DNA of 61,154 nt from Ignavibacteriales bacterium (GTDB taxonomy: Bacteria > Bacteroidota > Ignavibacteria > Ignavibacteriales > SURF-24), in assembly GCA_026390815.1 (NCBI GenBank), contig JAPLFH010000031.1:1-61154 (forward strand), in the 5' to 3' direction. Shown here one piece after another: positions 1 to 61,154 of the stretch. The number at the start of each line of letters is the position of its first letter. Positions within the stretch are counted from its first letter, which is position 1. The notes beneath the pieces were generated by a model. It saw only the letters and a program-made list of their open reading frames with translations. It did no database searches and was not told the DNA's origin. Made by a program: the position numbers and the translations under genes.

Positions 1-4
1 AGGA

Positions 5-99
5 TTGTACTTGCCTACTGCAAGTAGGTTGGACTAAAGTCCAGGATTTTTTGAGGATTCCGATACTCCGGCATAAATGCCGGAGCTATTCAAGTACAA
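5..99. repeat. Cloverleaf-like palindromic repeat
   Basis: A perfect 9-bp outer stem (TTGTACTTG at 5-13 with CAAGTACAA at 91-99) encloses three further perfect hairpins: CCTACT/AGTAGG (14-28), GGACT/AGTCC (31-42) and CTCCGGCAT/ATGCCGGAG (66-85). Folded as one strand it gives a multi-branch cloverleaf with one unpaired stretch at about 43-65. It lacks the T-loop, anticodon geometry and spacing of a tRNA. It looks like a dispersed REP-like or MITE-like element of the genome, but whether other copies exist cannot be judged from this window. Confidence 0.7.
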
Positions 100-110
100 A
101 ATTTCCTTAG

Positions 111-224
111 GTTGACGCCTATGTGCTGCAAGCAGGGATGACATATAAAAACTTTATTTATTCTGAAATCAAAACAATTGTACCAATTTTGATTGAAAAA
201 CATAATCGTTAAGTTGACGCCTAT
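111..224. repeat. Two direct copies of a 12-bp repeat
   Basis: GTTGACGCCTAT occurs at 111-122 and again at 213-224, each followed by purine-rich, GC-richer sequence. Between them is a smaller inverted repeat, ATCAAAA near 163 with TTTTGAT near 187. No gene is visible in 1-393, so this stretch looks like accumulated repeat sequence upstream of the lipoprotein gene. Confidence 0.5.
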
Positions 225-393
225 ATATGGAGGGCAGGCACAATCCGGTTTATAGGACAATTTGTAAATTGGATAAATTATTTTCTTAAGTGGCTGCATC
301 AATGGGTTTGGTTTTAGTGTTGGGTGCGTAAAGTATTTGAAATTGGGGAAACAACCTTTTTAACAAATTAGTTGAATATACAAAAGTGGGAAA

Positions 394-1671
394 ATGAAAA
401 AGTTATTGTTCCTTTTTTTTATCTCTTTACTATTTCTACCTTCGTGTAAAAAAGACGAAACTCCTGTTAGTAATCAAGATACTAATTTAAAATTTATGGG
501 GACCTGGATTGGCAACAATAAACCTGCCCCGCATGCTGTTGACAGTTATACGTTCATTTTTACAGAGGACCGTTATTCTAAAAGTTGGGTGAATCAAGCT
601 GGAGCCATAACTGAAAAAGGAAACTATACTACAACAGAAACACAGCTTACATTTAAACCTGATGGTGAATCCCACCAGGGATGGATGGTTGTTGACTATA
701 CCATTAATGATACAAATTTAACAATACAAAATTGGGAGGGTGATGGTTACCCGCTTATCCTAAAAAAACAAGGAACAATTGAACTTCCTCTATCTGCTCC
801 GCTACTTATATCACCCGCTGATAGTGCAATAAATGTTTTCCTTACTCCAACACTTAATTGGGCTGCAAGCAGTGGAGCAATAAGTTACACTGTACAGGTA
901 TCATCAAGCAGTAGTTTTATTAGTTTTAATTATAATCAGAGCGAACTAACCGGAACGAATCAACAAGTAACCGGACTATCAAATAACACTAAATATTTCT
1001 GGCGGGTGAATGCCGCCAACAATTTCGGAACTTCTGCATGGGCTGAGGTTTGGTCTTTCACCGTACAAGCTGGTGGAAAAACTGGTGAACCTTGTCCTGG
1101 TATACCGACTGTAGCCTACGCTGAAAAAACGTATCATACAATTCAAATAAACGAACAATGTTGGCTAAAAGAAAACCTTGATGTGGGAACAAAGATTCTT
1201 GGATACCAAAACGCAAGTAACAATGGAACAATAGAAAAATACTGCCCTGAAAATGATCCAAGCAATTGTGCGATGTATGGCGGTCTATATCAATGGAGTG
1301 AAGCGATGGCATATGACACAACACCAGGTACAAAAGGTATTTGTCCTGATAGTTGGCATATACCCACATTAGCAGAGTTCCAAACATTGGCAACCGCAGT
1401 AGGTGATGATGGAAATAAATTAAAAGCAGCAGGGGAAGGAACCGGAATAGGAGTTGGCACAAACACAAGTGGTTTTTCCGGGTTGCTTGCGGGTTCAAGA
1501 TACAACAATGGTTATTTCGGTTATTTAGGATACTACGCTTCCTATTGGTGTTCAACTGATTTCGATTCCACGCACGCATTCAGCTTAGTATTGTTCTACG
1601 ATTATAATGATATTACTTTGAGCATCTTTAACAAGGTTTACGGTTTTAGTGTTCGGTGTATTAAGGATTAA
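394..1671 (+). CDS. FISUMP-domain lipoprotein with Fn3 domain
   Basis: A 425-aa predicted surface or periplasmic lipoprotein. The N-terminus is a lipoprotein signal with Cys18 in an LPSC lipobox. Residues about 30-130 look like a lipocalin-like beta domain (GTWIG, then alternating beta strands). Residues about 133-225 are fibronectin type III-like, with the PLLISPADSA and KYFWRVNA motifs usual in this phylum. Residues about 240-425 match the FISUMP domain: QCWLKENLDVGT, CPDSWHIPTLAEF, YWCST and a terminal VRCI. FISUMP proteins are abundant in Fibrobacter and Bacteroidetes but have no established biochemical role; surface binding is an inference. The upstream GTGGGAAA is a weak ribosome site. 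Confidence 0.85.
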   Translation: MKKLLFLFFISLLFLPSCKKDETPVSNQDTNLKFMGTWIGNNKPAPHAVDSYTFIFTEDRYSKSWVNQAGAITEKGNYTTTETQLTFKPDGESHQGWMVVDYTINDTNLTIQNWEGDGYPLILKKQGTIELPLSAPLLISPADSAINVFLTPTLNWAASSGAISYTVQVSSSSSFISFNYNQSELTGTNQQVTGLSNNTKYFWRVNAANNFGTSAWAEVWSFTVQAGGKTGEPCPGIPTVAYAEKTYHTIQINEQCWLKENLDVGTKILGYQNASNNGTIEKYCPENDPSNCAMYGGLYQWSEAMAYDTTPGTKGICPDSWHIPTLAEFQTLATAVGDDGNKLKAAGEGTGIGVGTNTSGFSGLLAGSRYNNGYFGYLGYYASYWCSTDFDSTHAFSLVLFYDYNDITLSIFNKVYGFSVRCIKD

Positions 1672-1882
1672 GCTTTTTAGCGATTTGCGTTATCCCACGG
1701 CATTCCGTTACCGTAATTAGTAACTCATATCCCGGACGAACTGGAAACAAGCATGTAAGAATTGGTTAATCGACAAAACGGGAAGCAACGATTCTGCAGT
1801 TTTAAGAATATTCATTACTAAATTCTTTTTCCATTTTACACAAGATTTAAAAACTAATTGAATATTTACCATCTCACGCCCG

Positions 1883-2109
1883 CTTGCCGTGTCTGTTGCA
1901 CAACTCTGAAACGTTCTTCCACTTGGCAGTCACGGTCCATGAGCCTGTCCGAGAACTTAGATTTGTTAAATTAATTTTCACAATATTGCATTTAAATAAT
2001 TTATAACCCCCTCTTATTGGATTTTTATTCTTGCAATACTAGTTCTCGGACAGACTCTTGGTCCGTGACAGCCAAGCCGGGTAGTTGTACAACGGACTTG
2101 GTAGGCAAG
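1883..2109. repeat. Long imperfect inverted repeat, MITE-like
   Basis: The core arms GAGCCTGTCCGAGAAC (1941-1956) and GTTCTCGGACAGACTC (2042-2057) match at 15 of 16 positions. The symmetry runs outward: CTTGGC, then GTCACGG and CCA on the left (1922-1939) mirror the right side at 2058-2076. Further out, GTTGCACAACT (1895-1905) mirrors AGTTGTACAAC (2083-2093), and CTTGCC mirrors GGCAAG (2104-2109). The AT-rich centre of about 85 bp has no open frame. The rest of the gene-free interval 1672-2129 shows nothing else. It could be a non-autonomous mobile element or an IS remnant. Confidence 0.65.
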
Positions 2110-2129
2110 GTTTGACGTTTGACATTTCA

Positions 2130-4016
2130 CTACTGCTTTTCACTCCACATTAAAACAGCAAGCGCAAATTCTCCGTTGCACCATGAAAGCGGGGAAGCCG
2201 GACTGCAATCTGATTCATTTAAATAAATTCTTTCCGGCATCAAGCCATAGCTGTTGGAGTTATTTATCATCCAATCAATATGTTTTATTGCAGCAGTTGG
2301 ATTGCCGGTAATAGAAAAATATTGTGATAGTGCAGCAGTTGGAAAGAAAAATGCATCTCCGCCATAACCGGATAACCACGCATTATCTTTTGCTTCGAAG
2401 TATTGCAAGCCACCGCCCAGAACTGTTGTATTCTTCAAATAAAACTCAACTGACTTTTTCACTTCATCATTTTCCGGAAATCCCCAAAGTACTCCAAACG
2501 GAATGGTTGTATCCCAAAGATTTATCTTCTCACCTTTTTTATCTGCAATACTTCTGTTGTCTTCGGTTTTAATTCCGGTAAATCGAACAGCTGTGTAGGT
2601 CTGCCTTTTCTTATCAAAAGTAAAATCAAGCGAAGAAGAAATTTTTTCGAACGCATCTTCATATTTTTCTGTGCGTTTAGGATCGCCAAATCTTTCCGCA
2701 AATTTAGATGCCGTTTTCAAAGCGGCAGCGCAAATCATATTTGTTGTTGGCAGGTAGCCAGTCCATTCAACAATCCCTCCTTCATAAAGCAATCCGTTCT
2801 CATCAATTTTACTAACCAGAAAATCTGCTAATTCAAAAATCAAAGATTTGTCCGCAAGCCATTCAAGTTTTTGTTTGTAGAACTCATTAACAAGCCATAT
2901 AAAATAACCGTTAGCATCCCACTCGGGTTCATCGTAGCGTGCACCGGAGCCGGCATCTACTGCTTTTGAGTAAGCATCATATCTGGCAAAATATTCCCCG
3001 GCGCTTTTCTTTGGTATTTCTGGTTTTGCCCAAAACGAAATAATTTGTTTTGCTTCATCATAATGACCTGTTAATAAAAATGCTCTGGCTGACATCATTG
3101 CATCGCGGGGATAAAGCTGGGGCATGCCATTAGTAAGAAATTGTCCGGTAATATCAGCCGGTACCATTCCATTTAAATTAGCAGCTTTAACTGAATAAAG
3201 AGTTCGTTTATAATAATCTAAATATTTTACACCATCTTTGTTATTCTTAATCTTAGGCAGCTTTCCACTATTCATCCAACTATTCCAGAATTTGGAAGAA
3301 GCAGCAGACAAACTTTTTTCCAATCTTAAGATTTTCAAATTTGCTTTTAATTCATTTAGCGAGGTTCCAGCTAAAATTAAAATCTCTTCTTTATTACGGC
3401 AGGAAATTGTAATAATTGAATCGTTAATAGAAATTTCTTTGCCGATCACTTTTGGTGCAAAAATAATGTACGTCCCATTTGTCCATTGTGCAATTGCTAC
3501 ATTATCCTCTTTCTTAAATGATGAAAGAATCGTTTTCCGATCTGTAATAATATTTTTTCTAAGATGGATTTGGCAGCTTGTTGTAGTTGGAATTTTAGAA
3601 TTCTTCAGATCCAATGAAAGAACAACAGCATTTTCAGGATGGACAAAACATTTTACATCCTTGTAGGATCCATTGCTAAATAAAGTACGGGTTATTGTTG
3701 TAAAGAAATTTTCCAATCCAACGGAATCTTCAACAATTTTAACTGTGTTTCCTCTTTCATCAAAAACATCAAATGTAGTTGAAGCAATGTAGTCTGTTGT
3801 ATAATCATTTAAATAGAAATGTTGAATTCCTTTGCCTTTAGTAATTTTAGTCATCCTCGCATCATCGGAATAGACAAGACAGATATTTCCATTACCAAGG
3901 ATGGCGTTTCCTTTCCAGGGACGTGTGGATAATTGAATATCCTGTTGCGCCATTAGGTTTGAAACCATAATTAAAAAAAATGCCGCAATAATATATTTGG
4001 AAAAATTATTTTTCAT
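2130..4016 (-). CDS. Secreted (alpha/alpha)6 glycosidase, GH15-like
   Basis: A 628-aa secreted protein with a signal peptide ending near ...SNLMAQ. An N-terminal beta-rich part (residues about 25-250, opening WKGNAILGNGNICLVYSDD) precedes a six-hairpin helical barrel (about 260-628). Barrel motifs resemble glucoamylase and glycogen-debranching families: YPRDAMMSARAFLLTGHY, EWDANGYFIWLVNEF, IVEWTGYLPTT, LMPERI and PLSWCNGEFALAV, the last like the C-terminal acidic loop of GH15. Hydrolysis of alpha-linked oligosaccharides is an inference from the fold; the exact family and catalytic glutamates cannot be assigned by eye. A GAGG ribosome site lies before the ATG. The esterase gene upstream on the same strand is 123 bp away. 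Confidence 0.75.
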   Translation of the reverse strand: MKNNFSKYIIAAFFLIMVSNLMAQQDIQLSTRPWKGNAILGNGNICLVYSDDARMTKITKGKGIQHFYLNDYTTDYIASTTFDVFDERGNTVKIVEDSVGLENFFTTITRTLFSNGSYKDVKCFVHPENAVVLSLDLKNSKIPTTTSCQIHLRKNIITDRKTILSSFKKEDNVAIAQWTNGTYIIFAPKVIGKEISINDSIITISCRNKEEILILAGTSLNELKANLKILRLEKSLSAASSKFWNSWMNSGKLPKIKNNKDGVKYLDYYKRTLYSVKAANLNGMVPADITGQFLTNGMPQLYPRDAMMSARAFLLTGHYDEAKQIISFWAKPEIPKKSAGEYFARYDAYSKAVDAGSGARYDEPEWDANGYFIWLVNEFYKQKLEWLADKSLIFELADFLVSKIDENGLLYEGGIVEWTGYLPTTNMICAAALKTASKFAERFGDPKRTEKYEDAFEKISSSLDFTFDKKRQTYTAVRFTGIKTEDNRSIADKKGEKINLWDTTIPFGVLWGFPENDEVKKSVEFYLKNTTVLGGGLQYFEAKDNAWLSGYGGDAFFFPTAALSQYFSITGNPTAAIKHIDWMINNSNSYGLMPERIYLNESDCSPASPLSWCNGEFALAVLMWSEKQ

Positions 4017-4139
4017 TAGTTCCTCGTTCCTTTAATTTTAATTTTGAGATCCTAAACTTAAAAATATTTCATCTTACTTTTTTTCAATTAGCTCTTACCT
4101 TAAACAAAAAATTCAATTGAACTAAATCCCTGGTAGAAA

Positions 4140-4880
4140 TTATTTAGAGCCCAATGATTGCTGCTGCATCCATTCATACAATTCAGGATTATTATATGTC
4201 TCTGTCCAGGAGTTATGTCCTGCTTCCGGATAAACAGTAAATTTAACATTACCGCCACAGGCTTTAAGAGCATTCACCATAGTTTCCGCTTCTTTAACAG
4301 GAACTACATTATCTTTTTGACCATGAAAAACCCAAGCCGGAATATTTTTTAATTTGCAAACTGCGTCCGCATTTCCACCACCACAAATTGGAATAATTGC
4401 GGCAAATCTATCAGGGTATGTAATAGCTAAATCCCATGTGCCGTATCCGCCCATACTTAAACCTGTAACGTAAACTCTGGAAAGATCAACTTCATAATTA
4501 GCCTCTATGTTATTCAATAATGCATCAAGAACATCTGTAGACCATCTTTCATCATCTGGACATTGAGGAGAAACAATTATAAATGGAAAATTTTTCCCTT
4601 GATCAACTAACATTGGAGGACCATGCTTTTTTACTAAATTAATATCCGTTCCTCTTTCACCAGAACCATGTAAGAATAACACCAGCGGATATTTAGTTTT
4701 TTCTTTTCCATAATCTTCCGGAAGATAAAGCAGGTATCCGGTAGTAACTGTTTTCCGATATTCCTTTGTAAAATACTGCGGCTGTTGACCCGGTTTTGTT
4801 TGGATAATTTGAGTAGGTGAACAACCGGTTAAGATCATTCCAGAAATCAGAATCGAGAGAATTAAAAGTTTCTTCTGCAT
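4140..4880 (-). CDS. Lipoprotein alpha/beta-hydrolase, prolyl-oligopeptidase-like
   Basis: A 246-aa lipoprotein esterase or peptidase of the alpha/beta-hydrolase fold. The start at 4880 is chosen over an upstream in-frame ATG at 4916 because AAAGGAGT lies 7 bases before it and the resulting N-terminus (MQKKLLILSI) is a proper lipoprotein signal with an LTGC lipobox. Oxyanion motif HGSGERG, nucleophile motif GLSMGGYG, acid region FHGQKDNVVP and catalytic-His motif GHNSW are all present in order. The family includes PHB-depolymerase-like and feruloyl-esterase-like proteins, so the substrate stays open; a polysaccharide ester is plausible next to a glycosidase. Confidence 0.85.
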   Translation of the reverse strand: MQKKLLILSILISGMILTGCSPTQIIQTKPGQQPQYFTKEYRKTVTTGYLLYLPEDYGKEKTKYPLVLFLHGSGERGTDINLVKKHGPPMLVDQGKNFPFIIVSPQCPDDERWSTDVLDALLNNIEANYEVDLSRVYVTGLSMGGYGTWDLAITYPDRFAAIIPICGGGNADAVCKLKNIPAWVFHGQKDNVVPVKEAETMVNALKACGGNVKFTVYPEAGHNSWTETYNNPELYEWMQQQSLGSK

Positions 4881-5093
4881 CAGATGTACTCCTTTAATTG
4901 AGGAAATTTTATACAAAACTTATCAATTAAAAAGGAAAATATCTATTAGCTGTTTGAAAAAACTCTTGCGGCATTTCTGGTTACTTTTGTCAAGAGGTAA
5001 ACAATATAACTTGAAAAGACTTCTTCCATAAAGTATGATAACAATTATTGTAACTTTTTTGGTGAAGGATTTTTATTTGATTTAAAAGAATTG

Positions 5094-5117
5094 AGAGACG
5101 CATAAAAGTGCGCCTCT
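5094..5117 (-). terminator. Terminator of the fliS-flgM operon
   Basis: AGAGACGCA (5094-5102) pairs with TGCGCCTCT (5109-5117) with one G-U pair and a 6-base loop, 36 bp past the flgM stop. The following minus-strand bases include TTCTTTT, so it is a moderately convincing intrinsic terminator. Confidence 0.55.
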
Positions 5118-5152
5118 ATAAAATTGAATTTATTATTTTGGGGATTTGAGGA

Positions 5153-5428
5153 TTAGCTTCCCTTAATCTCTTTTAGCACTGCATCAGCAACTTTGCTAAG
5201 TACCTCATCAGAATTATAGAACCCCTTTGCTATTTTTAATTTAATCTCTTCTAAATTCTTAGAAGCAACCTTCCCCTCATTTAAAATTTTCGCTTGTTCA
5301 GAAATTTCTAATTTATCAACTTGTTTAGCCGAAACAGAATTCGAATTTACTTTCTTAGTTTCTGCATCAGAAAATTTTTGGGGATCGGGTACTAAATTAA
5401 TATAATTATTTGGACCATGAACTTTCAA
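5153..5428 (-). CDS. flgM: Anti-sigma-28 factor FlgM
   Basis: A 91-aa protein matching FlgM. The N-terminal half is polar and unstructured; the C-terminal half carries DKLEISEQAK and the family signature KIAKGFYNSDEVLSKVADAV, the helices that hold FliA (sigma-28). By family knowledge FlgM is exported through the finished hook-basal body, which frees sigma-28 for late flagellar genes. That fits the sigma-28-like promoters seen before both flagellin genes here. The only possible start is TTG at 5428, with AAAGGTGA overlapping the preceding stop codon, so translation is probably coupled and low. It is the last gene of the fliS-fliD-chaperone-flgM run. Confidence 0.85.
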   Translation of the reverse strand: MKVHGPNNYINLVPDPQKFSDAETKKVNSNSVSAKQVDKLEISEQAKILNEGKVASKNLEEIKLKIAKGFYNSDEVLSKVADAVLKEIKGS

Positions 5429-5432
5429 TTTT

Positions 5433-5765
5433 TCACCTTTTGTATAGTGCTAATTTTTTTTGATTTGTAAGATTGCTTAGTTCAATGCTTACCCTGTTTA
5501 TTTCTTCTTCCTTATCCTTAATGATATTATCGAAAGTATTTTTAGTTTTTTTAGTCACATCTTCTAATTCTAAGTCTATTTTTTTCATCTCCTCTGCAGT
5601 TGCCTGGCTTTTTATCTCATTTTCGGAGTTTTTCAAGTGAAGGGCAATTGTTTTTATCTCTCTAAAATTATCGTTAAAATTTTCATCAGTTATGCCCAAA
5701 AGTTTTTCAATAACTGAATTCCAATCCATTTTTAACGAAGCCACTTTAGTTGATAAATCAATCAT
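5433..5765 (-). CDS. Probable flagellar export chaperone, FliT/FlgN-like
   Basis: A 110-aa all-helical protein without signal peptide or Cys. Residues about 30-105 form charged coiled-coil helices (ENEIKSQATAEEMKK, TFDNIIKDKEEEINRV). There is no clear sequence signature. Size, helical make-up and position, directly after fliD and 4 bp before flgM, fit a FliT- or FlgN-type chaperone for filament cap or hook-associated proteins. fliD-fliS-fliT order favours FliT, while adjacency to flgM is typical of FlgN. The assignment rests mostly on context. Confidence 0.5.
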   Translation of the reverse strand: MIDLSTKVASLKMDWNSVIEKLLGITDENFNDNFREIKTIALHLKNSENEIKSQATAEEMKKIDLELEDVTKKTKNTFDNIIKDKEEEINRVSIELSNLTNQKKLALYKR

Positions 5766-5774
5766 ATGCTAAAT

Positions 5775-7565
5775 TTATCCTCCAAACATCATCGTTTGCA
5801 TATTCACAATTAATTGCACTTGCATCTGCATTTGTTGGTATTGATTTCTTAACGATTCCACGCTTTTATCAATTCTTTTTTGGGAAGCAGTAATTGAATC
5901 ATTTAGATAAACAGCCGATTTATCAACCGATGATTTAGCGCGTGTTAAATATCCGTTTGTTCCAACATATAAATTAACTCTATCATAAAGTGCGGCGGCA
6001 ATGCCATTTGAAGAGGTAAAAAGGGTTGCAACCTGATTAGTATTATCACGAACCGCATTTTCAAGTTGAGTGCTGTCACTTATTGTTAAGCCAGAAGTTG
6101 AATTAAAAGTAATACCTAACTTGGAAAGATTGTTTATTTCGCTTGCACTAATTCCGCCAACTGAAGTTACAGCTAAATTGTTTAATGTAGATAAAATTGA
6201 AGATGCATTTGAATCGCCCAGCAACAAACCTCTATCTCCATTTGTTTTGGCACTGCTGTTAGTTTTAATGTAAGTATAAATATCATTAAATTTATTTATA
6301 AAACTTTCTATTTTTGATTTGATACTTGCAGTATCAACAGCAAACGAAACAGCAACAGTTGTATCAGTTGGCTGCATAACAGATTTTAAGTTTACTGTTG
6401 CACCGGATACTAAATCAGTTATGCTATTAGAATTTCTTTCAATGTTAAGACCATTAAATTCAACCATAGCATTAAGAACAGAAGTACCATAAATAAATCC
6501 TGGTGTATCATCTCCACCGGTATTTTGAACAAATGTTGTTCTCGTTCCACCAAGATTAAGACCAATGGAGCTTAGAGCTAAATTAGTTCCACCGGTTTCA
6601 GAAAGATTTGTAATTCGAAAATCATTGCCGGATTCCTTAGCGGTTAATGATAATTGCGTTTTGGAAGTAACCGGAGTAAACACAGAAGCTGTAACAATGC
6701 CAGATGCTGCTTTTTCTTTTGTTGCGCTAATGTTAAGATCAGAAACCAAATCAAATCCACTTACTGTAGAAATGGAAATATACTTAGATTGATCTTTTAC
6801 TGTAAGTTTTAATTTTACATCTCCGGCGCTTGGAGAATCCACAACCTTTTCTGCAGTTATACCGGAAATATTTGTGTTTATACTTGTAATTAGCTGGTTT
6901 ACTAAATCATTATAATCGGTTGCGCTTGCAATAGAAATTGTAGTTTCTGTACCATTTAAATTTATTTTGAATGAGCTTGCACCACCACTGTAAACACCTG
7001 CTCCAGATTTTGCATTGGAGGTTATTACCGCTTTATCAAGATTAATTGCATTCTGTATTTTCGCCATCACGTCTTCGTTAGTAATCCCATTGGTATCAAA
7101 ATCCGAGGAAATAAAATCAACATCAACATTAGAAGTAAATTCACCTCCGCTGCCATCACCAGTTTTTATCGCAAAAGAGCGCGACCCCTCAGTCGTTATA
7201 ATTGATGAATAGTCTGTTGAATTCATTTTACTTCCAATAACAAGATCATTCTTAGCCATTTGATTTACACGAAGCGAATAAGAGCTTGCTGCTGTAGTGC
7301 CGGATGCAGTAACAGAAATAAAATTTGCATTTGATGAAGAAGCTGATTTGTTGGCAAAAACCGAACTGCTGTCTGTGTTCTTTAATTCACTTAAAATAGT
7401 TTTTAGATCGCTAAGCTTTGTGTTTAAAGTCGAGTAGGCTGTAGATAGGTTTTGATACTTTGTCTTTCGGGTACTCAAAGGATCAATTCTTCTATTCACC
7501 TCCATTGCCTGGTAATTATTTACAAGCGTATCAATAACAGAGGATGTTAAAAAATTACTTGCCAT
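5775..7565 (-). CDS. fliD: Flagellar filament cap protein FliD
   Basis: A 596-aa FliD (HAP2). The N-terminal domain (residues about 10-105) has the expected helices and YSLRVNQMAKNDLV. The middle is Ser/Thr-rich beta structure. The C-terminal domain (about 400-596) contains FINKFNDIYTYIK, LLLGDSNASSILSTL, LSKLGITFN, then long terminal helices ending QLIVNMQTMMFGG, the end that contacts the filament. FliD caps the growing filament and helps incoming flagellin fold. Family members are usually 450-700 aa, so this is normal. The ATG lies 1 bp after the fliS stop codon, so the two are translationally coupled. Confidence 0.93.
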   Translation of the reverse strand: MASNFLTSSVIDTLVNNYQAMEVNRRIDPLSTRKTKYQNLSTAYSTLNTKLSDLKTILSELKNTDSSSVFANKSASSSNANFISVTASGTTAASSYSLRVNQMAKNDLVIGSKMNSTDYSSIITTEGSRSFAIKTGDGSGGEFTSNVDVDFISSDFDTNGITNEDVMAKIQNAINLDKAVITSNAKSGAGVYSGGASSFKINLNGTETTISIASATDYNDLVNQLITSINTNISGITAEKVVDSPSAGDVKLKLTVKDQSKYISISTVSGFDLVSDLNISATKEKAASGIVTASVFTPVTSKTQLSLTAKESGNDFRITNLSETGGTNLALSSIGLNLGGTRTTFVQNTGGDDTPGFIYGTSVLNAMVEFNGLNIERNSNSITDLVSGATVNLKSVMQPTDTTVAVSFAVDTASIKSKIESFINKFNDIYTYIKTNSSAKTNGDRGLLLGDSNASSILSTLNNLAVTSVGGISASEINNLSKLGITFNSTSGLTISDSTQLENAVRDNTNQVATLFTSSNGIAAALYDRVNLYVGTNGYLTRAKSSVDKSAVYLNDSITASQKRIDKSVESLRNQYQQMQMQVQLIVNMQTMMFGG

Positions 7566-7566
7566 T

Positions 7567-7911
7567 TTAAGCCTTGTAGTTTTTAATCGCGTTAACCCAG
7601 GCGTCTCTTAAATCGGTAAGCACTTGTTTTACAGAATCATGGTTACCGTTCCTCATTTCTTCCTGGCAGTAATAATATAAACGGAACAAGCCAACAGCAA
7701 TTTCTCTGGAATTTTGGTCGTCAAATCTAAGAGCATTTATTAATTCCTGAATAGCATTGTTAGTTTTAATCAAGTCGTGCCTGGAACAACTGGCAATTGC
7801 AAAATCATAAATCTTTATAATTATTTGTTGTGGCGATGCCTCAAGAATTTCTTTTACTAAGTACTGGTTCAATCTATTGTTTTGAGTATTGGGATAATAA
7901 GAATAATTCAT
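7567..7911 (-). CDS. fliS: Flagellin chaperone FliS
   Basis: A 114-aa helical FliS protein. Typical features are the start NYSYYPNTQNNRLNQYLVKE, the SPQQIIIKIYDFAIA segment, DDQNSREIAVGLFRLYYYC and the C-terminal helix containing LTDLRDAWVNAI. FliS binds the C-terminus of flagellin in the cytoplasm, prevents early polymerisation and delivers it to the export gate. It is the first gene of the four-gene unit that continues with fliD, and it follows the flagellin terminator. GGAAAAG before the ATG is a plausible ribosome site. Confidence 0.93.
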   Translation of the reverse strand: MNYSYYPNTQNNRLNQYLVKEILEASPQQIIIKIYDFAIASCSRHDLIKTNNAIQELINALRFDDQNSREIAVGLFRLYYYCQEEMRNGNHDSVKQVLTDLRDAWVNAIKNYKA

Positions 7912-7943
7912 GTCTTTTCCATTTTCAATTTAGTAATTAAAAA

Positions 7944-7968
7944 TACCCCCGGAAAAACACCGGGGGTA
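7944..7968 (-). terminator. Terminator of flagellin gene A
   Basis: TACCCCCGG (7944-7952) and CCGGGGGTA (7960-7968) form a perfect 9-bp GC-rich stem with a 7-base loop, and the minus-strand continuation starts with TTTTTAATTA. It sits 21 bp after the flagellin stop and before fliS. The second flagellin gene ends in a near-copy. Confidence 0.9.
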
Positions 7969-7989
7969 CCACGTTTTTCAAACTGTCTC

Positions 7990-8820
7990 TTATCTAAAAA
8001 GTGAAAGAAGATTTTGTGGAGAAGCATTCATTTGAGCAAACATTGCTGTTCCAATCTGTTGAGCAATTTGCCCTCTGCTGGCATTCATTTGCTCTAGAAC
8101 AACATCTGCATCAAATATGTTGGAAAGTGTTGATGCATTGTTTGTAATTGATGCTGTTAAGAATTCTTCTCTTGAACCAAGAGACTGCTGCAGGTTACCA
8201 ATTCTGCCTAGCGCGTTTCGTACATTATTTACAACTGTTGTAGTATCAGCATTTATAACATCTGAATCAGTAGTTGACTGAAGACTGCCGGTACCAATTA
8301 GAGTTGCCATTGTACTAGAACTTAAAATACTTGTGTCCGCAAAATCCACACTAAACGAAGCTCCACCGACATCAAAAGAAGCATTTGATAATGCTGTAGA
8401 TCCGTCGGTACTGGCTAACAACTGGGTGCCATTGATGTTTGTATTCTTTAGAATAGAATCAATTTCACCGGCAAGAGTTCTGATATCAGAAGCTATGCTA
8501 GCTGAGTTCTTTAATGGATCATCTGCATCAGTTTGTTTAGCTTGAATTTGATTTAATTTGTCATTTATCTGTTGTAAAGCCATTTCTGCTGTTGACAAAT
8601 AATTCTTTGCAGAAGAAATATTACCAAGCTGTGCTTTCATTTTCAAGTTCTGAGCCTCAAGTTTTTTACCAACGTTGAAACCAGAAGTATCATCAGCAAC
8701 AGAGTTGATCTTCTTTAAAGTAGCTAAACGAAGCTGTGCTTGCGCAGTTGCCGCATTAGTTTTAGATAATGCATTATAAGCATCAAGTGCGCCTGAATTC
8801 GTGTTAATAGAGAAACCCAT
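7990..8820 (-). CDS. fliC: Flagellin A
   Basis: A 276-aa flagellin, the filament subunit exported by the flagellar type III system. Start at 8820 rather than the longer frame to 8865: AAGGAGGT lies 5 bases before this ATG and MGFSINTNSG is the usual flagellin N-terminus. Residues 1-145 form the D0/D1 helices (LRLATLKKINSVADDTSGF, NTNINGTQLL) and about 205-276 the matching C-terminal helices (RNALGRIGNLQQSLGSREEF, ending PQNLLSLFR). The centre (about 145-205) is short and Ser/Thr/Asp-rich, so D2/D3 domains are missing. It is a paralogue of the gene at 9402-10232, nearly identical at both ends and divergent in the centre. Confidence 0.95.
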   Translation of the reverse strand: MGFSINTNSGALDAYNALSKTNAATAQAQLRLATLKKINSVADDTSGFNVGKKLEAQNLKMKAQLGNISSAKNYLSTAEMALQQINDKLNQIQAKQTDADDPLKNSASIASDIRTLAGEIDSILKNTNINGTQLLASTDGSTALSNASFDVGGASFSVDFADTSILSSSTMATLIGTGSLQSTTDSDVINADTTTVVNNVRNALGRIGNLQQSLGSREEFLTASITNNASTLSNIFDADVVLEQMNASRGQIAQQIGTAMFAQMNASPQNLLSLFR

Positions 8821-8825
8821 TTTGT

Positions 8826-8870
8826 ACCTCCTTGTATTTATGTTAGATAATTGCCAGGCATCCATGCCTG
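8826..8870 (-). promoter_or_regulatory. Flagellin A leader: hairpin with GGA loop plus SD
   Basis: On the transcript a hairpin, CAGGC/GCCTG with loop ATGGAT (8855-8870), lies 21 bases before a perfect Shine-Dalgarno site AAGGAGGT (8826-8833) set in the context TACAAGGAGGT. CsrA proteins bind ANGGA, ideally in hairpin loops, and in Bacillus repress flagellin from one hairpin site plus one site over the SD. The same two-site layout is seen here, and the second flagellin gene repeats it. CsrA control is an inference; no csrA or fliW gene is in the window. Confidence 0.55.
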
Positions 8871-8909
8871 TATTTGTTTGTTAGTTTATTTAAATGGTTC
8901 TCAATTTCA

Positions 8910-8936
8910 TTATCGATAGGATTTTTTTTTTTTTTA
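8910..8936 (-). promoter_or_regulatory. Sigma-28-like promoter of flagellin A
   Basis: Read on the minus strand: TAAA (8933-8936), 15-base spacer made mostly of an A tract, then ATCGATAA (8910-8917), close to the FliA consensus TAAA-N15-GCCGATAA. The following AATTGAGAA is shared with the other flagellin promoter, which supports function. Confidence 0.7.
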
Positions 8937-9353
8937 GGTTTGTTCGCAACAAAGTTTAGAAAAATATTTTGTAAAAATGATTTCTCTTTAGTTTTGCCCG
9001 ATGATTTTTTTGCGAAGATAATTGTTACTACTATAAGTTTGAAATGAGGTAAGATTTTACTTTATATTTTCTTCCCACACAGCAACCTAATATTTTTTTA
9101 AACAGATAGCGAGAATTGCGTTTTACCAAAATGAAGGTAGCGGTGGTTCAAATTAAAATTAGTGTAATAGTATAATCCTATTTTGCGCAGTTTATAAGAT
9201 GAAAATTTTGTAGAGGATTTAATCAATCCTTCCCGTGTATGCAATATCGAAATGAAGATTTAACCAATTAAAAAACTTGATCATTCGTTGCCAATATTTT
9301 TCTTCGTGTTCAGATTCTTTGTCATCAATTACAATAAAAATATATTTTCAAAA
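8937..9353. other. Gene-free AT-rich spacer between the flagellin genes
   Basis: No open frame with a ribosome site, no inverted repeat of note and no RNA-like structure was recognised. The 14-T run at 8922-8935 belongs to the flagellin A promoter spacer. Confidence 0.6.
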
Positions 9354-9381
9354 TACCCCCGGAGCTAACCCTCCGGGGGTA
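9354..9381 (-). terminator. Terminator of flagellin gene B
   Basis: TACCCCCGGAG (9354-9364) and CTCCGGGGGTA (9371-9381) form a perfect 11-bp stem with a 6-base loop, followed on the minus strand by TTTTGAAAATATATTTTT. The outer nine pairs equal those of the flagellin A terminator. Confidence 0.9.
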
Positions 9382-9401
9382 CCACGTATTCAGATTTCCT
9401 C

Positions 9402-10232
9402 TTATCTAAAGAGGGACAAAAGGTTTTGTGGAGAAGCATTCATTTGAGCAAACATTGCTGTTCCAATCTGTTGAGCAATTTGCCCTTTGCTGGCATTCAT
9501 TTGCTCCAGAACAACATCAGAATCAAATATGTTTGAGAGTGTTGATGCATTATTTGTGATGGATGCTGTTAAGAATTCTTCTCTTGAACCAAGAGACTGT
9601 TGCAAGTTACCAATTCTGCCTAACGCATTTCGTACACTATCTGCAACCGTTGAAGTATCATAACCAAGAACCGTTGCATCTGTTACTGAGGTCAGGTTGG
9701 ATGTGCCAATAGCTGTTGCCAATGCTGCTGTACCAAGGTAGCTGCTGCTTCCAAAATCCACACTAAATGAAGCTCCACCTACGTCAAATGCTGCGCTTGT
9801 TAATGCAGTTGATCCGTCTGTGCTAGCTAACAACTGTGTGCCGTTGATGTTTGTATTCTTTAGAATAGAATCAATTTCACCGGCAAGAGTTCTAATATCA
9901 GATGCTATGCTTGCTGCATTTTTTAACGGATCATCAGAATCGGTTTGTTTAGCCTGGATCTGATTTAACTTATCATTTATCTGTTGCAAAGCCATTTCTG
10001 CGGTTGATAAATAATTTTTTGCAGAAGAAATATTACCGAGCTGTGCTTTCATTTTCAAGTTCTGAGCTTCAAGTTTTTTACCAACGTTGAAACCAGAAGT
10101 ATCATCAGCAACAGAGTTGATCTTCTTTAAAGTAGCTAAACGAAGTTGGGCTTGAGCGGTAGCGGCATTAGTTTTTGCTAATGCATTATAGGCGTCTAAA
10201 GCGCCCGAATTGGTGTTAATCGAGAATCCCAT
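9402..10232 (-). CDS. fliC: Flagellin B
   Basis: A 276-aa flagellin, same length as flagellin A. N-terminal residues 1-145 differ from A at only a few positions (for example NALAKT for NALSKT, DSDDPLKNAAS for DADDPLKNSAS). The C-terminal 70 residues are almost the same (DSDVV for DADVV, ASKG for ASRG). The central 60 residues differ widely. The start ATG has AAGGAGGT 5 bases upstream. Both copies keep complete export and polymerisation ends, so both should be functional. The Ser/Thr-rich centre is where O-linked glycans usually sit. The glycosyltransferase genes begin 194 bp upstream on the same strand. Confidence 0.95.
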   Translation of the reverse strand: MGFSINTNSGALDAYNALAKTNAATAQAQLRLATLKKINSVADDTSGFNVGKKLEAQNLKMKAQLGNISSAKNYLSTAEMALQQINDKLNQIQAKQTDSDDPLKNAASIASDIRTLAGEIDSILKNTNINGTQLLASTDGSTALTSAAFDVGGASFSVDFGSSSYLGTAALATAIGTSNLTSVTDATVLGYDTSTVADSVRNALGRIGNLQQSLGSREEFLTASITNNASTLSNIFDSDVVLEQMNASKGQIAQQIGTAMFAQMNASPQNLLSLFR

Positions 10233-10237
10233 AATAT

Positions 10238-10280
10238 ACCTCCTTGTATTTTGTTGTAAAATTTCAGGCTTCCTTGCCTG
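10238..10280 (-). promoter_or_regulatory. Flagellin B leader: hairpin with GGA loop plus SD
   Basis: CAGGC/GCCTG with loop AAGGAA (10265-10280) lies 19 bases before AAGGAGGT (10238-10245), again within TACAAGGAGGT. Stem bases and GGA loop are kept relative to flagellin A while the flanking sequence drifts, as expected of a selected RNA element. A CsrA-type site is the leading guess. Confidence 0.55.
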
Positions 10281-10317
10281 ATTGTATCTTTAATAGATAA
10301 TTCGATTCTCAATTCTA

Positions 10318-10342
10318 TTATCGGAAGTAATTATTTTTTTTA
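10318..10342 (-). promoter_or_regulatory. Sigma-28-like promoter of flagellin B
   Basis: On the minus strand, TCCGATAA (10318-10325) is a 7 of 8 match to the FliA -10 GCCGATAA. It is preceded by a TATATAAA-rich stretch giving TAAA 13 bases, or TATA 15 bases, upstream. Sequence just downstream (GAATTGAGAA) matches the flagellin A promoter. Confidence 0.7.
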
Positions 10343-10403
10343 TATATATAATGCAATTTATTTTAATAATTATTTTTTGTGTTATTAAACGATGAAAAGA
10401 TTT

Positions 10404-10419
10404 ACCAAATTCATTTGGT
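10404..10419 (-). terminator. Possible terminator after glycosyltransferase operon
   Basis: ACCAAAT/ATTTGGT is a perfect 7-bp stem with a 2-base loop, 8 bp after the 516-aa glycosyltransferase stop; AAATCTTTTC follows on the minus strand. It is AT-rich and weak. Confidence 0.35.
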
Positions 10420-10426
10420 CACTTAA

Positions 10427-11977
10427 TCAAAATAATGCTGTGAGTTTCTGTTTAAGCAATGGTAGCCTGGCTTTTATTTCTGGAATATTACTATAATTAG
10501 TTTCAAGAAAATTTATATAACCGGATATTTTGTTTACCTGATTTGATTTTACATAAAGAGAAATTAAGTGAAAAAGTGTAGATGGTTCACTTTCATTAGA
10601 ATCAACAAGAGACTCTAAAACTGTAATTGCTTTTTCAACCAAATTATTATCAGCCAGAGTTACTCCATATAAACTCACAAAGCCTGGCTCCTTTGAAAAA
10701 CTATAAGCCAGTTTCTCCAGTATTCTTAATTTTGATTCGGAGAAATTATATATCCGTAAAAATTCAAGAAAGTAATCCAAATTTTTTCTATTAATTAAAC
10801 CAACAAGTTCCATTTCCTCGTTTTCACTTAAACGAATTTTTGAACATAACTTCTTTATCAAACCAATTTTTTTATCAAAATTATTTCCCGGTTGAATTCG
10901 CAAATATTTTTCTAAAGCGGTTAAATAAAAATCCAGATTTTTTTTATTTTCCGATTGTATGGCTAAGATAATTCCAAAATATATTATTTCATCTTCACTT
11001 AGAATTATATCAATTGAAGAATAATTATTTCCGGTAAACAACCTGTTATTCTGCTCCAACGCCATCGCGCAATAGTATTCGGCTTTTGATAAATTTTGCA
11101 AACGCAAATATATTTTTGATGCAAGCAAATTTAAGTAGGGTTGTTTGCCGTCAAACTTCAAACCTTCAATAACAAACTTATGTGCTGCTTCTACTTTATG
11201 TTCTTTTAAGTAAATATTAGAAATTAGACCACAAGAGATTGCCCGCTGCTGGATGTTCAATTCATTTTTTTCTAAAGCCTCAAACGAAAATTTTATGGCA
11301 TTTTCATTGTCATCAAGGACATTATAAGTTTGTGCAAGCTGGTATGCACAGTATGCTGAATTGCTGGTTTCGTAATCTTCTAAAAGCAATTGAAGATTGC
11401 GTTTGGCTTTCCCCTTTTTTGCATCTGAAGAAATATTATAACCAAGATGAATTATTTCTATCGATGAATCAACAATTTTATATTTTAATTGAAGCAACGA
11501 TGAATCAATTTGTTCATGCACTCGTCCGGCAAATTTTACTTCGGGTTGATTTCTGAACAACCGGGTATATTTCATCGTATTAGTGCGATTGAATTCTGCA
11601 TCAATATTTTTTACAATACATTTTATTCCAATGTTTTCATTTCTGCTAACCAACACTTTTAATTCAGAAATTGATTTTGCTGATAATCTTTCATCTGCAT
11701 CAAGATATAAAATCCAATCTCCGGTGCATTTACTAATTGCAAAATTTCTTGCGGCAGAAAAATTATTTATCCATGTAAAATGAAAAATATTTGAGTCGAA
11801 TGATTCAGCAATTTCAAGAGACTTGTCTGACGAACCAGTATCTACAATTATAATTTCTTCTGCTACATCTTTAACAGATTCCAGACAATCTCTCAAATAC
11901 TTTTCTTCGTTTTTTATAATCATGCAAAGACTTAACACAACTGCATAATCCTTTCCTCTGTTATAATTTCCATTCAT
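10427..11977 (-). CDS. GT2 glycosyltransferase with TPR tail
   Basis: A 516-aa cytoplasmic protein. Residues about 14-240 are a GT-A family 2 glycosyltransferase: LSLCMIIKNEEKYLRDCLES, VDTGSSDKS and the metal/nucleotide-binding DADE at 93-96, then an RVHEQI segment common in this subgroup. Residues about 200-510 are helical TPR-like repeats (NAYCAYQLAQTYN-type). GT2-TPR proteins of this kind often modify surface proteins or polysaccharides. Proximity to two flagellin genes suggests flagellin as acceptor, which is inference. It follows the giant 1732-aa transferase by 112 bp on the same strand. Confidence 0.82.
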   Translation of the reverse strand: MNGNYNRGKDYAVVLSLCMIIKNEEKYLRDCLESVKDVAEEIIIVDTGSSDKSLEIAESFDSNIFHFTWINNFSAARNFAISKCTGDWILYLDADERLSAKSISELKVLVSRNENIGIKCIVKNIDAEFNRTNTMKYTRLFRNQPEVKFAGRVHEQIDSSLLQLKYKIVDSSIEIIHLGYNISSDAKKGKAKRNLQLLLEDYETSNSAYCAYQLAQTYNVLDDNENAIKFSFEALEKNELNIQQRAISCGLISNIYLKEHKVEAAHKFVIEGLKFDGKQPYLNLLASKIYLRLQNLSKAEYYCAMALEQNNRLFTGNNYSSIDIILSEDEIIYFGIILAIQSENKKNLDFYLTALEKYLRIQPGNNFDKKIGLIKKLCSKIRLSENEEMELVGLINRKNLDYFLEFLRIYNFSESKLRILEKLAYSFSKEPGFVSLYGVTLADNNLVEKAITVLESLVDSNESEPSTLFHLISLYVKSNQVNKISGYINFLETNYSNIPEIKARLPLLKQKLTALF

Positions 11978-12089
11978 CCATTTAACTCACTTGCAATATC
12001 AGGTAAGCGAAAGTATTATTCTAAAATTGAATGTGCCTGATAAAATTTCTTAGAAATGCAAAAATACACTTCAGTCACATCATCATAAT

Positions 12090-15000
12090 TTATAAATTTA
12101 TTTCTGATTCAGTTCTGTTATCAACTATCTCAAAATTTGTATCAGCAACATCCATTGATTTAAATAATGAATTATGATCTCTATCTAATCCCAATATTTC
12201 GTTTACTTTTATTAACCCATCGATGGCTGTGCTGTTTTGCAAATCATTTTTAACCGCCCACTCGAACATAGTTTTGGAAGTTTCATAAATACCTGCCTGT
12301 AAAAAAACCTCCCCCAATCCATGGCAAACTTCTGAAGAGACAGGATTCATTTCCAAAGCACTTTCAAAATATTGTTTTGCAGTTTCCAAATCCCCAATAT
12401 TTAATAAGCAAAATGCCTTTGCTTTGTAAAGTTCATATTGGATGGATAACTGGTTTAACTTTGATTCAACTAATTCATCCTCAATTTTGTTAAACATATT
12501 TAATGAATCAAAATAATTGTCCGTATAATACAAACCTAGTGCTTCAAAAAATGTGGCTTTGATTACCGGGGATACATCATTCGTATAATTACTCAATTCT
12601 TTAATTGTTGAATTTAACTTTTCTATTTTCTTCGAGTATTTTATCGCAAATTCATTTTGTGGTTCAAGTAAAAGTATTTCATCAAATGCGGTTTTTGCCT
12701 TTTCATATTCTCTGTTACTCATATAAAAAGTTGCTTGCAATAAAAGAATGATTGGAAGATATGTTACCTGATCAATAAATACATTCTCGGATTTTGCGTT
12801 ATCAATCAATTCAATCAACTTAATAAAACTTTTTTCAGTTATTTTGATGGCATTATTATTTACAAACACCCTAATTTGTTCTTCAACTAATAATCCCTGT
12901 TCTCTTCGCACAAGCATTTTCAAGGCTGAGTTAGAATACTGTTTATAGCTTTCCATCGATTTTAAATTTAATATTTTCTCTTTCACATTTTCTAAATCAG
13001 TTTTATTAAGGATGAATTTGCATAAATATTTTTTTTGAAGAGTAATTTTTTCCAAATTCGTTTTCTTTTTATCCCGATGTTCTGCGCTATTTTCAGAATA
13101 GTAATACACTCCTAAAAATTCATTTAAATGTTGAAAGTCCGTTTTATTACTTATTCTTAACCAAAACTCATAATCACCAGTCACTTGAAGATTCTCATCG
13201 AAATAGCCGAACTTTTCATGAAGGGCTTTTCTCCACATAGGGTGTGGTCCTATATAGCATCCAAACAAAAGAAGATCGCTATCATAATTTGCCCACACAC
13301 ATGTTTCATTTTTAGAGAGCGAAGAAAATGTAGAATTAGGATCTGTAGTTTTGTAATCATCTGCATATACAACCCCAATTTGGTGGTTGTCATCCAATGT
13401 TGATGCTTTTATTTCCAAAGCATCATTTCTATTTCTATCATCTGTATTAGCGTTTGTTATGTATTTGCCTTTGGCTGCTTTAATTCCTCTATTCCAGGCT
13501 GCATAAATAGATTCTCTGTTCTCGGTTTTTAAATAATTTATGTTTTTATACTTCGACTGATACTTACGAATGATAACTTCTTCATTCTGCTTAGAGCCCG
13601 AATTAATAACTATTATTTCTAATTCTCCTTTTTTATACAAGGTTTGTTCCACCAAATCTTTCAGGCACCCTTCAATAAACTTTTCAGAATTGTATGTTGA
13701 AACAATTGCACTTACTTCAAATTCTTCGCGTTTATTTTTCTTTTTAATTTTTTCAAGTAAAATTTTTGCATCTGCAAAATACTGGTTTTGTTCAATTGCC
13801 TTTCTCACCAGAAGCTTTGCTTCATCAAACTTGTTAATATCGAATGCAGAACAAGCTGCCAGATAATAAACCCGCCAATGTTTGAAGTTTTTTTTCAAGG
13901 CGGATAGAAATGAGTTTAGTGCGTTTGCTTTTTCATTTTTATAATGATAAATGGAACCGATTAAATAATCTATAAATCCATCTGTTGAATCAAGCTTTGC
14001 GAGTTGTTCTAAAATTACAAGAATATTATTGTTTGTTTTACCAAGGATTTTTTCTGCCGAAATAAATTCTGAGTTTTTTATTCTATTGCTCATTCCAAAT
14101 AATTTTTTAAGATTACTTACATCCGAATCGAATTTTTTAAACTCGGCATTGCTCTTTAGCGAATATATAACTCTTTCGTAAGTGTCAAATGGATCAGAGG
14201 TGTTCAACTTTTTCCCACTTACATCATCCATTATTTTTTCAATCGCATATTTTAAAGCTTTTGCACTGTGTTCCCAGGAAAATTTTGTTGATTGCACAAA
14301 TCCTTTCTCAATTAAATCATTCCTTATTTCCAACTTTTGTATTTCAATAAGCGCATGTTGCATCTCATTAACATTATCTTCATCAACAAAAACAGCCGCT
14401 TTTCCTGCAACTTCTGGAATTGAAGAATTTTTACATGTAATTACCGGGCAACCGGATTTCATAGCTTCCAATATCGGCAGCCCAAATCCTTCGTATTTAG
14501 ATGGATAAACCAGGGCTACAGCCCCGCTGTAAGCAACCGATAATTCCTCATCCCGAAGAAATTGTATTTGATATTTTGTTCCCTCTAGGTAGGATTTAAA
14601 GATTGATTCCAGCTCCGGTTTTCCACCAGTACAGAAAATTTCAAATTCATTTTTGTTTTCCAGTTTAGCAAATGCTTTAAAGAAGAGAATTGCATTCTTG
14701 TATTCAAGTCTGTTACCAACTAAAATAAAATATGGTTTCTTAATATTAAACTTCGATTTAAAATTTTCTAATTCACTTTTTTTCCGGGGATGAAAATCGC
14801 CGGCAACGGCATTGCTTACCAGGTAACTTTTCTTATCACAATATTCCGGATATAATTTTCTAAAATCATCAATTGTATTTTGAGATACACCAAAATATGC
14901 GTTTGCCTTAGCCAATGCTTTTAGCTTTGCCCGCCATTCGGATTTGGTTAAATCCAAGCCCAATATTTCAGGAATCATATCATGAAGCAACAAGGCGTTG

Positions 15001-17288
15001 TGAGTATTTTCCGGATACGTATAATAAGTTGAAATAAAAAGACTCACTTCATTATCATCACATACTTCCTGCAAATAAAGTGAATCGCTTTCAAATTTGA
15101 TATGGTCGTATTCTTTAATTGCAATGCTTTTTATTCCAGTAAACTTTGGTGCGGTTCCACCACGGTCCAATAAGATAATATCTTTTACCAATTCCGTTTT
15201 CGAAATTTCATTCAATAAAGAAATCCAAACTCTGCTAATACCGTATGGTCTGCCTTTTTGAAGTTGAAATATTACACCATCTATAGCAATTTTATTTTTA
15301 TTAGAAAAATTATACTCTTTGTTTTTTTCTTTTTGAAGAGCTGGCTGGATATTTAAGCTGTTTCCTTCAAGCCACTTTAGGAACCCTGATACACGATTGT
15401 TTATGGTATGTTTTTCCATTACTTCTTTATAACCAGCTTCGGCAATTTGTCTACCATATTCAGGATTATCAATTACATATTTCACTTTTTCAATAAGTTC
15501 AGGAATGTTGTTTTCATCATACAATAATAAATTTTTACCATCTTCAAAAAGAAGATTTGTTTTGCCTCCCAGAACTTTATTCTGGAAACAAACACAACCG
15601 CTACCCATTGCTTCAAATGGACGAACAACCATTGTGGGTGACAGCGAAGGCAAACCAAGTGTAATCTGATATTCATTCATCTCTTCAATAAATTGCCGGT
15701 TGGATTGCCAATTATAATCTTCATATATCTCAAATGAGTTGCTTTGTTTTAATTGTTGAGCTATTACTCTTCTTTTCGAATATGTTTTTTCATAATAAAA
15801 CGGAGTTGTTTTACCCTTAAAGAATGCTTTTTGTTTTCTTGATAAATATCGTTTAGGTTCAGGGAAAAGATTTTCATCAATTGCGAATGGCTGCCATAAA
15901 ACCGGAACTCCATAATTACCAAATAATTCTTCATCAATTTCATGTGCATAAACAACAGCCTGAACTGTTTTCATTGCATTATTGATGGCTGTTATATTGT
16001 CACTCCACCAAATATTGTTTCCTTTTATGGTCGGATTATTCATGCACTCGAATGAAAAAAGCACTTTAATTAATTTATTTTCATTCCATCTTTTTTGCCA
16101 GTCATAAGTTTTGTGCAAGTACTGTGCGTGCCATTCTGTATTCATCAGAAACATTATATCAGCATTTGGATTTTTGAGATAATTATATAACTCTTTGTTA
16201 TCCTTCTTATCACTTACATAAAATGATTTTCCATAAACATTAAATTTCTTTAGAGCTTCTGCATATCCTTCTCTAACAAACCAACTGTGTCCTTCCGGTA
16301 ATACAATGTCCACCTTAAGGTTGCTTCCTCTAGAACGAATTATATTTAAATGATTTGTCTTTTCCTTTTGGACGGGAATTACTTTTTTAGTCTCAGGTTT
16401 TTCTTTTACAAATACTTTTCCCTTAGAATGAATCGGGATACAATCATTCGTATTTAAATATTTTTGCATTACTAAATAGAATTTTTGCCAATTTTCTTTT
16501 GCGTAATCCTCAATGTTAAATCCAAGATCATTTATTACATCCTGTTCTTGCAAAACATTAAAAAATTCTACAAGTAATCCTGGAGTTATATGAGCTTTAG
16601 AATATCTACGCATTATATTCCACAGCTCTACCCATCGTTTAATGCCGCCGTTTTTGGTTTTAATTTCATCATACCATCTATAAGCTGATAGTTCTTCGTT
16701 AACTGTAACAACTTCATACTTTTGTGCAACGCGAAGCCAATATTCAAGATCCATTGCGTAAAAAAGTGTTTCATCTAAAAAACCAAGATCTTTAATTGCT
16801 TTACTATTTATAAAAGTTGATGGCTGCAAAATATAATTTGATCCTTTTAAGAGAATATCGAAATCAAATAAAAGATCGTTTGAATATTTTCTAATCCTTT
16901 TTCCGTTTTTATCGGCAATAGCTCCATTGCCAACATATAATCCTGCTTCCGGATATTTATTATACATTTCAGCTATTAAATGAAGAGCATTTGGATAGTA
17001 AAAATCATCTGAGTTTAACCATGTTACAATTTCGCCTGTAGCTTTATTAAAACCTTTGTTGATGGCGTCAGTTTGTCCCTTATCCCTTTCACTTACCCAA
17101 AAAGAAATATTTTTTTCATACTTTTTAATAATCTCCACAGAACTATCCGTCGAACCTCCATCAAAAACCATGTACTCCAGATTAGGATAATTCTGTTCAA
17201 CTACACTACGGATTGTTTCTTCTAAAAACTGTCCTTGATTATAAGATGGAGTTATAACCGTAATTTTAGGAAAATATTTCACTTCCAA
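12090..17288 (-). CDS. Giant four-glycosyltransferase fusion with TPRs
   Basis: A 1732-aa cytoplasmic polypeptide with, in order: a GT2 domain (residues about 8-230; VITPSYNQGQFLEETI, DGGSTDSS, NSDD at 92-95); a CgeB/GT1-like domain (about 325-650; PFEAMGSGCVCFQNK); a GT4 domain (about 665-1015; LLHDMIP, YPSKYEGFGLPILEAMKSG); TPR-like helices (about 1090-1190); a second GT2 domain (about 1198-1410; IVSTYNSEKFIEGCL, NTDD near 1285, GDYEFWLR); and a second TPR array (about 1500-1710). It could add several sugars in sequence. Start is TTG at 17288 or GTG at 17282; either overlaps the 2290-aa gene upstream, so the two are translationally coupled. No frameshift or signal peptide was seen. Confidence 0.82.
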   Translation of the reverse strand: MEVKYFPKITVITPSYNQGQFLEETIRSVVEQNYPNLEYMVFDGGSTDSSVEIIKKYEKNISFWVSERDKGQTDAINKGFNKATGEIVTWLNSDDFYYPNALHLIAEMYNKYPEAGLYVGNGAIADKNGKRIRKYSNDLLFDFDILLKGSNYILQPSTFINSKAIKDLGFLDETLFYAMDLEYWLRVAQKYEVVTVNEELSAYRWYDEIKTKNGGIKRWVELWNIMRRYSKAHITPGLLVEFFNVLQEQDVINDLGFNIEDYAKENWQKFYLVMQKYLNTNDCIPIHSKGKVFVKEKPETKKVIPVQKEKTNHLNIIRSRGSNLKVDIVLPEGHSWFVREGYAEALKKFNVYGKSFYVSDKKDNKELYNYLKNPNADIMFLMNTEWHAQYLHKTYDWQKRWNENKLIKVLFSFECMNNPTIKGNNIWWSDNITAINNAMKTVQAVVYAHEIDEELFGNYGVPVLWQPFAIDENLFPEPKRYLSRKQKAFFKGKTTPFYYEKTYSKRRVIAQQLKQSNSFEIYEDYNWQSNRQFIEEMNEYQITLGLPSLSPTMVVRPFEAMGSGCVCFQNKVLGGKTNLLFEDGKNLLLYDENNIPELIEKVKYVIDNPEYGRQIAEAGYKEVMEKHTINNRVSGFLKWLEGNSLNIQPALQKEKNKEYNFSNKNKIAIDGVIFQLQKGRPYGISRVWISLLNEISKTELVKDIILLDRGGTAPKFTGIKSIAIKEYDHIKFESDSLYLQEVCDDNEVSLFISTYYTYPENTHNALLLHDMIPEILGLDLTKSEWRAKLKALAKANAYFGVSQNTIDDFRKLYPEYCDKKSYLVSNAVAGDFHPRKKSELENFKSKFNIKKPYFILVGNRLEYKNAILFFKAFAKLENKNEFEIFCTGGKPELESIFKSYLEGTKYQIQFLRDEELSVAYSGAVALVYPSKYEGFGLPILEAMKSGCPVITCKNSSIPEVAGKAAVFVDEDNVNEMQHALIEIQKLEIRNDLIEKGFVQSTKFSWEHSAKALKYAIEKIMDDVSGKKLNTSDPFDTYERVIYSLKSNAEFKKFDSDVSNLKKLFGMSNRIKNSEFISAEKILGKTNNNILVILEQLAKLDSTDGFIDYLIGSIYHYKNEKANALNSFLSALKKNFKHWRVYYLAACSAFDINKFDEAKLLVRKAIEQNQYFADAKILLEKIKKKNKREEFEVSAIVSTYNSEKFIEGCLKDLVEQTLYKKGELEIIVINSGSKQNEEVIIRKYQSKYKNINYLKTENRESIYAAWNRGIKAAKGKYITNANTDDRNRNDALEIKASTLDDNHQIGVVYADDYKTTDPNSTFSSLSKNETCVWANYDSDLLLFGCYIGPHPMWRKALHEKFGYFDENLQVTGDYEFWLRISNKTDFQHLNEFLGVYYYSENSAEHRDKKKTNLEKITLQKKYLCKFILNKTDLENVKEKILNLKSMESYKQYSNSALKMLVRREQGLLVEEQIRVFVNNNAIKITEKSFIKLIELIDNAKSENVFIDQVTYLPIILLLQATFYMSNREYEKAKTAFDEILLLEPQNEFAIKYSKKIEKLNSTIKELSNYTNDVSPVIKATFFEALGLYYTDNYFDSLNMFNKIEDELVESKLNQLSIQYELYKAKAFCLLNIGDLETAKQYFESALEMNPVSSEVCHGLGEVFLQAGIYETSKTMFEWAVKNDLQNSTAIDGLIKVNEILGLDRDHNSLFKSMDVADTNFEIVDNRTESEINL

Positions 17289-20200
17289 TCTTCTTACTCT
17301 TTATTTGTTCGTTAATTAGTATTTCAATTACATTATTTGCTTCAAAGTATCCTTTACGATCTTTGGTTAATACAATTAAAGAAATTTGATGCTTACCTTT
17401 CCCAATTTCTGAAGTAAAAATTCTTCGCGCAAAACCGGAATTAGTAAAACGATCCCCAAGTTTATTTAGTACTAACTGTTTTCTAAACCCATAATTAGTT
17501 GGAAAAAGCATGTCGTTAATCTTTATCAATATACCTCCAGCCAAATCATCATTCAGATCATCTAATGCCCATCCTTCAAAAAATAATTCTTCCCCGAATA
17601 TATTTATCTGCTTCACGTTTCCGTTTTGGTTAACAATCGGATTGTTGTTAATCATTTCTATTTCATATCGTGTAGTTCTGTTTAATTTTGCAATCCCATC
17701 CAATCCAGAAAGTTGAACAACCTGTTTTAATTCTTTACGAAATATTAAATCCATTATGAAAGAAATAATCCGCTGTCTTTGATATAAGCTATTTTTATCT
17801 GCTCTGAACCAATTCTGTAAGTCTATTTTGTTGGAAATATTATTAGGATACCAACTATTTACCTCCTCAATTGAAAACTGCGACTGTTCTTGCGCTTTCC
17901 AATTTTCTAAAAATTCTTTTGCAAGTTCTTCCATATTTTGATTTTTAGCTATTCCAAACAATATTGCTGCTATTTCGGAAGCTAAAGAAAAATCGTTAAA
18001 ATCCAGATGCTTGATACTATCTAAATTCCAGTATCGAGTGTTATGAAGAAGGCTGCGCATAATAAATGTTCTGAATAATCTTGTTGAAGGATTATTCTTA
18101 TTATCTTCTGTGTACCATTCTGTCATATGGTTATTGGCTAAATCAAAATCTTTATAGTTTGTGTAAAGTTTACTATTTGGAAATACATACATATTATCAG
18201 GATCCAGGAATGTACCATACACTCTATATTTTAAAACAAAATCGATGGAAGAGATAAAATCTTCTGTAGTTTCCCCGGGAAAACCAATTATTAACGGCAA
18301 AAGATTTTGTATACCATTTTTATGACAGGTTTGTATTATTCTTTTTGCGTTCTCCAGCTTGAAATTTTTTTTCATCAAATCCACAACACGCTGACTTCCA
18401 CTTTCAAATCCCCAAAAAATCCGCCAGCATCCTGCCTTGTACATTTTTTCAATCAATTCCTCTGTTAATTCTTCTCTTAAAGCCATAATAGAAGTCCAGA
18501 TAATTGAATGCTCTTTTTTTAGGTTCAATAATAAATCTACAAACTCCTCAAAGATCTTTGAGCGTCCATTATGAATGGATTCAGCAAACATAATATGATA
18601 TACGTTGTTAACCCGGGAAGCATATTTAATTCCTTCTCTAATTTCCTTAATTACTACCGCTGGATTTCGAAACCTAAATTTTTTGAAGTTAGGGCTTTCA
18701 CTACAAAAATTACATCTGTTAATACAACCTCTTGTTAAGAATGATGGGAATCCACCTAATCCGGTATAAAGGCTAAAATCGAATTGTGAATAGTCAGCAA
18801 TGATATCCGAGTTGAATAAATCTGGTAATTCCGGCTCCCCATTATTTATTATTTCTTTTTCAGAACGATAAGCAAAGCCTTTTATTTTAGTTCTGAAATC
18901 TCTTGTTACCTCAAACTCCAGAAGAAACTTTGGCAATGCAACTTCGCATTCTCCCTGACAAATAATATCTGGAATTGCGTTATTATTTTGAAAAAACTTT
19001 ACGTTAGTATAGGCAGGGAAGCAATCAAGTCCACCAAACAGAATAGGTATTTCTGGTTTTATTGATTTTATAAACTCTGCTGCTTTAAGAACAAAGAAAT
19101 TCGTCCACGGATTAATTGTAAAACCAATTAAATCCAGGTTATTATCAACAACTAAATTGAATAAATATCCTTCAATATATTCCCTGTATTTTTCATAGAG
19201 TTCTGTAACAGCTTTTTCATTTTTCCAGATAGCGCCAGATTCCCAATTTCTATTATCCTCTTCCTTAGCTTCACGATATATTTTAACATTCAAATCCTCT
19301 ATCAGACATTCCCACCCAGCTTTCTTAACAACACCACCTACATAAGCCAAAGCATAGTACGGCTGTTCAACACTCCACCAGGGCATTCCTATTAAAAGCA
19401 TTTTACCTTTTTTGTTAATCTTATCAAATGAGTTTTCGGTAAGATCATCTTTATTTAAATTTAAGTCTGAATTGTTATATCCTATTGAAAGCGAAGAAAA
19501 CATTACCGCCAGTCTTCTTGTATCTTCTTGACCAACTAAAGATGGCATAAAATGCCCGCTGCTAATAATCTTAATTATGTAATCAGAATTGCTTTGAGGA
19601 AGGGATATTTTTATACACTGAATCTTGTTATCACTATCAAAGATTAATTTATTTATCAATTTATCATTTAATAAAACTTGTGCTTCAAACGGAAAATTTG
19701 GATAAGCATTCCCTTTAATACAATTTAAATTGAAATTTACCTCTAGTGGATATTTTATAAGATATGCCGGTATTATCATTTCAGCTTCTTTATCAATCCA
19801 GCGGAACTTACCTTCATCATTGTAAAAACCTTTATAACCAATAAAATCGAAAGAGAGTTTATTACTTATCAGATACACAATGTTTTCTATTGCTGCTTCA
19901 TTATTTTCTTCCTGAATTAAAATTTGTTTAAGAATTTCAACGGCTCGTGTATAATTTCCCTCTAAGATTTCAACAACCGCCAGATCATTAAGAGCATCCA
20001 CATTATCAGGATCTCTAACAAGAAGTGAACTTAAAACTTGCCTTGCACTTTGCAAATTTTCTGCCTGAATGTCCTTTTCAGCTTTGTGAATAATTTGTTT
20101 AGTAAGTTGGTTTTTTAATTGGTCGTTGGAATCAACGTTTCCATTTTGTTGTTGAACATTAGGATCATCAATTCTTGAATTGATATGCTGTACTTCTAAA

Positions 20201-23200
20201 TATTTCTTATTACCAATTGCAACTTCATTTTCCGGATCGAGTACTAATATTTGATGTAATAATTTTTCAGCTTCCAATAGATCGTTTAGTAAAATGGAAG
20301 CAACTACAAGATCATTTAGGATATTTATATTATCAGGTTCTTTCTTAAGAATAAAATTCAAAACTTCTTTTGCTTCTAGGTTCTTTCCTTCCTGTATTAA
20401 CTCTTCCGCCATTGTAAAAAGGTTATTTACTATTGCTTTTTCTGGAATGGCATTATTGGTAAAATCACGAATTATATTCTGGTAAAGTTCATTGTAGCGG
20501 AGTGCTTGTTTCTCCATTGAGTATTCTTTTTCTGCTTTTGCTCTACTATTTATTTTTAATTCATTCTGATTACCTTCAAATAAAACCCATCTAATTCCTT
20601 CTGCTAAATCTTCAACATTTTTAGCTTGTGCTAAGTATCCATTTTTTTTATGTTCAATTTCATCCTTCACTCCTCCTATATTAAAACCAACCACAGGTAA
20701 ACCACATGCTAATGCTTCTATAATAACGTTAGGCAGGTTGTCTTCTATGGAAGGAAGAACGAAAACATCGGCAAGGTTATAAATACCGGCTAATTTATTT
20801 TCATCTGTTATTTTGCCAAAATTAATTAACGAGCATTTTTCTGGAATTTTAAAATTATTTGAATAGTACCCGAACACACCAAGAATAATGTTAATATCTT
20901 TAAACTGCTTACTAAAAATTTCTAAAGCATCAATTAAATAATTAAATCCTTTTCTATTCGTTTCGTAATCGGCACCAAAAAGGATTAGCTTTTTAGGTGA
21001 AAGGAATTCAAGTGTTTTTTCATATTCAACCGTAGGATGTGGAATATAAACATCTAATGGAAAGCCATTGGGAATTACCGCTATAGGAAATTTTATAAAT
21101 AATGGACTTTGAGAAGCACAATCAGCAAGCCAGTTACTCGGGGTAACAATAGTAAGATTTAAATTCCTGTAGGCTTTAAATTTTTTAAGCCAAATCTGGC
21201 GAGACAAATCATTTTCATTATTAGAACCCAATTGGGGGCAAGCACCACAGCCGGTTTTATATTTATCACAGTCACCCGAATAATGGCAACCGCCGGTAAA
21301 AGCATTCATATCGTGCAGTGTCCAGACAATTGGTTTGTTATAAAATGCCAGTCGCATATAAACAGAATCCAATAACCCAGATGTCCAATGGAGATTTATT
21401 AAATCTGCATTTTGAATATCATAATTATCGTGTAGTTTAATTCCGGAATTTATATCAGTAAAAATCTCCAAACCTTTTGGTCTATCAGAATATTTTTTTA
21501 CTTCAGCCTGACAGATATCCCATTGTGTAGACCAAGCTTCTTGTAAAGCAAAAGTTTTGGGTACATCAATAGTTTTTATGCTTTCATCAATTAAGGATTT
21601 ATTTAAAACTAATAATGTGGAATTAAAACCACGTGCTTGAAGTCCTTTGTTTAATCTATATGCAGCTTTACCAGCTCCACCATTATCCAATGATGATAAA
21701 TGGACTATATTGAGTTTCTTAAAATCCCCATCAGTCTGGTTTTCTAAAATATCCGGAAGTTTTTTATTCTCCAGCATTCTTTCAAATACTGTTTTATTTA
21801 CAAAAGAAAGTTCATTTAAAGCAATAATCTTAGCGGTCTGATTTGTATCTTCAAGAAAGCCTTTTATTTTGCCTCCTGCTGTATAATCTATTGCCACAAA
21901 GTTACAGCCAACTGTAGAAGCAAAAACCACTGAATGGAATCTCATCGCAATGCAGAAATCTGCAGAAGCCATCGCGATTAGAATTTCTTCAGGACTTTGG
22001 GGTTGAATGATATATGTAACTCTTTCATCATTAGTAACATTTACTATTCTCTTTGCAAATTCTCTATCATCCTTTCCAATGGGAAAATAATGCATCGCCC
22101 ACAATTCAATCTTATGTTCCGGGTACCACGAAAGCAGTTTATTTATAAAACAAATAATATTATGAAAAGCTAAATCTGGAGAAATATTCTGTGGATATTC
22201 ATGTGTAAGTTCTCTAAAAAAACAACGGATTATATTTCCCTGTTTTTGGTATTCTATCTTTAAACTTTTAATAAAAGTGATTGATGGATCGGTTCTAACT
22301 ATTATTTCTTTTTTAATTCCCAAGTTCCTTAGCAATGCTTTTGAAGCTGAATCTCGCACGCTTACTTTACTTGCCGTCTTAACAATTTGAACAACATTAT
22401 TTCTATACTCTTCTACATTTAGCGGTCCAATTCCGCAGCCTTCTACAATTCTGGGTTTATGTTGTTCATAAAATAATCTGAATAAGTCTGCAATCATTCC
22501 TGTTTGAGGAATATCCATTAGTGGACCACCAGCCATTACAATTGCATCGCATTCAATTGTTGCAAAGTGTGCGGATTGACCGTGGTAATCCAAAATCTTA
22601 AAGGATTTACCAATCGTTTCATCCAAATTGGAAAAATTCATTTTAGAATAAGATGGAAATAAACTGAACAGGACAAATTCCAAATGGGGGTTTACTTTTA
22701 AATATTCCTGAATTATTCCTTTTAGAATTGCAATATCCCCTGCGGTTTCTGTACCATACCATCCAACCAATAATATTTTTTTTACAGATTTTAAGTCAAA
22801 TTCAATGGTGGGCAACGCCTCATCAATAGCCGGTTGAAGTTTGTTGTAAAGCATTAAATTATCGTAAAAATTTTTACTGCTATTAAGGAAATTAACTGAT
22901 GGTGTGTATTCAGAGTGATAATCATGAACACAGTTATTACAATGCTCTAACCTTATTTGCAGTCTCTCTTCTAAATTCGCTTCTGCTTTTTTACCAATAT
23001 CGTTATCTGATTTATGTGCTTTGCCTTTAGGTGCACAATAAGCAAAGTTACCTTCGCTATCCAAATTTATTGCATTTGAAAATTGATACGGGCACTGAAT
23101 TATTCTTTGTCCGCCAGAAAGAATTGATAAAATAGAATTATATGTAAATCTTATTTGCTCTTCAGGTTCATATTCGCTAATTAAAAGATGGAAAAAAGAA

Positions 23201-24138
23201 ACCAGGTGCTTTATTTCATGGTCATTAAAATTTCTAATTTGCTCTTTTAGATTTTTATTGTAAAGTCTATTTATAAATTCGGCTACTCTGAATCTAACAT
23301 AGATATTATTAGATTTACCCCAGTCCAACAGCTCGTGAAGATGATAAACATTTTCTTTAATAATTGTACAACTTGCTATTACCTGAACATTCTGTTTTCT
23401 TAAGCCAAATAAAGTTTTGGTAGCTTTTTCAAATGCCTTCTCCTTACCACGGATTTTATTATGAACGTTTTCTATTCCATCTAAAGAAACCATTCCTCCA
23501 AAATCAAAGCCCATTTTAAAATAATAATTATTGACTTTGCTATATACTTCAATTGCTTTATCAGATAAAAAACCATTAGTTATAAAAGAAGCTCCTTTAA
23601 GTTTTTTGAGCGTTTCCGGTAGAATCCTGTACAAATCAAATAAATCATTTCGGAGTGTGGGTTCACCACCAGTAATTCCAACATGTTCAACTTCTGAAAA
23701 AAATGGATTTAAAAATGTTTTACGCAGCCCATCTATACTAATTTCATAATCCCTTTTCTGCTGCCATATATTGCACATTAAACATTTGCTGTTACAAATG
23801 TTATTTGCCTGAAAATTGATTATCCGTGGTTTGTTGAAGCTAAATGATTTAATTAAAGAAATCATTTCTTCTTCCAGTAATTTTAGAATGTTTTTAAGAT
23901 TACTGGAATTAGTTAACTTTATAATAGAAGCGTTAGGATAAACTTTAAGGTAATCGTCAATCTCTTTTTGCGCCAATTCAATTTTCCCAATACGGATTAA
24001 CGCGAAAACAATTCCATACATTATTTGAATGTTACCCGGATACTGTTTTTGAATTTCCTTTAACTTATTTAACCCACATTGCACATTGTCCCCTGTTATA
24101 TCTTGAATTGAAGAAATCAAATGCAATTTTACGTTCAT
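17266..24138 (-). CDS. Giant radical-SAM / pyruvyltransferase / GT4 / B12-radical-SAM fusion
   Basis: A 2290-aa polypeptide in one unbroken frame. Domains: short TPR (about 14-70); radical SAM with CNSKCLMC at 115-122, GGEP at 157-160 and SPASM-like Cys 349, 368, 400, 403; polysaccharide pyruvyltransferase (about 452-775; VGWYGTETAGDIAIL, MAGGPLMD, MRFHSVVFAS); GT4 glycosyltransferase (about 808-1225; LHDMNAFTGGCHYSGDC, PSIEDNLPNVIIEALACG); TPRs (about 1235-1420); a beta domain (about 1425-1560); B12-binding-like domain (about 1577-1745) with a second radical SAM (CINRCNFC at 1805-1812); and a C-terminal beta domain (about 2155-2275). Separately these classes modify sugars or peptides, add pyruvate ketals and transfer sugars. 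One polypeptide joining all of them suggests a glycan-decorating assembly; the substrate is unknown. Confidence 0.82.
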   Translation of the reverse strand: MNVKLHLISSIQDITGDNVQCGLNKLKEIQKQYPGNIQIMYGIVFALIRIGKIELAQKEIDDYLKVYPNASIIKLTNSSNLKNILKLLEEEMISLIKSFSFNKPRIINFQANNICNSKCLMCNIWQQKRDYEISIDGLRKTFLNPFFSEVEHVGITGGEPTLRNDLFDLYRILPETLKKLKGASFITNGFLSDKAIEVYSKVNNYYFKMGFDFGGMVSLDGIENVHNKIRGKEKAFEKATKTLFGLRKQNVQVIASCTIIKENVYHLHELLDWGKSNNIYVRFRVAEFINRLYNKNLKEQIRNFNDHEIKHLVSFFHLLISEYEPEEQIRFTYNSILSILSGGQRIIQCPYQFSNAINLDSEGNFAYCAPKGKAHKSDNDIGKKAEANLEERLQIRLEHCNNCVHDYHSEYTPSVNFLNSSKNFYDNLMLYNKLQPAIDEALPTIEFDLKSVKKILLVGWYGTETAGDIAILKGIIQEYLKVNPHLEFVLFSLFPSYSKMNFSNLDETIGKSFKILDYHGQSAHFATIECDAIVMAGGPLMDIPQTGMIADLFRLFYEQHKPRIVEGCGIGPLNVEEYRNNVVQIVKTASKVSVRDSASKALLRNLGIKKEIIVRTDPSITFIKSLKIEYQKQGNIIRCFFRELTHEYPQNISPDLAFHNIICFINKLLSWYPEHKIELWAMHYFPIGKDDREFAKRIVNVTNDERVTYIIQPQSPEEILIAMASADFCIAMRFHSVVFASTVGCNFVAIDYTAGGKIKGFLEDTNQTAKIIALNELSFVNKTVFERMLENKKLPDILENQTDGDFKKLNIVHLSSLDNGGAGKAAYRLNKGLQARGFNSTLLVLNKSLIDESIKTIDVPKTFALQEAWSTQWDICQAEVKKYSDRPKGLEIFTDINSGIKLHDNYDIQNADLINLHWTSGLLDSVYMRLAFYNKPIVWTLHDMNAFTGGCHYSGDCDKYKTGCGACPQLGSNNENDLSRQIWLKKFKAYRNLNLTIVTPSNWLADCASQSPLFIKFPIAVIPNGFPLDVYIPHPTVEYEKTLEFLSPKKLILFGADYETNRKGFNYLIDALEIFSKQFKDINIILGVFGYYSNNFKIPEKCSLINFGKITDENKLAGIYNLADVFVLPSIEDNLPNVIIEALACGLPVVGFNIGGVKDEIEHKKNGYLAQAKNVEDLAEGIRWVLFEGNQNELKINSRAKAEKEYSMEKQALRYNELYQNIIRDFTNNAIPEKAIVNNLFTMAEELIQEGKNLEAKEVLNFILKKEPDNINILNDLVVASILLNDLLEAEKLLHQILVLDPENEVAIGNKKYLEVQHINSRIDDPNVQQQNGNVDSNDQLKNQLTKQIIHKAEKDIQAENLQSARQVLSSLLVRDPDNVDALNDLAVVEILEGNYTRAVEILKQILIQEENNEAAIENIVYLISNKLSFDFIGYKGFYNDEGKFRWIDKEAEMIIPAYLIKYPLEVNFNLNCIKGNAYPNFPFEAQVLLNDKLINKLIFDSDNKIQCIKISLPQSNSDYIIKIISSGHFMPSLVGQEDTRRLAVMFSSLSIGYNNSDLNLNKDDLTENSFDKINKKGKMLLIGMPWWSVEQPYYALAYVGGVVKKAGWECLIEDLNVKIYREAKEEDNRNWESGAIWKNEKAVTELYEKYREYIEGYLFNLVVDNNLDLIGFTINPWTNFFVLKAAEFIKSIKPEIPILFGGLDCFPAYTNVKFFQNNNAIPDIICQGECEVALPKFLLEFEVTRDFRTKIKGFAYRSEKEIINNGEPELPDLFNSDIIADYSQFDFSLYTGLGGFPSFLTRGCINRCNFCSESPNFKKFRFRNPAVVIKEIREGIKYASRVNNVYHIMFAESIHNGRSKIFEEFVDLLLNLKKEHSIIWTSIMALREELTEELIEKMYKAGCWRIFWGFESGSQRVVDLMKKNFKLENAKRIIQTCHKNGIQNLLPLIIGFPGETTEDFISSIDFVLKYRVYGTFLDPDNMYVFPNSKLYTNYKDFDLANNHMTEWYTEDNKNNPSTRLFRTFIMRSLLHNTRYWNLDSIKHLDFNDFSLASEIAAILFGIAKNQNMEELAKEFLENWKAQEQSQFSIEEVNSWYPNNISNKIDLQNWFRADKNSLYQRQRIISFIMDLIFRKELKQVVQLSGLDGIAKLNRTTRYEIEMINNNPIVNQNGNVKQINIFGEELFFEGWALDDLNDDLAGGILIKINDMLFPTNYGFRKQLVLNKLGDRFTNSGFARRIFTSEIGKGKHQISLIVLTKDRKGYFEANNVIEILINEQIKSKKIGSEIFS

Positions 24139-24259
24139 ACAAAAGTTTTTTGTTTTTATAAAATCGGGTTTTAAGATGGTAAGTGTTCTAATATCATACC
24201 ACCAGAAAAAGGGTGAGTAAATAATAATTATGGGAAAATGAATGTGGTTATTTGACTAT

Positions 24260-24275
24260 TGGCTAATTTTAGCCA
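24260..24275. other. Short perfect palindrome between two minus-strand genes
   Basis: TGGCTAA/TTAGCCA with a 2-base centre lies in the 197-bp gap between the 621-aa gene and the 2290-aa gene. It could be an operator for the glycosylation genes or a weak terminator; no T tract follows on the minus strand. Confidence 0.3.
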
Positions 24276-24335
24276 GGTATAAAATGGGGGTATTAAAATA
24301 AAGTAATTAAAGATGGTTGAAGTTAGGAGCTTTCC

Positions 24336-26201
24336 TCAGAGAAATATCGAATTCAATTTATTTTGGATTGCCCCAATTTCTTCTTGAATGTTTGTCTTTA
24401 ACACACCTTCCCGGATCTTTTTTTCTTCGATTAAAGTTTCAATTTGTATGCGAATCTTCTCTATTTTATTCTTTGCATTACTTTCATATTCTTTTATTCT
24501 AACCTCAATTTCCTTTTTAATTATTTCTACTTCCCGCTCTTTATTGGTTTTTATTTGAGCAATTTGTTTTAATAGTCTTTGCTTTTCATTAGAACGTTCC
24601 AGGACTTTTGAAATCATTGTTATCACCGAAATGATTAGTCCGATTATAAAAATTATCGAACTCCATTTTAAACCGCTAACCAACACAGAAAGTATTAATC
24701 CTGATGCTTGAACATCGGATAATTCCTGACCCTTTATGCCGTCAACAAAACCGCCAACAATGAACACAATAATGGAAATGATAAAATTATAAATAAGTGA
24801 ATTATTGAATGCCATAAATGGATTAGAGTCCTGTGACTTATCTACACGGGATAAACGATTTTCAATCTCGGCAATTAAGTTATTATACTTCAATTCATTT
24901 TTTTCTAAATTTTCTTTCTTGGTTGCCTGAATTCTTTCTTTCGTCTTTTCAATATCGTTCTGTAACGAATTTATTTCATCAAGGAAAATCTGGTGCTTTT
25001 TATTAAACAAATTCAATTCAGAATTCATCTTTACTTCCAGGTTGGAATTGAATATACTTTTTATATTTTCTATTAATGCGTATAACTTATCAAACAGAAA
25101 ATCATCAACCATATTTAGAAAAACATTTTTTTCTTTTGTAAAAAGTTTAATAAAATTTTCCAGAAATATTATCCCATCTCTTACCGCATCATTATAATGT
25201 TTTTCCACATTCAATTCTTTCAATTTTGAAATTAGAATACTTAAACTTTTCATTTTGGTTTGCTTTGTTACATTAAGCGTTTCAAAAATAAATTTAATGT
25301 TGGAATATAAAGGTGCAAATTCCTTGTGATTAAATATTTGCGGAGATACTGAATTCGTCAAGAAGAAATTAAACAATTCCAAATTATTTACTTCCAATGC
25401 AAAGGTCAATCTTTCCAGGTCAAATAGAATAATATTCTTTATATAAACAAGACTGTTTTCAAAATCGCCTGTTGCCCGAAGCGCAATTGCAAGATAAAAC
25501 TGGGCTGTAATTCCGTTAGGAACAATATTTAAAGCCTCCTGTAAGTTTATTTTTGCTTCTTCAAATTCCCGATTTTTAATATTGCTGAATGATTTAAAAA
25601 TATTCTGATAATACAGGAATTGAGATTTTACATCTTCAGGTAAATTGGAATGCAGTATTAAGCTATTAGCTAAATCAATTGATTGATTAAATTTTTCATT
25701 AGAATAGAATTTATCCTCATTTAGAATTAGCGTTGAAGCAAGTAGATGTTTTATTAAATCTTCCGGCATTTCACTTTTTTCAATTAAGTTCTTTGTAGTG
25801 CTAGCAAAAAAAAGTCTTTCTCGTTCAGATTTTTCAGAAGTCCACCTAATATAAAATTTTCTTATTTCATCTTTTGTTGAATTACTTCGGGGCGTTTTCT
25901 TATCTAAAGGTGAGGAATAATTCTCAAGATTTAAAGTTAAAGGATGGTTGCACACCCAAAAAAACTTTGAAGTTTCTAAAGAAACGAAATATTCATTTGT
26001 TTTTGGTGGAAGGTTATATGCAAAATGCTGTGCGGTAGTTTTTAAAAACTGTTCAAAGGATATGGTTTTTTCTACCTGGGATTGGAAATACTCTTTACCC
26101 AAATTTTTTAATTTCGAAAAATTTATTTCTTGTAATAATTCTTCTTCATTTCCTAAAAAATTTGCTTTCAGGTTTCCGTTTATTTCGGGATCCTTCATCA
26201 T
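24336..26201 (-). CDS. TPR/coiled-coil membrane protein of unknown function
   Basis: A 621-aa protein I do not recognise. Residues about 1-160 are helical with no known motif (FFWVCNHPLTLNLENY). About 165-300 contain TPR-like repeats (AKINLQEALNIVPNGITAQFYLAIALRATGD, split by eye). About 400-465 form a charged coiled coil. Two membrane helices follow (about 475-500 and 520-550), with GGFVDGIKG and polar residues between them. A second coiled coil (about 550-620) closes the chain. There is no signal peptide, so most of it should be cytoplasmic and anchored by a hairpin. It lies just upstream of the giant glycosylation genes on the same strand and may be co-transcribed. AAGGA is 7 bases before the first ATG. 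Confidence 0.65.
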   Translation of the reverse strand: MMKDPEINGNLKANFLGNEEELLQEINFSKLKNLGKEYFQSQVEKTISFEQFLKTTAQHFAYNLPPKTNEYFVSLETSKFFWVCNHPLTLNLENYSSPLDKKTPRSNSTKDEIRKFYIRWTSEKSERERLFFASTTKNLIEKSEMPEDLIKHLLASTLILNEDKFYSNEKFNQSIDLANSLILHSNLPEDVKSQFLYYQNIFKSFSNIKNREFEEAKINLQEALNIVPNGITAQFYLAIALRATGDFENSLVYIKNIILFDLERLTFALEVNNLELFNFFLTNSVSPQIFNHKEFAPLYSNIKFIFETLNVTKQTKMKSLSILISKLKELNVEKHYNDAVRDGIIFLENFIKLFTKEKNVFLNMVDDFLFDKLYALIENIKSIFNSNLEVKMNSELNLFNKKHQIFLDEINSLQNDIEKTKERIQATKKENLEKNELKYNNLIAEIENRLSRVDKSQDSNPFMAFNNSLIYNFIISIIVFIVGGFVDGIKGQELSDVQASGLILSVLVSGLKWSSIIFIIGLIISVITMISKVLERSNEKQRLLKQIAQIKTNKEREVEIIKKEIEVRIKEYESNAKNKIEKIRIQIETLIEEKKIREGVLKTNIQEEIGAIQNKLNSIFL

Positions 26202-26311
26202 TCCTTCATCCTTGAAGATAAAATTTGGTTATTCCTTACCAAATCTATTATCGGAATAATTCCCTGGAAGTTTATAATAATTGCAAGAATATTTTAGGTT
26301 AGTTGAATGTT

Positions 26312-26346
26312 AAAACCTTCGGGGTTTTCAGAACCTCGAAGGTTTT
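26312..26346 (-). terminator. Terminator of the PAS-kinase operon
   Basis: AAAACCTTCG (26312-26321) pairs with CGAAGGTTTT (26337-26346), and the stem continues inward through GGGTT/AACC-type pairs. It starts 4 bp after the stop of the hybrid kinase, and its U-rich arm ends the minus-strand hairpin. Confidence 0.75.
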
Positions 26347-26349
26347 TCA

Positions 26350-29300
26350 TTATTTATTAGCAAGGATTTCGAATATAACTTTAATCAGCAATTCTTTGTC
26401 AAATGGTTTTGCCAGGTAATTTGTCATTCCCTGACTAATAAATTTTTCTTTATCGCCGGACATTGCGTAACCCGTTATTGCTACAATTGGAACCTTTTCG
26501 TAACCTTTTATTTTTTTAAGTTCTTTAAAAACATCAACTCCATTCATCCCTGTTCCTAAATTAATATCCATAAGCACAATAGCATATTCTTTCTGAAACG
26601 CCATCTTGATGGCTCCTAAACCATCAATAGCATGATCTACCTTGCAAATTCCTCTTAGAAAAACTTCCACAACTTCCTTATTAATAATATTATCTTCAAC
26701 AAGAAGAACTTCCGGAAGTATATCGAACGATACATTTTTATTTTCCTTAAATACAATTTCTGGCGGTGCGTTAAGTTCGGGATTTAATACTTCCCCTAAC
26801 ACACCCGGTATTGTTAAAGTAAAAGTTGAACCAACACCTAACTGACTATCAACATTAATATCACCGTTTATAAGTCTTGCCATTTTTCTTGCAAGTGTTA
26901 ATCCTAATCCGCTTCCTTCATAGCTTCTGCTTAATCCTTCACTTGCCTGCCTAAATTCATGAAAGATTAATTCTTTATCTTTATCCGCAATACCAATTCC
27001 ACTATCAATAATCTGAACCTTAGCAATAAAACCATCTTCTCCTCTATCTTCATTTTCTAATTTAATTTTAATGCCACCTTTAACCGTAAATTTAATTGCA
27101 TTATCTACAAGATTAATAATTATTTTATTCAGCACGGTTTCATCAACCAATGCAGATATATCATTTTCGGGTCTTTCATATTCAAAATACAATCCTTTCT
27201 GTTTTGCTTTTTCTTCATATTCTTTTAGAATATTAAAAAGCAGCGCTCCAATCTTAACTTCATTAAATGTTAGCAAAAACTCGTTGGATTCAAGTTCTGA
27301 TAAATCCAAAATGGTATTTAAAGTCATCATTAATCTTTTACTGGAATGCTGAATTTTTTGCACCATCTGCTTTTGAAAAGGTTCAGTTATTTCCTCCGCT
27401 AAAAGCTGTGCAAAGCCTAAAATTCCATTCATAGGTGTTCTAAGTTCATGACTCATATTTGCCAGTAATGAAGATTTCAGTTTACTTGATTCTTCAGCTC
27501 TATCCAATGCTTGTTTTAATTCTATGTCCATCATCTTTTTATCTGTTATGTCTTCTTTTACAGCAAGATAATTGATGACCTCTCCTTTTCCATTTTTAAT
27601 TGGAGAAATGGATGCCGATTCCCAGAACAGTTCTTCATTTTTTTTCTTATTAAGAAATTCACCGCGCCATTCTTTACCCATAGAGATGGTTTCCCAAAGT
27701 TCCTTATAGTTCTCAGATGACATCTCTCCTGTTTTTAAAATTCTGGGATTTTGACCGATTACTTCTTCTGGTGTGTACCCGGTTACTTGAGTAAACTTTG
27801 GATTAACATATTCAATTCTTCCAGCCAAATCAGTTAAAATAACCGAAGCTGGACTTTGATCTATTGCTCGTGAAAGTTTTAGAATTTCTTTTTCAGCCTT
27901 TGCCCTTTCTGCTGTTATAAAAGAAAGTGTTATTAAATCGGCAATTGAATTACCAAATTCTTGTTCATCAATTGACCATTCTCTATTATGTCCAATGTGT
28001 TCGTGGTTAATGAAGCCAATTATTTTGCCTTCAACCCAAACTGGAATTGTAAACATTGAAGTAATTTTATTTGGCTTAAGATATTGCTCTAATATATCCA
28101 AAGCCCTTTCATCATTATTTACGTCACTAATTGTAACAAAGCCAAATTCATTAAGCAATTTAATATACCTGTAAAGATTAGATAGCTTTAGATTAGCACT
28201 TTTTTCAAACGAATCATTCATTCGCTTGTACAGGTAGGCACAAGTAGTTTCTGTATTCGCTTCATTAATTTTCCAGAATCCAACTCTATCTGCGCCAATT
28301 GCATTAGCGTCCGATTCCAATATTTTCCGGATTGAAATATCAAAATTATTTTCATCTAACTTGGCAAGTTTTAGTAATGCCGCTTGTTGCCTAAAAATTT
28401 GTTCTGTTTTTTTCCTGGCTTTTTCTTCCTGAATTTTCCTTGAACTTATATCAGTATGGGTTCCAACCATTCTTGCTGGTTTACCATCTGCTGACCAGGA
28501 AATAACTTTTCCTCTGTCAAGTATCCAAATATAATTTCCATTTTTGCATTTAACTCTATGCTCACTTTCATAAACCTGGGATTCACCATTAAAAAGTCTG
28601 TAAACTTCACTTTGTACATAATCAATATCTTCTGGATGGGTGCGTTCTTTCCAATCATTTAAGTCATCAACAATGTCCTCGGGATTGTAGCCATGCATTT
28701 CTTTCCATCGCCTGGAATAATAAAATTTATTCTTTTCTATATCCCAATCCCATACACCATCCCCGCTGCCTTCAAGGGCAAACTGCCATCTCTGCTCACT
28801 TTCACGTAGTGCTTCTTCAGCTTTACGCTGTTCAGTATTATCTCGTTGTGTCCCCCATACTCTAATAAGTCTATTATTTTCTATTATTCCAATTGTATTA
28901 TTTAAAAAGTAAAGGGTCTTTCCATCTTTACTTTTTTCAACTGTTATTGCATTTTCCAATTTAAAATTATTACGAACCCAGGAAAGCAGAGAATTTTTTT
29001 GTTCTTCAAATGTGCCACACCAAAAATCTGATAATTTATGTCCTATTACTTCCCGGATATTGTTATAACCATACATTCTGGCAAATGCATCATTACATTC
29101 AACCAGGTAAGCATGATTAATAAAAAATTCTGCCTGCTCTTTTTCAGAAAGTTCTAAAAACATTGGGATATCAAGCTCCATACAAGAAATTCCTTCCGCC
29201 GTTTGCCCGATGAATGCTTTGTATCTTTCTTCGCTTTCTAAAATTTTCTTTTCAGATTCTTTCCGCTCAGTTACATTTCTTGATGTGACTAAAATTCCAT

Positions 29301-31593
29301 TTATTTCGGAATTATCAAGAAGATTCTTCGCAACGGATTCCATAAAAATGTAATTGCCATTAGCATGTTTAATTCTAAACTCAGTTGGTATTCCGTTATT
29401 GTTATTTTCCCTTACCTCCATCAAATCAGAACTAACTGAAGGTATATCGTCAGGATGAATAAAATCAAAACAGTTTTTACCGATCATATATCCGGGATCA
29501 TAACCTAAAATTTTACTTACAGAAGGGCTTTCATAAATTATAGTGCCATTTGTATCAAGGAGATTTATTAAATCCGAAAGACCTTGAATCATTGATCGGA
29601 ATCGTTCTTCACTTTTAGCAAGAATTTCTTCAGTTCGTTTTCTTTCTGTTATATTTCTAAAGATGGTAAGCATCAATGGGCGCTCCCCTGTCATTTCGAA
29701 ATACGCTTCAGAAAGTTCAAACCAGATTTGCTTATTATTCCACAGTTTAACTTGTCGTTCAAGCGTTCTTTCTAATCTTTGTTTAAATCGAGTTTGATAT
29801 TTTTGTACAACGTTAGCAGTAATTTGTGATAAAAGAATTACAGAAAAAGGATTTCCAATTAACTCGTTCCTCGTTTTTTCCACCATTTTACAGTAAGCAT
29901 CATTAACTTCTATTATAATTCCGTTCTCATCGGTAAGCCTCATACCATCAGATGAATGCTCCCATACTAATCTGAACTGAAGTGCCGATTTTTGCATAGC
30001 CTCTTCGGTTTTTTTATTTTCAGTAATGTCTATTGATACGCCAAGAATAGCCAAATCAGTTGTTCCATTAAAAGCAAAAGGGATTTTTGTGGTTTGCAGT
30101 GTTCTTAAATTGCCGGTCGAATCAGTAATTGTTTCTTCAGGAATTAATTTGGGCAAACCGCTTTTTATAACTTCAAGGTCATCTCCACGGAAATGATTTA
30201 CTTCTTCAACACTTGGGTCAAAATCTGCGTCAGTTTTACCAAGCAATTCTTCTACTGAAGTTCCATATGCTTCTGCTACAGCTTTGTTTACTAAAATGAA
30301 TTGTCCTTTTTCATTCTTTGCAAAAATGAAATGCGGTACTAAATCAATTACTTGTCTTAATCTGCTTTCACTAAGCTTTAAGGATTCTTCAACTTTTTTC
30401 CGTTCAGAAATGTCAATAATAATTCCGCGTAAACCTATCCGCTTATTTTTATTAATAACTGCATTTGAATGAATAATTGCCGAGAAAGTTGTTCCATCTT
30501 TTTTCTTTAGAATATATTCAGTCACTCCAATCTCTTCACCAGTTATAATTTTTTTTATATTTTCTTTTGCTCTTGCCAAATCCTGCGGAACAACAAAATC
30601 AAAAATGTATAAACCTTTTTCAAAATCTTCCGGATTGTGTTTAAATTGATCGAAAGCGCTTTTATTCACAAAGGTTAGCTTACCTTTTATGTCTGTTTCA
30701 AAAACTACTGGTGGAAGCATATCGGCAAGTAATCTGAATTTACTTTCGCCTTCCTTTAATGCCTGTTCAGAAAGCTTCTGTTGGGTAATATCTCTTGTTA
30801 CTGATGCCAGTCTAATTCCTTTTTCAGTTTTAATTGGAAAAACAGTTTGCTGCGAAAATACTTGTTCACCATTTGGTTTCTGAACTTCCGCTTCAAGTGT
30901 CTTGTAAAAAAAATCTGCTTCATGTTTTTCCAAGGCTGAATTCAGGACAGTTTTAAGATATTCATTATTTTGAGGTGACTTTTTATTTTCTGGTAACATT
31001 GAAAACTGCACATCATTATAAAATTTACCGAGAGCTTCTTCCCTTGGAATTCCTGATATGGCTGCATGAGCTTTATTCCATTCAATTATTTTCCCTTCTT
31101 CATCAAGTAAAACAAAACCATCTGTGGCTTGCTCAATAAATGCTCTGTATTTCTGTTCGCTTTCTTTTAAAGCATCTTCAGAATTTTTTCGTTTGGTAAT
31201 ATCGCGCCCAACTGCCTGATATTGAAAACTGCCATTAAATTGAATGGGGCAATAAGTCCATTCGTGCCATTTAATTTCTCCATTACTCAATTTTACTCTA
31301 AATTCAACCTGGTAGGTTTTTCTTTCGGATTGTAGAATATTGGATAAAACTATTATTTTCTTTCTGTCCGGTTTGTATATAAAATTAATAAAGTTTTTGT
31401 TAAGCAGTTCTTGTTTTATTTTCCCAAAGTAAATACAGCAAGATTTATTAACGTACGTTAGAACTCCATCTGGTTTAAATTTGCAGATCATAGCAGGAAT
31501 TTCATCAATAAGCAATTCTTCATACTTCTCAATTCCCTTAAGAGCATCAAGTTCCTTAATTAACTGTTCCTTTGTTTTTCTACTATCTTTCAT
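26350..31593 (-). CDS. Hybrid sensor histidine kinase, nine PAS and one GAF
   Basis: A 1747-aa cytoplasmic hybrid kinase without membrane helices. Nine PAS/PAC units are readable at about 19-135, 148-272, 285-400, 410-530, 540-655, 665-785, 795-925, 930-1055 and 1240-1360, with a GAF domain at about 1070-1235 between the last two. HisKA follows with NMSHELRTPMNG (phospho-His near 1379), then HATPase (NLVDNAIKFT, DSGIGIADKD, GSGLGLTLA) and a C-terminal receiver (EVLLVEDN, phospho-Asp in VLMDINLG near 1675, Lys in LAKPF). It is the last gene of a three-kinase operon, 7 bp after the preceding gene, and holds the operon's only receiver. Ligands are unknown; the PAS string suggests integration of several redox or small-molecule cues. 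Confidence 0.93.
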   Translation of the reverse strand: MKDSRKTKEQLIKELDALKGIEKYEELLIDEIPAMICKFKPDGVLTYVNKSCCIYFGKIKQELLNKNFINFIYKPDRKKIIVLSNILQSERKTYQVEFRVKLSNGEIKWHEWTYCPIQFNGSFQYQAVGRDITKRKNSEDALKESEQKYRAFIEQATDGFVLLDEEGKIIEWNKAHAAISGIPREEALGKFYNDVQFSMLPENKKSPQNNEYLKTVLNSALEKHEADFFYKTLEAEVQKPNGEQVFSQQTVFPIKTEKGIRLASVTRDITQQKLSEQALKEGESKFRLLADMLPPVVFETDIKGKLTFVNKSAFDQFKHNPEDFEKGLYIFDFVVPQDLARAKENIKKIITGEEIGVTEYILKKKDGTTFSAIIHSNAVINKNKRIGLRGIIIDISERKKVEESLKLSESRLRQVIDLVPHFIFAKNEKGQFILVNKAVAEAYGTSVEELLGKTDADFDPSVEEVNHFRGDDLEVIKSGLPKLIPEETITDSTGNLRTLQTTKIPFAFNGTTDLAILGVSIDITENKKTEEAMQKSALQFRLVWEHSSDGMRLTDENGIIIEVNDAYCKMVEKTRNELIGNPFSVILLSQITANVVQKYQTRFKQRLERTLERQVKLWNNKQIWFELSEAYFEMTGERPLMLTIFRNITERKRTEEILAKSEERFRSMIQGLSDLINLLDTNGTIIYESPSVSKILGYDPGYMIGKNCFDFIHPDDIPSVSSDLMEVRENNNNGIPTEFRIKHANGNYIFMESVAKNLLDNSEINGILVTSRNVTERKESEKKILESEERYKAFIGQTAEGISCMELDIPMFLELSEKEQAEFFINHAYLVECNDAFARMYGYNNIREVIGHKLSDFWCGTFEEQKNSLLSWVRNNFKLENAITVEKSKDGKTLYFLNNTIGIIENNRLIRVWGTQRDNTEQRKAEEALRESEQRWQFALEGSGDGVWDWDIEKNKFYYSRRWKEMHGYNPEDIVDDLNDWKERTHPEDIDYVQSEVYRLFNGESQVYESEHRVKCKNGNYIWILDRGKVISWSADGKPARMVGTHTDISSRKIQEEKARKKTEQIFRQQAALLKLAKLDENNFDISIRKILESDANAIGADRVGFWKINEANTETTCAYLYKRMNDSFEKSANLKLSNLYRYIKLLNEFGFVTISDVNNDERALDILEQYLKPNKITSMFTIPVWVEGKIIGFINHEHIGHNREWSIDEQEFGNSIADLITLSFITAERAKAEKEILKLSRAIDQSPASVILTDLAGRIEYVNPKFTQVTGYTPEEVIGQNPRILKTGEMSSENYKELWETISMGKEWRGEFLNKKKNEELFWESASISPIKNGKGEVINYLAVKEDITDKKMMDIELKQALDRAEESSKLKSSLLANMSHELRTPMNGILGFAQLLAEEITEPFQKQMVQKIQHSSKRLMMTLNTILDLSELESNEFLLTFNEVKIGALLFNILKEYEEKAKQKGLYFEYERPENDISALVDETVLNKIIINLVDNAIKFTVKGGIKIKLENEDRGEDGFIAKVQIIDSGIGIADKDKELIFHEFRQASEGLSRSYEGSGLGLTLARKMARLINGDINVDSQLGVGSTFTLTIPGVLGEVLNPELNAPPEIVFKENKNVSFDILPEVLLVEDNIINKEVVEVFLRGICKVDHAIDGLGAIKMAFQKEYAIVLMDINLGTGMNGVDVFKELKKIKGYEKVPIVAITGYAMSGDKEKFISQGMTNYLAKPFDKELLIKVIFEILANK

Positions 31594-31600
31594 AAATCTC

Positions 31601-33691
31601 CTAAATCAAAAAGCTGTTCTGCTTATCTAATTGTTTATCAATTTTGATTTGTAATTTTGGCAGAGTAAAATAGAATTTACTTCCGGATTGTACTTTACTT
31701 TCCACCCAAATTTTTCCGCCGTGTTTCTTTACTATTTCTTTACAGATTATCAAACCTAACCCGGTTCCTTCTTCGTTGGCGGTTCCGCGTGTTGTATAAT
31801 GTTTTTCGATTTTAAATAAATTTTTAATGTTTTCTTCTTCAAGCCCAACACCATTATCTTCTATGCAAATCTCTACTTCTGTTGTTTTTTCTATTGCAGA
31901 TATATTTATCAAGCCGCCTTCGTTTGTAAATTTAATGGCATTAGAAAGTAAATTTTCCAGGATTGATTGCAGCATGTTTTCATCGGTATAAACTTTCAGC
32001 TTATCAGCAACCATATTTTTTATTTGAATGTTTTTATTTGCGGCATTAGCAAATAGAAGGTTTATAGATTGAATTAAGTTTTCATACAAACTAATAGATT
32101 CTGGTTTGAATTCAATTCGGTTGGTATGCAGCCTTGACCAGCTAAGCAAATTCTCTACTAATTTGTAAATGCTGTTTGTTATACGATGGATGTCCCCGAC
32201 AAATTTTCGAATTTCAGAACTATCAAGTGTGTCAAATTCCAGAAGTAAAATATTTGCAAAACCGAGTAAACCAAGGAATGGGCTTTTCAAATCATGTGCA
32301 ACAATAGAAAAGAATTTATCTTTGGAAGCATTTAGCACTTTAAGTTCTTCCGCATATCTTTTAAGCCGTTGCTCAGATTGTTTGCGTTCTGTAATATCGC
32401 GGGCGATAAAAACCATTCCATATGAAGCACCAGCTTCATCCCTTAACACTTCGCCGTTTACTTCTGCGTTAAAAAAGGTGCCATCCTTCTTTACAAAAAA
32501 ATATTCTTGTGGACCAAGAGATTTGTTGAACATTAATTTTGTATTTTCAACGGCTCTTTCTCTATCAATTGGTGCAATATGAAAGACCATATTTGTACCT
32601 AACAGCTCATCAAGTGATGAATAACCGCCAACAATTAAACCGCTTATTGATTGAAAAATAATTTTTCCTTGAAGATCAGTAACAGTTACAACATCCGGCA
32701 CTGCAGTAATTAGTTTACGATACAATTCCTCAGACTTTTCTAACCTTTCCTCAGCTAATTTTCTTTTTGTAATGTCCTTAACCATACAAAGTTTAAAAAC
32801 AGGCGCTCCTTTTAAATCAATAATGAATGAAGCGGTTAAGCTTCCCCATTTATTTTCTCCATTTTTTGTTACATATCTTTGCTCAATCTGCAAAATCGAA
32901 CTTGTGTTTAATTTCTCTGTATCTTTTTGAATTGATTCAAATGCTTTTTGTCTATCTTCAGGAAAAGTAAGTTCTGAAAAGTTTAAATTTGTCAGCTCAT
33001 TTTGCGAGTAGCCTAAAAAATCTATGAACGATTCATTAACCCTAATAATTTTACCATCAAGATCTGTAATCACCATACCTATACCAGCTTTTTCAAAAAT
33101 AGTCCTGAACTGTTCTTCGCTTTGCTTAAATGCAGATTCTAAGCTTGCAAGTTTTTCATTTTTTAATTCAATCTCATGCTCAAGCAACTTCAGTTCATTC
33201 GCTTGCTTTTTGATTTTTAAACTGCTTATTTTTTTTAGCTGGTAAAGTTTGTAGGCTACAACTGTTAAAATAAGCGCCAAGATTAAATTAGTTAGAAGGG
33301 AAAAAATTAAAATTGTCCTGTTAGTTCCCTCCAGTTTTTTTATCATGTTATTATTTCTTTCAAGCTCATTTGTTTGTTTGATCTTTGAAATTTTAGTTAC
33401 TGTTTCTTCATTATAAATTAAATCTTTAAGCGCATTATGATGATAAAATTTTAATGCATTCTTATAATTGCCAAGCTTGGAATAATAGTCGGATAATTCG
33501 TACAAGATATCTTTCTGAAATCTTTCTAATTTTACCTCGCTTGCCAGCTTAAGGTTTCTGTTAAAGAATTCAAAAGCTGCGGCGAAATTACCATTGGCTG
33601 ATTTAACTTTTTCAGCAAGCTGGGTAAAATCATTTTGGGCAAAAATTACTCTGCAAATAAAAAAAAGATATATTATAAAAGTTTTAGTCAT
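31601..33691 (-). CDS. Membrane sensor histidine kinase with TPR and two PAS
   Basis: A 696-aa kinase. A signal-like N-terminus is followed by a short periplasmic TPR-like region (about 20-110), one membrane helix (about 125-150), a coiled coil (about 155-190), two PAS domains (about 190-310 and 320-440), HisKA with FFSIVAHDLKSPFLGLLG (His near 465) and HATPase (ENLLSNAIKFT, EDNGVGLEEE, GTGLGLIIC). The HDLKSP-type H-box is the form common in Bacteroidetes kinases. Its ATG overlaps the stop of the upstream kinase gene as TAATG, so translation is coupled. There is no receiver of its own. Confidence 0.92.
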   Translation of the reverse strand: MTKTFIIYLFFICRVIFAQNDFTQLAEKVKSANGNFAAAFEFFNRNLKLASEVKLERFQKDILYELSDYYSKLGNYKNALKFYHHNALKDLIYNEETVTKISKIKQTNELERNNNMIKKLEGTNRTILIFSLLTNLILALILTVVAYKLYQLKKISSLKIKKQANELKLLEHEIELKNEKLASLESAFKQSEEQFRTIFEKAGIGMVITDLDGKIIRVNESFIDFLGYSQNELTNLNFSELTFPEDRQKAFESIQKDTEKLNTSSILQIEQRYVTKNGENKWGSLTASFIIDLKGAPVFKLCMVKDITKRKLAEERLEKSEELYRKLITAVPDVVTVTDLQGKIIFQSISGLIVGGYSSLDELLGTNMVFHIAPIDRERAVENTKLMFNKSLGPQEYFFVKKDGTFFNAEVNGEVLRDEAGASYGMVFIARDITERKQSEQRLKRYAEELKVLNASKDKFFSIVAHDLKSPFLGLLGFANILLLEFDTLDSSEIRKFVGDIHRITNSIYKLVENLLSWSRLHTNRIEFKPESISLYENLIQSINLLFANAANKNIQIKNMVADKLKVYTDENMLQSILENLLSNAIKFTNEGGLINISAIEKTTEVEICIEDNGVGLEEENIKNLFKIEKHYTTRGTANEEGTGLGLIICKEIVKKHGGKIWVESKVQSGSKFYFTLPKLQIKIDKQLDKQNSFLI

Positions 33692-36381
33692 TATTCAATT
33701 TCCATTGCTGGCAATGTGAATTTAAAACTACTTCCTTTTTTAACAGTACTCTCCACCCAAATTCTTCCATTATGTTTTTCAATCATTTCCTTGCAAAGGA
33801 CAAGACCAAGCCCGGTTCCTTTTTCATTTGCCGTTCCTTTAGTAGTGTACTGTGTGTCTATCCTGAATATTTTATCAATGTCTTCTTGTTTTATTCCCAT
33901 ACCTGTATCGCATATGTGAATTTCTACCAATCCATTAACAGCAAATGCAGAAAGGCTAACTTCGCCCCCCTGATAAGTAAATTTAATTGCGTTAGAAATA
34001 AGATTTTGCAAAACTGATTGAAGCATATTATCATCTGCCAGAATAATTAGATTTTCCGGTACACAGTTATGGATTTTGATATTTTTCTTTAAGGCATTTG
34101 CAAATTGAATATTAACCGATTCATTAATTTTATCATATAGAACGATTTTAATTGGATTATATTCTGTTCTACCAATTTGAAGTCTCGACCATTCAAGCAG
34201 GTTTTCAAGAAACTTAAATTGATTTTTTAGTGTTTTGTTTAATTCAACATTAAACTTCTTTACTTCCTCATTTGTTAATGATCCTGTATCTTCAGCAAGT
34301 ATGCCGGACAATCCCAACAAACCATGGAATGGGCTTCGAAGGTCGTGGGCAATTATGGAAAAGAGTTTATCCTTACTTGCTACCAATTCCTTTAGTTTAG
34401 CTTCGGATCCCGCTAATTGTTTATTAAGACTACTTAATTCGGAAGCTTTTTCTTCAAGCAGATTTTTATTATTCACTAAATCTTCAGCATATTTTTTAAG
34501 CTGGTACTCATATTCTTTACGACTAGTAATATCAATTAGAACAACAAGTATGGCATTATAATTTTTAAAAGTGATTGGAGCGGATCTTACAACAACGGTA
34601 ATCTTTTGCCCGGATTTAGCCGTTATTGAAATCTCATAATCGGGATTAGATTCACCATTAATCCGCTTTTGCATATTTTGTGCGGCAATATTTCTATATT
34701 CTTCATCAATAAAAGTAAAGACAGATTTACCGAGCATCTCTTCTTCGGCATATCCAACTACTTCCATTATAGCTTTGTTCACAAATAAAATATTTCCATG
34801 CTCGTGAACAAGAACTAGATCCGGTAAATTAGAAATTAGCGCCTTGTATTTTTTTTCGCTCTCACTTAATTCAGCTTCAATTCTTTTTCGTTCAGTGATA
34901 TCAAGCGCAAGAGAAGCCATACCTATTACTTCTTCGCTTTCATTTAACAAAGGCGTATTATACCATTCACAAATAATTTCTCTGCCTTCTCCTGTAATGT
35001 TTTTATCAATCCTGAATTGATTTTCTTTGTTTTTTTTTGTTTGTTCCCAATGCATTTTTGCTGCTTGGCGTTCCTTTATCGGAACAATTAAATCGCAGGC
35101 ATGCTTGTTTAGCACTTCTTCTTTACCGAAACCAAAAATTGTTTCTGCAGAGGGATTCCAATCCATCACTTTAAAATCTTTATCCCATTCTATGTATGCC
35201 AAAGGAGTTTGGTAGAAATGAAATGAAAGTTTTTGGTTATAGTTCTGCAGTTCCTTTAAAGCTTTTTTATAATTAGATACATCTCTAAATACACTCAAGA
35301 GAAGTTTTTGATTTTTCTCTAATTCTATATACGAGTTCGATAATTCGAACCAGACTTTTTTGCCATTCCATAAATTAAGTTCTCGTTCAAAGTGTGGTTG
35401 AATTGTACCTGCCGAAAACCTGGTTCGCTGCTTTTCATTCATTATACTTTGATAATCAGCAGCATAAATAATTGTAAAAGGATTGCCTTCTAATTCTTGT
35501 TTAGTTTTACCGCACATTTTACAGAAGGCTTCATTTACTAAAAGCGTTATTCCTTTTTCATCCACCAGCCGCATTCCATCAAAAGAATTTTCCCAAACTT
35601 GCCTAAATTGAACTTCTGATTTTCTTAAAGTTACTTCGGCATTTTTGCGTTCAGAAATATCTCGTAGTGTAACAAGGTAGTCTTTATAGCCGAGCCAATC
35701 TATCCTGGTAATTAAAATCTCGGTGGTTACAACCTTATCATTTATGCATATTTCAAATTCTACTGGTTTATCGCAGGACAAAGGATATTGAAAAGTTTGC
35801 CCTATCAATTCAGTTGGGGATTTGGTTTCTGGATTTCTAAGAAGTTTTTCCGCAGCCGGATTCGTAAATCTAATTATTCCATTTTTATCAACTATAACTA
35901 TTCCGTCAGAAATTCTTTCAATAAGAATCCGGTATATTTTTTCTCTTTCCAATAAAGTTTTTTCACATCTATTCCTTTCAGTTATATCCTCACCAATACT
36001 TGTAATACCAATTATTTCATCTTCCGAATTTCTTTGAATAGTGTTATTCCAGGAAATTAACTTTTGTAAACCATCCCGCGTTATTATTTCACTTTCTGTT
36101 TGATGCGGAACTAATCCCTGTCTAATAGCTTCTATATAAGTATCCTTGTATTTTGCGTCGGCATTAACAAAAATATCAAACCAATTCTTGTCGAGTACAT
36201 CTTCATTTTTCCATCCGGTTGCTTTCAAAAGAGTGGAATTACAAAATTTAATACAACCATCAGGAGTAAAGTTAACAGCAAATAACCTTAGGTTATCCAA
36301 TATTTCATAAAAATGTTTAGATGATTCCAAGAAACAGTTAGCCTGCTCAGTTTTGCTGAAGGTGCTTCGTAAATCATTCAT
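33691..36381 (-). CDS. Cytoplasmic sensor histidine kinase with five PAS
   Basis: An 896-aa soluble kinase, first gene of the operon. Five PAS/PAC units are readable (about 20-135, 147-245, 255-370, 380-500, 505-625), followed by a coiled coil (about 625-665), HisKA with LFSIIAHDLRSPFHGLLG (His near 678) and HATPase (QNLISNAIKFT, DTGMGIKQED, GTGLGLVLC). The kinase core is closely related to that of the next gene (the ANEEGTGLGL and ANEKGTGLGL motifs), which points to duplication followed by sensor shuffling. PAS 3 (FRQVWENSFDGMRLVDE) resembles PAS 5 of the hybrid kinase (FRLVWEHSSDGMRLTDE), so sensor modules are also shared. No receiver is present. Confidence 0.92.
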   Translation of the reverse strand: MNDLRSTFSKTEQANCFLESSKHFYEILDNLRLFAVNFTPDGCIKFCNSTLLKATGWKNEDVLDKNWFDIFVNADAKYKDTYIEAIRQGLVPHQTESEIITRDGLQKLISWNNTIQRNSEDEIIGITSIGEDITERNRCEKTLLEREKIYRILIERISDGIVIVDKNGIIRFTNPAAEKLLRNPETKSPTELIGQTFQYPLSCDKPVEFEICINDKVVTTEILITRIDWLGYKDYLVTLRDISERKNAEVTLRKSEVQFRQVWENSFDGMRLVDEKGITLLVNEAFCKMCGKTKQELEGNPFTIIYAADYQSIMNEKQRTRFSAGTIQPHFERELNLWNGKKVWFELSNSYIELEKNQKLLLSVFRDVSNYKKALKELQNYNQKLSFHFYQTPLAYIEWDKDFKVMDWNPSAETIFGFGKEEVLNKHACDLIVPIKERQAAKMHWEQTKKNKENQFRIDKNITGEGREIICEWYNTPLLNESEEVIGMASLALDITERKRIEAELSESEKKYKALISNLPDLVLVHEHGNILFVNKAIMEVVGYAEEEMLGKSVFTFIDEEYRNIAAQNMQKRINGESNPDYEISITAKSGQKITVVVRSAPITFKNYNAILVVLIDITSRKEYEYQLKKYAEDLVNNKNLLEEKASELSSLNKQLAGSEAKLKELVASKDKLFSIIAHDLRSPFHGLLGLSGILAEDTGSLTNEEVKKFNVELNKTLKNQFKFLENLLEWSRLQIGRTEYNPIKIVLYDKINESVNIQFANALKKNIKIHNCVPENLIILADDNMLQSVLQNLISNAIKFTYQGGEVSLSAFAVNGLVEIHICDTGMGIKQEDIDKIFRIDTQYTTKGTANEKGTGLGLVLCKEMIEKHNGRIWVESTVKKGSSFKFTLPAMEIE

Positions 36382-36621
36382 TATCTTTATCCGCCTCTAT
36401 AAAACCTTTTGGGTAGTCTATTATCGATTAAAATCCTTAATAACTTTATTGTAATTTGCATTAAACCCAAAATTCATATAATTCAACAAATCCATTCTGC
36501 CCGATTTACCTTCAATTTCAATTAAAATGATAAGAATTTACTTTTCTATTAATAAAATTATTTGCGTTAATTGAATAAGAATGTAAATTTCGGAAGCAAA
36601 TATAAATTATTCGGACTGAAC

Positions 36622-37170
36622 ATGCGCATTATAAAATTTTTGGAAGGAAAACAAATTTACCTTCGCCCTTTAAAGGAAAATGATTTGGAATTGGTTGAAT
36701 TCGGTAAAAATAACCCGGATGTTAGAGAAACACTTTTTCTTTTTGCTCCGATGACAACTGAGCAGGTGAAAGCGGAATTAAACCAATGGTCAAGCAGTAA
36801 AGAAATTATGCTTTTCACTATTTGCCGCCAGCAAGATGACGTTGCCGTTGGACAAACTGCATTAGTAAGAATTGACTATGTAAGTCGTGCGGCGGTTTTT
36901 TATGTCGCTATTTACGATCCACAATTTTGGTCTAAAGGATATGGAAGCGAAGCTACCAGGATGATGTTAAAATTTTCTTTCGATATTCTTAACCTTAATC
37001 GAGTTCAACTGCACGTTTGTGTAGATAATACAAAAGGAGTGGCTGCATATAAAAAGGCTGGATTCAAAGTGGAAGGAACATTAAGAAAAGCAATGTATCA
37101 TAAAAACAAATACATAGATTTTTATGTAATGGGAATTTTGCGGGAAGAATTCTATAAAAGAAAAAAATAA
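36622..37170 (+). CDS. GNAT acetyltransferase, RimJ/RimL-like
   Basis: A 182-aa GNAT-family N-acetyltransferase, start ATG at 36622; a TTG-initiated longer frame from 36571 has no ribosome site and adds 17 non-family residues. It opens with the usual IYLRPLKENDLELV, has the acetyl-CoA loop (FWSKGYGSEATRMML) and ends with NLNRVQLHVCVDNTKGVAAYKKAGFKVEG split across the typical NxxAxxxYxKxGF pattern. Members acetylate ribosomal protein N-termini, antibiotics or polyamines; the acceptor here is not predictable. The gene is divergent from the kinase operon, sharing a 240-bp intergenic region. Confidence 0.85.
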   Translation: MRIIKFLEGKQIYLRPLKENDLELVEFGKNNPDVRETLFLFAPMTTEQVKAELNQWSSSKEIMLFTICRQQDDVAVGQTALVRIDYVSRAAVFYVAIYDPQFWSKGYGSEATRMMLKFSFDILNLNRVQLHVCVDNTKGVAAYKKAGFKVEGTLRKAMYHKNKYIDFYVMGILREEFYKRKK

Positions 37171-37226
37171 TTATTGCTGGAAGCTAAGTTTTTATCAACC
37201 AGTTTAGAATAAGCCAGGGATTAATA

Positions 37227-38393
37227 ATGAATTTATTAAAAAATTTTTATTCGAAATGTGGAACCATCTTTATTTACACTGCCTTGTTTTGCTCTCTAAC
37301 CATAGCCCAGACTAACGAAAGAAAGGAAATTAAAATTCCAGACATCTCCGGCTATTTAACGCTCAAATGCGATTTTCACAGTCACACAGTTTTTTCTGAT
37401 GGCGACATTTGGCCCGATTTACGAGTTGAGGAAGCGTGGGCTGAAGGTTTAGATGCAATTGCTATAACGGATCATATCGAATATCAACCGCACAAAAAAG
37501 ATATGGTTAGAAATCTGAATAGATCTTACGAAATCGCTTCGGAGTATGCTGATAAATTTAACATCATTGTAATAAAAGGATCCGAGATTACCAGGAAAAT
37601 GCCACCAGGACATTTAAATGCACTTTTCTTAAAAGATTCAAATCCGTTAGACACCGCTGACTTTAGAGTTGCAATTAAATCGGCAAAGGATCAAGGTGCA
37701 TTTGTTCAATGGAACCATCCATTCTGGCAGGGAACAATTTTTCCAAAGAAAGAGGGAAAGGTTGATTGGTTTCCAGAACATCAAGAGTTTTATGATAACG
37801 GCTGGCTAAATGGAATTGAAGTTGTAAATGAACGTGATTATTATCCAGATGTTTTTAGGTGGTGCTTAGAAAAGAACTTAACAATGCTTGGCAATTCGGA
37901 TATTCATTCACCAAGCGCATATTTCTATAATTTACCCAAGGGAGATCATCGTCCGTTCACTTTAGTTTTTGCTAAAGAAAGAACCGCCGAAGGAATTAAG
38001 GAAGCGTTGATAGAACATCGCACTGCGGTTTTTTTTAGCGATACGTTGTTGGGAAAGGAAGAATTTTTAAAACCAATTTTCAAGAAATCTATTGAGATAA
38101 TAACACCCAAAATTGAAACCTTAAAAGGAAAAGCATTTTACATTCAAATTGCTAACAACTCAGATATTCCATTTAAATTAACTTCCGCAGAAAGCAATAA
38201 CGATTTTGAATTTGAGCAATCAATTGCTCTTCCAGCTCAGCGGGTTGTTCGGTTATATGTAAAACCAAAATCTAAAGACCTTGTTGGAAAGAAAAACTTA
38301 GTGCTTCCATATAAAATTAAAAACCTGCTTATATCTCCAACTGAAAATTTAACAGCAGAAATTAATTGTGAGGTTGAAATAAAAGAAAAATAG
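37227..38393 (+). CDS. Secreted PHP-domain metallo-phosphoesterase
   Basis: A 388-aa protein with a signal peptide (cleavage after ...LTIAQ). The PHP domain spans about 40-290. Metal ligands are visible as FHSH at 50-53, D58, ITDH near 80, a Glu in KGSE, a His in NHPFW and GNSDIH. The C-terminal about 100 residues are a beta domain (LKGKAFYIQIANNSDIPF). PHP proteins hydrolyse phosphoesters; the secreted forms in this phylum are poorly characterised. CAGGGA before the ATG is a usable ribosome site. It lies 56 bp after the acetyltransferase gene and may be co-transcribed. Confidence 0.8.
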   Translation: MNLLKNFYSKCGTIFIYTALFCSLTIAQTNERKEIKIPDISGYLTLKCDFHSHTVFSDGDIWPDLRVEEAWAEGLDAIAITDHIEYQPHKKDMVRNLNRSYEIASEYADKFNIIVIKGSEITRKMPPGHLNALFLKDSNPLDTADFRVAIKSAKDQGAFVQWNHPFWQGTIFPKKEGKVDWFPEHQEFYDNGWLNGIEVVNERDYYPDVFRWCLEKNLTMLGNSDIHSPSAYFYNLPKGDHRPFTLVFAKERTAEGIKEALIEHRTAVFFSDTLLGKEEFLKPIFKKSIEIITPKIETLKGKAFYIQIANNSDIPFKLTSAESNNDFEFEQSIALPAQRVVRLYVKPKSKDLVGKKNLVLPYKIKNLLISPTENLTAEINCEVEIKEK

Positions 38394-38463
38394 CATCTCA
38401 AATTTTTCCCCAAAATTATCCGTGTCTGTAGTTGAAAGATAAATTACTACTAAAGAAATAGGA

Positions 38464-38491
38464 TTGACTTAAAACGGTTATCCTACATTTG
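38464..38491 (+). promoter_or_regulatory. Bacteroidetes-type promoter
   Basis: TTG (38464-38466), 17-base spacer and TACATTTG (38484-38491) match the TTG-N17-23-TAnnTTTG pattern of Bacteroidetes/FCB sigma-A promoters. It lies 127 bp before the truncated muconolactone-isomerase-like gene. Confidence 0.5.
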
Positions 38492-38618
38492 CAACCATTT
38501 AAAAACTATTAATGTTATTATCTATAAGATCGAAGATTTTTCTGCTGTTGTATTGCAGCAAATAGTTTTATAAGTTAGCATCGATTTTAAACTAACATTT
38601 TGAATTGTGGATTTTGAT

Positions 38619-38846
38619 ATGAATAAATATATGCTCGACATTGATTTACCTACGCTTACACATGAATTTATTTCTTTAATTCCAAGCCAGATTTCTCTTA
38701 CCAACAAACTAATGAAAGCAGGGAAAGTATCAAGCTATACTCTATCGGTGGATAGAACTAAGCTTTGGGTAATGATTGATGCTGAATCTGAACCAGAAGC
38801 AATCGAAATTTTTACATCATCACCATTATCCGAATCCCAGAAATGA
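38619..38846 (+). pseudogene. 3'-truncated muconolactone-isomerase-like gene
   Basis: The readable frame is 75 aa from ATG 38619 (a GTG at 38607 is in frame but has no ribosome site). Residues 1-65 match small muconolactone delta-isomerase-like proteins: MLDIDLPTLTHEFISLIP, NKLMKAGKVSSYTLSVDRTK and LWVMIDAESEPEAIEIF. Family members are about 90-95 aa and end in a further beta strand. Here the match stops near SSPL, and the last residues are read from the antisense of the neighbouring gene. The fragment lacks its C-terminal strand and probably does not fold as the normal decamer-forming subunit. Confidence 0.65.
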
Positions 38847-39148
38847 GTTACCGTAGGTGTCCATCCATTAAAGGCACCTCCAAAACCCCAAATCGGATCA
38901 TCTAGATCTTCTCTTTCCGCTGCAACTCCTATATATCCGGTTGACCATGGTTGATTATCATCGCCAGCTCCCATAAAAGAAAGACCAATTCTATCTCTAA
39001 GTTCAGGAATCGGACCTTTTTCATTTTCTAAATAGTAATAAGCCTGTTTTACAACATATTGGTGTACAGGTGCATCGTGTGCAAAAGTTGTTTTGAGCAA
39101 AATAATTGTAAAAAAAGAAATTAGTAAGTATAATCTAGTTGAATTCAT
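38735..39148 (-). pseudogene. 3'-truncated secreted protein gene
   Basis: A 137-codon frame starts with a strong ribosome site (AAAGGAGA) and a signal peptide ending ...KTTFAH. Residues about 24-112 look genuine: HDAPVHQYVVKQAYYYLE, AEREDLDDPIWGF and TVTHFWDSDNGDD, with several His/Asp that could bind metal. From about residue 113 (position about 38815) the sequence is the exact antisense of the muconolactone-isomerase-like gene. The original 3' part is therefore missing and the frame ends by chance. Function unknown; a secreted metal-dependent hydrolase such as a phospholipase-C-like protein is a guess from the THFW and HD residues. Confidence 0.6.
38812..38832. other. Deletion or rearrangement junction
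   Basis: Two convergent genes lose family-like sequence at the same point. To the left the plus-strand isomerase-like frame is genuine; to the right the minus-strand secreted-protein frame is. Short near-repeats here (TCATCACC, GGTGATGAT on the other strand) could have served as microhomology. Confidence 0.55.
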
Positions 39149-39210
39149 TTTTTCTCCTTTCCTTGTTGATTATAATATGTTTATTATGGTTATAGATTAC
39201 TCTCTCCTAT

Positions 39211-39873
39211 TTAATTTCCTATATTAATTTCGATTCCAAACAAGTAACTAAAAAAAGAATAATTAAACCTTAAGATTTCTGCTCCCGTTTGATAACTAAT
39301 CGTTGACAATAAATTAACTCTATCATTACAAAGTGGTATATTTAATTTTAAGTCTGTTCCAAAAGTAAAAACAGTATTTGTTGCTCTGGTAATATTTTCA
39401 AATGATATTGAAGGTCCAAGCAAGAGTGAAACACTATACATTTTAAATAATGAGAAATCTAACTCCAGTTTCAGCCCTTTACTGTTAATAGTTTCGGAGG
39501 GTATCTGTACAACAACAGTATTAATCTCTTTTATTTTTGATTTCCAGTAGGTAAAAGCTATTATAGAATGAACCTCATCCGATAAATTAAATTTCAGATA
39601 TGCTTCAAAAAAAACACCTCTATTGAAATCAGAACTATTTTGATTCAAATTTGGAGAATGAGAGCCTACCTGAAGTCCAATATTAAAATGTATTTTCTTT
39701 TTCTTTGGATTTTCAATATTCAAACTATCATTAGTAATAATCGATTTGCCGCTGCTCTCGATTTTTATTTCATAATTATTGTTCACTCCCAAAGTATCAT
39801 TATCTTTATTTTGGCTTAAGCTTAAAGAAGAAAAACCGATGGAAAACAATATTATTAACACCTTCTTTTTCAT
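39211..39873 (-). CDS. Outer-membrane beta-barrel-like protein
   Basis: A 220-aa secreted protein. The ATG at 39873 is preferred to an upstream TTG because it begins a clean signal peptide (MKKKVLIILFSIGF ... SLSLSQ). After a polar linker (about 20-55), residues about 57-220 alternate hydrophobic and polar residues (HFNIGLQVGSH, GVFFEAYLKFNL, HSIIAFTYWKS, LGPSISFENI, LFGIEINIG), as in a small outer-membrane barrel of 8-10 strands. No family was recognised. It lies 62 bp upstream of the truncated secreted-protein gene on the same strand and may share its transcript. Confidence 0.6.
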   Translation of the reverse strand: MKKKVLIILFSIGFSSLSLSQNKDNDTLGVNNNYEIKIESSGKSIITNDSLNIENPKKKKIHFNIGLQVGSHSPNLNQNSSDFNRGVFFEAYLKFNLSDEVHSIIAFTYWKSKIKEINTVVVQIPSETINSKGLKLELDFSLFKMYSVSLLLGPSISFENITRATNTVFTFGTDLKLNIPLCNDRVNLLSTISYQTGAEILRFNYSFFSYLFGIEINIGN

Positions 39874-40109
39874 AAAACCGAGCAACAAATTAAAGCTAAT
39901 AGAATGCTTTTCATTTTCACCTCTGATGAATTAAAAAAATGTTTATAAAACTATTCAACAATCATATAGCCTCCATAACTTGTAAAAAATCTTTATTTCT
40001 TCGTATAAATTTTTATAGTAATTTTTCAACCACTCATACCAGCCATTAGTTAATTACCAAGATCAAATGATCTACATTTATAAAATAGTGTTTAATTTTT
40101 TTACCTATT

Positions 40110-41180
40110 CTAATTTTCTTTTATTTTCCCTCTGATTATATAATTCAGTCCGTTACTTCGGTTCTCAGCCATAAAAAAAACATGCTTATCAAAAACAAGG
40201 AAAAGTCCGTTTATGGCAATGTTACTATCCGATAACTTATATAAATATTGTAAATCTGTTCCATTGTAATGCGCAATGCCATCATACATTCGTAAAAATA
40301 AATCTTTAAGACTCCTGCCGCCGTATGATAATCCAAAATTTGGCTCATTAACATAATAAGTTAGATTGAAATTGCCATTGATAAACCTATAGATTCCTCT
40401 TCCTTTCTGGAAATAAATTTTTCCGCCGATTACTTCAAAATTACCATATTCTTCTAAAATTGAACGACCTGCATATATTTCTCTAATATTCTTGCCGTCA
40501 AATTCATATATTCTAGTTGAGTCCTCACCGAGATTAGATGTGAATCCAAGCAAATAATAATTTGGATTATCATTTTTTGCTCTTCTTATTTTTACGAATG
40601 AAATTTTTACTGAAAGTATTTTTACTTCCTGCCATTTTACTCCATCATAATGCATTATAATTCCTTTATAAGAATTTCCATCTGCTGCATACCCGACTGC
40701 GTAAACATTATCCGGTGCATCACCCCATATATTTTCCAAACCGGTGCTTGAATAATTCTGAATTTCAAATTTTGTGTGCTGGCTCCATTTTGACCCGTTA
40801 TAATGCCAGATCAATCCATCATCGCCGCCAAGCCATACATCGTTAGTTCCAAATCCAAAAATTGAGGTGGGAACAATTGGTTTTGAGATATTATCAGTAC
40901 TCCACTTTGTTCCATCAAAATGCCAGATGGTTTTATCAAGTCCACCACCGCCACCGGTTGCCCAAACATCAGTTGGTGAACTTCCCCAGATTCTCGTTAA
41001 GGTATTAAAAGGTATATTTAATGTATCTACTGTCCATTCATAATTTCGGCTTCCGGGTTCAACATACTCTTCTTGGGTGTTGGGTTCGTTAGTATTGCAG
41101 CCTGTCTGTCCGATAGGCAGGCTTAAAAAAAGCAACTGTAAAAGTAAAATTGTAAGTGGCATATATTTTTTAAGTTTCAT
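40110..41180 (-). CDS. Beta-propeller-like lipoprotein
   Basis: A 356-aa predicted lipoprotein with Cys28 after a signal helix. Residues about 60-200 hold three repeats of about 45 residues with the pattern IWG(S)xPxDVWAxG ... IxH(F/Y)(D/N)GxKW: IWGSSPTDVWATGGGG, IFGFGTNDVWLGGDDG and IWGDAPDNVYAVGYAADG. More divergent repeats follow to the end. These fit blades of a beta-propeller of the kind seen in secreted Bacteroidetes and Myxobacteria proteins with no known enzymatic role. The lipobox is unusual (GQTGC), because the sequence encoding LPIGQTG is a palindromic repeat at 41100-41122. Confidence 0.7.
   Translation of the reverse strand: MKLKKYMPLTILLLQLLFLSLPIGQTGCNTNEPNTQEEYVEPGSRNYEWTVDTLNIPFNTLTRIWGSSPTDVWATGGGGGLDKTIWHFDGTKWSTDNISKPIVPTSIFGFGTNDVWLGGDDGLIWHYNGSKWSQHTKFEIQNYSSTGLENIWGDAPDNVYAVGYAADGNSYKGIIMHYDGVKWQEVKILSVKISFVKIRRAKNDNPNYYLLGFTSNLGEDSTRIYEFDGKNIREIYAGRSILEEYGNFEVIGGKIYFQKGRGIYRFINGNFNLTYYVNEPNFGLSYGGRSLKDLFLRMYDGIAHYNGTDLQYLYKLSDSNIAINGLFLVFDKHVFFMAENRSNGLNYIIRGKIKEN
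41100..41122. repeat. Palindromic repeat inside a lipoprotein signal sequence
   Basis: GCCTGTCT and AGGCAGGC arms (one mismatch) surround a short GTCCGAT centre. It is GC-rich in an AT-rich gene and resembles a dispersed REP-like unit known to me from related genomes. On the minus strand it encodes SLPIGQTG, immediately before the lipidated Cys. Confidence 0.6.
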
Positions 41181-41711
41181 TTTAGTTTTCTACCTTGCTG
41201 TTAACAGTTATATACATAAGCAAAATCGATTTTTGGAATTTATATTATTTGAACTCACCTAAATCCTCTCTTAGCAGATCGGACTTAAAGCAAAATCCCT
41301 AAAACCATTTTGTTATTAGCATACCTATCACAAATAATAAATTGGTTTATCGTTCCATTATTTTATTAAGAAAGTAACAGTCATTGTTAAATTGAAATGT
41401 GCAAAAATCATTTTCAGAAAATTTATAGTAATTAATTAACTCAGATTAATTTTCACAAAAGAGTCACATAAAAGAAGAATGCGGTTCCCCTTGTTTTTTC
41501 TTGTTAAGCTTAGTTATAGAATAATATTAACCTAATCCTGCTGGCAATTTGGTTTTTTATTTTTTTATTGTCAAGTAAAAAATAAAAAAAAATGAGAAGA
41601 AAATTATTTTGTAAGAATTATATTGAGCAAAGCTGGTAAACAAAATATTTTTATTTTTTCAAACAAACATCTAAATTTGTTCTTCAAAATAGCTAAAGTT
41701 TTTGAAGAACA
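41181..41711. other. Gene-free AT-rich region between divergent genes
   Basis: A 531-bp interval carrying the upstream regions of the propeller lipoprotein (minus) and the DUF116 gene (plus). TAAATTTG at 41672-41679 fits a Bacteroidetes -7 element for the plus gene, but no TTTG stands 19 bases before it. No open frame with a ribosome site and no RNA gene was recognised. Confidence 0.5.
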
Positions 41712-42908
41712 ATGAAAACAATTACATACTCACTTAGAAACGATGAATCAAATTCCGATAGCTACTACAAGGATGTTGCTGATTTTACCAATATAGTTTT
41801 AAAGGAATCGGAAACACAACTTGAATCGATTGCTGAAGAATTTCAATTTTACCTCATCAAATCGAAAGGAGAGATTTTAAGGCGCAAATCGGAATATGTT
41901 TTTGAATTATTAACTTTAGGAGCATTACTCCGCATTTATGAACGGAATGCACTTTCACTTCCTGTTTTACCGCAAAGAATTTTAACCACACTTGCAGAAC
42001 TGCGCAGGAGGTTTGCCTGGGTTAAACCATTTGCGGATTCCGTACGTGGAATTTTATCAACCATATTCTTAACAAGAAAAAATTCTTTTGTGTTTTCTAA
42101 TTCCAAATTTGGAGTTGATAAAATTGAAAAACTTATAGAATGGCTTGCCGCTGCCGGAGATTTTAAACAGGATGTAATAAGATTATCCGTTTGGAAAGAT
42201 TACTTCAATCAAATTCCGGAAGAAAAAGTTATCAATTATATTTTTGCTTCGATAAGATTTGCAAAATGGTTCGAGAAGCAAAGCGTTAAAGCGTTGGGGA
42301 AATACACCCTCGGCGTAGAAAATTTTCTTGAGTATAAACATGAAGAATACAAGTGGCGCGAAGATCTTATTTTCTGCGGGCGTCAGCGGGTTGAATATCA
42401 TTTGAATATGGTTGGCGCAGAAATTATGAACCGTGCATGGCGTGATGAATTTCTTTCGACTAAAAAGAAAGCTGTTCTGGTTCCTTCTTGCATGAGCATT
42501 AAAACAAGGTTTCATTGTAAATCTTTTTTTAACGGAATAGATTATTCCTGCAAACGATGTACTATAAATTGTAGAGTTAACCAGCTTACAAAACTTGGCG
42601 AACAAGATGGCTTTAATGTTTTTATGATTCCGCATTCAACTGATTTTTCTAAATGGCTTAAGAAGCGTGCGGGCAATAAAGAAGTTGGAATTGTTGGTGT
42701 AACCTGTGCCTTGAATTTAATGACCGGCGGCTGGGAAGCCAAGGGATTAGATATTCCCATCAACTGCATTCTTTTAGATTACTGCGGCTGCAAAAACCAT
42801 TGGGACGAAAAAGGATTTCCCACAGCAATAAATTTAAATGAACTGAAAACTGTTTTGAACATAAAAGAAAAACTAGATTTAAAAGAGGAAGCGGTTACAA
42901 CCAATTAG
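41712..42908 (+). CDS. DUF116 family protein
   Basis: A 398-aa cytoplasmic protein. Residues about 1-240 are helical and unassigned. Residues about 255-380 match the DUF116 family: VLVPSCMSIKTRFHCKS (split), CKRCTINCRVNQLTKLG, MIPHSTDFSKWL, VGVTCALNLMTGGWEAKG and LLDYCGCKNHW. At least eight Cys cluster here (CKRC..C, TCAL, YCGC), which suggests an iron-sulfur or metal site, although the family has no experimentally defined function that I know of. It is a single-gene unit followed by repeat-rich sequence. Confidence 0.8.
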   Translation: MKTITYSLRNDESNSDSYYKDVADFTNIVLKESETQLESIAEEFQFYLIKSKGEILRRKSEYVFELLTLGALLRIYERNALSLPVLPQRILTTLAELRRRFAWVKPFADSVRGILSTIFLTRKNSFVFSNSKFGVDKIEKLIEWLAAAGDFKQDVIRLSVWKDYFNQIPEEKVINYIFASIRFAKWFEKQSVKALGKYTLGVENFLEYKHEEYKWREDLIFCGRQRVEYHLNMVGAEIMNRAWRDEFLSTKKKAVLVPSCMSIKTRFHCKSFFNGIDYSCKRCTINCRVNQLTKLGEQDGFNVFMIPHSTDFSKWLKKRAGNKEVGIVGVTCALNLMTGGWEAKGLDIPINCILLDYCGCKNHWDEKGFPTAINLNELKTVLNIKEKLDLKEEAVTTN

Positions 42909-42917
42909 TTCTTGAAA

Positions 42918-43006
42918 AATTAGGAATTGGGAATTACGAGAATATTAATGCGAATGGAAAAACTATCCTTATGTGAAATCAGTAATTCGAAATTCGTAAT
43001 TTGTAA
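42918..43006. repeat. AATTCGTAATT-type short repeats
   Basis: Loose tandem variants (AGGAATTGGGAATTACGAG at 42922-42940; AATTCGAAATTCGTAATTTG at 42984-43003) fill the gap between two convergent genes. A similar run occurs at about 60997-61019 inside the T9SS remnant. They look like a degenerate dispersed repeat. Confidence 0.45.
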
Positions 43007-43561
43007 TTAAAAAATAAATGGGATGAACATTTTTGTTTTTTTCATATAGTTCAAATACTCATCTCCAAAACTGGTTTTGTTTTCTTTCTCCTCAAACTCG
43101 GCGGTAAGAGTTAGAAAAATAGAAATCAGAATCAAGATAATTGCTCCCACTTCAGTAATATTTTTTAAGAACGTGCCCCAGCTAAGAAGCAACAGCGATG
43201 CATACAGCGGATGGCGAATGTAATTATAAATTCCTGTTGTAACCAGGTTAGAAGTATTCTCAAATCCAAAGTTGGCTGAGTTCTCAATCTTACCTTTCGG
43301 TTTACCAATTTTCTTCAGCAGATAAAATCCAGTAACGACAAAATAAATTGAAGTGAAAAGTAGCAGCCAGGAAATTATTTGAAGAATTGAAAAAGGATTG
43401 ACAAACCACCAGTCAATATTTTTTAAAATATTTAATAGGATTAGTTCGAATGCAAAGAACCGGTAGAAACCGTGTGACTTCCGATTTCTTAAAGATTTCC
43501 AAGACAGAAATAAAATTCCAATTGATGAAATGATAAAAACGAATATTTTAATTTCAAGCAT
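43007..43561 (-). CDS. ICMT/PEMT-like integral membrane methyltransferase
   Basis: A 184-aa membrane protein with four or five helices (about 1-25, 28-48, 55-80, 125-155). The start at 43561 has GAGG 6 bases upstream, whereas an earlier ATG at 43573 does not. The C-terminal SAM-binding motif of isoprenylcysteine carboxyl methyltransferase-like proteins is clear: TGIYNYIRHPLYASLLLLSWG, read as a GxYxxxRHPxY pattern, then FEEKENKTSFGDEYLNYMKK. Bacterial members methylate lipids or small molecules; the substrate is unknown. It follows the GH1 gene by 18 bp and is probably in the same operon. Confidence 0.8.
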   Translation of the reverse strand: MLEIKIFVFIISSIGILFLSWKSLRNRKSHGFYRFFAFELILLNILKNIDWWFVNPFSILQIISWLLLFTSIYFVVTGFYLLKKIGKPKGKIENSANFGFENTSNLVTTGIYNYIRHPLYASLLLLSWGTFLKNITEVGAIILILISIFLTLTAEFEEKENKTSFGDEYLNYMKKTKMFIPFIF

Positions 43562-43579
43562 TACCAACCTCATTAGTTT

Positions 43580-44980
43580 TTACTTGCTTTTAAATTCTTT
43601 AATCATCTCAGGATAAGCAAGGCTTCCATTTCTTAGTTTTCTTTCCTGAGTATTAAAATCAACAGAGTAAAGCCCAAAGCGTTTAGAAAATCCTTTTGCC
43701 CATTCAAAGTTATCCATCAGTGTCCAGTAGAAATATCCTTTAACATTTATTCCTTCTGCAATTGCTTTGTTCATTACACGAAGATGATCTTTGATAAATT
43801 TTGGTCGTTTAACGTCACTATCATCAGCAATTCCATTTTCAGTAATGTAAATTGGTTTATTAGTAAAAGAATTGATCAGCTTAAGCGAACGATAAAAACC
43901 TTCGGGATAAATTTCCCAGCCCATATCGGTAGTATCCCCGCGTGAGTTTTCTTTTACCTCCTGAATAGTTTTGCCAGAGAATGGATTATAGTGAACCACA
44001 AATCTTGTGTAGTAATTCAGTCCGATGAAATCGAAAGTGTTCATAACATCACTTTCATATTTTTCTTTTACCAAACCTGGAATGTAAAAATCAAACTCTC
44101 CATTTGATAGAAAGTTAAGCACTACTTCATTCATATTTTCATTTGCGTAGTATGAAGCCAAAACATCAAACAAATTCCACTGTATGGATGGATCGAAAGC
44201 GTAAATTGCGGTTGCAATTCCAACCTGTGCATCAACATCAATTTTTTTAATTGCCAGGTAAGCCTCGGTATGTGCCAGCAACAAATTTCTAAAAACTCTT
44301 ACTGCCTTTTGCGGATCTTTTTCAGCGGGAGGAAATTCTCCAAAGAAGTATCCGTTGAATGCATAAACCGTTGGTTCGTTGATTGTGCACCAAAGTTTAA
44401 CTTTTTTTCTTAATCTTTTAAAAACTTTTTCAGCAAACCTGGCAAAAACTTTTGGGGAATTATCTTGAAGGAATGCTCCTTGCTTTTCGAACCAGATGGG
44501 ATTTGTAAAATGATGAAGCGTGATCATCGGTTCAATTCCATTTGCACGGAGTTCATCAACAACTTTTTCATAATGATCTAAAACTGATTCATCGAATTTT
44601 CCTTCTTCGGGTTCTATCTTGCTCCATTCAACAGAAAAGCGATATGCATTCAGTCCAATCTTTTTCATCAATTGAATGTCTTCCTTGTACCGGTTCCAGT
44701 GATCACTTGCTGCTCCGGCTTTCTGATTGTTAAATATTCGCGGTTTTCCTTTTTCATCCACTGCATCTTCAAATATAGTCCAGTTATTATTTGTACAATA
44801 TCCTTCAACCTGGTGTGCAGAAGTAGCGCTTCCCCAAAGAAAGCTTTTGTCAATCTTTAAAGGAATCTTCTTAATTTCATTAAAATCAAATTTAAGATTT
44901 GTATCCGGGTTGCGTAGTAAGAAAATTGCAACTGCATAGGAAATAAACAACGAAAGAATTAACCAGAAAATGATTTTCAT
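43580..44980 (-). CDS. GH1 family beta-glucosidase
   Basis: A 466-aa glycoside hydrolase family 1 TIM barrel with one N-terminal membrane or uncleaved signal helix (about 3-22). Motifs run in order: FLWGSATSAHQVEG (sugar subsite), NAYRFSVEWSKIEP, TLHHFTNPIWF, INEP with the acid/base Glu near 201, LNYYTRF, ITENG with the nucleophile Glu near 380, and YFYWTLMDNFEWAKGF. By family it hydrolyses beta-linked glucosides or galactosides with retention. The N-terminal anchor suggests periplasmic use on imported oligosaccharides. The length is normal. Confidence 0.92.
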   Translation of the reverse strand: MKIIFWLILSLFISYAVAIFLLRNPDTNLKFDFNEIKKIPLKIDKSFLWGSATSAHQVEGYCTNNNWTIFEDAVDEKGKPRIFNNQKAGAASDHWNRYKEDIQLMKKIGLNAYRFSVEWSKIEPEEGKFDESVLDHYEKVVDELRANGIEPMITLHHFTNPIWFEKQGAFLQDNSPKVFARFAEKVFKRLRKKVKLWCTINEPTVYAFNGYFFGEFPPAEKDPQKAVRVFRNLLLAHTEAYLAIKKIDVDAQVGIATAIYAFDPSIQWNLFDVLASYYANENMNEVVLNFLSNGEFDFYIPGLVKEKYESDVMNTFDFIGLNYYTRFVVHYNPFSGKTIQEVKENSRGDTTDMGWEIYPEGFYRSLKLINSFTNKPIYITENGIADDSDVKRPKFIKDHLRVMNKAIAEGINVKGYFYWTLMDNFEWAKGFSKRFGLYSVDFNTQERKLRNGSLAYPEMIKEFKSK

Positions 44981-45042
44981 TTCAGTACCGCAGGAAAGTT
45001 TGGAAATAACCTACGTGATAATAATTAAAAAATATTTAGCGT

Positions 45043-45720
45043 TCAACTCTTTACAACCATGTTGAAAACACCAAGATACTCATCAATAAATTTGTTCAGC
45101 GATTTTCTTTTGTATTGCATAATAAATCTTGGATGGTCAAGCGTTTCAACTTTATTAAACAATTCCAACTCGCCATTAAATCTTTTAAGAAACTCACCAT
45201 TTTTTCTGCCGAAGGAAATTACATTTTTCCTATTAGCACCAAACGCCGTCTGTTTCCGTATTGATAAAACTATTTCTGAATGCAAAACTTTTAGCAGTTC
45301 CGGTTCATCATAATAATTATAATTTATTCCATTCTTAATTATTGCAAGCGGAAAAAGAGCGCTAAGGAAAAATCTTGAAAAGAATTTATCTGTTCCGCCA
45401 TATTCTTCAATCACCTTATAAACAAATTCGCTGGAAATTTCTTTCCTTGTTCCAAAAGAATTTTCGATACCGCATTTTTCTCTCAATGCAACAGGATCTG
45501 TAAAAGATATACCTGTTAAACCGCCGCCAAATCTTCCGGGGTTAATTCCGAAGATAAAAACTCTTTCTTCCTGATCATCATAATATTTGGCAAAAAATTC
45601 TTTTACGGTTTTTTTTACATCTTCTTTTTCGTATGGATTTATAACGCTAATAGTCTTAGGAAGATTTGCAGGAGTGCCGAGATTCAAAAAATATTTTATT
45701 GCTTTATTTGCAAAAGTCAT
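45043..45720 (-). CDS. SMUG2-like uracil-DNA glycosylase (DUF4918)
   Basis: A 225-aa cytoplasmic protein of the uracil-DNA glycosylase superfamily. The catalytic-loop motif reads FIFGINPGRFGGGLTGISF, close to the GMNPG motif of SMUG-type enzymes, followed by TDPVALREKCGIEN. The second motif region is LDHPRFIMQYKR. The size and the C-terminal YxR(K) segment fit the DUF4918/SMUG2 group common in Bacteroidetes. It probably removes uracil or damaged pyrimidines; the group's exact substrate is less certain than that of family 1 enzymes. The ribosome site is weak. Confidence 0.75.
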   Translation of the reverse strand: MTFANKAIKYFLNLGTPANLPKTISVINPYEKEDVKKTVKEFFAKYYDDQEERVFIFGINPGRFGGGLTGISFTDPVALREKCGIENSFGTRKEISSEFVYKVIEEYGGTDKFFSRFFLSALFPLAIIKNGINYNYYDEPELLKVLHSEIVLSIRKQTAFGANRKNVISFGRKNGEFLKRFNGELELFNKVETLDHPRFIMQYKRKSLNKFIDEYLGVFNMVVKS

Positions 45721-45943
45721 AATTCAACTTATTTTTTTTCTTGTGCTGAATGATTTTAATCCAGAATCAATCTTAATATATTTTTCAAAATTCCTTTACT
45801 CTAAAAAGCCGCGCCAGAACCCATCTTGCTCGATTGACCGCAATATCAATTACCAATAGTTCTTAAAATCATTTTGGAAAACAAGATACAAATCCTTAAA
45901 ATGAAATAACACAATTTCATCACAACAATTATTTAAACTATGT

Positions 45944-45974
45944 TTTGCCTGCAAAAGCAATTTTATTAACTTTG
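45944..45974 (+). promoter_or_regulatory. Bacteroidetes-type promoter of the M28 peptidase gene
   Basis: TTTG (45944-45947), exactly 19 bases, then TAACTTTG (45967-45974): a full match to the Bacteroides TTTG-N19-TAnnTTTG promoter. It is placed 44 bp before the start codon. Confidence 0.7.
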
Positions 45975-46018
45975 CCGAGAATATTTTTCTATTTTTAAAA
46001 TAAAGCATAAGATAAAAA

Positions 46019-47506
46019 ATGAAATATAAAATTTCTCTGTTGTTAATTGTATCGTTCATTAGCCTCCATTCACAAAATAAAAATCAAACAGACGTACCAG
46101 GTTTGTCGTCAATTTCCAAACAAAGTTTAATGAAAACAGTTAGCTATCTTGCTTCAAAAGAATTAGCGGGAAGATTATCCGGCAGCAAAGGTTATAATAA
46201 AGCGGCATATTTTATTGCGAACGAATTTTCTTACCTAAACCTTAAACCGCTTGGTGATGAAAATTATTTTCAAAAATTTAAAGTTGAATACAACGAAATT
46301 AATTCACCTATAAAACTTAATTTAGTTGATGAAGGAATAATCAAAAAAGAATATAAACTTGGGAAAGATTTTGTGTGCCGCGGATTTACAGGAGCAAATC
46401 ACTTAACTGCTCCGCTGGCTTTTGTTGGTTATGGATTAACGAAACCCGGAATTGGTTATGATGATTATGCCGGTATGGATGTTAAAGGAAAAATAGTAAT
46501 TGCCTTTAAATACAATCCCAAATGGAGAATTAATGATACATCAGATTGGGGTGAAGGATCAATCAGATACAAAATTTCTAACGCTGCTAAACATGGAGCT
46601 GTTGCTCTGCTACTGGTTTCATTTCCCAATGATGCAAAGCCACAAAAAACTATTTTAAGTATTCTTGAAGGTGAAGGGGAGCAGAAAGAGGATTTTCCAT
46701 CTTTGCATATTGATATTCCGGTTGCAGATGAATTTCTTACCGGAAGCGGATTTTCGTTAAAAGAACTTGAAACAAAAATTGATTCGCTAAAAAAACCAAA
46801 TTCAATTTTATTAAAAACTTCTGCTGAAGTTGATGTGCATTCAAAATATTTTAAAGAACAGGAAACGATGAACCTTGTTGGTTTACTTGAAGGATCGGAT
46901 GAAAAACTGAAGGATGAATATCTTGTTATCGGCGCTCATTTAGATCATGTAGGTAGCCAAGGTGGGGAAATATTTGCTCCTGGAGCAAATGATAATGCTT
47001 CCGGCTCAGCCGCTGTTTTAGAAATTGCAAGAACTTTTATTGCAAATAATATAAAACCCAAACGCTCAATTATTTTTGTATTATTTGCAAGTGAGGAAAT
47101 TGGATTAGCCGGCGCAAAGCATTTTGTAGATAATCCTCCAGTTCCGCTTGATAAAATTACAGCAATGATTAATCTTGATTGTGTCGGTTATGGAGACAGC
47201 ATCCAGGTTGGTAATGGCTTGAGTTCGCCACAATTATGGCAGCTTGCAAGGAGAAACGATTCCCTTTACACAAAAATGATGGTTAGGACTACGTGGGCTG
47301 GCGGCGGCGCAGATGCAACACCGTTTCATCAGAAAAAAATTCCGTGCGCTTACTTTGTTACAACTAACAGCTACGAACATCTGCATTGTTTAACCGATAC
47401 ACCAGAAACTTTAAACAAGGATTTGTTTGAAAGAATAACAAAGCTGGCTTACTTAACTGCATATGAAGCAGCTTGTGGAATTTACAAAAAAGAGGAAGTA
47501 AAATAA
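46019..47506 (+). CDS. Secreted M28 metallopeptidase with PA domain
   Basis: A 495-aa secreted zinc aminopeptidase with a signal peptide (ISLHSQ end). Residues about 50-110 include LASKELAGRLSGSKGYN, a common M28 prodomain motif. A PA domain (about 130-245; FVGYGLTKPGIGYDDYAGMDVKGK split) is inserted before the catalytic core. Zinc ligands are visible: H in GAHLDHVG, D in GANDNASGS, EE in FASEEIGLAG, D in NLDCVG, and the last His in YEHLHCLTDT. The family trims N-terminal residues from peptides outside the cytoplasm. It is a single gene under a recognisable promoter. Confidence 0.92.
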   Translation: MKYKISLLLIVSFISLHSQNKNQTDVPGLSSISKQSLMKTVSYLASKELAGRLSGSKGYNKAAYFIANEFSYLNLKPLGDENYFQKFKVEYNEINSPIKLNLVDEGIIKKEYKLGKDFVCRGFTGANHLTAPLAFVGYGLTKPGIGYDDYAGMDVKGKIVIAFKYNPKWRINDTSDWGEGSIRYKISNAAKHGAVALLLVSFPNDAKPQKTILSILEGEGEQKEDFPSLHIDIPVADEFLTGSGFSLKELETKIDSLKKPNSILLKTSAEVDVHSKYFKEQETMNLVGLLEGSDEKLKDEYLVIGAHLDHVGSQGGEIFAPGANDNASGSAAVLEIARTFIANNIKPKRSIIFVLFASEEIGLAGAKHFVDNPPVPLDKITAMINLDCVGYGDSIQVGNGLSSPQLWQLARRNDSLYTKMMVRTTWAGGGADATPFHQKKIPCAYFVTTNSYEHLHCLTDTPETLNKDLFERITKLAYLTAYEAACGIYKKEEVK

Positions 47507-47671
47507 AATTATACCAAAAGCAGTTACTCTTTTAACCGGTTATCCTACCAAAGCGGAAACTATTTTTAACTGGGTGGAAAAATATTTGTTGCAAAGTATT
47601 TGGCTGATTAAAATCAATCAGGTTTAATAAACAGATAAATAATTGTGCAAATTTTCCCTTGTCTACAAAAA

Positions 47672-47694
47672 GGGGTTACGATTTACGTAACCCC
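47672..47694 (-). terminator. Terminator of the lipoprotein-ferredoxin unit
   Basis: GGGGTTACG (47672-47680) and CGTAACCCC (47686-47694) form a perfect 9-bp stem with a 5-base loop, 23 bp after the ferredoxin stop. The minus-strand continuation begins CTTTTTG-like, giving a short U run. Confidence 0.8.
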
Positions 47695-47717
47695 CCAGGT
47701 ATGTGAATGAAATTATT

Positions 47718-47954
47718 TTACACGTCCCAATATTTGCATTCGTCATATCCACCATTTGATTTTGCACAACACAAAACAATTTCTATAAATAATATATAGT
47801 ATTTGTTAACCTGGCAGGCTTCAAGTGGACAGGCAAGGATGCATCTATCACAACCGATGCACCAATCCATATCAATTTGTAAGTTTCCATTTTTGTTGAT
47901 ATAAATTGCTTCCATTTCGCAAACTTTTACACAAGGGTATTGTCTTCGGACCAT
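47718..47954 (-). CDS. Small, half-complete ferredoxin-like protein
   Basis: A 78-aa protein with a strong ribosome site (TAGGAGATATTATG region). One complete [4Fe-4S] motif is present: CIGCDRCILACP, Cys 32, 35, 38 and 42. The expected partner motif is only half there (YPCVKVCEMEAIY, Cys 8 and 12, without the preceding CxxC). The C-terminus adds Cys 47, 62, 63 and 73 in CCAKSNGGYDEC. The layout resembles the middle of DMSO-reductase or hydrogenase-type iron-sulfur subunits, cut down at both ends. The start is well supported, so it is probably a real minimal protein rather than a fragment. It is the second gene after the lipoprotein at 48003-48473. Confidence 0.65.
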   Translation of the reverse strand: MVRRQYPCVKVCEMEAIYINKNGNLQIDMDWCIGCDRCILACPLEACQVNKYYILFIEIVLCCAKSNGGYDECKYWDV

Positions 47955-48002
47955 AATATCTCCTAAAAATTTATTAATAATTTTTAATTCTAAAATAATT
48001 AT

Positions 48003-48473
48003 TTAACTTTTTTTAATATGGATAAATCGATTTCTTAAACCTACCCGATCAATGTTTGCAAGCAATTTAATAGTTTTACCAGGTTCCAATAACAAAACGT
48101 CACCATTAGCAAGACCGGTAACATAAGCAAAAGAGCCATCTGCATTCAATAAATTTACATTTACTGTTTGCAATTTAAACGAATCATTGTTGTTAATAAT
48201 TTTTGTTACAAGATTAACACCCTTTCTGGCATTAGTAATTGAGCTTAAAGGAATTTTGGATACGTTTTCGCCGGTTGTTTTGCTTAGGTTTGCACTTACA
48301 ACGTAATTTGGTTCTTTGGATATTGCTTTGTCTAACTTGGAATGTGTTTCAACATCTCCTGTATCTGTAACTTTAGAACAGGAGCTGTTTATTGAGATGA
48401 GTAAAGGAGCCCCCAATAAAATTGCACCGTATTTTAAAAAGTCTTTACGGTTTAGTTTTTTAGTAAATTGCAT
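48003..48473 (-). CDS. Uncharacterised lipoprotein with Tat-like leader
   Basis: A 156-aa exported protein starting after GGAGGT. The leader NRKDFLKYGAILLGAPLLI followed by SINSSC33 looks like a Tat-type leader (only one Arg in the motif) ending in a lipobox. The mature part is beta-rich (TGENVSKIPLSSI, VTGLANGDVLLLEPGKTIKLLAN). I recognise no family. Its one clear link is the ferredoxin-like gene 48 bp downstream, and Tat-like export is typical of redox-associated proteins, so a redox role is possible but unproven. Confidence 0.6.
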   Translation of the reverse strand: MQFTKKLNRKDFLKYGAILLGAPLLISINSSCSKVTDTGDVETHSKLDKAISKEPNYVVSANLSKTTGENVSKIPLSSITNARKGVNLVTKIINNNDSFKLQTVNVNLLNADGSFAYVTGLANGDVLLLEPGKTIKLLANIDRVGLRNRFIHIKKS

Positions 48474-48520
48474 AGAACCTCCAATGAATGTTAAAATAAA
48501 TGATTAGTTAATTGGCATTT

Positions 48521-48550
48521 CAAAAATATAAATTCGACAGTCTTATCCAA
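48521..48550 (-). promoter_or_regulatory. Bacteroidetes-type promoter of the lipoprotein-ferredoxin unit
   Basis: On the minus strand TTG (48548-48550), exactly 19 bases, then TATTTTTG (48521-48528), matching TTG-N19-TAnnTTTG. It lies 47 bp before the lipoprotein ATG. Confidence 0.65.
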
Positions 48551-48681
48551 GATTTTTTTTAACTTTTTTAATTTGGGCTTATAACAATAATAATGCCGGA
48601 CAGATGCTAAAACATCCGTTTTTAAGGTTTACATCAGCTTAAAAATTAAATTGGAAGGTAATAGATTTTCAGATAGAAGAA

Positions 48682-49731
48682 TTAGCGGTTAAACAAAAAA
48701 TCCCAAAATGATTTCGATTTTTTTTGGCTCCTCCAAAATTTAATGTATTTATCCTGTGTAATAAGTCCGATTGGTCCCTCATAAATACCCCCATCGATCC
48801 AGCCATCATAAACTCTAACAGCAATAATGTTATCACCAGTTTTTAATAAATTTTCCGGAATATAATATCCTCTAAACTTCTGATATTCCTGATCTACAGA
48901 AATTTTATTCTCTTGAACTTGCATTCGACCTGTTGAACCAATCATTTTACCATTTATGAATACTTCATCTAAATCATCTATTTTACCAAGCATTAGTACA
49001 AGTTTTTTATTTTTAAGATTTTCGGGCAAAGTGATTTTTTTTCTGTACCAGGCAAAACCATCATAGTTTTCATATCCTTGAGATTCCCAATTTGCAGGCA
49101 CAAATATCTGTGACCATTCCTTATCATTATAATTTGCTCCTTTCCACTCATTCTCGTCCCCGGTTTTAAACTTCCACATTCCTTCCAAAACAACGTCAGC
49201 TTGCAATACATTGGTTTGATAATAAAATCCAATATCACCATTAACAATTCCACCACCCAGTTGCGCATCATAAACTCTAACTGCCAGAACATTTTCGCTA
49301 TTAAATTTAATAAGGTAATTTGGAACATAATATTTTCTAAAAGCACTATATGCAGTATTATATTCAGGGGGAAAAGATCCCGAAGCGCCAATTGGAGTAC
49401 CATTTAAATAAACTTCATCAACATCATCTATATAACCAAGAAACAAGAAAATACTTTTTCCTTTAAGATCATTTGGACAGAAAAAATGTTTGCGGTACCA
49501 GGCATATCCATCATATCCGTAGAATCCTTGATCTTCCCAGGGAGAAGGAACTTTAATTTCTTCCCAGCTCTTGTCTTTGTAATTTGGAAGAGACCATTGT
49601 TTATCATCCCCAATTGAGAATTTCCATAAACCTTTTAGGTTTAATATCCTCTCCCAATCGCGCGCAAACAGATTTTGGGATGACGTGAAAGTAATTATAC
49701 TTAACAACAATATTTTTTTTATGAAGCTCAT
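48682..49731 (-). CDS. Secreted protein with two galactose-binding-like repeats
   Basis: A 349-aa secreted protein, signal peptide ending ...NLFA. Two copies of a jelly-roll domain fill it (about 28-175 and 180-335). Each reads GxWKFxxGDxxxW, a second half PxxWExQGFxxYDGxAWYRK, then DDxDEVxxNGxxIGxxG and a terminal VLAVRVYD segment. The fold corresponds to the sugar-binding domain found at the N-terminus of GH2 enzymes and in sialate O-acetylesterases. No catalytic domain is attached, so it probably binds carbohydrate or acts as a surface accessory. Confidence 0.8.
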   Translation of the reverse strand: MSFIKKILLLSIITFTSSQNLFARDWERILNLKGLWKFSIGDDKQWSLPNYKDKSWEEIKVPSPWEDQGFYGYDGYAWYRKHFFCPNDLKGKSIFLFLGYIDDVDEVYLNGTPIGASGSFPPEYNTAYSAFRKYYVPNYLIKFNSENVLAVRVYDAQLGGGIVNGDIGFYYQTNVLQADVVLEGMWKFKTGDENEWKGANYNDKEWSQIFVPANWESQGYENYDGFAWYRKKITLPENLKNKKLVLMLGKIDDLDEVFINGKMIGSTGRMQVQENKISVDQEYQKFRGYYIPENLLKTGDNIIAVRVYDGWIDGGIYEGPIGLITQDKYIKFWRSQKKSKSFWDFLFNR

Positions 49732-49831
49732 TAATGTTTTCTATTGTAATTATAATTTATAAACTATTATTAGAGAGATAGTCATAATCAAGTAAAAAAT
49801 TGTAAAATTTTGTCATACCCTACTTTATTTT

Positions 49832-50266
49832 TTATTTTCCTACTTCAGAAATTTGAACTATTCCCATTACTTTTAAATATTCATTATAAATTGCCGTACA
49901 CATTCTTCTTACTTTCTGATCATTATCTTTTTCAGCAAAAGTTTTTACCAAATCAATACCATCAGCTTCTCCAATTTGATATAAAGACAAGGCTATTAGT
50001 ATTCTATTGCTTGGGAATGTTTCTTTTTTTAATTGCTCCATTAACTCATTTTTTAATTCTGACAATTTGTATTTTCCAACCATATAAATACTGCTTCTTC
50101 TTAAACCATTATTTTCAGATTTTATTCCCAGCTTTAAGTTTTCAATTGCTGCTTTGGTTTTATCAACTTTATTTGATATGGGATCGCAGGCTGAATAAGC
50201 ATTTGCATATATTGCGGTTAATGCAACTGCTATTAAAAAAAATTTGGTCGTCATATTTTGTTTCAT
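49832..50266 (-). CDS. Small secreted helical-repeat protein
   Basis: A 144-aa protein. The start at 50266 is set by AAAGGAGA 7 bases upstream and by the signal peptide that follows (MKQNMTTKFFLIAVALTAIY, cut after NAYSA); a longer frame to 50344 has neither. The mature part has two or three HEAT-like helical pairs (ENLKLGIKSENNGLRRSSIY, LKNELMEQLKKETFPSNRIL, GLVKTFAEKDNDQKVRRMCT). Such repeats usually mediate protein contacts. No family was identified. It lies upstream of the two-component genes' 3' end, in the same direction but 237 bp away. Confidence 0.65.
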   Translation of the reverse strand: MKQNMTTKFFLIAVALTAIYANAYSACDPISNKVDKTKAAIENLKLGIKSENNGLRRSSIYMVGKYKLSELKNELMEQLKKETFPSNRILIALSLYQIGEADGIDLVKTFAEKDNDQKVRRMCTAIYNEYLKVMGIVQISEVGK

Positions 50267-50503
50267 TTTTATGTCTCCTTTATTTGATGAATATTTTTCT
50301 TTATTCATCATTTTAGACGGAAACCAGAAGAGTAGAGTTGTCAAGCGAAAGTAAAGTGTTGTAAAAGAATGTCACATCTAAAAATTTAAGGGGAGTAGGC
50401 GGATCTTTTTATTTGATGAAGAATCCTCTAAGAAAAGTATAAACAATCCCAGCTTTAATATCTTAAATATTGAACCACATTTGTTTCAGTTTAATTTGAT
50501 TGC

Positions 50504-51190
50504 TTAATCAAGCAATTTATAACCAATTCCATGCACAGTTAAAATTATCTTGGGATTGTTTGAATCAATCTCAATTTTCTGACGGAGTTTTAAAATGAAG
50601 TTATCAACAGTGCGCGTTGTTGGGGATTCATCATATCCCCAAATTTTTTGTAGAAGCTCATCACGGCTAACTGTTTTGTTTTTGTTTTCCCAAAGGTAAT
50701 GGAGAATTTCAAATTCCTTGTGAGACATTTGAACTGATTCGCCATCAGCGTCGGCGTTATAAGAAGTAAAGTTTACTTCTATTTTTCCAATCCTTACCTG
50801 TACGTCTTTTTTCTCAGGCACATTTTCTTCGGATCTTCGCAGGATGGCTTTAATTCTAGCCAGTAGTTCCCGTAAGCTGAATGGTTTTGTAACATAATCA
50901 TCGGCTCCTAATTCAAGTCCAAGTACTTTATCAATTTCTTCTCCTTTGGCAGTAACCAAAATTACCGGAGTCTTAATCCCTTCTTTTCTTATCCGTTTAC
51001 ATACATCAAAACCTGAAAGTTTGGGAAGCATAACATCAAGAAGGATTAAGTTAAACTGGTTATTAAGAATTTTATTTACCGCTATTTCACCATCTTCAGC
51101 ATAATCAACTTCATAACCTTCAAATTCAAGATTATCTTTCAAACCCATTCTCATATGAGTTTCATCTTCAACAATTAAAATCTTTATCAT
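50504..51190 (-). CDS. OmpR-family response regulator
   Basis: A 228-aa response regulator. Receiver domain residues 1-120: acidic pocket VEDE (7-10), phospho-Asp52 in LILLDVMLP and Lys in VTKPFSLRELLARI. The winged-helix DNA-binding domain occupies about 130-228 (MSHKEFEILHYLWENKNKTVSRDELL split; WGYDESPTTRTVDNFILKLRQKI split). It should be phosphorylated by the kinase encoded 21 bp upstream in the same operon and regulate transcription. Targets are unknown; no repeated operator was found in the window. Confidence 0.94.
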   Translation of the reverse strand: MIKILIVEDETHMRMGLKDNLEFEGYEVDYAEDGEIAVNKILNNQFNLILLDVMLPKLSGFDVCKRIRKEGIKTPVILVTAKGEEIDKVLGLELGADDYVTKPFSLRELLARIKAILRRSEENVPEKKDVQVRIGKIEVNFTSYNADADGESVQMSHKEFEILHYLWENKNKTVSRDELLQKIWGYDESPTTRTVDNFILKLRQKIEIDSNNPKIILTVHGIGYKLLD

Positions 51191-51211
51191 TTTATTCTCC
51201 TAAAATTTATC

Positions 51212-52804
51212 TTAAATTTTTACTGGTAATGAAATTTTAAAACTGCTTCCTTTACCAGGATTACTATCCACTGTTATTTTAGCCTTATGCACATCCACAA
51301 TGTACTTTACTAATGATAAGCCCAATCCCGTTCCTTTAGTGTTGTGCAAATTTCCAGAAGTAACACGGTAGAATTTTTCAAAAATTCTTTTCTGATCTTC
51401 TTTAGAAATACCAATTCCACAATCCTGAACTTCTACATATACTGATTCTTTTTCTTTACCCGTTTTTATAGTTATATCTTTTTTTGTGTCACTGTACTTT
51501 ACAGCATTATCAATTAAGTTTATTATTGCTTCTGATAAAGCTTCTTTATCTGCTTTTACAGGTGAAAGATTTTCTTCTTTCTGAAATGAAAAAACAAATC
51601 CATTGCTTTGAAGATGATAGGTGTATGTATTAAAAATATTTTCCACAAGATTGTTAAGATCCGTTTCCTCTAAATGATATTTTATTTTCCCCGCTTCCAT
51701 TTTGGAAAAATTAAGAATCTTATTAACAATCTTGCTTAACCTGTTAGCTTCCTGGCTGATGATCTTATAATACTCTTTCTTTTTTTCTTCAGTTTTTACA
51801 CGCTCCAATTCCAATGTTTCAGCAAACATTGTAATCAAAGCTAATGGGGTTCTTAATTCGTGAGACACATTAGAAACGAAATCCGATTTTATCTGCGCCA
51901 GCTCAATTTCTTTTCTTATACTTTTATATGCTAACCACAAACCAGTAATCAGAACAATGTTTAATAGTACAATTAACGCCAGGTTAAATTGTGATCTTGC
52001 ATTTACCAGACCACTAATTGTTTCCCCTTTTAGTGTAATACCAAGGCTATAATCTGGAAGGAGCCAAAGGGATTTTCTTTGTTCAATCTTATTAATATCA
52101 ATTTCTTCTGTGGAATATATAATTCTATTATTTGAATTATTAAATACAGTTATTGTAAATTTTTGCTGCGAAACATTTTGTAGTTTTGGTAAAAGAATTT
52201 GCCTGATAAAAACATTCGGATCGAAAATGATAACACAAATTTTAGCTTTGCTGTATTTGGCATTTAACAAGAACATAATTACGGAATTGTTTCCTACGGT
52301 TGAATCCTGAAGGGTTTCAAATTTTTGGTAACCTCCTTGTTTATAGGTGAATAATCTTCTGGTTTTACTTTCATTAGCAAAAATAATCTTCTTTGCAGTC
52401 TCCACATTAAAGGCTGAGAATTTTTTAGCTTTAGTTGGGAAAAAATCTATGTCCTGGTTGGGAATACTGTCAGTAAAAAAAATTAAGTTGATTGATGTAT
52501 TTAAACTTAAAAATTCATCGATTCGTTTCTGGAATTCCGAAACATTTTTTTGTTTATCAATTAAAGCAAGGTTTAACTTTGTTGCCCAGGTGCCAACTAT
52601 ATCTTCAGAATATTGGTTTACTGAAAAAAGAATTGCATCCAGTTGGTTGTTATAAATTGATTGTATTACTTTTTCATTTTCACTTAAAGAACTAAGTTCA
52701 TAAATAGAAAAAAATAGCGCCGGTAACAATATTATTAAAAAAAGTATTAATCCAATTCTGGTAATTGGTTTTTGATTAGACAAAGACGATAATTTTCTAT
52801 TCAT
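51212..52804 (-). CDS. Membrane sensor histidine kinase, partner of the OmpR regulator
   Basis: A 530-aa kinase. One membrane helix near residues 15-37, an extracytoplasmic sensor region (about 38-270) without a recognised family, a second helix (about 273-293), then HisKA with DFVSNVSHELRTPLALITMF and HATPase (AIINLIDNAVKYSD, DCGIGISKED, GTGLGLSLV). There is no HAMP domain between helix 2 and the H-box, only a short charged helix. Kinase-first order followed by the regulator after 21 bp indicates one operon. The signal is unknown. Confidence 0.93.
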   Translation of the reverse strand: MNRKLSSLSNQKPITRIGLILFLIILLPALFFSIYELSSLSENEKVIQSIYNNQLDAILFSVNQYSEDIVGTWATKLNLALIDKQKNVSEFQKRIDEFLSLNTSINLIFFTDSIPNQDIDFFPTKAKKFSAFNVETAKKIIFANESKTRRLFTYKQGGYQKFETLQDSTVGNNSVIMFLLNAKYSKAKICVIIFDPNVFIRQILLPKLQNVSQQKFTITVFNNSNNRIIYSTEEIDINKIEQRKSLWLLPDYSLGITLKGETISGLVNARSQFNLALIVLLNIVLITGLWLAYKSIRKEIELAQIKSDFVSNVSHELRTPLALITMFAETLELERVKTEEKKKEYYKIISQEANRLSKIVNKILNFSKMEAGKIKYHLEETDLNNLVENIFNTYTYHLQSNGFVFSFQKEENLSPVKADKEALSEAIINLIDNAVKYSDTKKDITIKTGKEKESVYVEVQDCGIGISKEDQKRIFEKFYRVTSGNLHNTKGTGLGLSLVKYIVDVHKAKITVDSNPGKGSSFKISLPVKI

Positions 52805-53182
52805 ATTTACCTGCTAAGAAAAATAATGAAAAGTGATAATATATGATAGAGACATTTATTGAATCATCAAATATTCGGTTCACATTAAAAATCCCCCACT
52901 AAATTTTGTTTTGTTTTTCCCAGCTACAAGAATAGTAAGCAAATTTATTCTTAACAATCCGGTTGTGAAATCAATAGAGAAGTTCTCAAAAAGAAAAGAT
53001 TACTACATTTTATGTCTAAAAAAATTTAATCGGTAATAATTATCTTCAATTGGAGATATTTAACCAGTATAAATTCACCGTAAAAATTTATTCTCTTTTT
53101 TTTATCCGTTTTTCAATTTATTATTGCGGCACCTTCTTTGCTAAGTCATAAGAAGTTCTTAAAATATGCAAGGAGTGCAATT
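52805..53182. other. Divergent intergenic region without genes
   Basis: A 378-bp AT-rich stretch between the sensor kinase (minus) and the T9SS glycosidase (plus). On the minus strand TAAATTTG (52940-52947) could be a -7 element, but the nearest TTG is 24 bases away. No repeat, RNA gene or small gene was recognised. Confidence 0.5.
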
Positions 53183-56100
53183 ATGTTTAGAGTAACTTTA
53201 AAGGGGTCGCTCAAAATGGCACTTCTGGTAACTTTGTTATTTACAAAAGCGTTTTCTCAAAATTTTGTCTACACTCAAAATTTTGAAACCATAAATCCAT
53301 TCAAATTTTGGACTTCAAACGCCACCTACACAATAAACTTTTTTGGTCCATCCAGCGATCGATTTGTTGACGGGACAAAATCTTTGAAGATGGATATTAC
53401 GATTAATGGGAATGGTACAAACGATTGCTATTATTATTGGACCTTACCTGTTTCCGTTAATCTTCATGGTAAAATGGATTTTTCTGTTTACTTATGGATG
53501 GATAGTCCAACAGCGCAACTTGTAAAGCTTGGTTATGATTATGATTTTCCACCCACTGGACTTACACGAATACCCGGGGCGCCAGCGGTTACACAATTTA
53601 ACACCTGGTTTAACCAAAAAATAAGTTTATCTGATGATATAATTTATCATGCAGATTACTTTGCTCACAATAAAATATATGGCTCTACCTATGATGACTT
53701 TGGCAGGCAGCTTGGGTTTATTCCTTTAATGATTAAAGCCAAAGGTTCGCATCGCTTAGTTTTTTATATTGATAAACTTGAACTAAAAGGAACCGTTCTC
53801 GATCAAACCACTTTTCCATTACAATACACCGCATGGTGGGCAGCTTTTCAAACAAAGCTATTAGGAATTGTAACACTAAAACATACTGAGCGACTTGCAC
53901 TTCCTCCAATTCCCAACATTACTGGTTTAACGCTTACTTCAAAAGGACAGGCATATTACAATAGTCTTCAGAAAGCGAATACCGATATTAATAATCTATT
54001 TGGAATGATGGATGGTAAACCATACTTTGCTCCAACTGTAATGGATTCACTTGAAGAGCTTATTGGTTTATGGCCTAGTTGGGTTCAATTATTAAACGTA
54101 GAAATAAATAATCAAGCCGCTAAATTAGTTCCCTTCTCAATCAATCCAACTCAATACAATAGATTAACCGGAACCAATATACCTGGCGACATAATTTCAA
54201 ATCCAAAGTTTACTGCACGCGTTTGTGCAAGTGAGTATGAACCTTTTTCTTTATTTCTTCAGGCAAGAGCTGCGGTAAATAATATTAAAGTTCAGTGGAC
54301 TTCTTTAACTGGAAGCGGCGGAACAATTCCTGCATCCGCTCTTGATGCTTTTATTGCTAAAGTTTGGTACCAGAATGGTTATGATATTAATGGAAGAACG
54401 GGTAAATGGCTAACTCAGGAATTGCTTATAAAAAATGATGCTTTAATTTTAGTTGATGAAACAGCAAAAACAAATTCACTTCTTGTTCAAAGAACAGATG
54501 GAACTACTTATTATATTAATATCAGCGGAACAAGCACCTCCATCCCAACAAATGTAAAAATAAAAGATGCCGCAGTATTACAACCATTCTCTTTAACAGC
54601 GGACAGAAATAAACAACTTTGGTTTACACTTCATGTTCCAGCAAATACAGCACCTGGTAAGTATACAGGTAACATTACAATTACAGCAGATGTAATTGGA
54701 ACAGTTACAACAATACCAGTGGAAATAGAAGTTCTGTCATTCAAATTAAATCCTTCTCGCTTAAGTTATTCTCTCTATTACCACGGTTATGTTGATGACG
54801 CAAATTGGCAGAAAGATCCTTTCACTTCATTTGCAAAAAGCAGCAACCAATACAAAATTGAAATGACTGATATGAAAGAGCACGGTGTTCTTTATCCAAC
54901 AACTTATCAATCGCTTAACAATATTGGAGCAGATTTAACAATCCGCAACCAGGTAGGATTGCCAAAGGATAGATTATTTGTAACCGGATTTGAAACTGGT
55001 AATCCTTCAACAACCGCTGCTTTAACTACTTTAAAAAACTCAGTAACCTCGTGGAAAAATAAAATTGCACAATATGGTTATTCAAATCTTTATGTATATG
55101 GAATTGACGAAGCAGTTGGAGATGTTTTATTAAGCGAAAGACCCGCCTGGCAGGCAGTTCATGATGCCGGCGCAAAAGTTTTTGCTGCCGGTTATTATAA
55201 ACATTATGATGTAGTTGGTGACTTGTTGGACTGTGCAAATATTCAACCCGATCCAAGAAAAGAACAAGCGGATTTATATCATTCATCCGGAAAGAAAATA
55301 TATGATTATCATAATCCAATGGCTGGTGTTGAGGACCCGGAAGTTTACAGACGTAATTACGGTTTCCTTTTATGGAAAAATAATTATGATGGTGTAATGA
55401 ATTATGCTTATCAAAGAAATTATGGACATATATGGAACGACTTTGACCCTGAACCAACACAACCGCATCCTTACCGGGATCATGTTTACTCTTATCCAAT
55501 TTCAGATGGAGTTATAAGCACTGTTCAGTGGGAAGGTTTCCGTGAAGCTGTAGATGATATTCGCTATGTTTCAACCCTCCAGGATAAAATTGATTCTCTT
55601 AAAAATTTAGGAAGAGATGTTAGTTCATTTCAACAGTTCGCAAATTCTATTGATCCTACTCAGGATTTAAACAGTACGCGCTATGCAATAATTGATAAAA
55701 TTAACTTATTACTTGGTTCCGGTGGAATAACGGATAATATTCCTCCCGCTATCGTTTCTGTTGTTGCTCTTACTCCAAATAATGTAACGATTAAATTTTC
55801 TGAAAAAGTTAGAACAACCGAAGTCCCAGTATTATCAAACTACACAATTAACAACGGAATAACCGTAACCAATGCTCTTTTAAATTCTGCAAGAGATGAA
55901 GTTACATTAACAACAAGTTCACTTACGGCAAATAAAACTTATGCTTTAATTGTTTCCAACATTAAGGATGATGCCGGTAATGTAATTTCCGCAAACAGTA
56001 CTAATTTTCAATTTCAGCAACAACAGCAAGCAACAGCAAAAGATATTACACTGCTTGCCGAAAAAGGAATTCCTGCAAACGGAACTACATTAAAATACAA

Positions 56101-57724
56101 AACCGGATCGGCTGGATTAAAAGTAGCTTACTGCACTTCTACAAGCAGTACAGTTGCCTTTACGGTAAATATTCCATCGGCAGGAAACTGGTATGTGTGG
56201 GGCAGATTCTTTTGGGAAACAGCTACTACAACAGGACCAAATTCTTTCTTTATAAGTGTTGATAATGGCACTAAACTAAAATTTGGGAATAATGATGTTA
56301 ATCTTAACAAATGGTATTGGGGCGGCGATGGATCAACAAGTACAGGAACACCAAAAATTTTATCTCTTGGTAATTTAACTGTAGGACAACACACAATTAC
56401 AGTTTTTGGAGATGAAGTTGGAGCGACAAATATGCTTGATGAAATATTGCTTTCAACAAACCCAAATTCACATCCAACTGATGATAAAATTACACTAACC
56501 GCTGAGAACGGTACATTAACAAATGGTGCGGCTTTAAAGACTCAAACCGGTTCTCTGGGAACTAAGGTTGCATATTGTGCCGCAACAACCAGCAGTATAA
56601 GCTTTGATGTTAGATTTTTACAAACTGCAAATTATTATGTTTGGGGAAGATTTTATTTTGCTGGAACTGGTACAGATCCAAACTGTTTTTATTTAAGTAT
56701 TGATGGTGGTATCAAACGCCTATTTGGTAATAACAAAGATAATTTTAACAAATGGCATTGGGGCGGTAATGGGAATGTTGAGACAGGTCCATTAACAGCT
56801 ATTTCAATTGGTAATTTTGGAGCTGGTTCTCACACTGTTACAATATCAGGATTCGAGTTTGGACCGAATGTTATGGTGGATATGGTTTTAGTTACCTCAG
56901 ATCCAAACTACATTCCAACTGATGCTGATTTTATTGGGAATACAATTGCTACTCCTAATGGTGATACATTTTTACTTACTGCAGAAACCGGTACTTTAGC
57001 TAATGGCTCAGCCTTAAAAACTCAGATCGGTTCAATTGGTACTAAGGTTGCATATTGTACATCAACAACCAGCACAATTAGTTTTAATGTTAAATTCCTT
57101 CAGCTTGCAAATTATTATGTTTGGGGGCGGTTTTATTTTGCAGGAACTGGAACGGATCCAAATAGTTTTTATTTTAGCGTTGATGGTGGATTCAAACGCA
57201 AATTCGGAAACAACAAAGACAATTATAACAAATGGCATTGGGGTGGAAACGGAAACGTAGAAACTGGTCCTATAACTTCTCTTGCAATTGGTTCATTTGG
57301 TGCAGGGCAGCATACAATAACAGTATCCGGCTTGGAGTTTGGACCAAATGTTATGGTTGATATGGTCTTAATTACCACAGACCCGGATTATGTTCCAACG
57401 GATGCAGGCATTGCATTATTAAAAAGAGGAAACGAACAAAATGAGATAACAGAAATTCCGACTGAATTTGAATTGAGTCAGAATTATCCTAATCCATTTA
57501 ATCCAACTACAAAAATTAAATATGCCATTCCATATGATTCGCATTTAACATTAAAAGTTTTTGATATCCTCGGAAGAGAAGTAGCAACTTTAGTTAATGA
57601 AAAAAAGGTGGCTGGCTTTTATGAAGCAAACTTTGATGCCAGTAAGCTATCAAGTGGAATTTATATTTACCAGATTAAAACGAACGATATGGTAGTTAGC
57701 AAAAAAATGATGTTGGTTAAGTAA
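53183..57724 (+). CDS. T9SS-secreted GH123/DUF4091-like glycosidase
   Basis: A 1513-aa secreted protein. The start at 53183 is set by AAGGAG 7 bases upstream and a signal peptide ending ...FTKAFSQ. Regions: N-terminal beta domain (about 25-230); GH123/DUF4091-like beta and TIM-barrel part (about 340-840; the YGIDEAVGD motif near 640 would hold the catalytic Asp-Glu pair; EGFREAVDDIRYVSTLQ); Ig-like Big_5 domain (about 850-945); three carbohydrate-binding-like repeats of about 150 aa (about 952-1102, 1103-1249, 1259-1409; the last two very similar); and a type A T9SS sorting domain (about 1428-1513; NYPNPFNPTTKI, LGREVATLVNE, SSGIYIYQI). GH123 enzymes cleave beta-N-acetylgalactosaminides; the substrate here is inference. 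Confidence 0.85.
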   Translation: MFRVTLKGSLKMALLVTLLFTKAFSQNFVYTQNFETINPFKFWTSNATYTINFFGPSSDRFVDGTKSLKMDITINGNGTNDCYYYWTLPVSVNLHGKMDFSVYLWMDSPTAQLVKLGYDYDFPPTGLTRIPGAPAVTQFNTWFNQKISLSDDIIYHADYFAHNKIYGSTYDDFGRQLGFIPLMIKAKGSHRLVFYIDKLELKGTVLDQTTFPLQYTAWWAAFQTKLLGIVTLKHTERLALPPIPNITGLTLTSKGQAYYNSLQKANTDINNLFGMMDGKPYFAPTVMDSLEELIGLWPSWVQLLNVEINNQAAKLVPFSINPTQYNRLTGTNIPGDIISNPKFTARVCASEYEPFSLFLQARAAVNNIKVQWTSLTGSGGTIPASALDAFIAKVWYQNGYDINGRTGKWLTQELLIKNDALILVDETAKTNSLLVQRTDGTTYYINISGTSTSIPTNVKIKDAAVLQPFSLTADRNKQLWFTLHVPANTAPGKYTGNITITADVIGTVTTIPVEIEVLSFKLNPSRLSYSLYYHGYVDDANWQKDPFTSFAKSSNQYKIEMTDMKEHGVLYPTTYQSLNNIGADLTIRNQVGLPKDRLFVTGFETGNPSTTAALTTLKNSVTSWKNKIAQYGYSNLYVYGIDEAVGDVLLSERPAWQAVHDAGAKVFAAGYYKHYDVVGDLLDCANIQPDPRKEQADLYHSSGKKIYDYHNPMAGVEDPEVYRRNYGFLLWKNNYDGVMNYAYQRNYGHIWNDFDPEPTQPHPYRDHVYSYPISDGVISTVQWEGFREAVDDIRYVSTLQDKIDSLKNLGRDVSSFQQFANSIDPTQDLNSTRYAIIDKINLLLGSGGITDNIPPAIVSVVALTPNNVTIKFSEKVRTTEVPVLSNYTINNGITVTNALLNSARDEVTLTTSSLTANKTYALIVSNIKDDAGNVISANSTNFQFQQQQQATAKDITLLAEKGIPANGTTLKYKTGSAGLKVAYCTSTSSTVAFTVNIPSAGNWYVWGRFFWETATTTGPNSFFISVDNGTKLKFGNNDVNLNKWYWGGDGSTSTGTPKILSLGNLTVGQHTITVFGDEVGATNMLDEILLSTNPNSHPTDDKITLTAENGTLTNGAALKTQTGSLGTKVAYCAATTSSISFDVRFLQTANYYVWGRFYFAGTGTDPNCFYLSIDGGIKRLFGNNKDNFNKWHWGGNGNVETGPLTAISIGNFGAGSHTVTISGFEFGPNVMVDMVLVTSDPNYIPTDADFIGNTIATPNGDTFLLTAETGTLANGSALKTQIGSIGTKVAYCTSTTSTISFNVKFLQLANYYVWGRFYFAGTGTDPNSFYFSVDGGFKRKFGNNKDNYNKWHWGGNGNVETGPITSLAIGSFGAGQHTITVSGLEFGPNVMVDMVLITTDPDYVPTDAGIALLKRGNEQNEITEIPTEFELSQNYPNPFNPTTKIKYAIPYDSHLTLKVFDILGREVATLVNEKKVAGFYEANFDASKLSSGIYIYQIKTNDMVVSKKMMLVK

Positions 57725-57794
57725 TCCCATCCTCAGTTCTCCCTTTGAAAAATGGGAGAACCACGTTGGGAATAGATTTTTCACTCCCTCAACT

Positions 57795-57840
57795 TGTTCC
57801 GGTAAAGCAGATTTACTGCCGAGCCGGAACATTTTATTTT
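57795..57840 (+). terminator. Terminator of the T9SS glycosidase gene
   Basis: TGTTCCGG (57795-57802) and CCGGAACA (57824-57831) enclose a smaller GCAG/CTGC hairpin and are followed by TTTTATTTT. A second inverted repeat, GTTCTCCC/GGGAGAAC (57736-57761), lies just before it without a T run. Confidence 0.8.
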
Positions 57841-57980
57841 AAAACAAATCGAACAGAGATTTTCTGCAATCAAAACTTTTCAAAAAAACATTTCAATTTT
57901 CGCTTGCTCTTCTTACATCTAAAAATTATCTTATTGCAGATTATAATTGCAGTAATTCAATTTGATAAATTAGAGGGCAT

Positions 57981-59486
57981 ATGAAAATAAAACTTCCGCA
58001 TTCAACTACAAACTGGATTTCTCTAATTGGCGCAACCATTGCGTTAATTTGTTTCTTTATGATCGTCTTTCTTTTTGCCATTACAACTTTTTTAGAAAGA
58101 GGTAGTTCATACCTTGGACTTGTAATATACATCGTACTCCCGGCGTTTTTAATAGTTGGTTTAATTTTAATTCCAATAGGAATGTTCCTTAAGGTAAGAC
58201 GGGAAAAAAAGCAAAAACGAGTTGAAGAAACACGCTGGCCTGAAATTAACTTAAATATTGCCAGCCATAGAAATGCTTTTATAATATTTGCCATTGGCAC
58301 TTTTATATTTTTATTCCTTTCTGCTGTTGGCAGCTATGAAGCATTTATTTATACAGAATCGGTTCCCTTTTGCGGTAAGACCTGCCATAAAGTTATGCTT
58401 CCGGAATACACGGCTTATCAATCATCTCCGCATGCACGCGTTGCCTGCGTTGATTGTCATGTTGGCTCTGGTGCTGATTGGTATGTAAAATCCAAAATGT
58501 CTGGGCTTTACCAGGTTTATGCCGTTACGTTAGGCGATTATCCAAAACCAATTCCAACTCCCATTTCTAACTTGCGACCTGCAAGGGAAACCTGCCAGGA
58601 ATGCCACTGGCCCGAGAAATTTTATGATAGAAAATTGAGATTAGAAAAGCATTATCTGTCTGATGAAAAAAATTCTGAATGGGATATTAATCTTGCAGTA
58701 AAAATTGGCGGAAGCCATAGCGCGCAAGGTTTGCAGGAAGGAATTCACTGGCACATTAATAAGGATGTTGTAATTGAATATAAAGCGTTGGATAAGCAAA
58801 GACAAAAAATTCCGTGGGTAAAGTTTACAAATCTGAAAAGTGGAAAGACGATGATTTTCCAGGATCAAAATCAGTTATTGAAAAAGGAACAGCTTGATAC
58901 TTTGGAAACGCGTGTTATGGATTGCATCGATTGCCACAATCGACCATCGCATAATTACAAACCGCCGGCATTTTTTGTAAACAACGCACTTACTGCCGGA
59001 ACTATTCCTAAAGAATTTCCGATGATAAAATCTCTTGCAATGGATTTATGTGGAAAAGATTATTCAACTACTGATACGGCTATGAAAGCAATTAAAGATG
59101 GCATCAATTCTTTTTACAAGGAAAAATATCCACAGATTTTTGCAGAAAAAACTTACCTGGTTAAAAGAGCTATAAACGGTTTACAGATGGAATTTAAACG
59201 GAACATCTTTCCAGAAATGAAAGTGAAGTGGAGCGCATATCCAAACAATATTGGACATATAGAATTTATCGGCTGCTTTAGGTGCCATAATGATAATCAT
59301 AAAAGCGATGAAGGAAAGTTGATCTCTAAAGATTGCAACTTATGCCATATAATAAGTGCGCAAGGTTCACCGGATAGTTTGCAGGTTACTTCCTTTGGTA
59401 GCTCGCTTACGTTTCGTCATCCAAATGGAGATGAAAGCTGGAAAGAAGCGCTTTGCGTTGATTGCCATACAGGACTTAATCCGTAA
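57981..59486 (+). CDS. Seven-heme NapC/NirT-type cytochrome c
   Basis: A 501-aa membrane-bound multiheme cytochrome. Three N-terminal membrane helices (about 12-38, 46-72, 95-120) are followed by the periplasmic part. Heme sites: CGKTCH (a CX3CH form) then CVDCH, CQECH, CIDCH, CFRCH, CNLCH and CVDCH, seven in all. The stretch MLPEYTAYQSSPHARVACVD and the tail NLRPARETCQECHWP are typical of NapC-like proteins from metal-reducing and anaerobic bacteria. By family it takes electrons from quinol to periplasmic acceptors. No terminal reductase gene is adjacent, so its partner must be elsewhere. GAGGG precedes the ATG. Confidence 0.9.
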   Translation: MKIKLPHSTTNWISLIGATIALICFFMIVFLFAITTFLERGSSYLGLVIYIVLPAFLIVGLILIPIGMFLKVRREKKQKRVEETRWPEINLNIASHRNAFIIFAIGTFIFLFLSAVGSYEAFIYTESVPFCGKTCHKVMLPEYTAYQSSPHARVACVDCHVGSGADWYVKSKMSGLYQVYAVTLGDYPKPIPTPISNLRPARETCQECHWPEKFYDRKLRLEKHYLSDEKNSEWDINLAVKIGGSHSAQGLQEGIHWHINKDVVIEYKALDKQRQKIPWVKFTNLKSGKTMIFQDQNQLLKKEQLDTLETRVMDCIDCHNRPSHNYKPPAFFVNNALTAGTIPKEFPMIKSLAMDLCGKDYSTTDTAMKAIKDGINSFYKEKYPQIFAEKTYLVKRAINGLQMEFKRNIFPEMKVKWSAYPNNIGHIEFIGCFRCHNDNHKSDEGKLISKDCNLCHIISAQGSPDSLQVTSFGSSLTFRHPNGDESWKEALCVDCHTGLNP

Positions 59487-59507
59487 TTGCGGATTTGAGA
59501 ATGCGGG

Positions 59508-59556
59508 TTGCGGATTGAAAGGAAATATTTTTTATACTACAATCCGCAATCTTTTT
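59508..59556 (+). terminator. Terminator of the cytochrome gene
   Basis: TTGCGGATTG (59508-59517) pairs perfectly with CAATCCGCAA (59540-59549), followed by TCTTTTT. An extra copy of ATTGCGGATT stands just upstream at 59487-59496. Confidence 0.8.
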
Positions 59557-59683
59557 CCCCTGATGTTAATGACCATCCTTGACAGAATTGTTCATACCGC
59601 TAGCAGGATTATTTTTACAAAATTAGTGGATTGAATTTTCGGTCCGCTTTTATAATACTTTGAACATCAAATAAAGTTTTCTC

Positions 59684-59705
59684 TGGCAAGGTTTGGACCT
59701 TGCCA
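59684..59705. repeat. Perfect 9-bp palindromic hairpin
   Basis: TGGCAAGGT/ACCTTGCCA with loop TTGG lies between the convergent cytochrome and the 300-aa secreted-protein gene. No T run follows on either strand, so it fits a REP-like unit better than a terminator. Confidence 0.5.
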
Positions 59706-59757
59706 ACCGAAGAAATTATTATAAAAGTAATTAAGGTGGTTTTTTTCCTTCCTATCA

Positions 59758-60660
59758 TTATTTAAAAATTATTTTATGCTTACTCTTGTTAAATTCATTA
59801 TTCTCTTCGATCATCTTTTTTATACTCGGTTGCAGTTTTTCCTTGTATTCATTAGAGTTATATAAACTTTTATTTCTATTAAACAGAGTTGAGGCATAAT
59901 TAAAAACAATTGATGAACTCGGGTATTTATCTAAAAACTTATCAATTAATATTTTAGGTATTTCATAGTTTATTAATCTATATTCTTCAACAATATTATT
60001 ATATATACACATCTCATAATTACTATTAGGAAATTTTTCAACAAGTAAAATTAATTCATCAACCCATTTTGAAATAGAATTATTATCTTTTTTAATTTTA
60101 TCATATTTCAAGATAATATTATTTAGTTTTTCCAATACAATTTTATCATCTTTTACCGTTGGTTCATTTATAATAAATTCTTTAGTGTTAGAGTAAAATT
60201 CTTCCTTTTTACTTTTATTAAAAGCATCTAAATAATAATGTGAATATTTTAATTTTACTTGATATTTACCAGGAAGGAAAGTATTGAAAACATTTCTACA
60301 TAGATAGTATTTAACTTTACTTTCATTACCATATTCTCTTGATAAAGATGTTGAGTAAGTTATACTTTTACCAGGTAATAATTTATATTTAATATCATGC
60401 CTTGAATCAACAGTCCAGTACCAAGTACGTTTTAATTGCTTCCCATATGAATCAGTAACAATAATATCAGTAAAAGACTCGAAATCAGCATCTATTTCAA
60501 CTTCTTTTAGATCAATATTTTGAAGCGTTACTAAAATTTCAACTGGTTCATATCTCAGGTATTCTTTTTTATCCAAGCCGATTTTTAAGGAAAAATCAGC
60601 ACATAAAGAAATATTGGTATAAAAAAGAAGAGAAAATAAAATGACTAAAATATTTTTCAT
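59758..60660 (-). CDS. Secreted protein of unknown function
   Basis: A 300-aa exported protein. Start ATG 60660 begins a signal peptide (MKNILVILFSLLFYT, cut near SLCA); GGAAAG lies upstream, while a longer frame to 60693 lacks one. Residues about 18-150 form an Ig-like or BsuPI-like beta domain (LDKKEYLRYEPVEILVTLQN, LPGKYQVKLKYSHYY), a fold used by protease-inhibitor and adhesion proteins. Residues about 165-300 are Lys- and Asn-rich helices with a TPR-like feel (LILLVEKFPNSNYEMCIYNN). Base composition is even more AT-rich than the neighbours. No family assignment is offered. Confidence 0.6.
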   Translation of the reverse strand: MKNILVILFSLLFYTNISLCADFSLKIGLDKKEYLRYEPVEILVTLQNIDLKEVEIDADFESFTDIIVTDSYGKQLKRTWYWTVDSRHDIKYKLLPGKSITYSTSLSREYGNESKVKYYLCRNVFNTFLPGKYQVKLKYSHYYLDAFNKSKKEEFYSNTKEFIINEPTVKDDKIVLEKLNNIILKYDKIKKDNNSISKWVDELILLVEKFPNSNYEMCIYNNIVEEYRLINYEIPKILIDKFLDKYPSSSIVFNYASTLFNRNKSLYNSNEYKEKLQPSIKKMIEENNEFNKSKHKIIFK

Positions 60661-60796
60661 AATTCTTTCCGCTATAATGTTAGTAGAATTCAATATGAAT
60701 TATAAATTTCCCGAATGTAATGTCCAAAAAGTATCCCGATCTATATTTTCCCAAGATTAGATAAGCTAAAGTTCAGTAGTTAACATTAATGAAAAA

Positions 60797-61024
60797 TTAT
60801 TTGATCAGAATAAACTTTTTTGTTTGAATAAAATCTCCCGCCATTAATTGATAAAAATAAACTCCACTTAGTAGTGTCGAGGTTACCCCGACACTACGAG
60901 GAAATTCTATTTTATAAATTCCTGCTTGCTTTTCTTCATTAACAAGAGTTGCTACTTCATTTCCTAAAATATCAAAAACTTTTAATGTTACTTTACTCGT
61001 AATTCCTAATTCGTAATTAATAAC
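60797..61024 (-). pseudogene. 5'-truncated T9SS sorting-domain remnant
   Basis: A 75-codon open frame with no start codon, beginning right after a TGA at 61025-61027, encodes the end of a T9SS type A sorting domain: VTLKVFDILGNEVATLVNEE, then KQAGIYKIEF, LLSGVYFYQL and the terminal KKFILIK. The NYPNPFNP part and everything before it are missing, so the main body of the secreted protein has been lost. The first codons (NYELGITS) come from an AATTACG-type repeat. The break lies about 60 bp from the transposase start, which points to insertion-linked truncation. Confidence 0.8.
60871..60897. repeat. 27-bp palindrome inserted in frame
   Basis: GTAGTGTCGAGG (60871-60882) and CCCCGACACTAC (60886-60897) are 12-bp arms with one mismatch and a 3-base centre. 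On the minus strand it adds about nine codons (RSVGVTSTL) just before LSGVYFY, where sorting domains normally continue directly, and it keeps the frame open. Confidence 0.7.
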
Positions 61025-61027
61025 TCA

Positions 61028-61154
61028 CCTTACGCAAAGAGAAAGAAAGGTATTAAATTTCTGGTGACAAAAATCAGAGGTATGCGATGAAAAAAGAACT
61101 CTTAGAACTGTACACAGATTATTTAATGAGTTCATTTTCTTATACGACAGCCAC
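61028..61154 (+). mobile_element. Left end of an insertion sequence, cut by the window
   Basis: The sequence from about 61028 changes character and leads into a transposase start at 61087. The exact terminus is not visible because the right end lies outside the window; no target duplication can be checked. Confidence 0.45.
61087..61154 (+). CDS. Transposase N-terminus (partial)
   Basis: The first 22 codons of a gene running off the window: MKKELLELYTDYLMSSFSY and then TTA. The opening strongly recalls IS701/IS4-group DDE transposases of this lineage, which start with a KELLxLYxDYLxSSFxxTTAT pattern. AGAGG with an 8-base gap precedes the ATG. The family name rests on this short stretch and on memory. 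Confidence 0.6.
   Translation, partial: MKKELLELYTDYLMSSFSYTTA

Follow-up and report, generated by a model that had tools for sequence, protein, structure and literature searches.

P0001, a giant protein encoded beside flagellin in the window (the whole 61,154-nucleotide stretch of Ignavibacteriales DNA that we analysed), is probably one multi-enzyme part of a mosaic island for flagellin glycosylation; we put the probability of this reading at about 0.6. Related genomes hold other giant mosaics at the same place, so that P0001 would seem to be one version of an exchangeable set of parts with which the flagellum is decorated. Its N-terminal half belongs to a conserved family that unites a radical SAM domain with a pyruvyltransferase fold in several phyla and that has apparently not been described.

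Reading frame and domain order

The P0001 gene occupies positions 17266–24138 on the minus strand, stop codon included, with its ATG start at 24138, its stop at 17266–17268 and no internal stop over 2290 codons. The unbroken frame of 2290 amino acids reported by the first-pass annotation is therefore borne out, on the minus strand. A plus-strand reading of the same interval was rejected, the translation being full of stops with no frame. The order of domains is TPR, twitch-type radical SAM, pyruvyltransferase-fold, GT4, TPR, carbohydrate-binding-like beta, B12-type radical SAM and a weakly predicted C-terminal beta domain. All the domains that the annotation had named (two radical SAM, pyruvyltransferase-like, GT4 and TPRs) are present, the B12-binding domain falling below the Pfam cut-off, and a TPR-like helical pair at residues 1–66 is to be added to them. 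The signature residues of both radical SAM domains and of the pyruvyltransferase are kept.

GC content is 0.29–0.33 across all parts of P0001, and with this uniformity the composition shows no sign of a mis-joined contig. The viral contigs searched with P0001 contained no relative, and the plasmids searched gave isolated GT4 or radical SAM matches only, none of which spans most of the query.

The N-terminal radical SAM and pyruvyltransferase domains

The domains of P0001 and the genes of its island described below lie on the minus strand. Residues 1–800 were modelled from a 14-member alignment with a mean pLDDT of 80. The TPR-like helical pair is assigned to residues 1–95 (23854–24138), with modelled helices at 2–15, 19–32, 37–49 and 53–66 of low-to-medium pLDDT. 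It is followed by a radical SAM domain with a C-terminal twitch-like region (residues 96–417; 22888–23853), the site of which was located by NCBIfam (96–286) and by the CxxxCxxC motif. Pfam Radical_SAM matches two stretches of P0001 (3e-31), the better of which is the second domain, at 1801–1968. The cysteines named beforehand, 115/119/122 here and 1805/1809/1812 in the second domain, are exactly where they were placed, and there are further cysteines at 349, 368, 400 and 403. Cys115, Cys119 and Cys122 and the auxiliary-cluster residues Cys349, Cys368, Cys400 and Cys403 are invariant across the 14-member family, as in a twitch/SPASM enzyme. The best structural matches of this first domain are SkfB (Z 20.6), BlsE (19.0) and SuiB (19.0).

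The polysaccharide pyruvyltransferase-fold domain (residues 450–793; 21760–22791) is identified by Pfam, by the family alignment and by its fold. PS_pyruv_trans (PF04230) matches residues 467–752 with an E-value of 8.8e-29 and 101.7 bits against a cut-off of 25.3. The model is GT-B-like and matches UDP-GlcNAc 2-epimerases (Z about 20) as well as Pvg1p (5ax7; Z 18.6, rmsd 3.5, 265 residues aligned). In CsaB the PEP-binding residues are R148, H308 and K328 (PMC10435577). R595, H735 and K757 of P0001 are invariant in the 14 sequences and their spacing fits that of the CsaB residues, the match being one of motif and spacing only. P0001 resembles the ketal pyruvyltransferases CsaB and Pvg1p in Pfam family and in fold, and its Arg, His and Lys stand at positions that would fit, but it differs from them in that the domain is fused to radical SAM and misses the CsaB equivalog TIGR03609 (97.7 against 213.1 bits).

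A conserved family and a chimeric polypeptide

Residues from about 96 to 793 align end to end with proteins of about 750 amino acids at 28–38% identity. These occur in Chitinophagales, Pedobacter, Saprospiraceae, Planctomycetota, Cyanobacteria, Chloroflexaceae and Halobacteriovoraceae, and keep the three radical SAM cysteines, the four auxiliary cysteines, a GWYGTET motif, R595, H735 and K757 throughout. No NCBIfam model claims the family, and the literature searched contained no paper pairing 'polysaccharide pyruvyl transferase' with 'radical SAM'. The annotation's remark that such classes normally occur as separate proteins is thus right only in part, since the family found in other phyla already has radical SAM and pyruvyltransferase in one protein.

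In the family loci (L028–L040, L148 and L149), which are spread over several phyla, the radical SAM-pyruvyltransferase gene is usually followed by a GT4 gene; this directly adjoins it in 13 of the 15 loci examined, with a weak match in L149 and a split frame in L032. The neighbours of the stand-alone genes that we examined are glycosyltransferases, FkbM methyltransferases, ABC transporters and Polysacc_synt proteins, and flagellin is not beside them. Since these loci are clusters of the surface-polysaccharide type, the chemistry of the module need not be specific to flagellin.

Among 164 genomes of the order the radical SAM-pyruvyltransferase half was found in this one only, and in a sample of 395 genomes of the phylum two others carry it, as genes for proteins of about 750 residues. 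In a tree the GT4 domain of P0001 clusters with the GT4s of the relatives' giants (support 100/99), several of which lie in flagellin islands, and not with those of the cassettes. P0001 is therefore a chimera, in which a half that is elsewhere a separate conserved protein is fused to an island-type GT4. A foreign pair of domains appears to have been joined to the island GT4, rather than a whole cassette having arrived.

The GT4, TPR and C-terminal domains

The island-type GT4 glycosyltransferase comprises residues 807–1230 (20449–21720), assigned by Pfam and by the tree. By Pfam it spans about 820–1190 and has the two-domain GT-B layout, with Glycos_transf_1 as C-terminal domain at 1047–1190 (1.1e-23, 84 bits against 26.4); the N-terminal Glyco_transf_4 is slightly under its cut-off (27.9 against 28.5). 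TPR repeats follow at residues 1231–1425 (19864–20448); TPR_19 matches two stretches, the best at 1357–1415 (1.5e-20), and the segment is like those behind the glycosyltransferases in the relatives' giants.

Residues 1425–2290 were modelled with a mean pLDDT of 61, and the structural match list for this C-terminal model bears almost wholly on its part 152–612. The annotation had left two beta domains unassigned. The first (residues 1426–1545; 19504–19863) is predicted to form a beta-sandwich at about 1436–1530, for which Foldseek rows include beta domains of BcsB, CE2 esterases and a CBM35, a weak lead to a carbohydrate-binding-like role; a homologue in relative G056 is fused to TPR and radical SAM. 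The second (about 2190–2290; 17269–17571) is predicted with low confidence only and has few homologues.

Between them, a B12-binding-like domain and a radical SAM core occupy residues 1576–2010 (18109–19413), with CxxxCxxC at 1805/1809/1812. Pfam B12-binding matches 1661–1737 (5.6e-05) with 23.4 bits, under its 32.1-bit cut-off, and the fold match to OxsB (Z 24.0, 370 residues aligned) spans the B12-binding-like region. Other fold matches of the region are MgmA, CysS, AprD4, TsrM and TokK. P0001 shares with all six a radical SAM core with CxxxCxxC, preceded by a predicted B12-binding-like fold, and is unlike them in that the B12-type radical SAM ends a GT/TPR giant. OxsB and AprD4 are solved B12-radical SAM enzymes that are not methyltransferases. 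Neither the order nor the phylum sample contained a relative of this domain above about 30% identity.

The flagellin locus

On the minus strand the genes run P0003, P0001, P0002, P0007, two flagellins, FliS and FliD. P0003 (24336–26201) is a 621-residue coiled-coil/TPR protein with two hydrophobic stretches; it has no Pfam family above cut-off and keeps its place on the island's upstream flank in flagellin-bearing relatives. P0002 (12090–17288) is a further giant of 1732 residues in which Pfam recognizes GT2, GT1_2-like, GT4, GT2 and TPR modules, and it matches a 2100-residue protein of relative G046 at 47% over about 1416 residues. P0007 (10427–11977; 516 residues) has a GT2 domain and a weak TPR by Pfam and NCBIfam, is conserved beside flagellin and is a candidate flagellin glycosyltransferase. 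The flagellins lie at 9402–10232 (P0008) and 7990–8865, the export chaperone FliS at 7567–7911 and the filament cap FliD at 5775–7565.

The island is immediately preceded, on its upstream side, by a run of three large histidine kinases rich in PAS (26350–36381); single histidine kinases precede P0003 in several relatives (e.g. L097, L111, L112 and L115).

Islands in related genomes

The frame of a P0003 homologue, at least one giant, a P0007 homologue and flagellin recurs in the relatives. Among 35 flagellin loci the P0007 homologue lies within 1.5 kb of flagellin on the same strand in 26, and 27 have an open reading frame of more than 1000 residues, the largest being of 3935; giant fusions are what these islands normally contain. 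Strong matches to P0003 or P0007 (E < 1e-30) were found in 41/41 flagellin-positive relatives and 0/18 flagellin-negative ones, counts that are not independent events because the relatives share ancestry. The link to flagellin that had been supposed from this one contig is thus real and conserved across the order. As for the same fusion order recurring elsewhere, the exact fusion in P0001 was present in no other genome searched; it is the homologues of P0003 and P0007 that co-occur with flagellin. Nor do homologues exist only as individual genes without ties to flagella or glycans: in relatives GT-TPR giants adjoin flagellin, and the family loci, where checked, carry polysaccharide genes.

The modules of the giants vary among the relatives and include GT2, GT4, GT9, Fringe-like, FkbM, other SAM methyltransferases and radical SAM. 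Radical SAM modules are not peculiar to P0001: the flagellin island of G001 (L107) has one at the N-terminus of a 2486-residue giant and another as a separate gene, that of G045 (L115) has one as a separate gene, and in G053 a B12-radical SAM-TPR-methyltransferase-TPR-GT2 fusion lies behind the P0003 homologue. The G056 giant, which joins the first beta domain to TPR and radical SAM, lies outside the flagellin island, some 70 kb away from the P0003 homologue of that genome.

With glycan genes beside flagellin, variable content between constant neighbours and TPR-bearing glycosyltransferases (P0007, P0001 and P0002), the locus is a probable flagellin glycosylation island. The 'one-chain workshop' of the first-pass annotation stands in so far as P0001 is a multi-domain chain; it does not work alone, and is better seen as an interchangeable piece of an island together with P0002 and P0007.

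Two further loci deserve mention. In G052 a 3935-residue giant beside flagellin (L120:1119-12923) holds a methyltransferase, GT9, four GT2, GT4 and TPRs in one frame. In another family, three giants are adjacent in G500:C20 (L135:3427-17411): one with three methyltransferase stretches, TPR and a radical SAM with SPASM, one with B12-radical SAM and TPR, and one with GT2, GT4 and TPR. No flagellin was recognized within about 20–40 kb of the G500 giants, so that such proteins are not always flagellar and the G500 cluster would be a second use of this design, away from the flagellum.

Proposed function and alternatives

The catalytic steps that we assign to P0001, P0002 and P0007, their order and the acceptor are inferred, with activities taken from family and fold. 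P0007 would bind unfolded flagellin in the cytoplasm and add the first sugar. It fits this role: a 2026 survey (PMC13317340) takes the combination of GT2 and TPR as the sign of a flagellin glycosyltransferase, and flagellin is bound by the TPRs of FlmG (PMC7591256) and, as cited in the survey, by those of Maf-1. The glycan would then be extended by the GT2, GT4 and GT2 modules of P0002 and by the GT4 domain of P0001, and the pyruvyltransferase domain could cap a sugar with pyruvate derived from PEP. The twitch-type and B12-type radical SAM domains may carry out one or two radical steps, probably a C-methylation in the case of the B12-type, on the sugar or its donor. Until FliS assists in export, the TPRs and the carbohydrate-binding-like domain might keep flagellin, or the glycan as it grows, attached to the machine.

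The stand-alone homologues of the N-terminal half, which sit among glycosyltransferases, ABC transporters and Polysacc_synt flippases in Bacteroidota, Planctomycetota and Cyanobacteria, raise the alternative that P0001 acts on a lipid-linked surface polysaccharide, such as LPS or capsule, and is next to flagellin incidentally. We consider this unlikely: the open reading frames scanned around P0001 included no recognizable flippase, polymerase or polysaccharide ABC transporter, the GT4 of P0001 sides with those of the relatives' giants at 100/99 and not with the cassettes, and the conservation of the P0003-giants-P0007-flagellin frame speaks against incidental placement. Slightly less probable still is that the polypeptide of flagellin is the substrate of both radical SAM domains, which would modify it in a RiPP-like manner, by thioether bonds or C-methylated residues for example, while the TPRs hold flagellin and the glycosyltransferases add sugars. 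The first domain is indeed similar to the peptide-modifying SkfB, SuiB and anSME, and the best NCBIfam matches of the B12-radical SAM domain include the RiPP enzymes ApyD and rSAM_ocin_1. However, the first domain's family comes joined to a pyruvyltransferase, and in the polysaccharide clusters where its checked members lie no peptide substrate is obvious. The full-length fold also matches that of BlsE, whose substrate is a sugar acid.

It seems highly improbable that P0001 is an assembly artefact or a decayed gene that joins separate proteins. The fusion is known from a single genome and the contig is a draft, but 2290 codons run without stop or frameshift, at uniform GC and with conserved catalytic residues, and independent fusions of radical SAM, glycosyltransferase and TPR modules occur in G001, G053, G056 and G500.

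A probable role of P0001 in flagellin glycosylation is the reading that we retain. A broader and decidedly more tentative proposal is that giant proteins of exchangeable kinds decorate the flagella of the order as on an 'assembly line'. Radical SAM domains would act on the sugar attached to flagellin, or on the flagellin, with TPRs holding the substrate, and the glycan would be made protein-bound in the manner of polyketide synthases.

Comparison with known systems

Flagellin glycosylation is known, and in the literature searched the sugar genes are separate and the transferases single. Those papers that mention radical SAM along with flagellin and glycosylation are, by their titles and abstracts, apparently unrelated. 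The island resembles those of Clostridium GT2-TPR, Caulobacter FlmG and Maf-1 in having glycan genes beside flagellin, variable content and proteins with TPR and glycosyltransferase domains that are likely to bind flagellin (PMC13317340, PMC7591256). It differs from them in that sugar-modifying enzymes and several glycosyltransferases are fused into giants of 1000–3935 residues, in its radical SAM and pyruvyltransferase modules and in the fixed P0003/P0007 frame across the order. Compared with the proteins of about 750 residues, residues 96–793 of P0001 are a member of the same family; there the protein is encoded by a separate gene, in polysaccharide clusters where checked, whereas in P0001 it is fused to an island-type GT4 and a C-terminal half.

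A conserved locus with fused and swapped sets of glycosyltransferases and sugar-modifying enzymes, radical SAM and pyruvyltransferase modules among them, would show how filament surfaces diversify, and the islands of the relatives would supply a ready collection of natural multi-enzyme fusions. P0001 has also drawn out the radical SAM-pyruvyltransferase family, the chemistry of which is testable.

Additional observations

The window also encodes, at 53138–57724, a protein of 1528 residues that bears a Por secretion tail and matches GH123 weakly; it is likely to be an enzyme exported by type IX secretion. In this genome the 16S rRNA is split into three pieces over two contigs (G000:C58:32869-34098 and G000:C46:29-674), probably through an assembly break.
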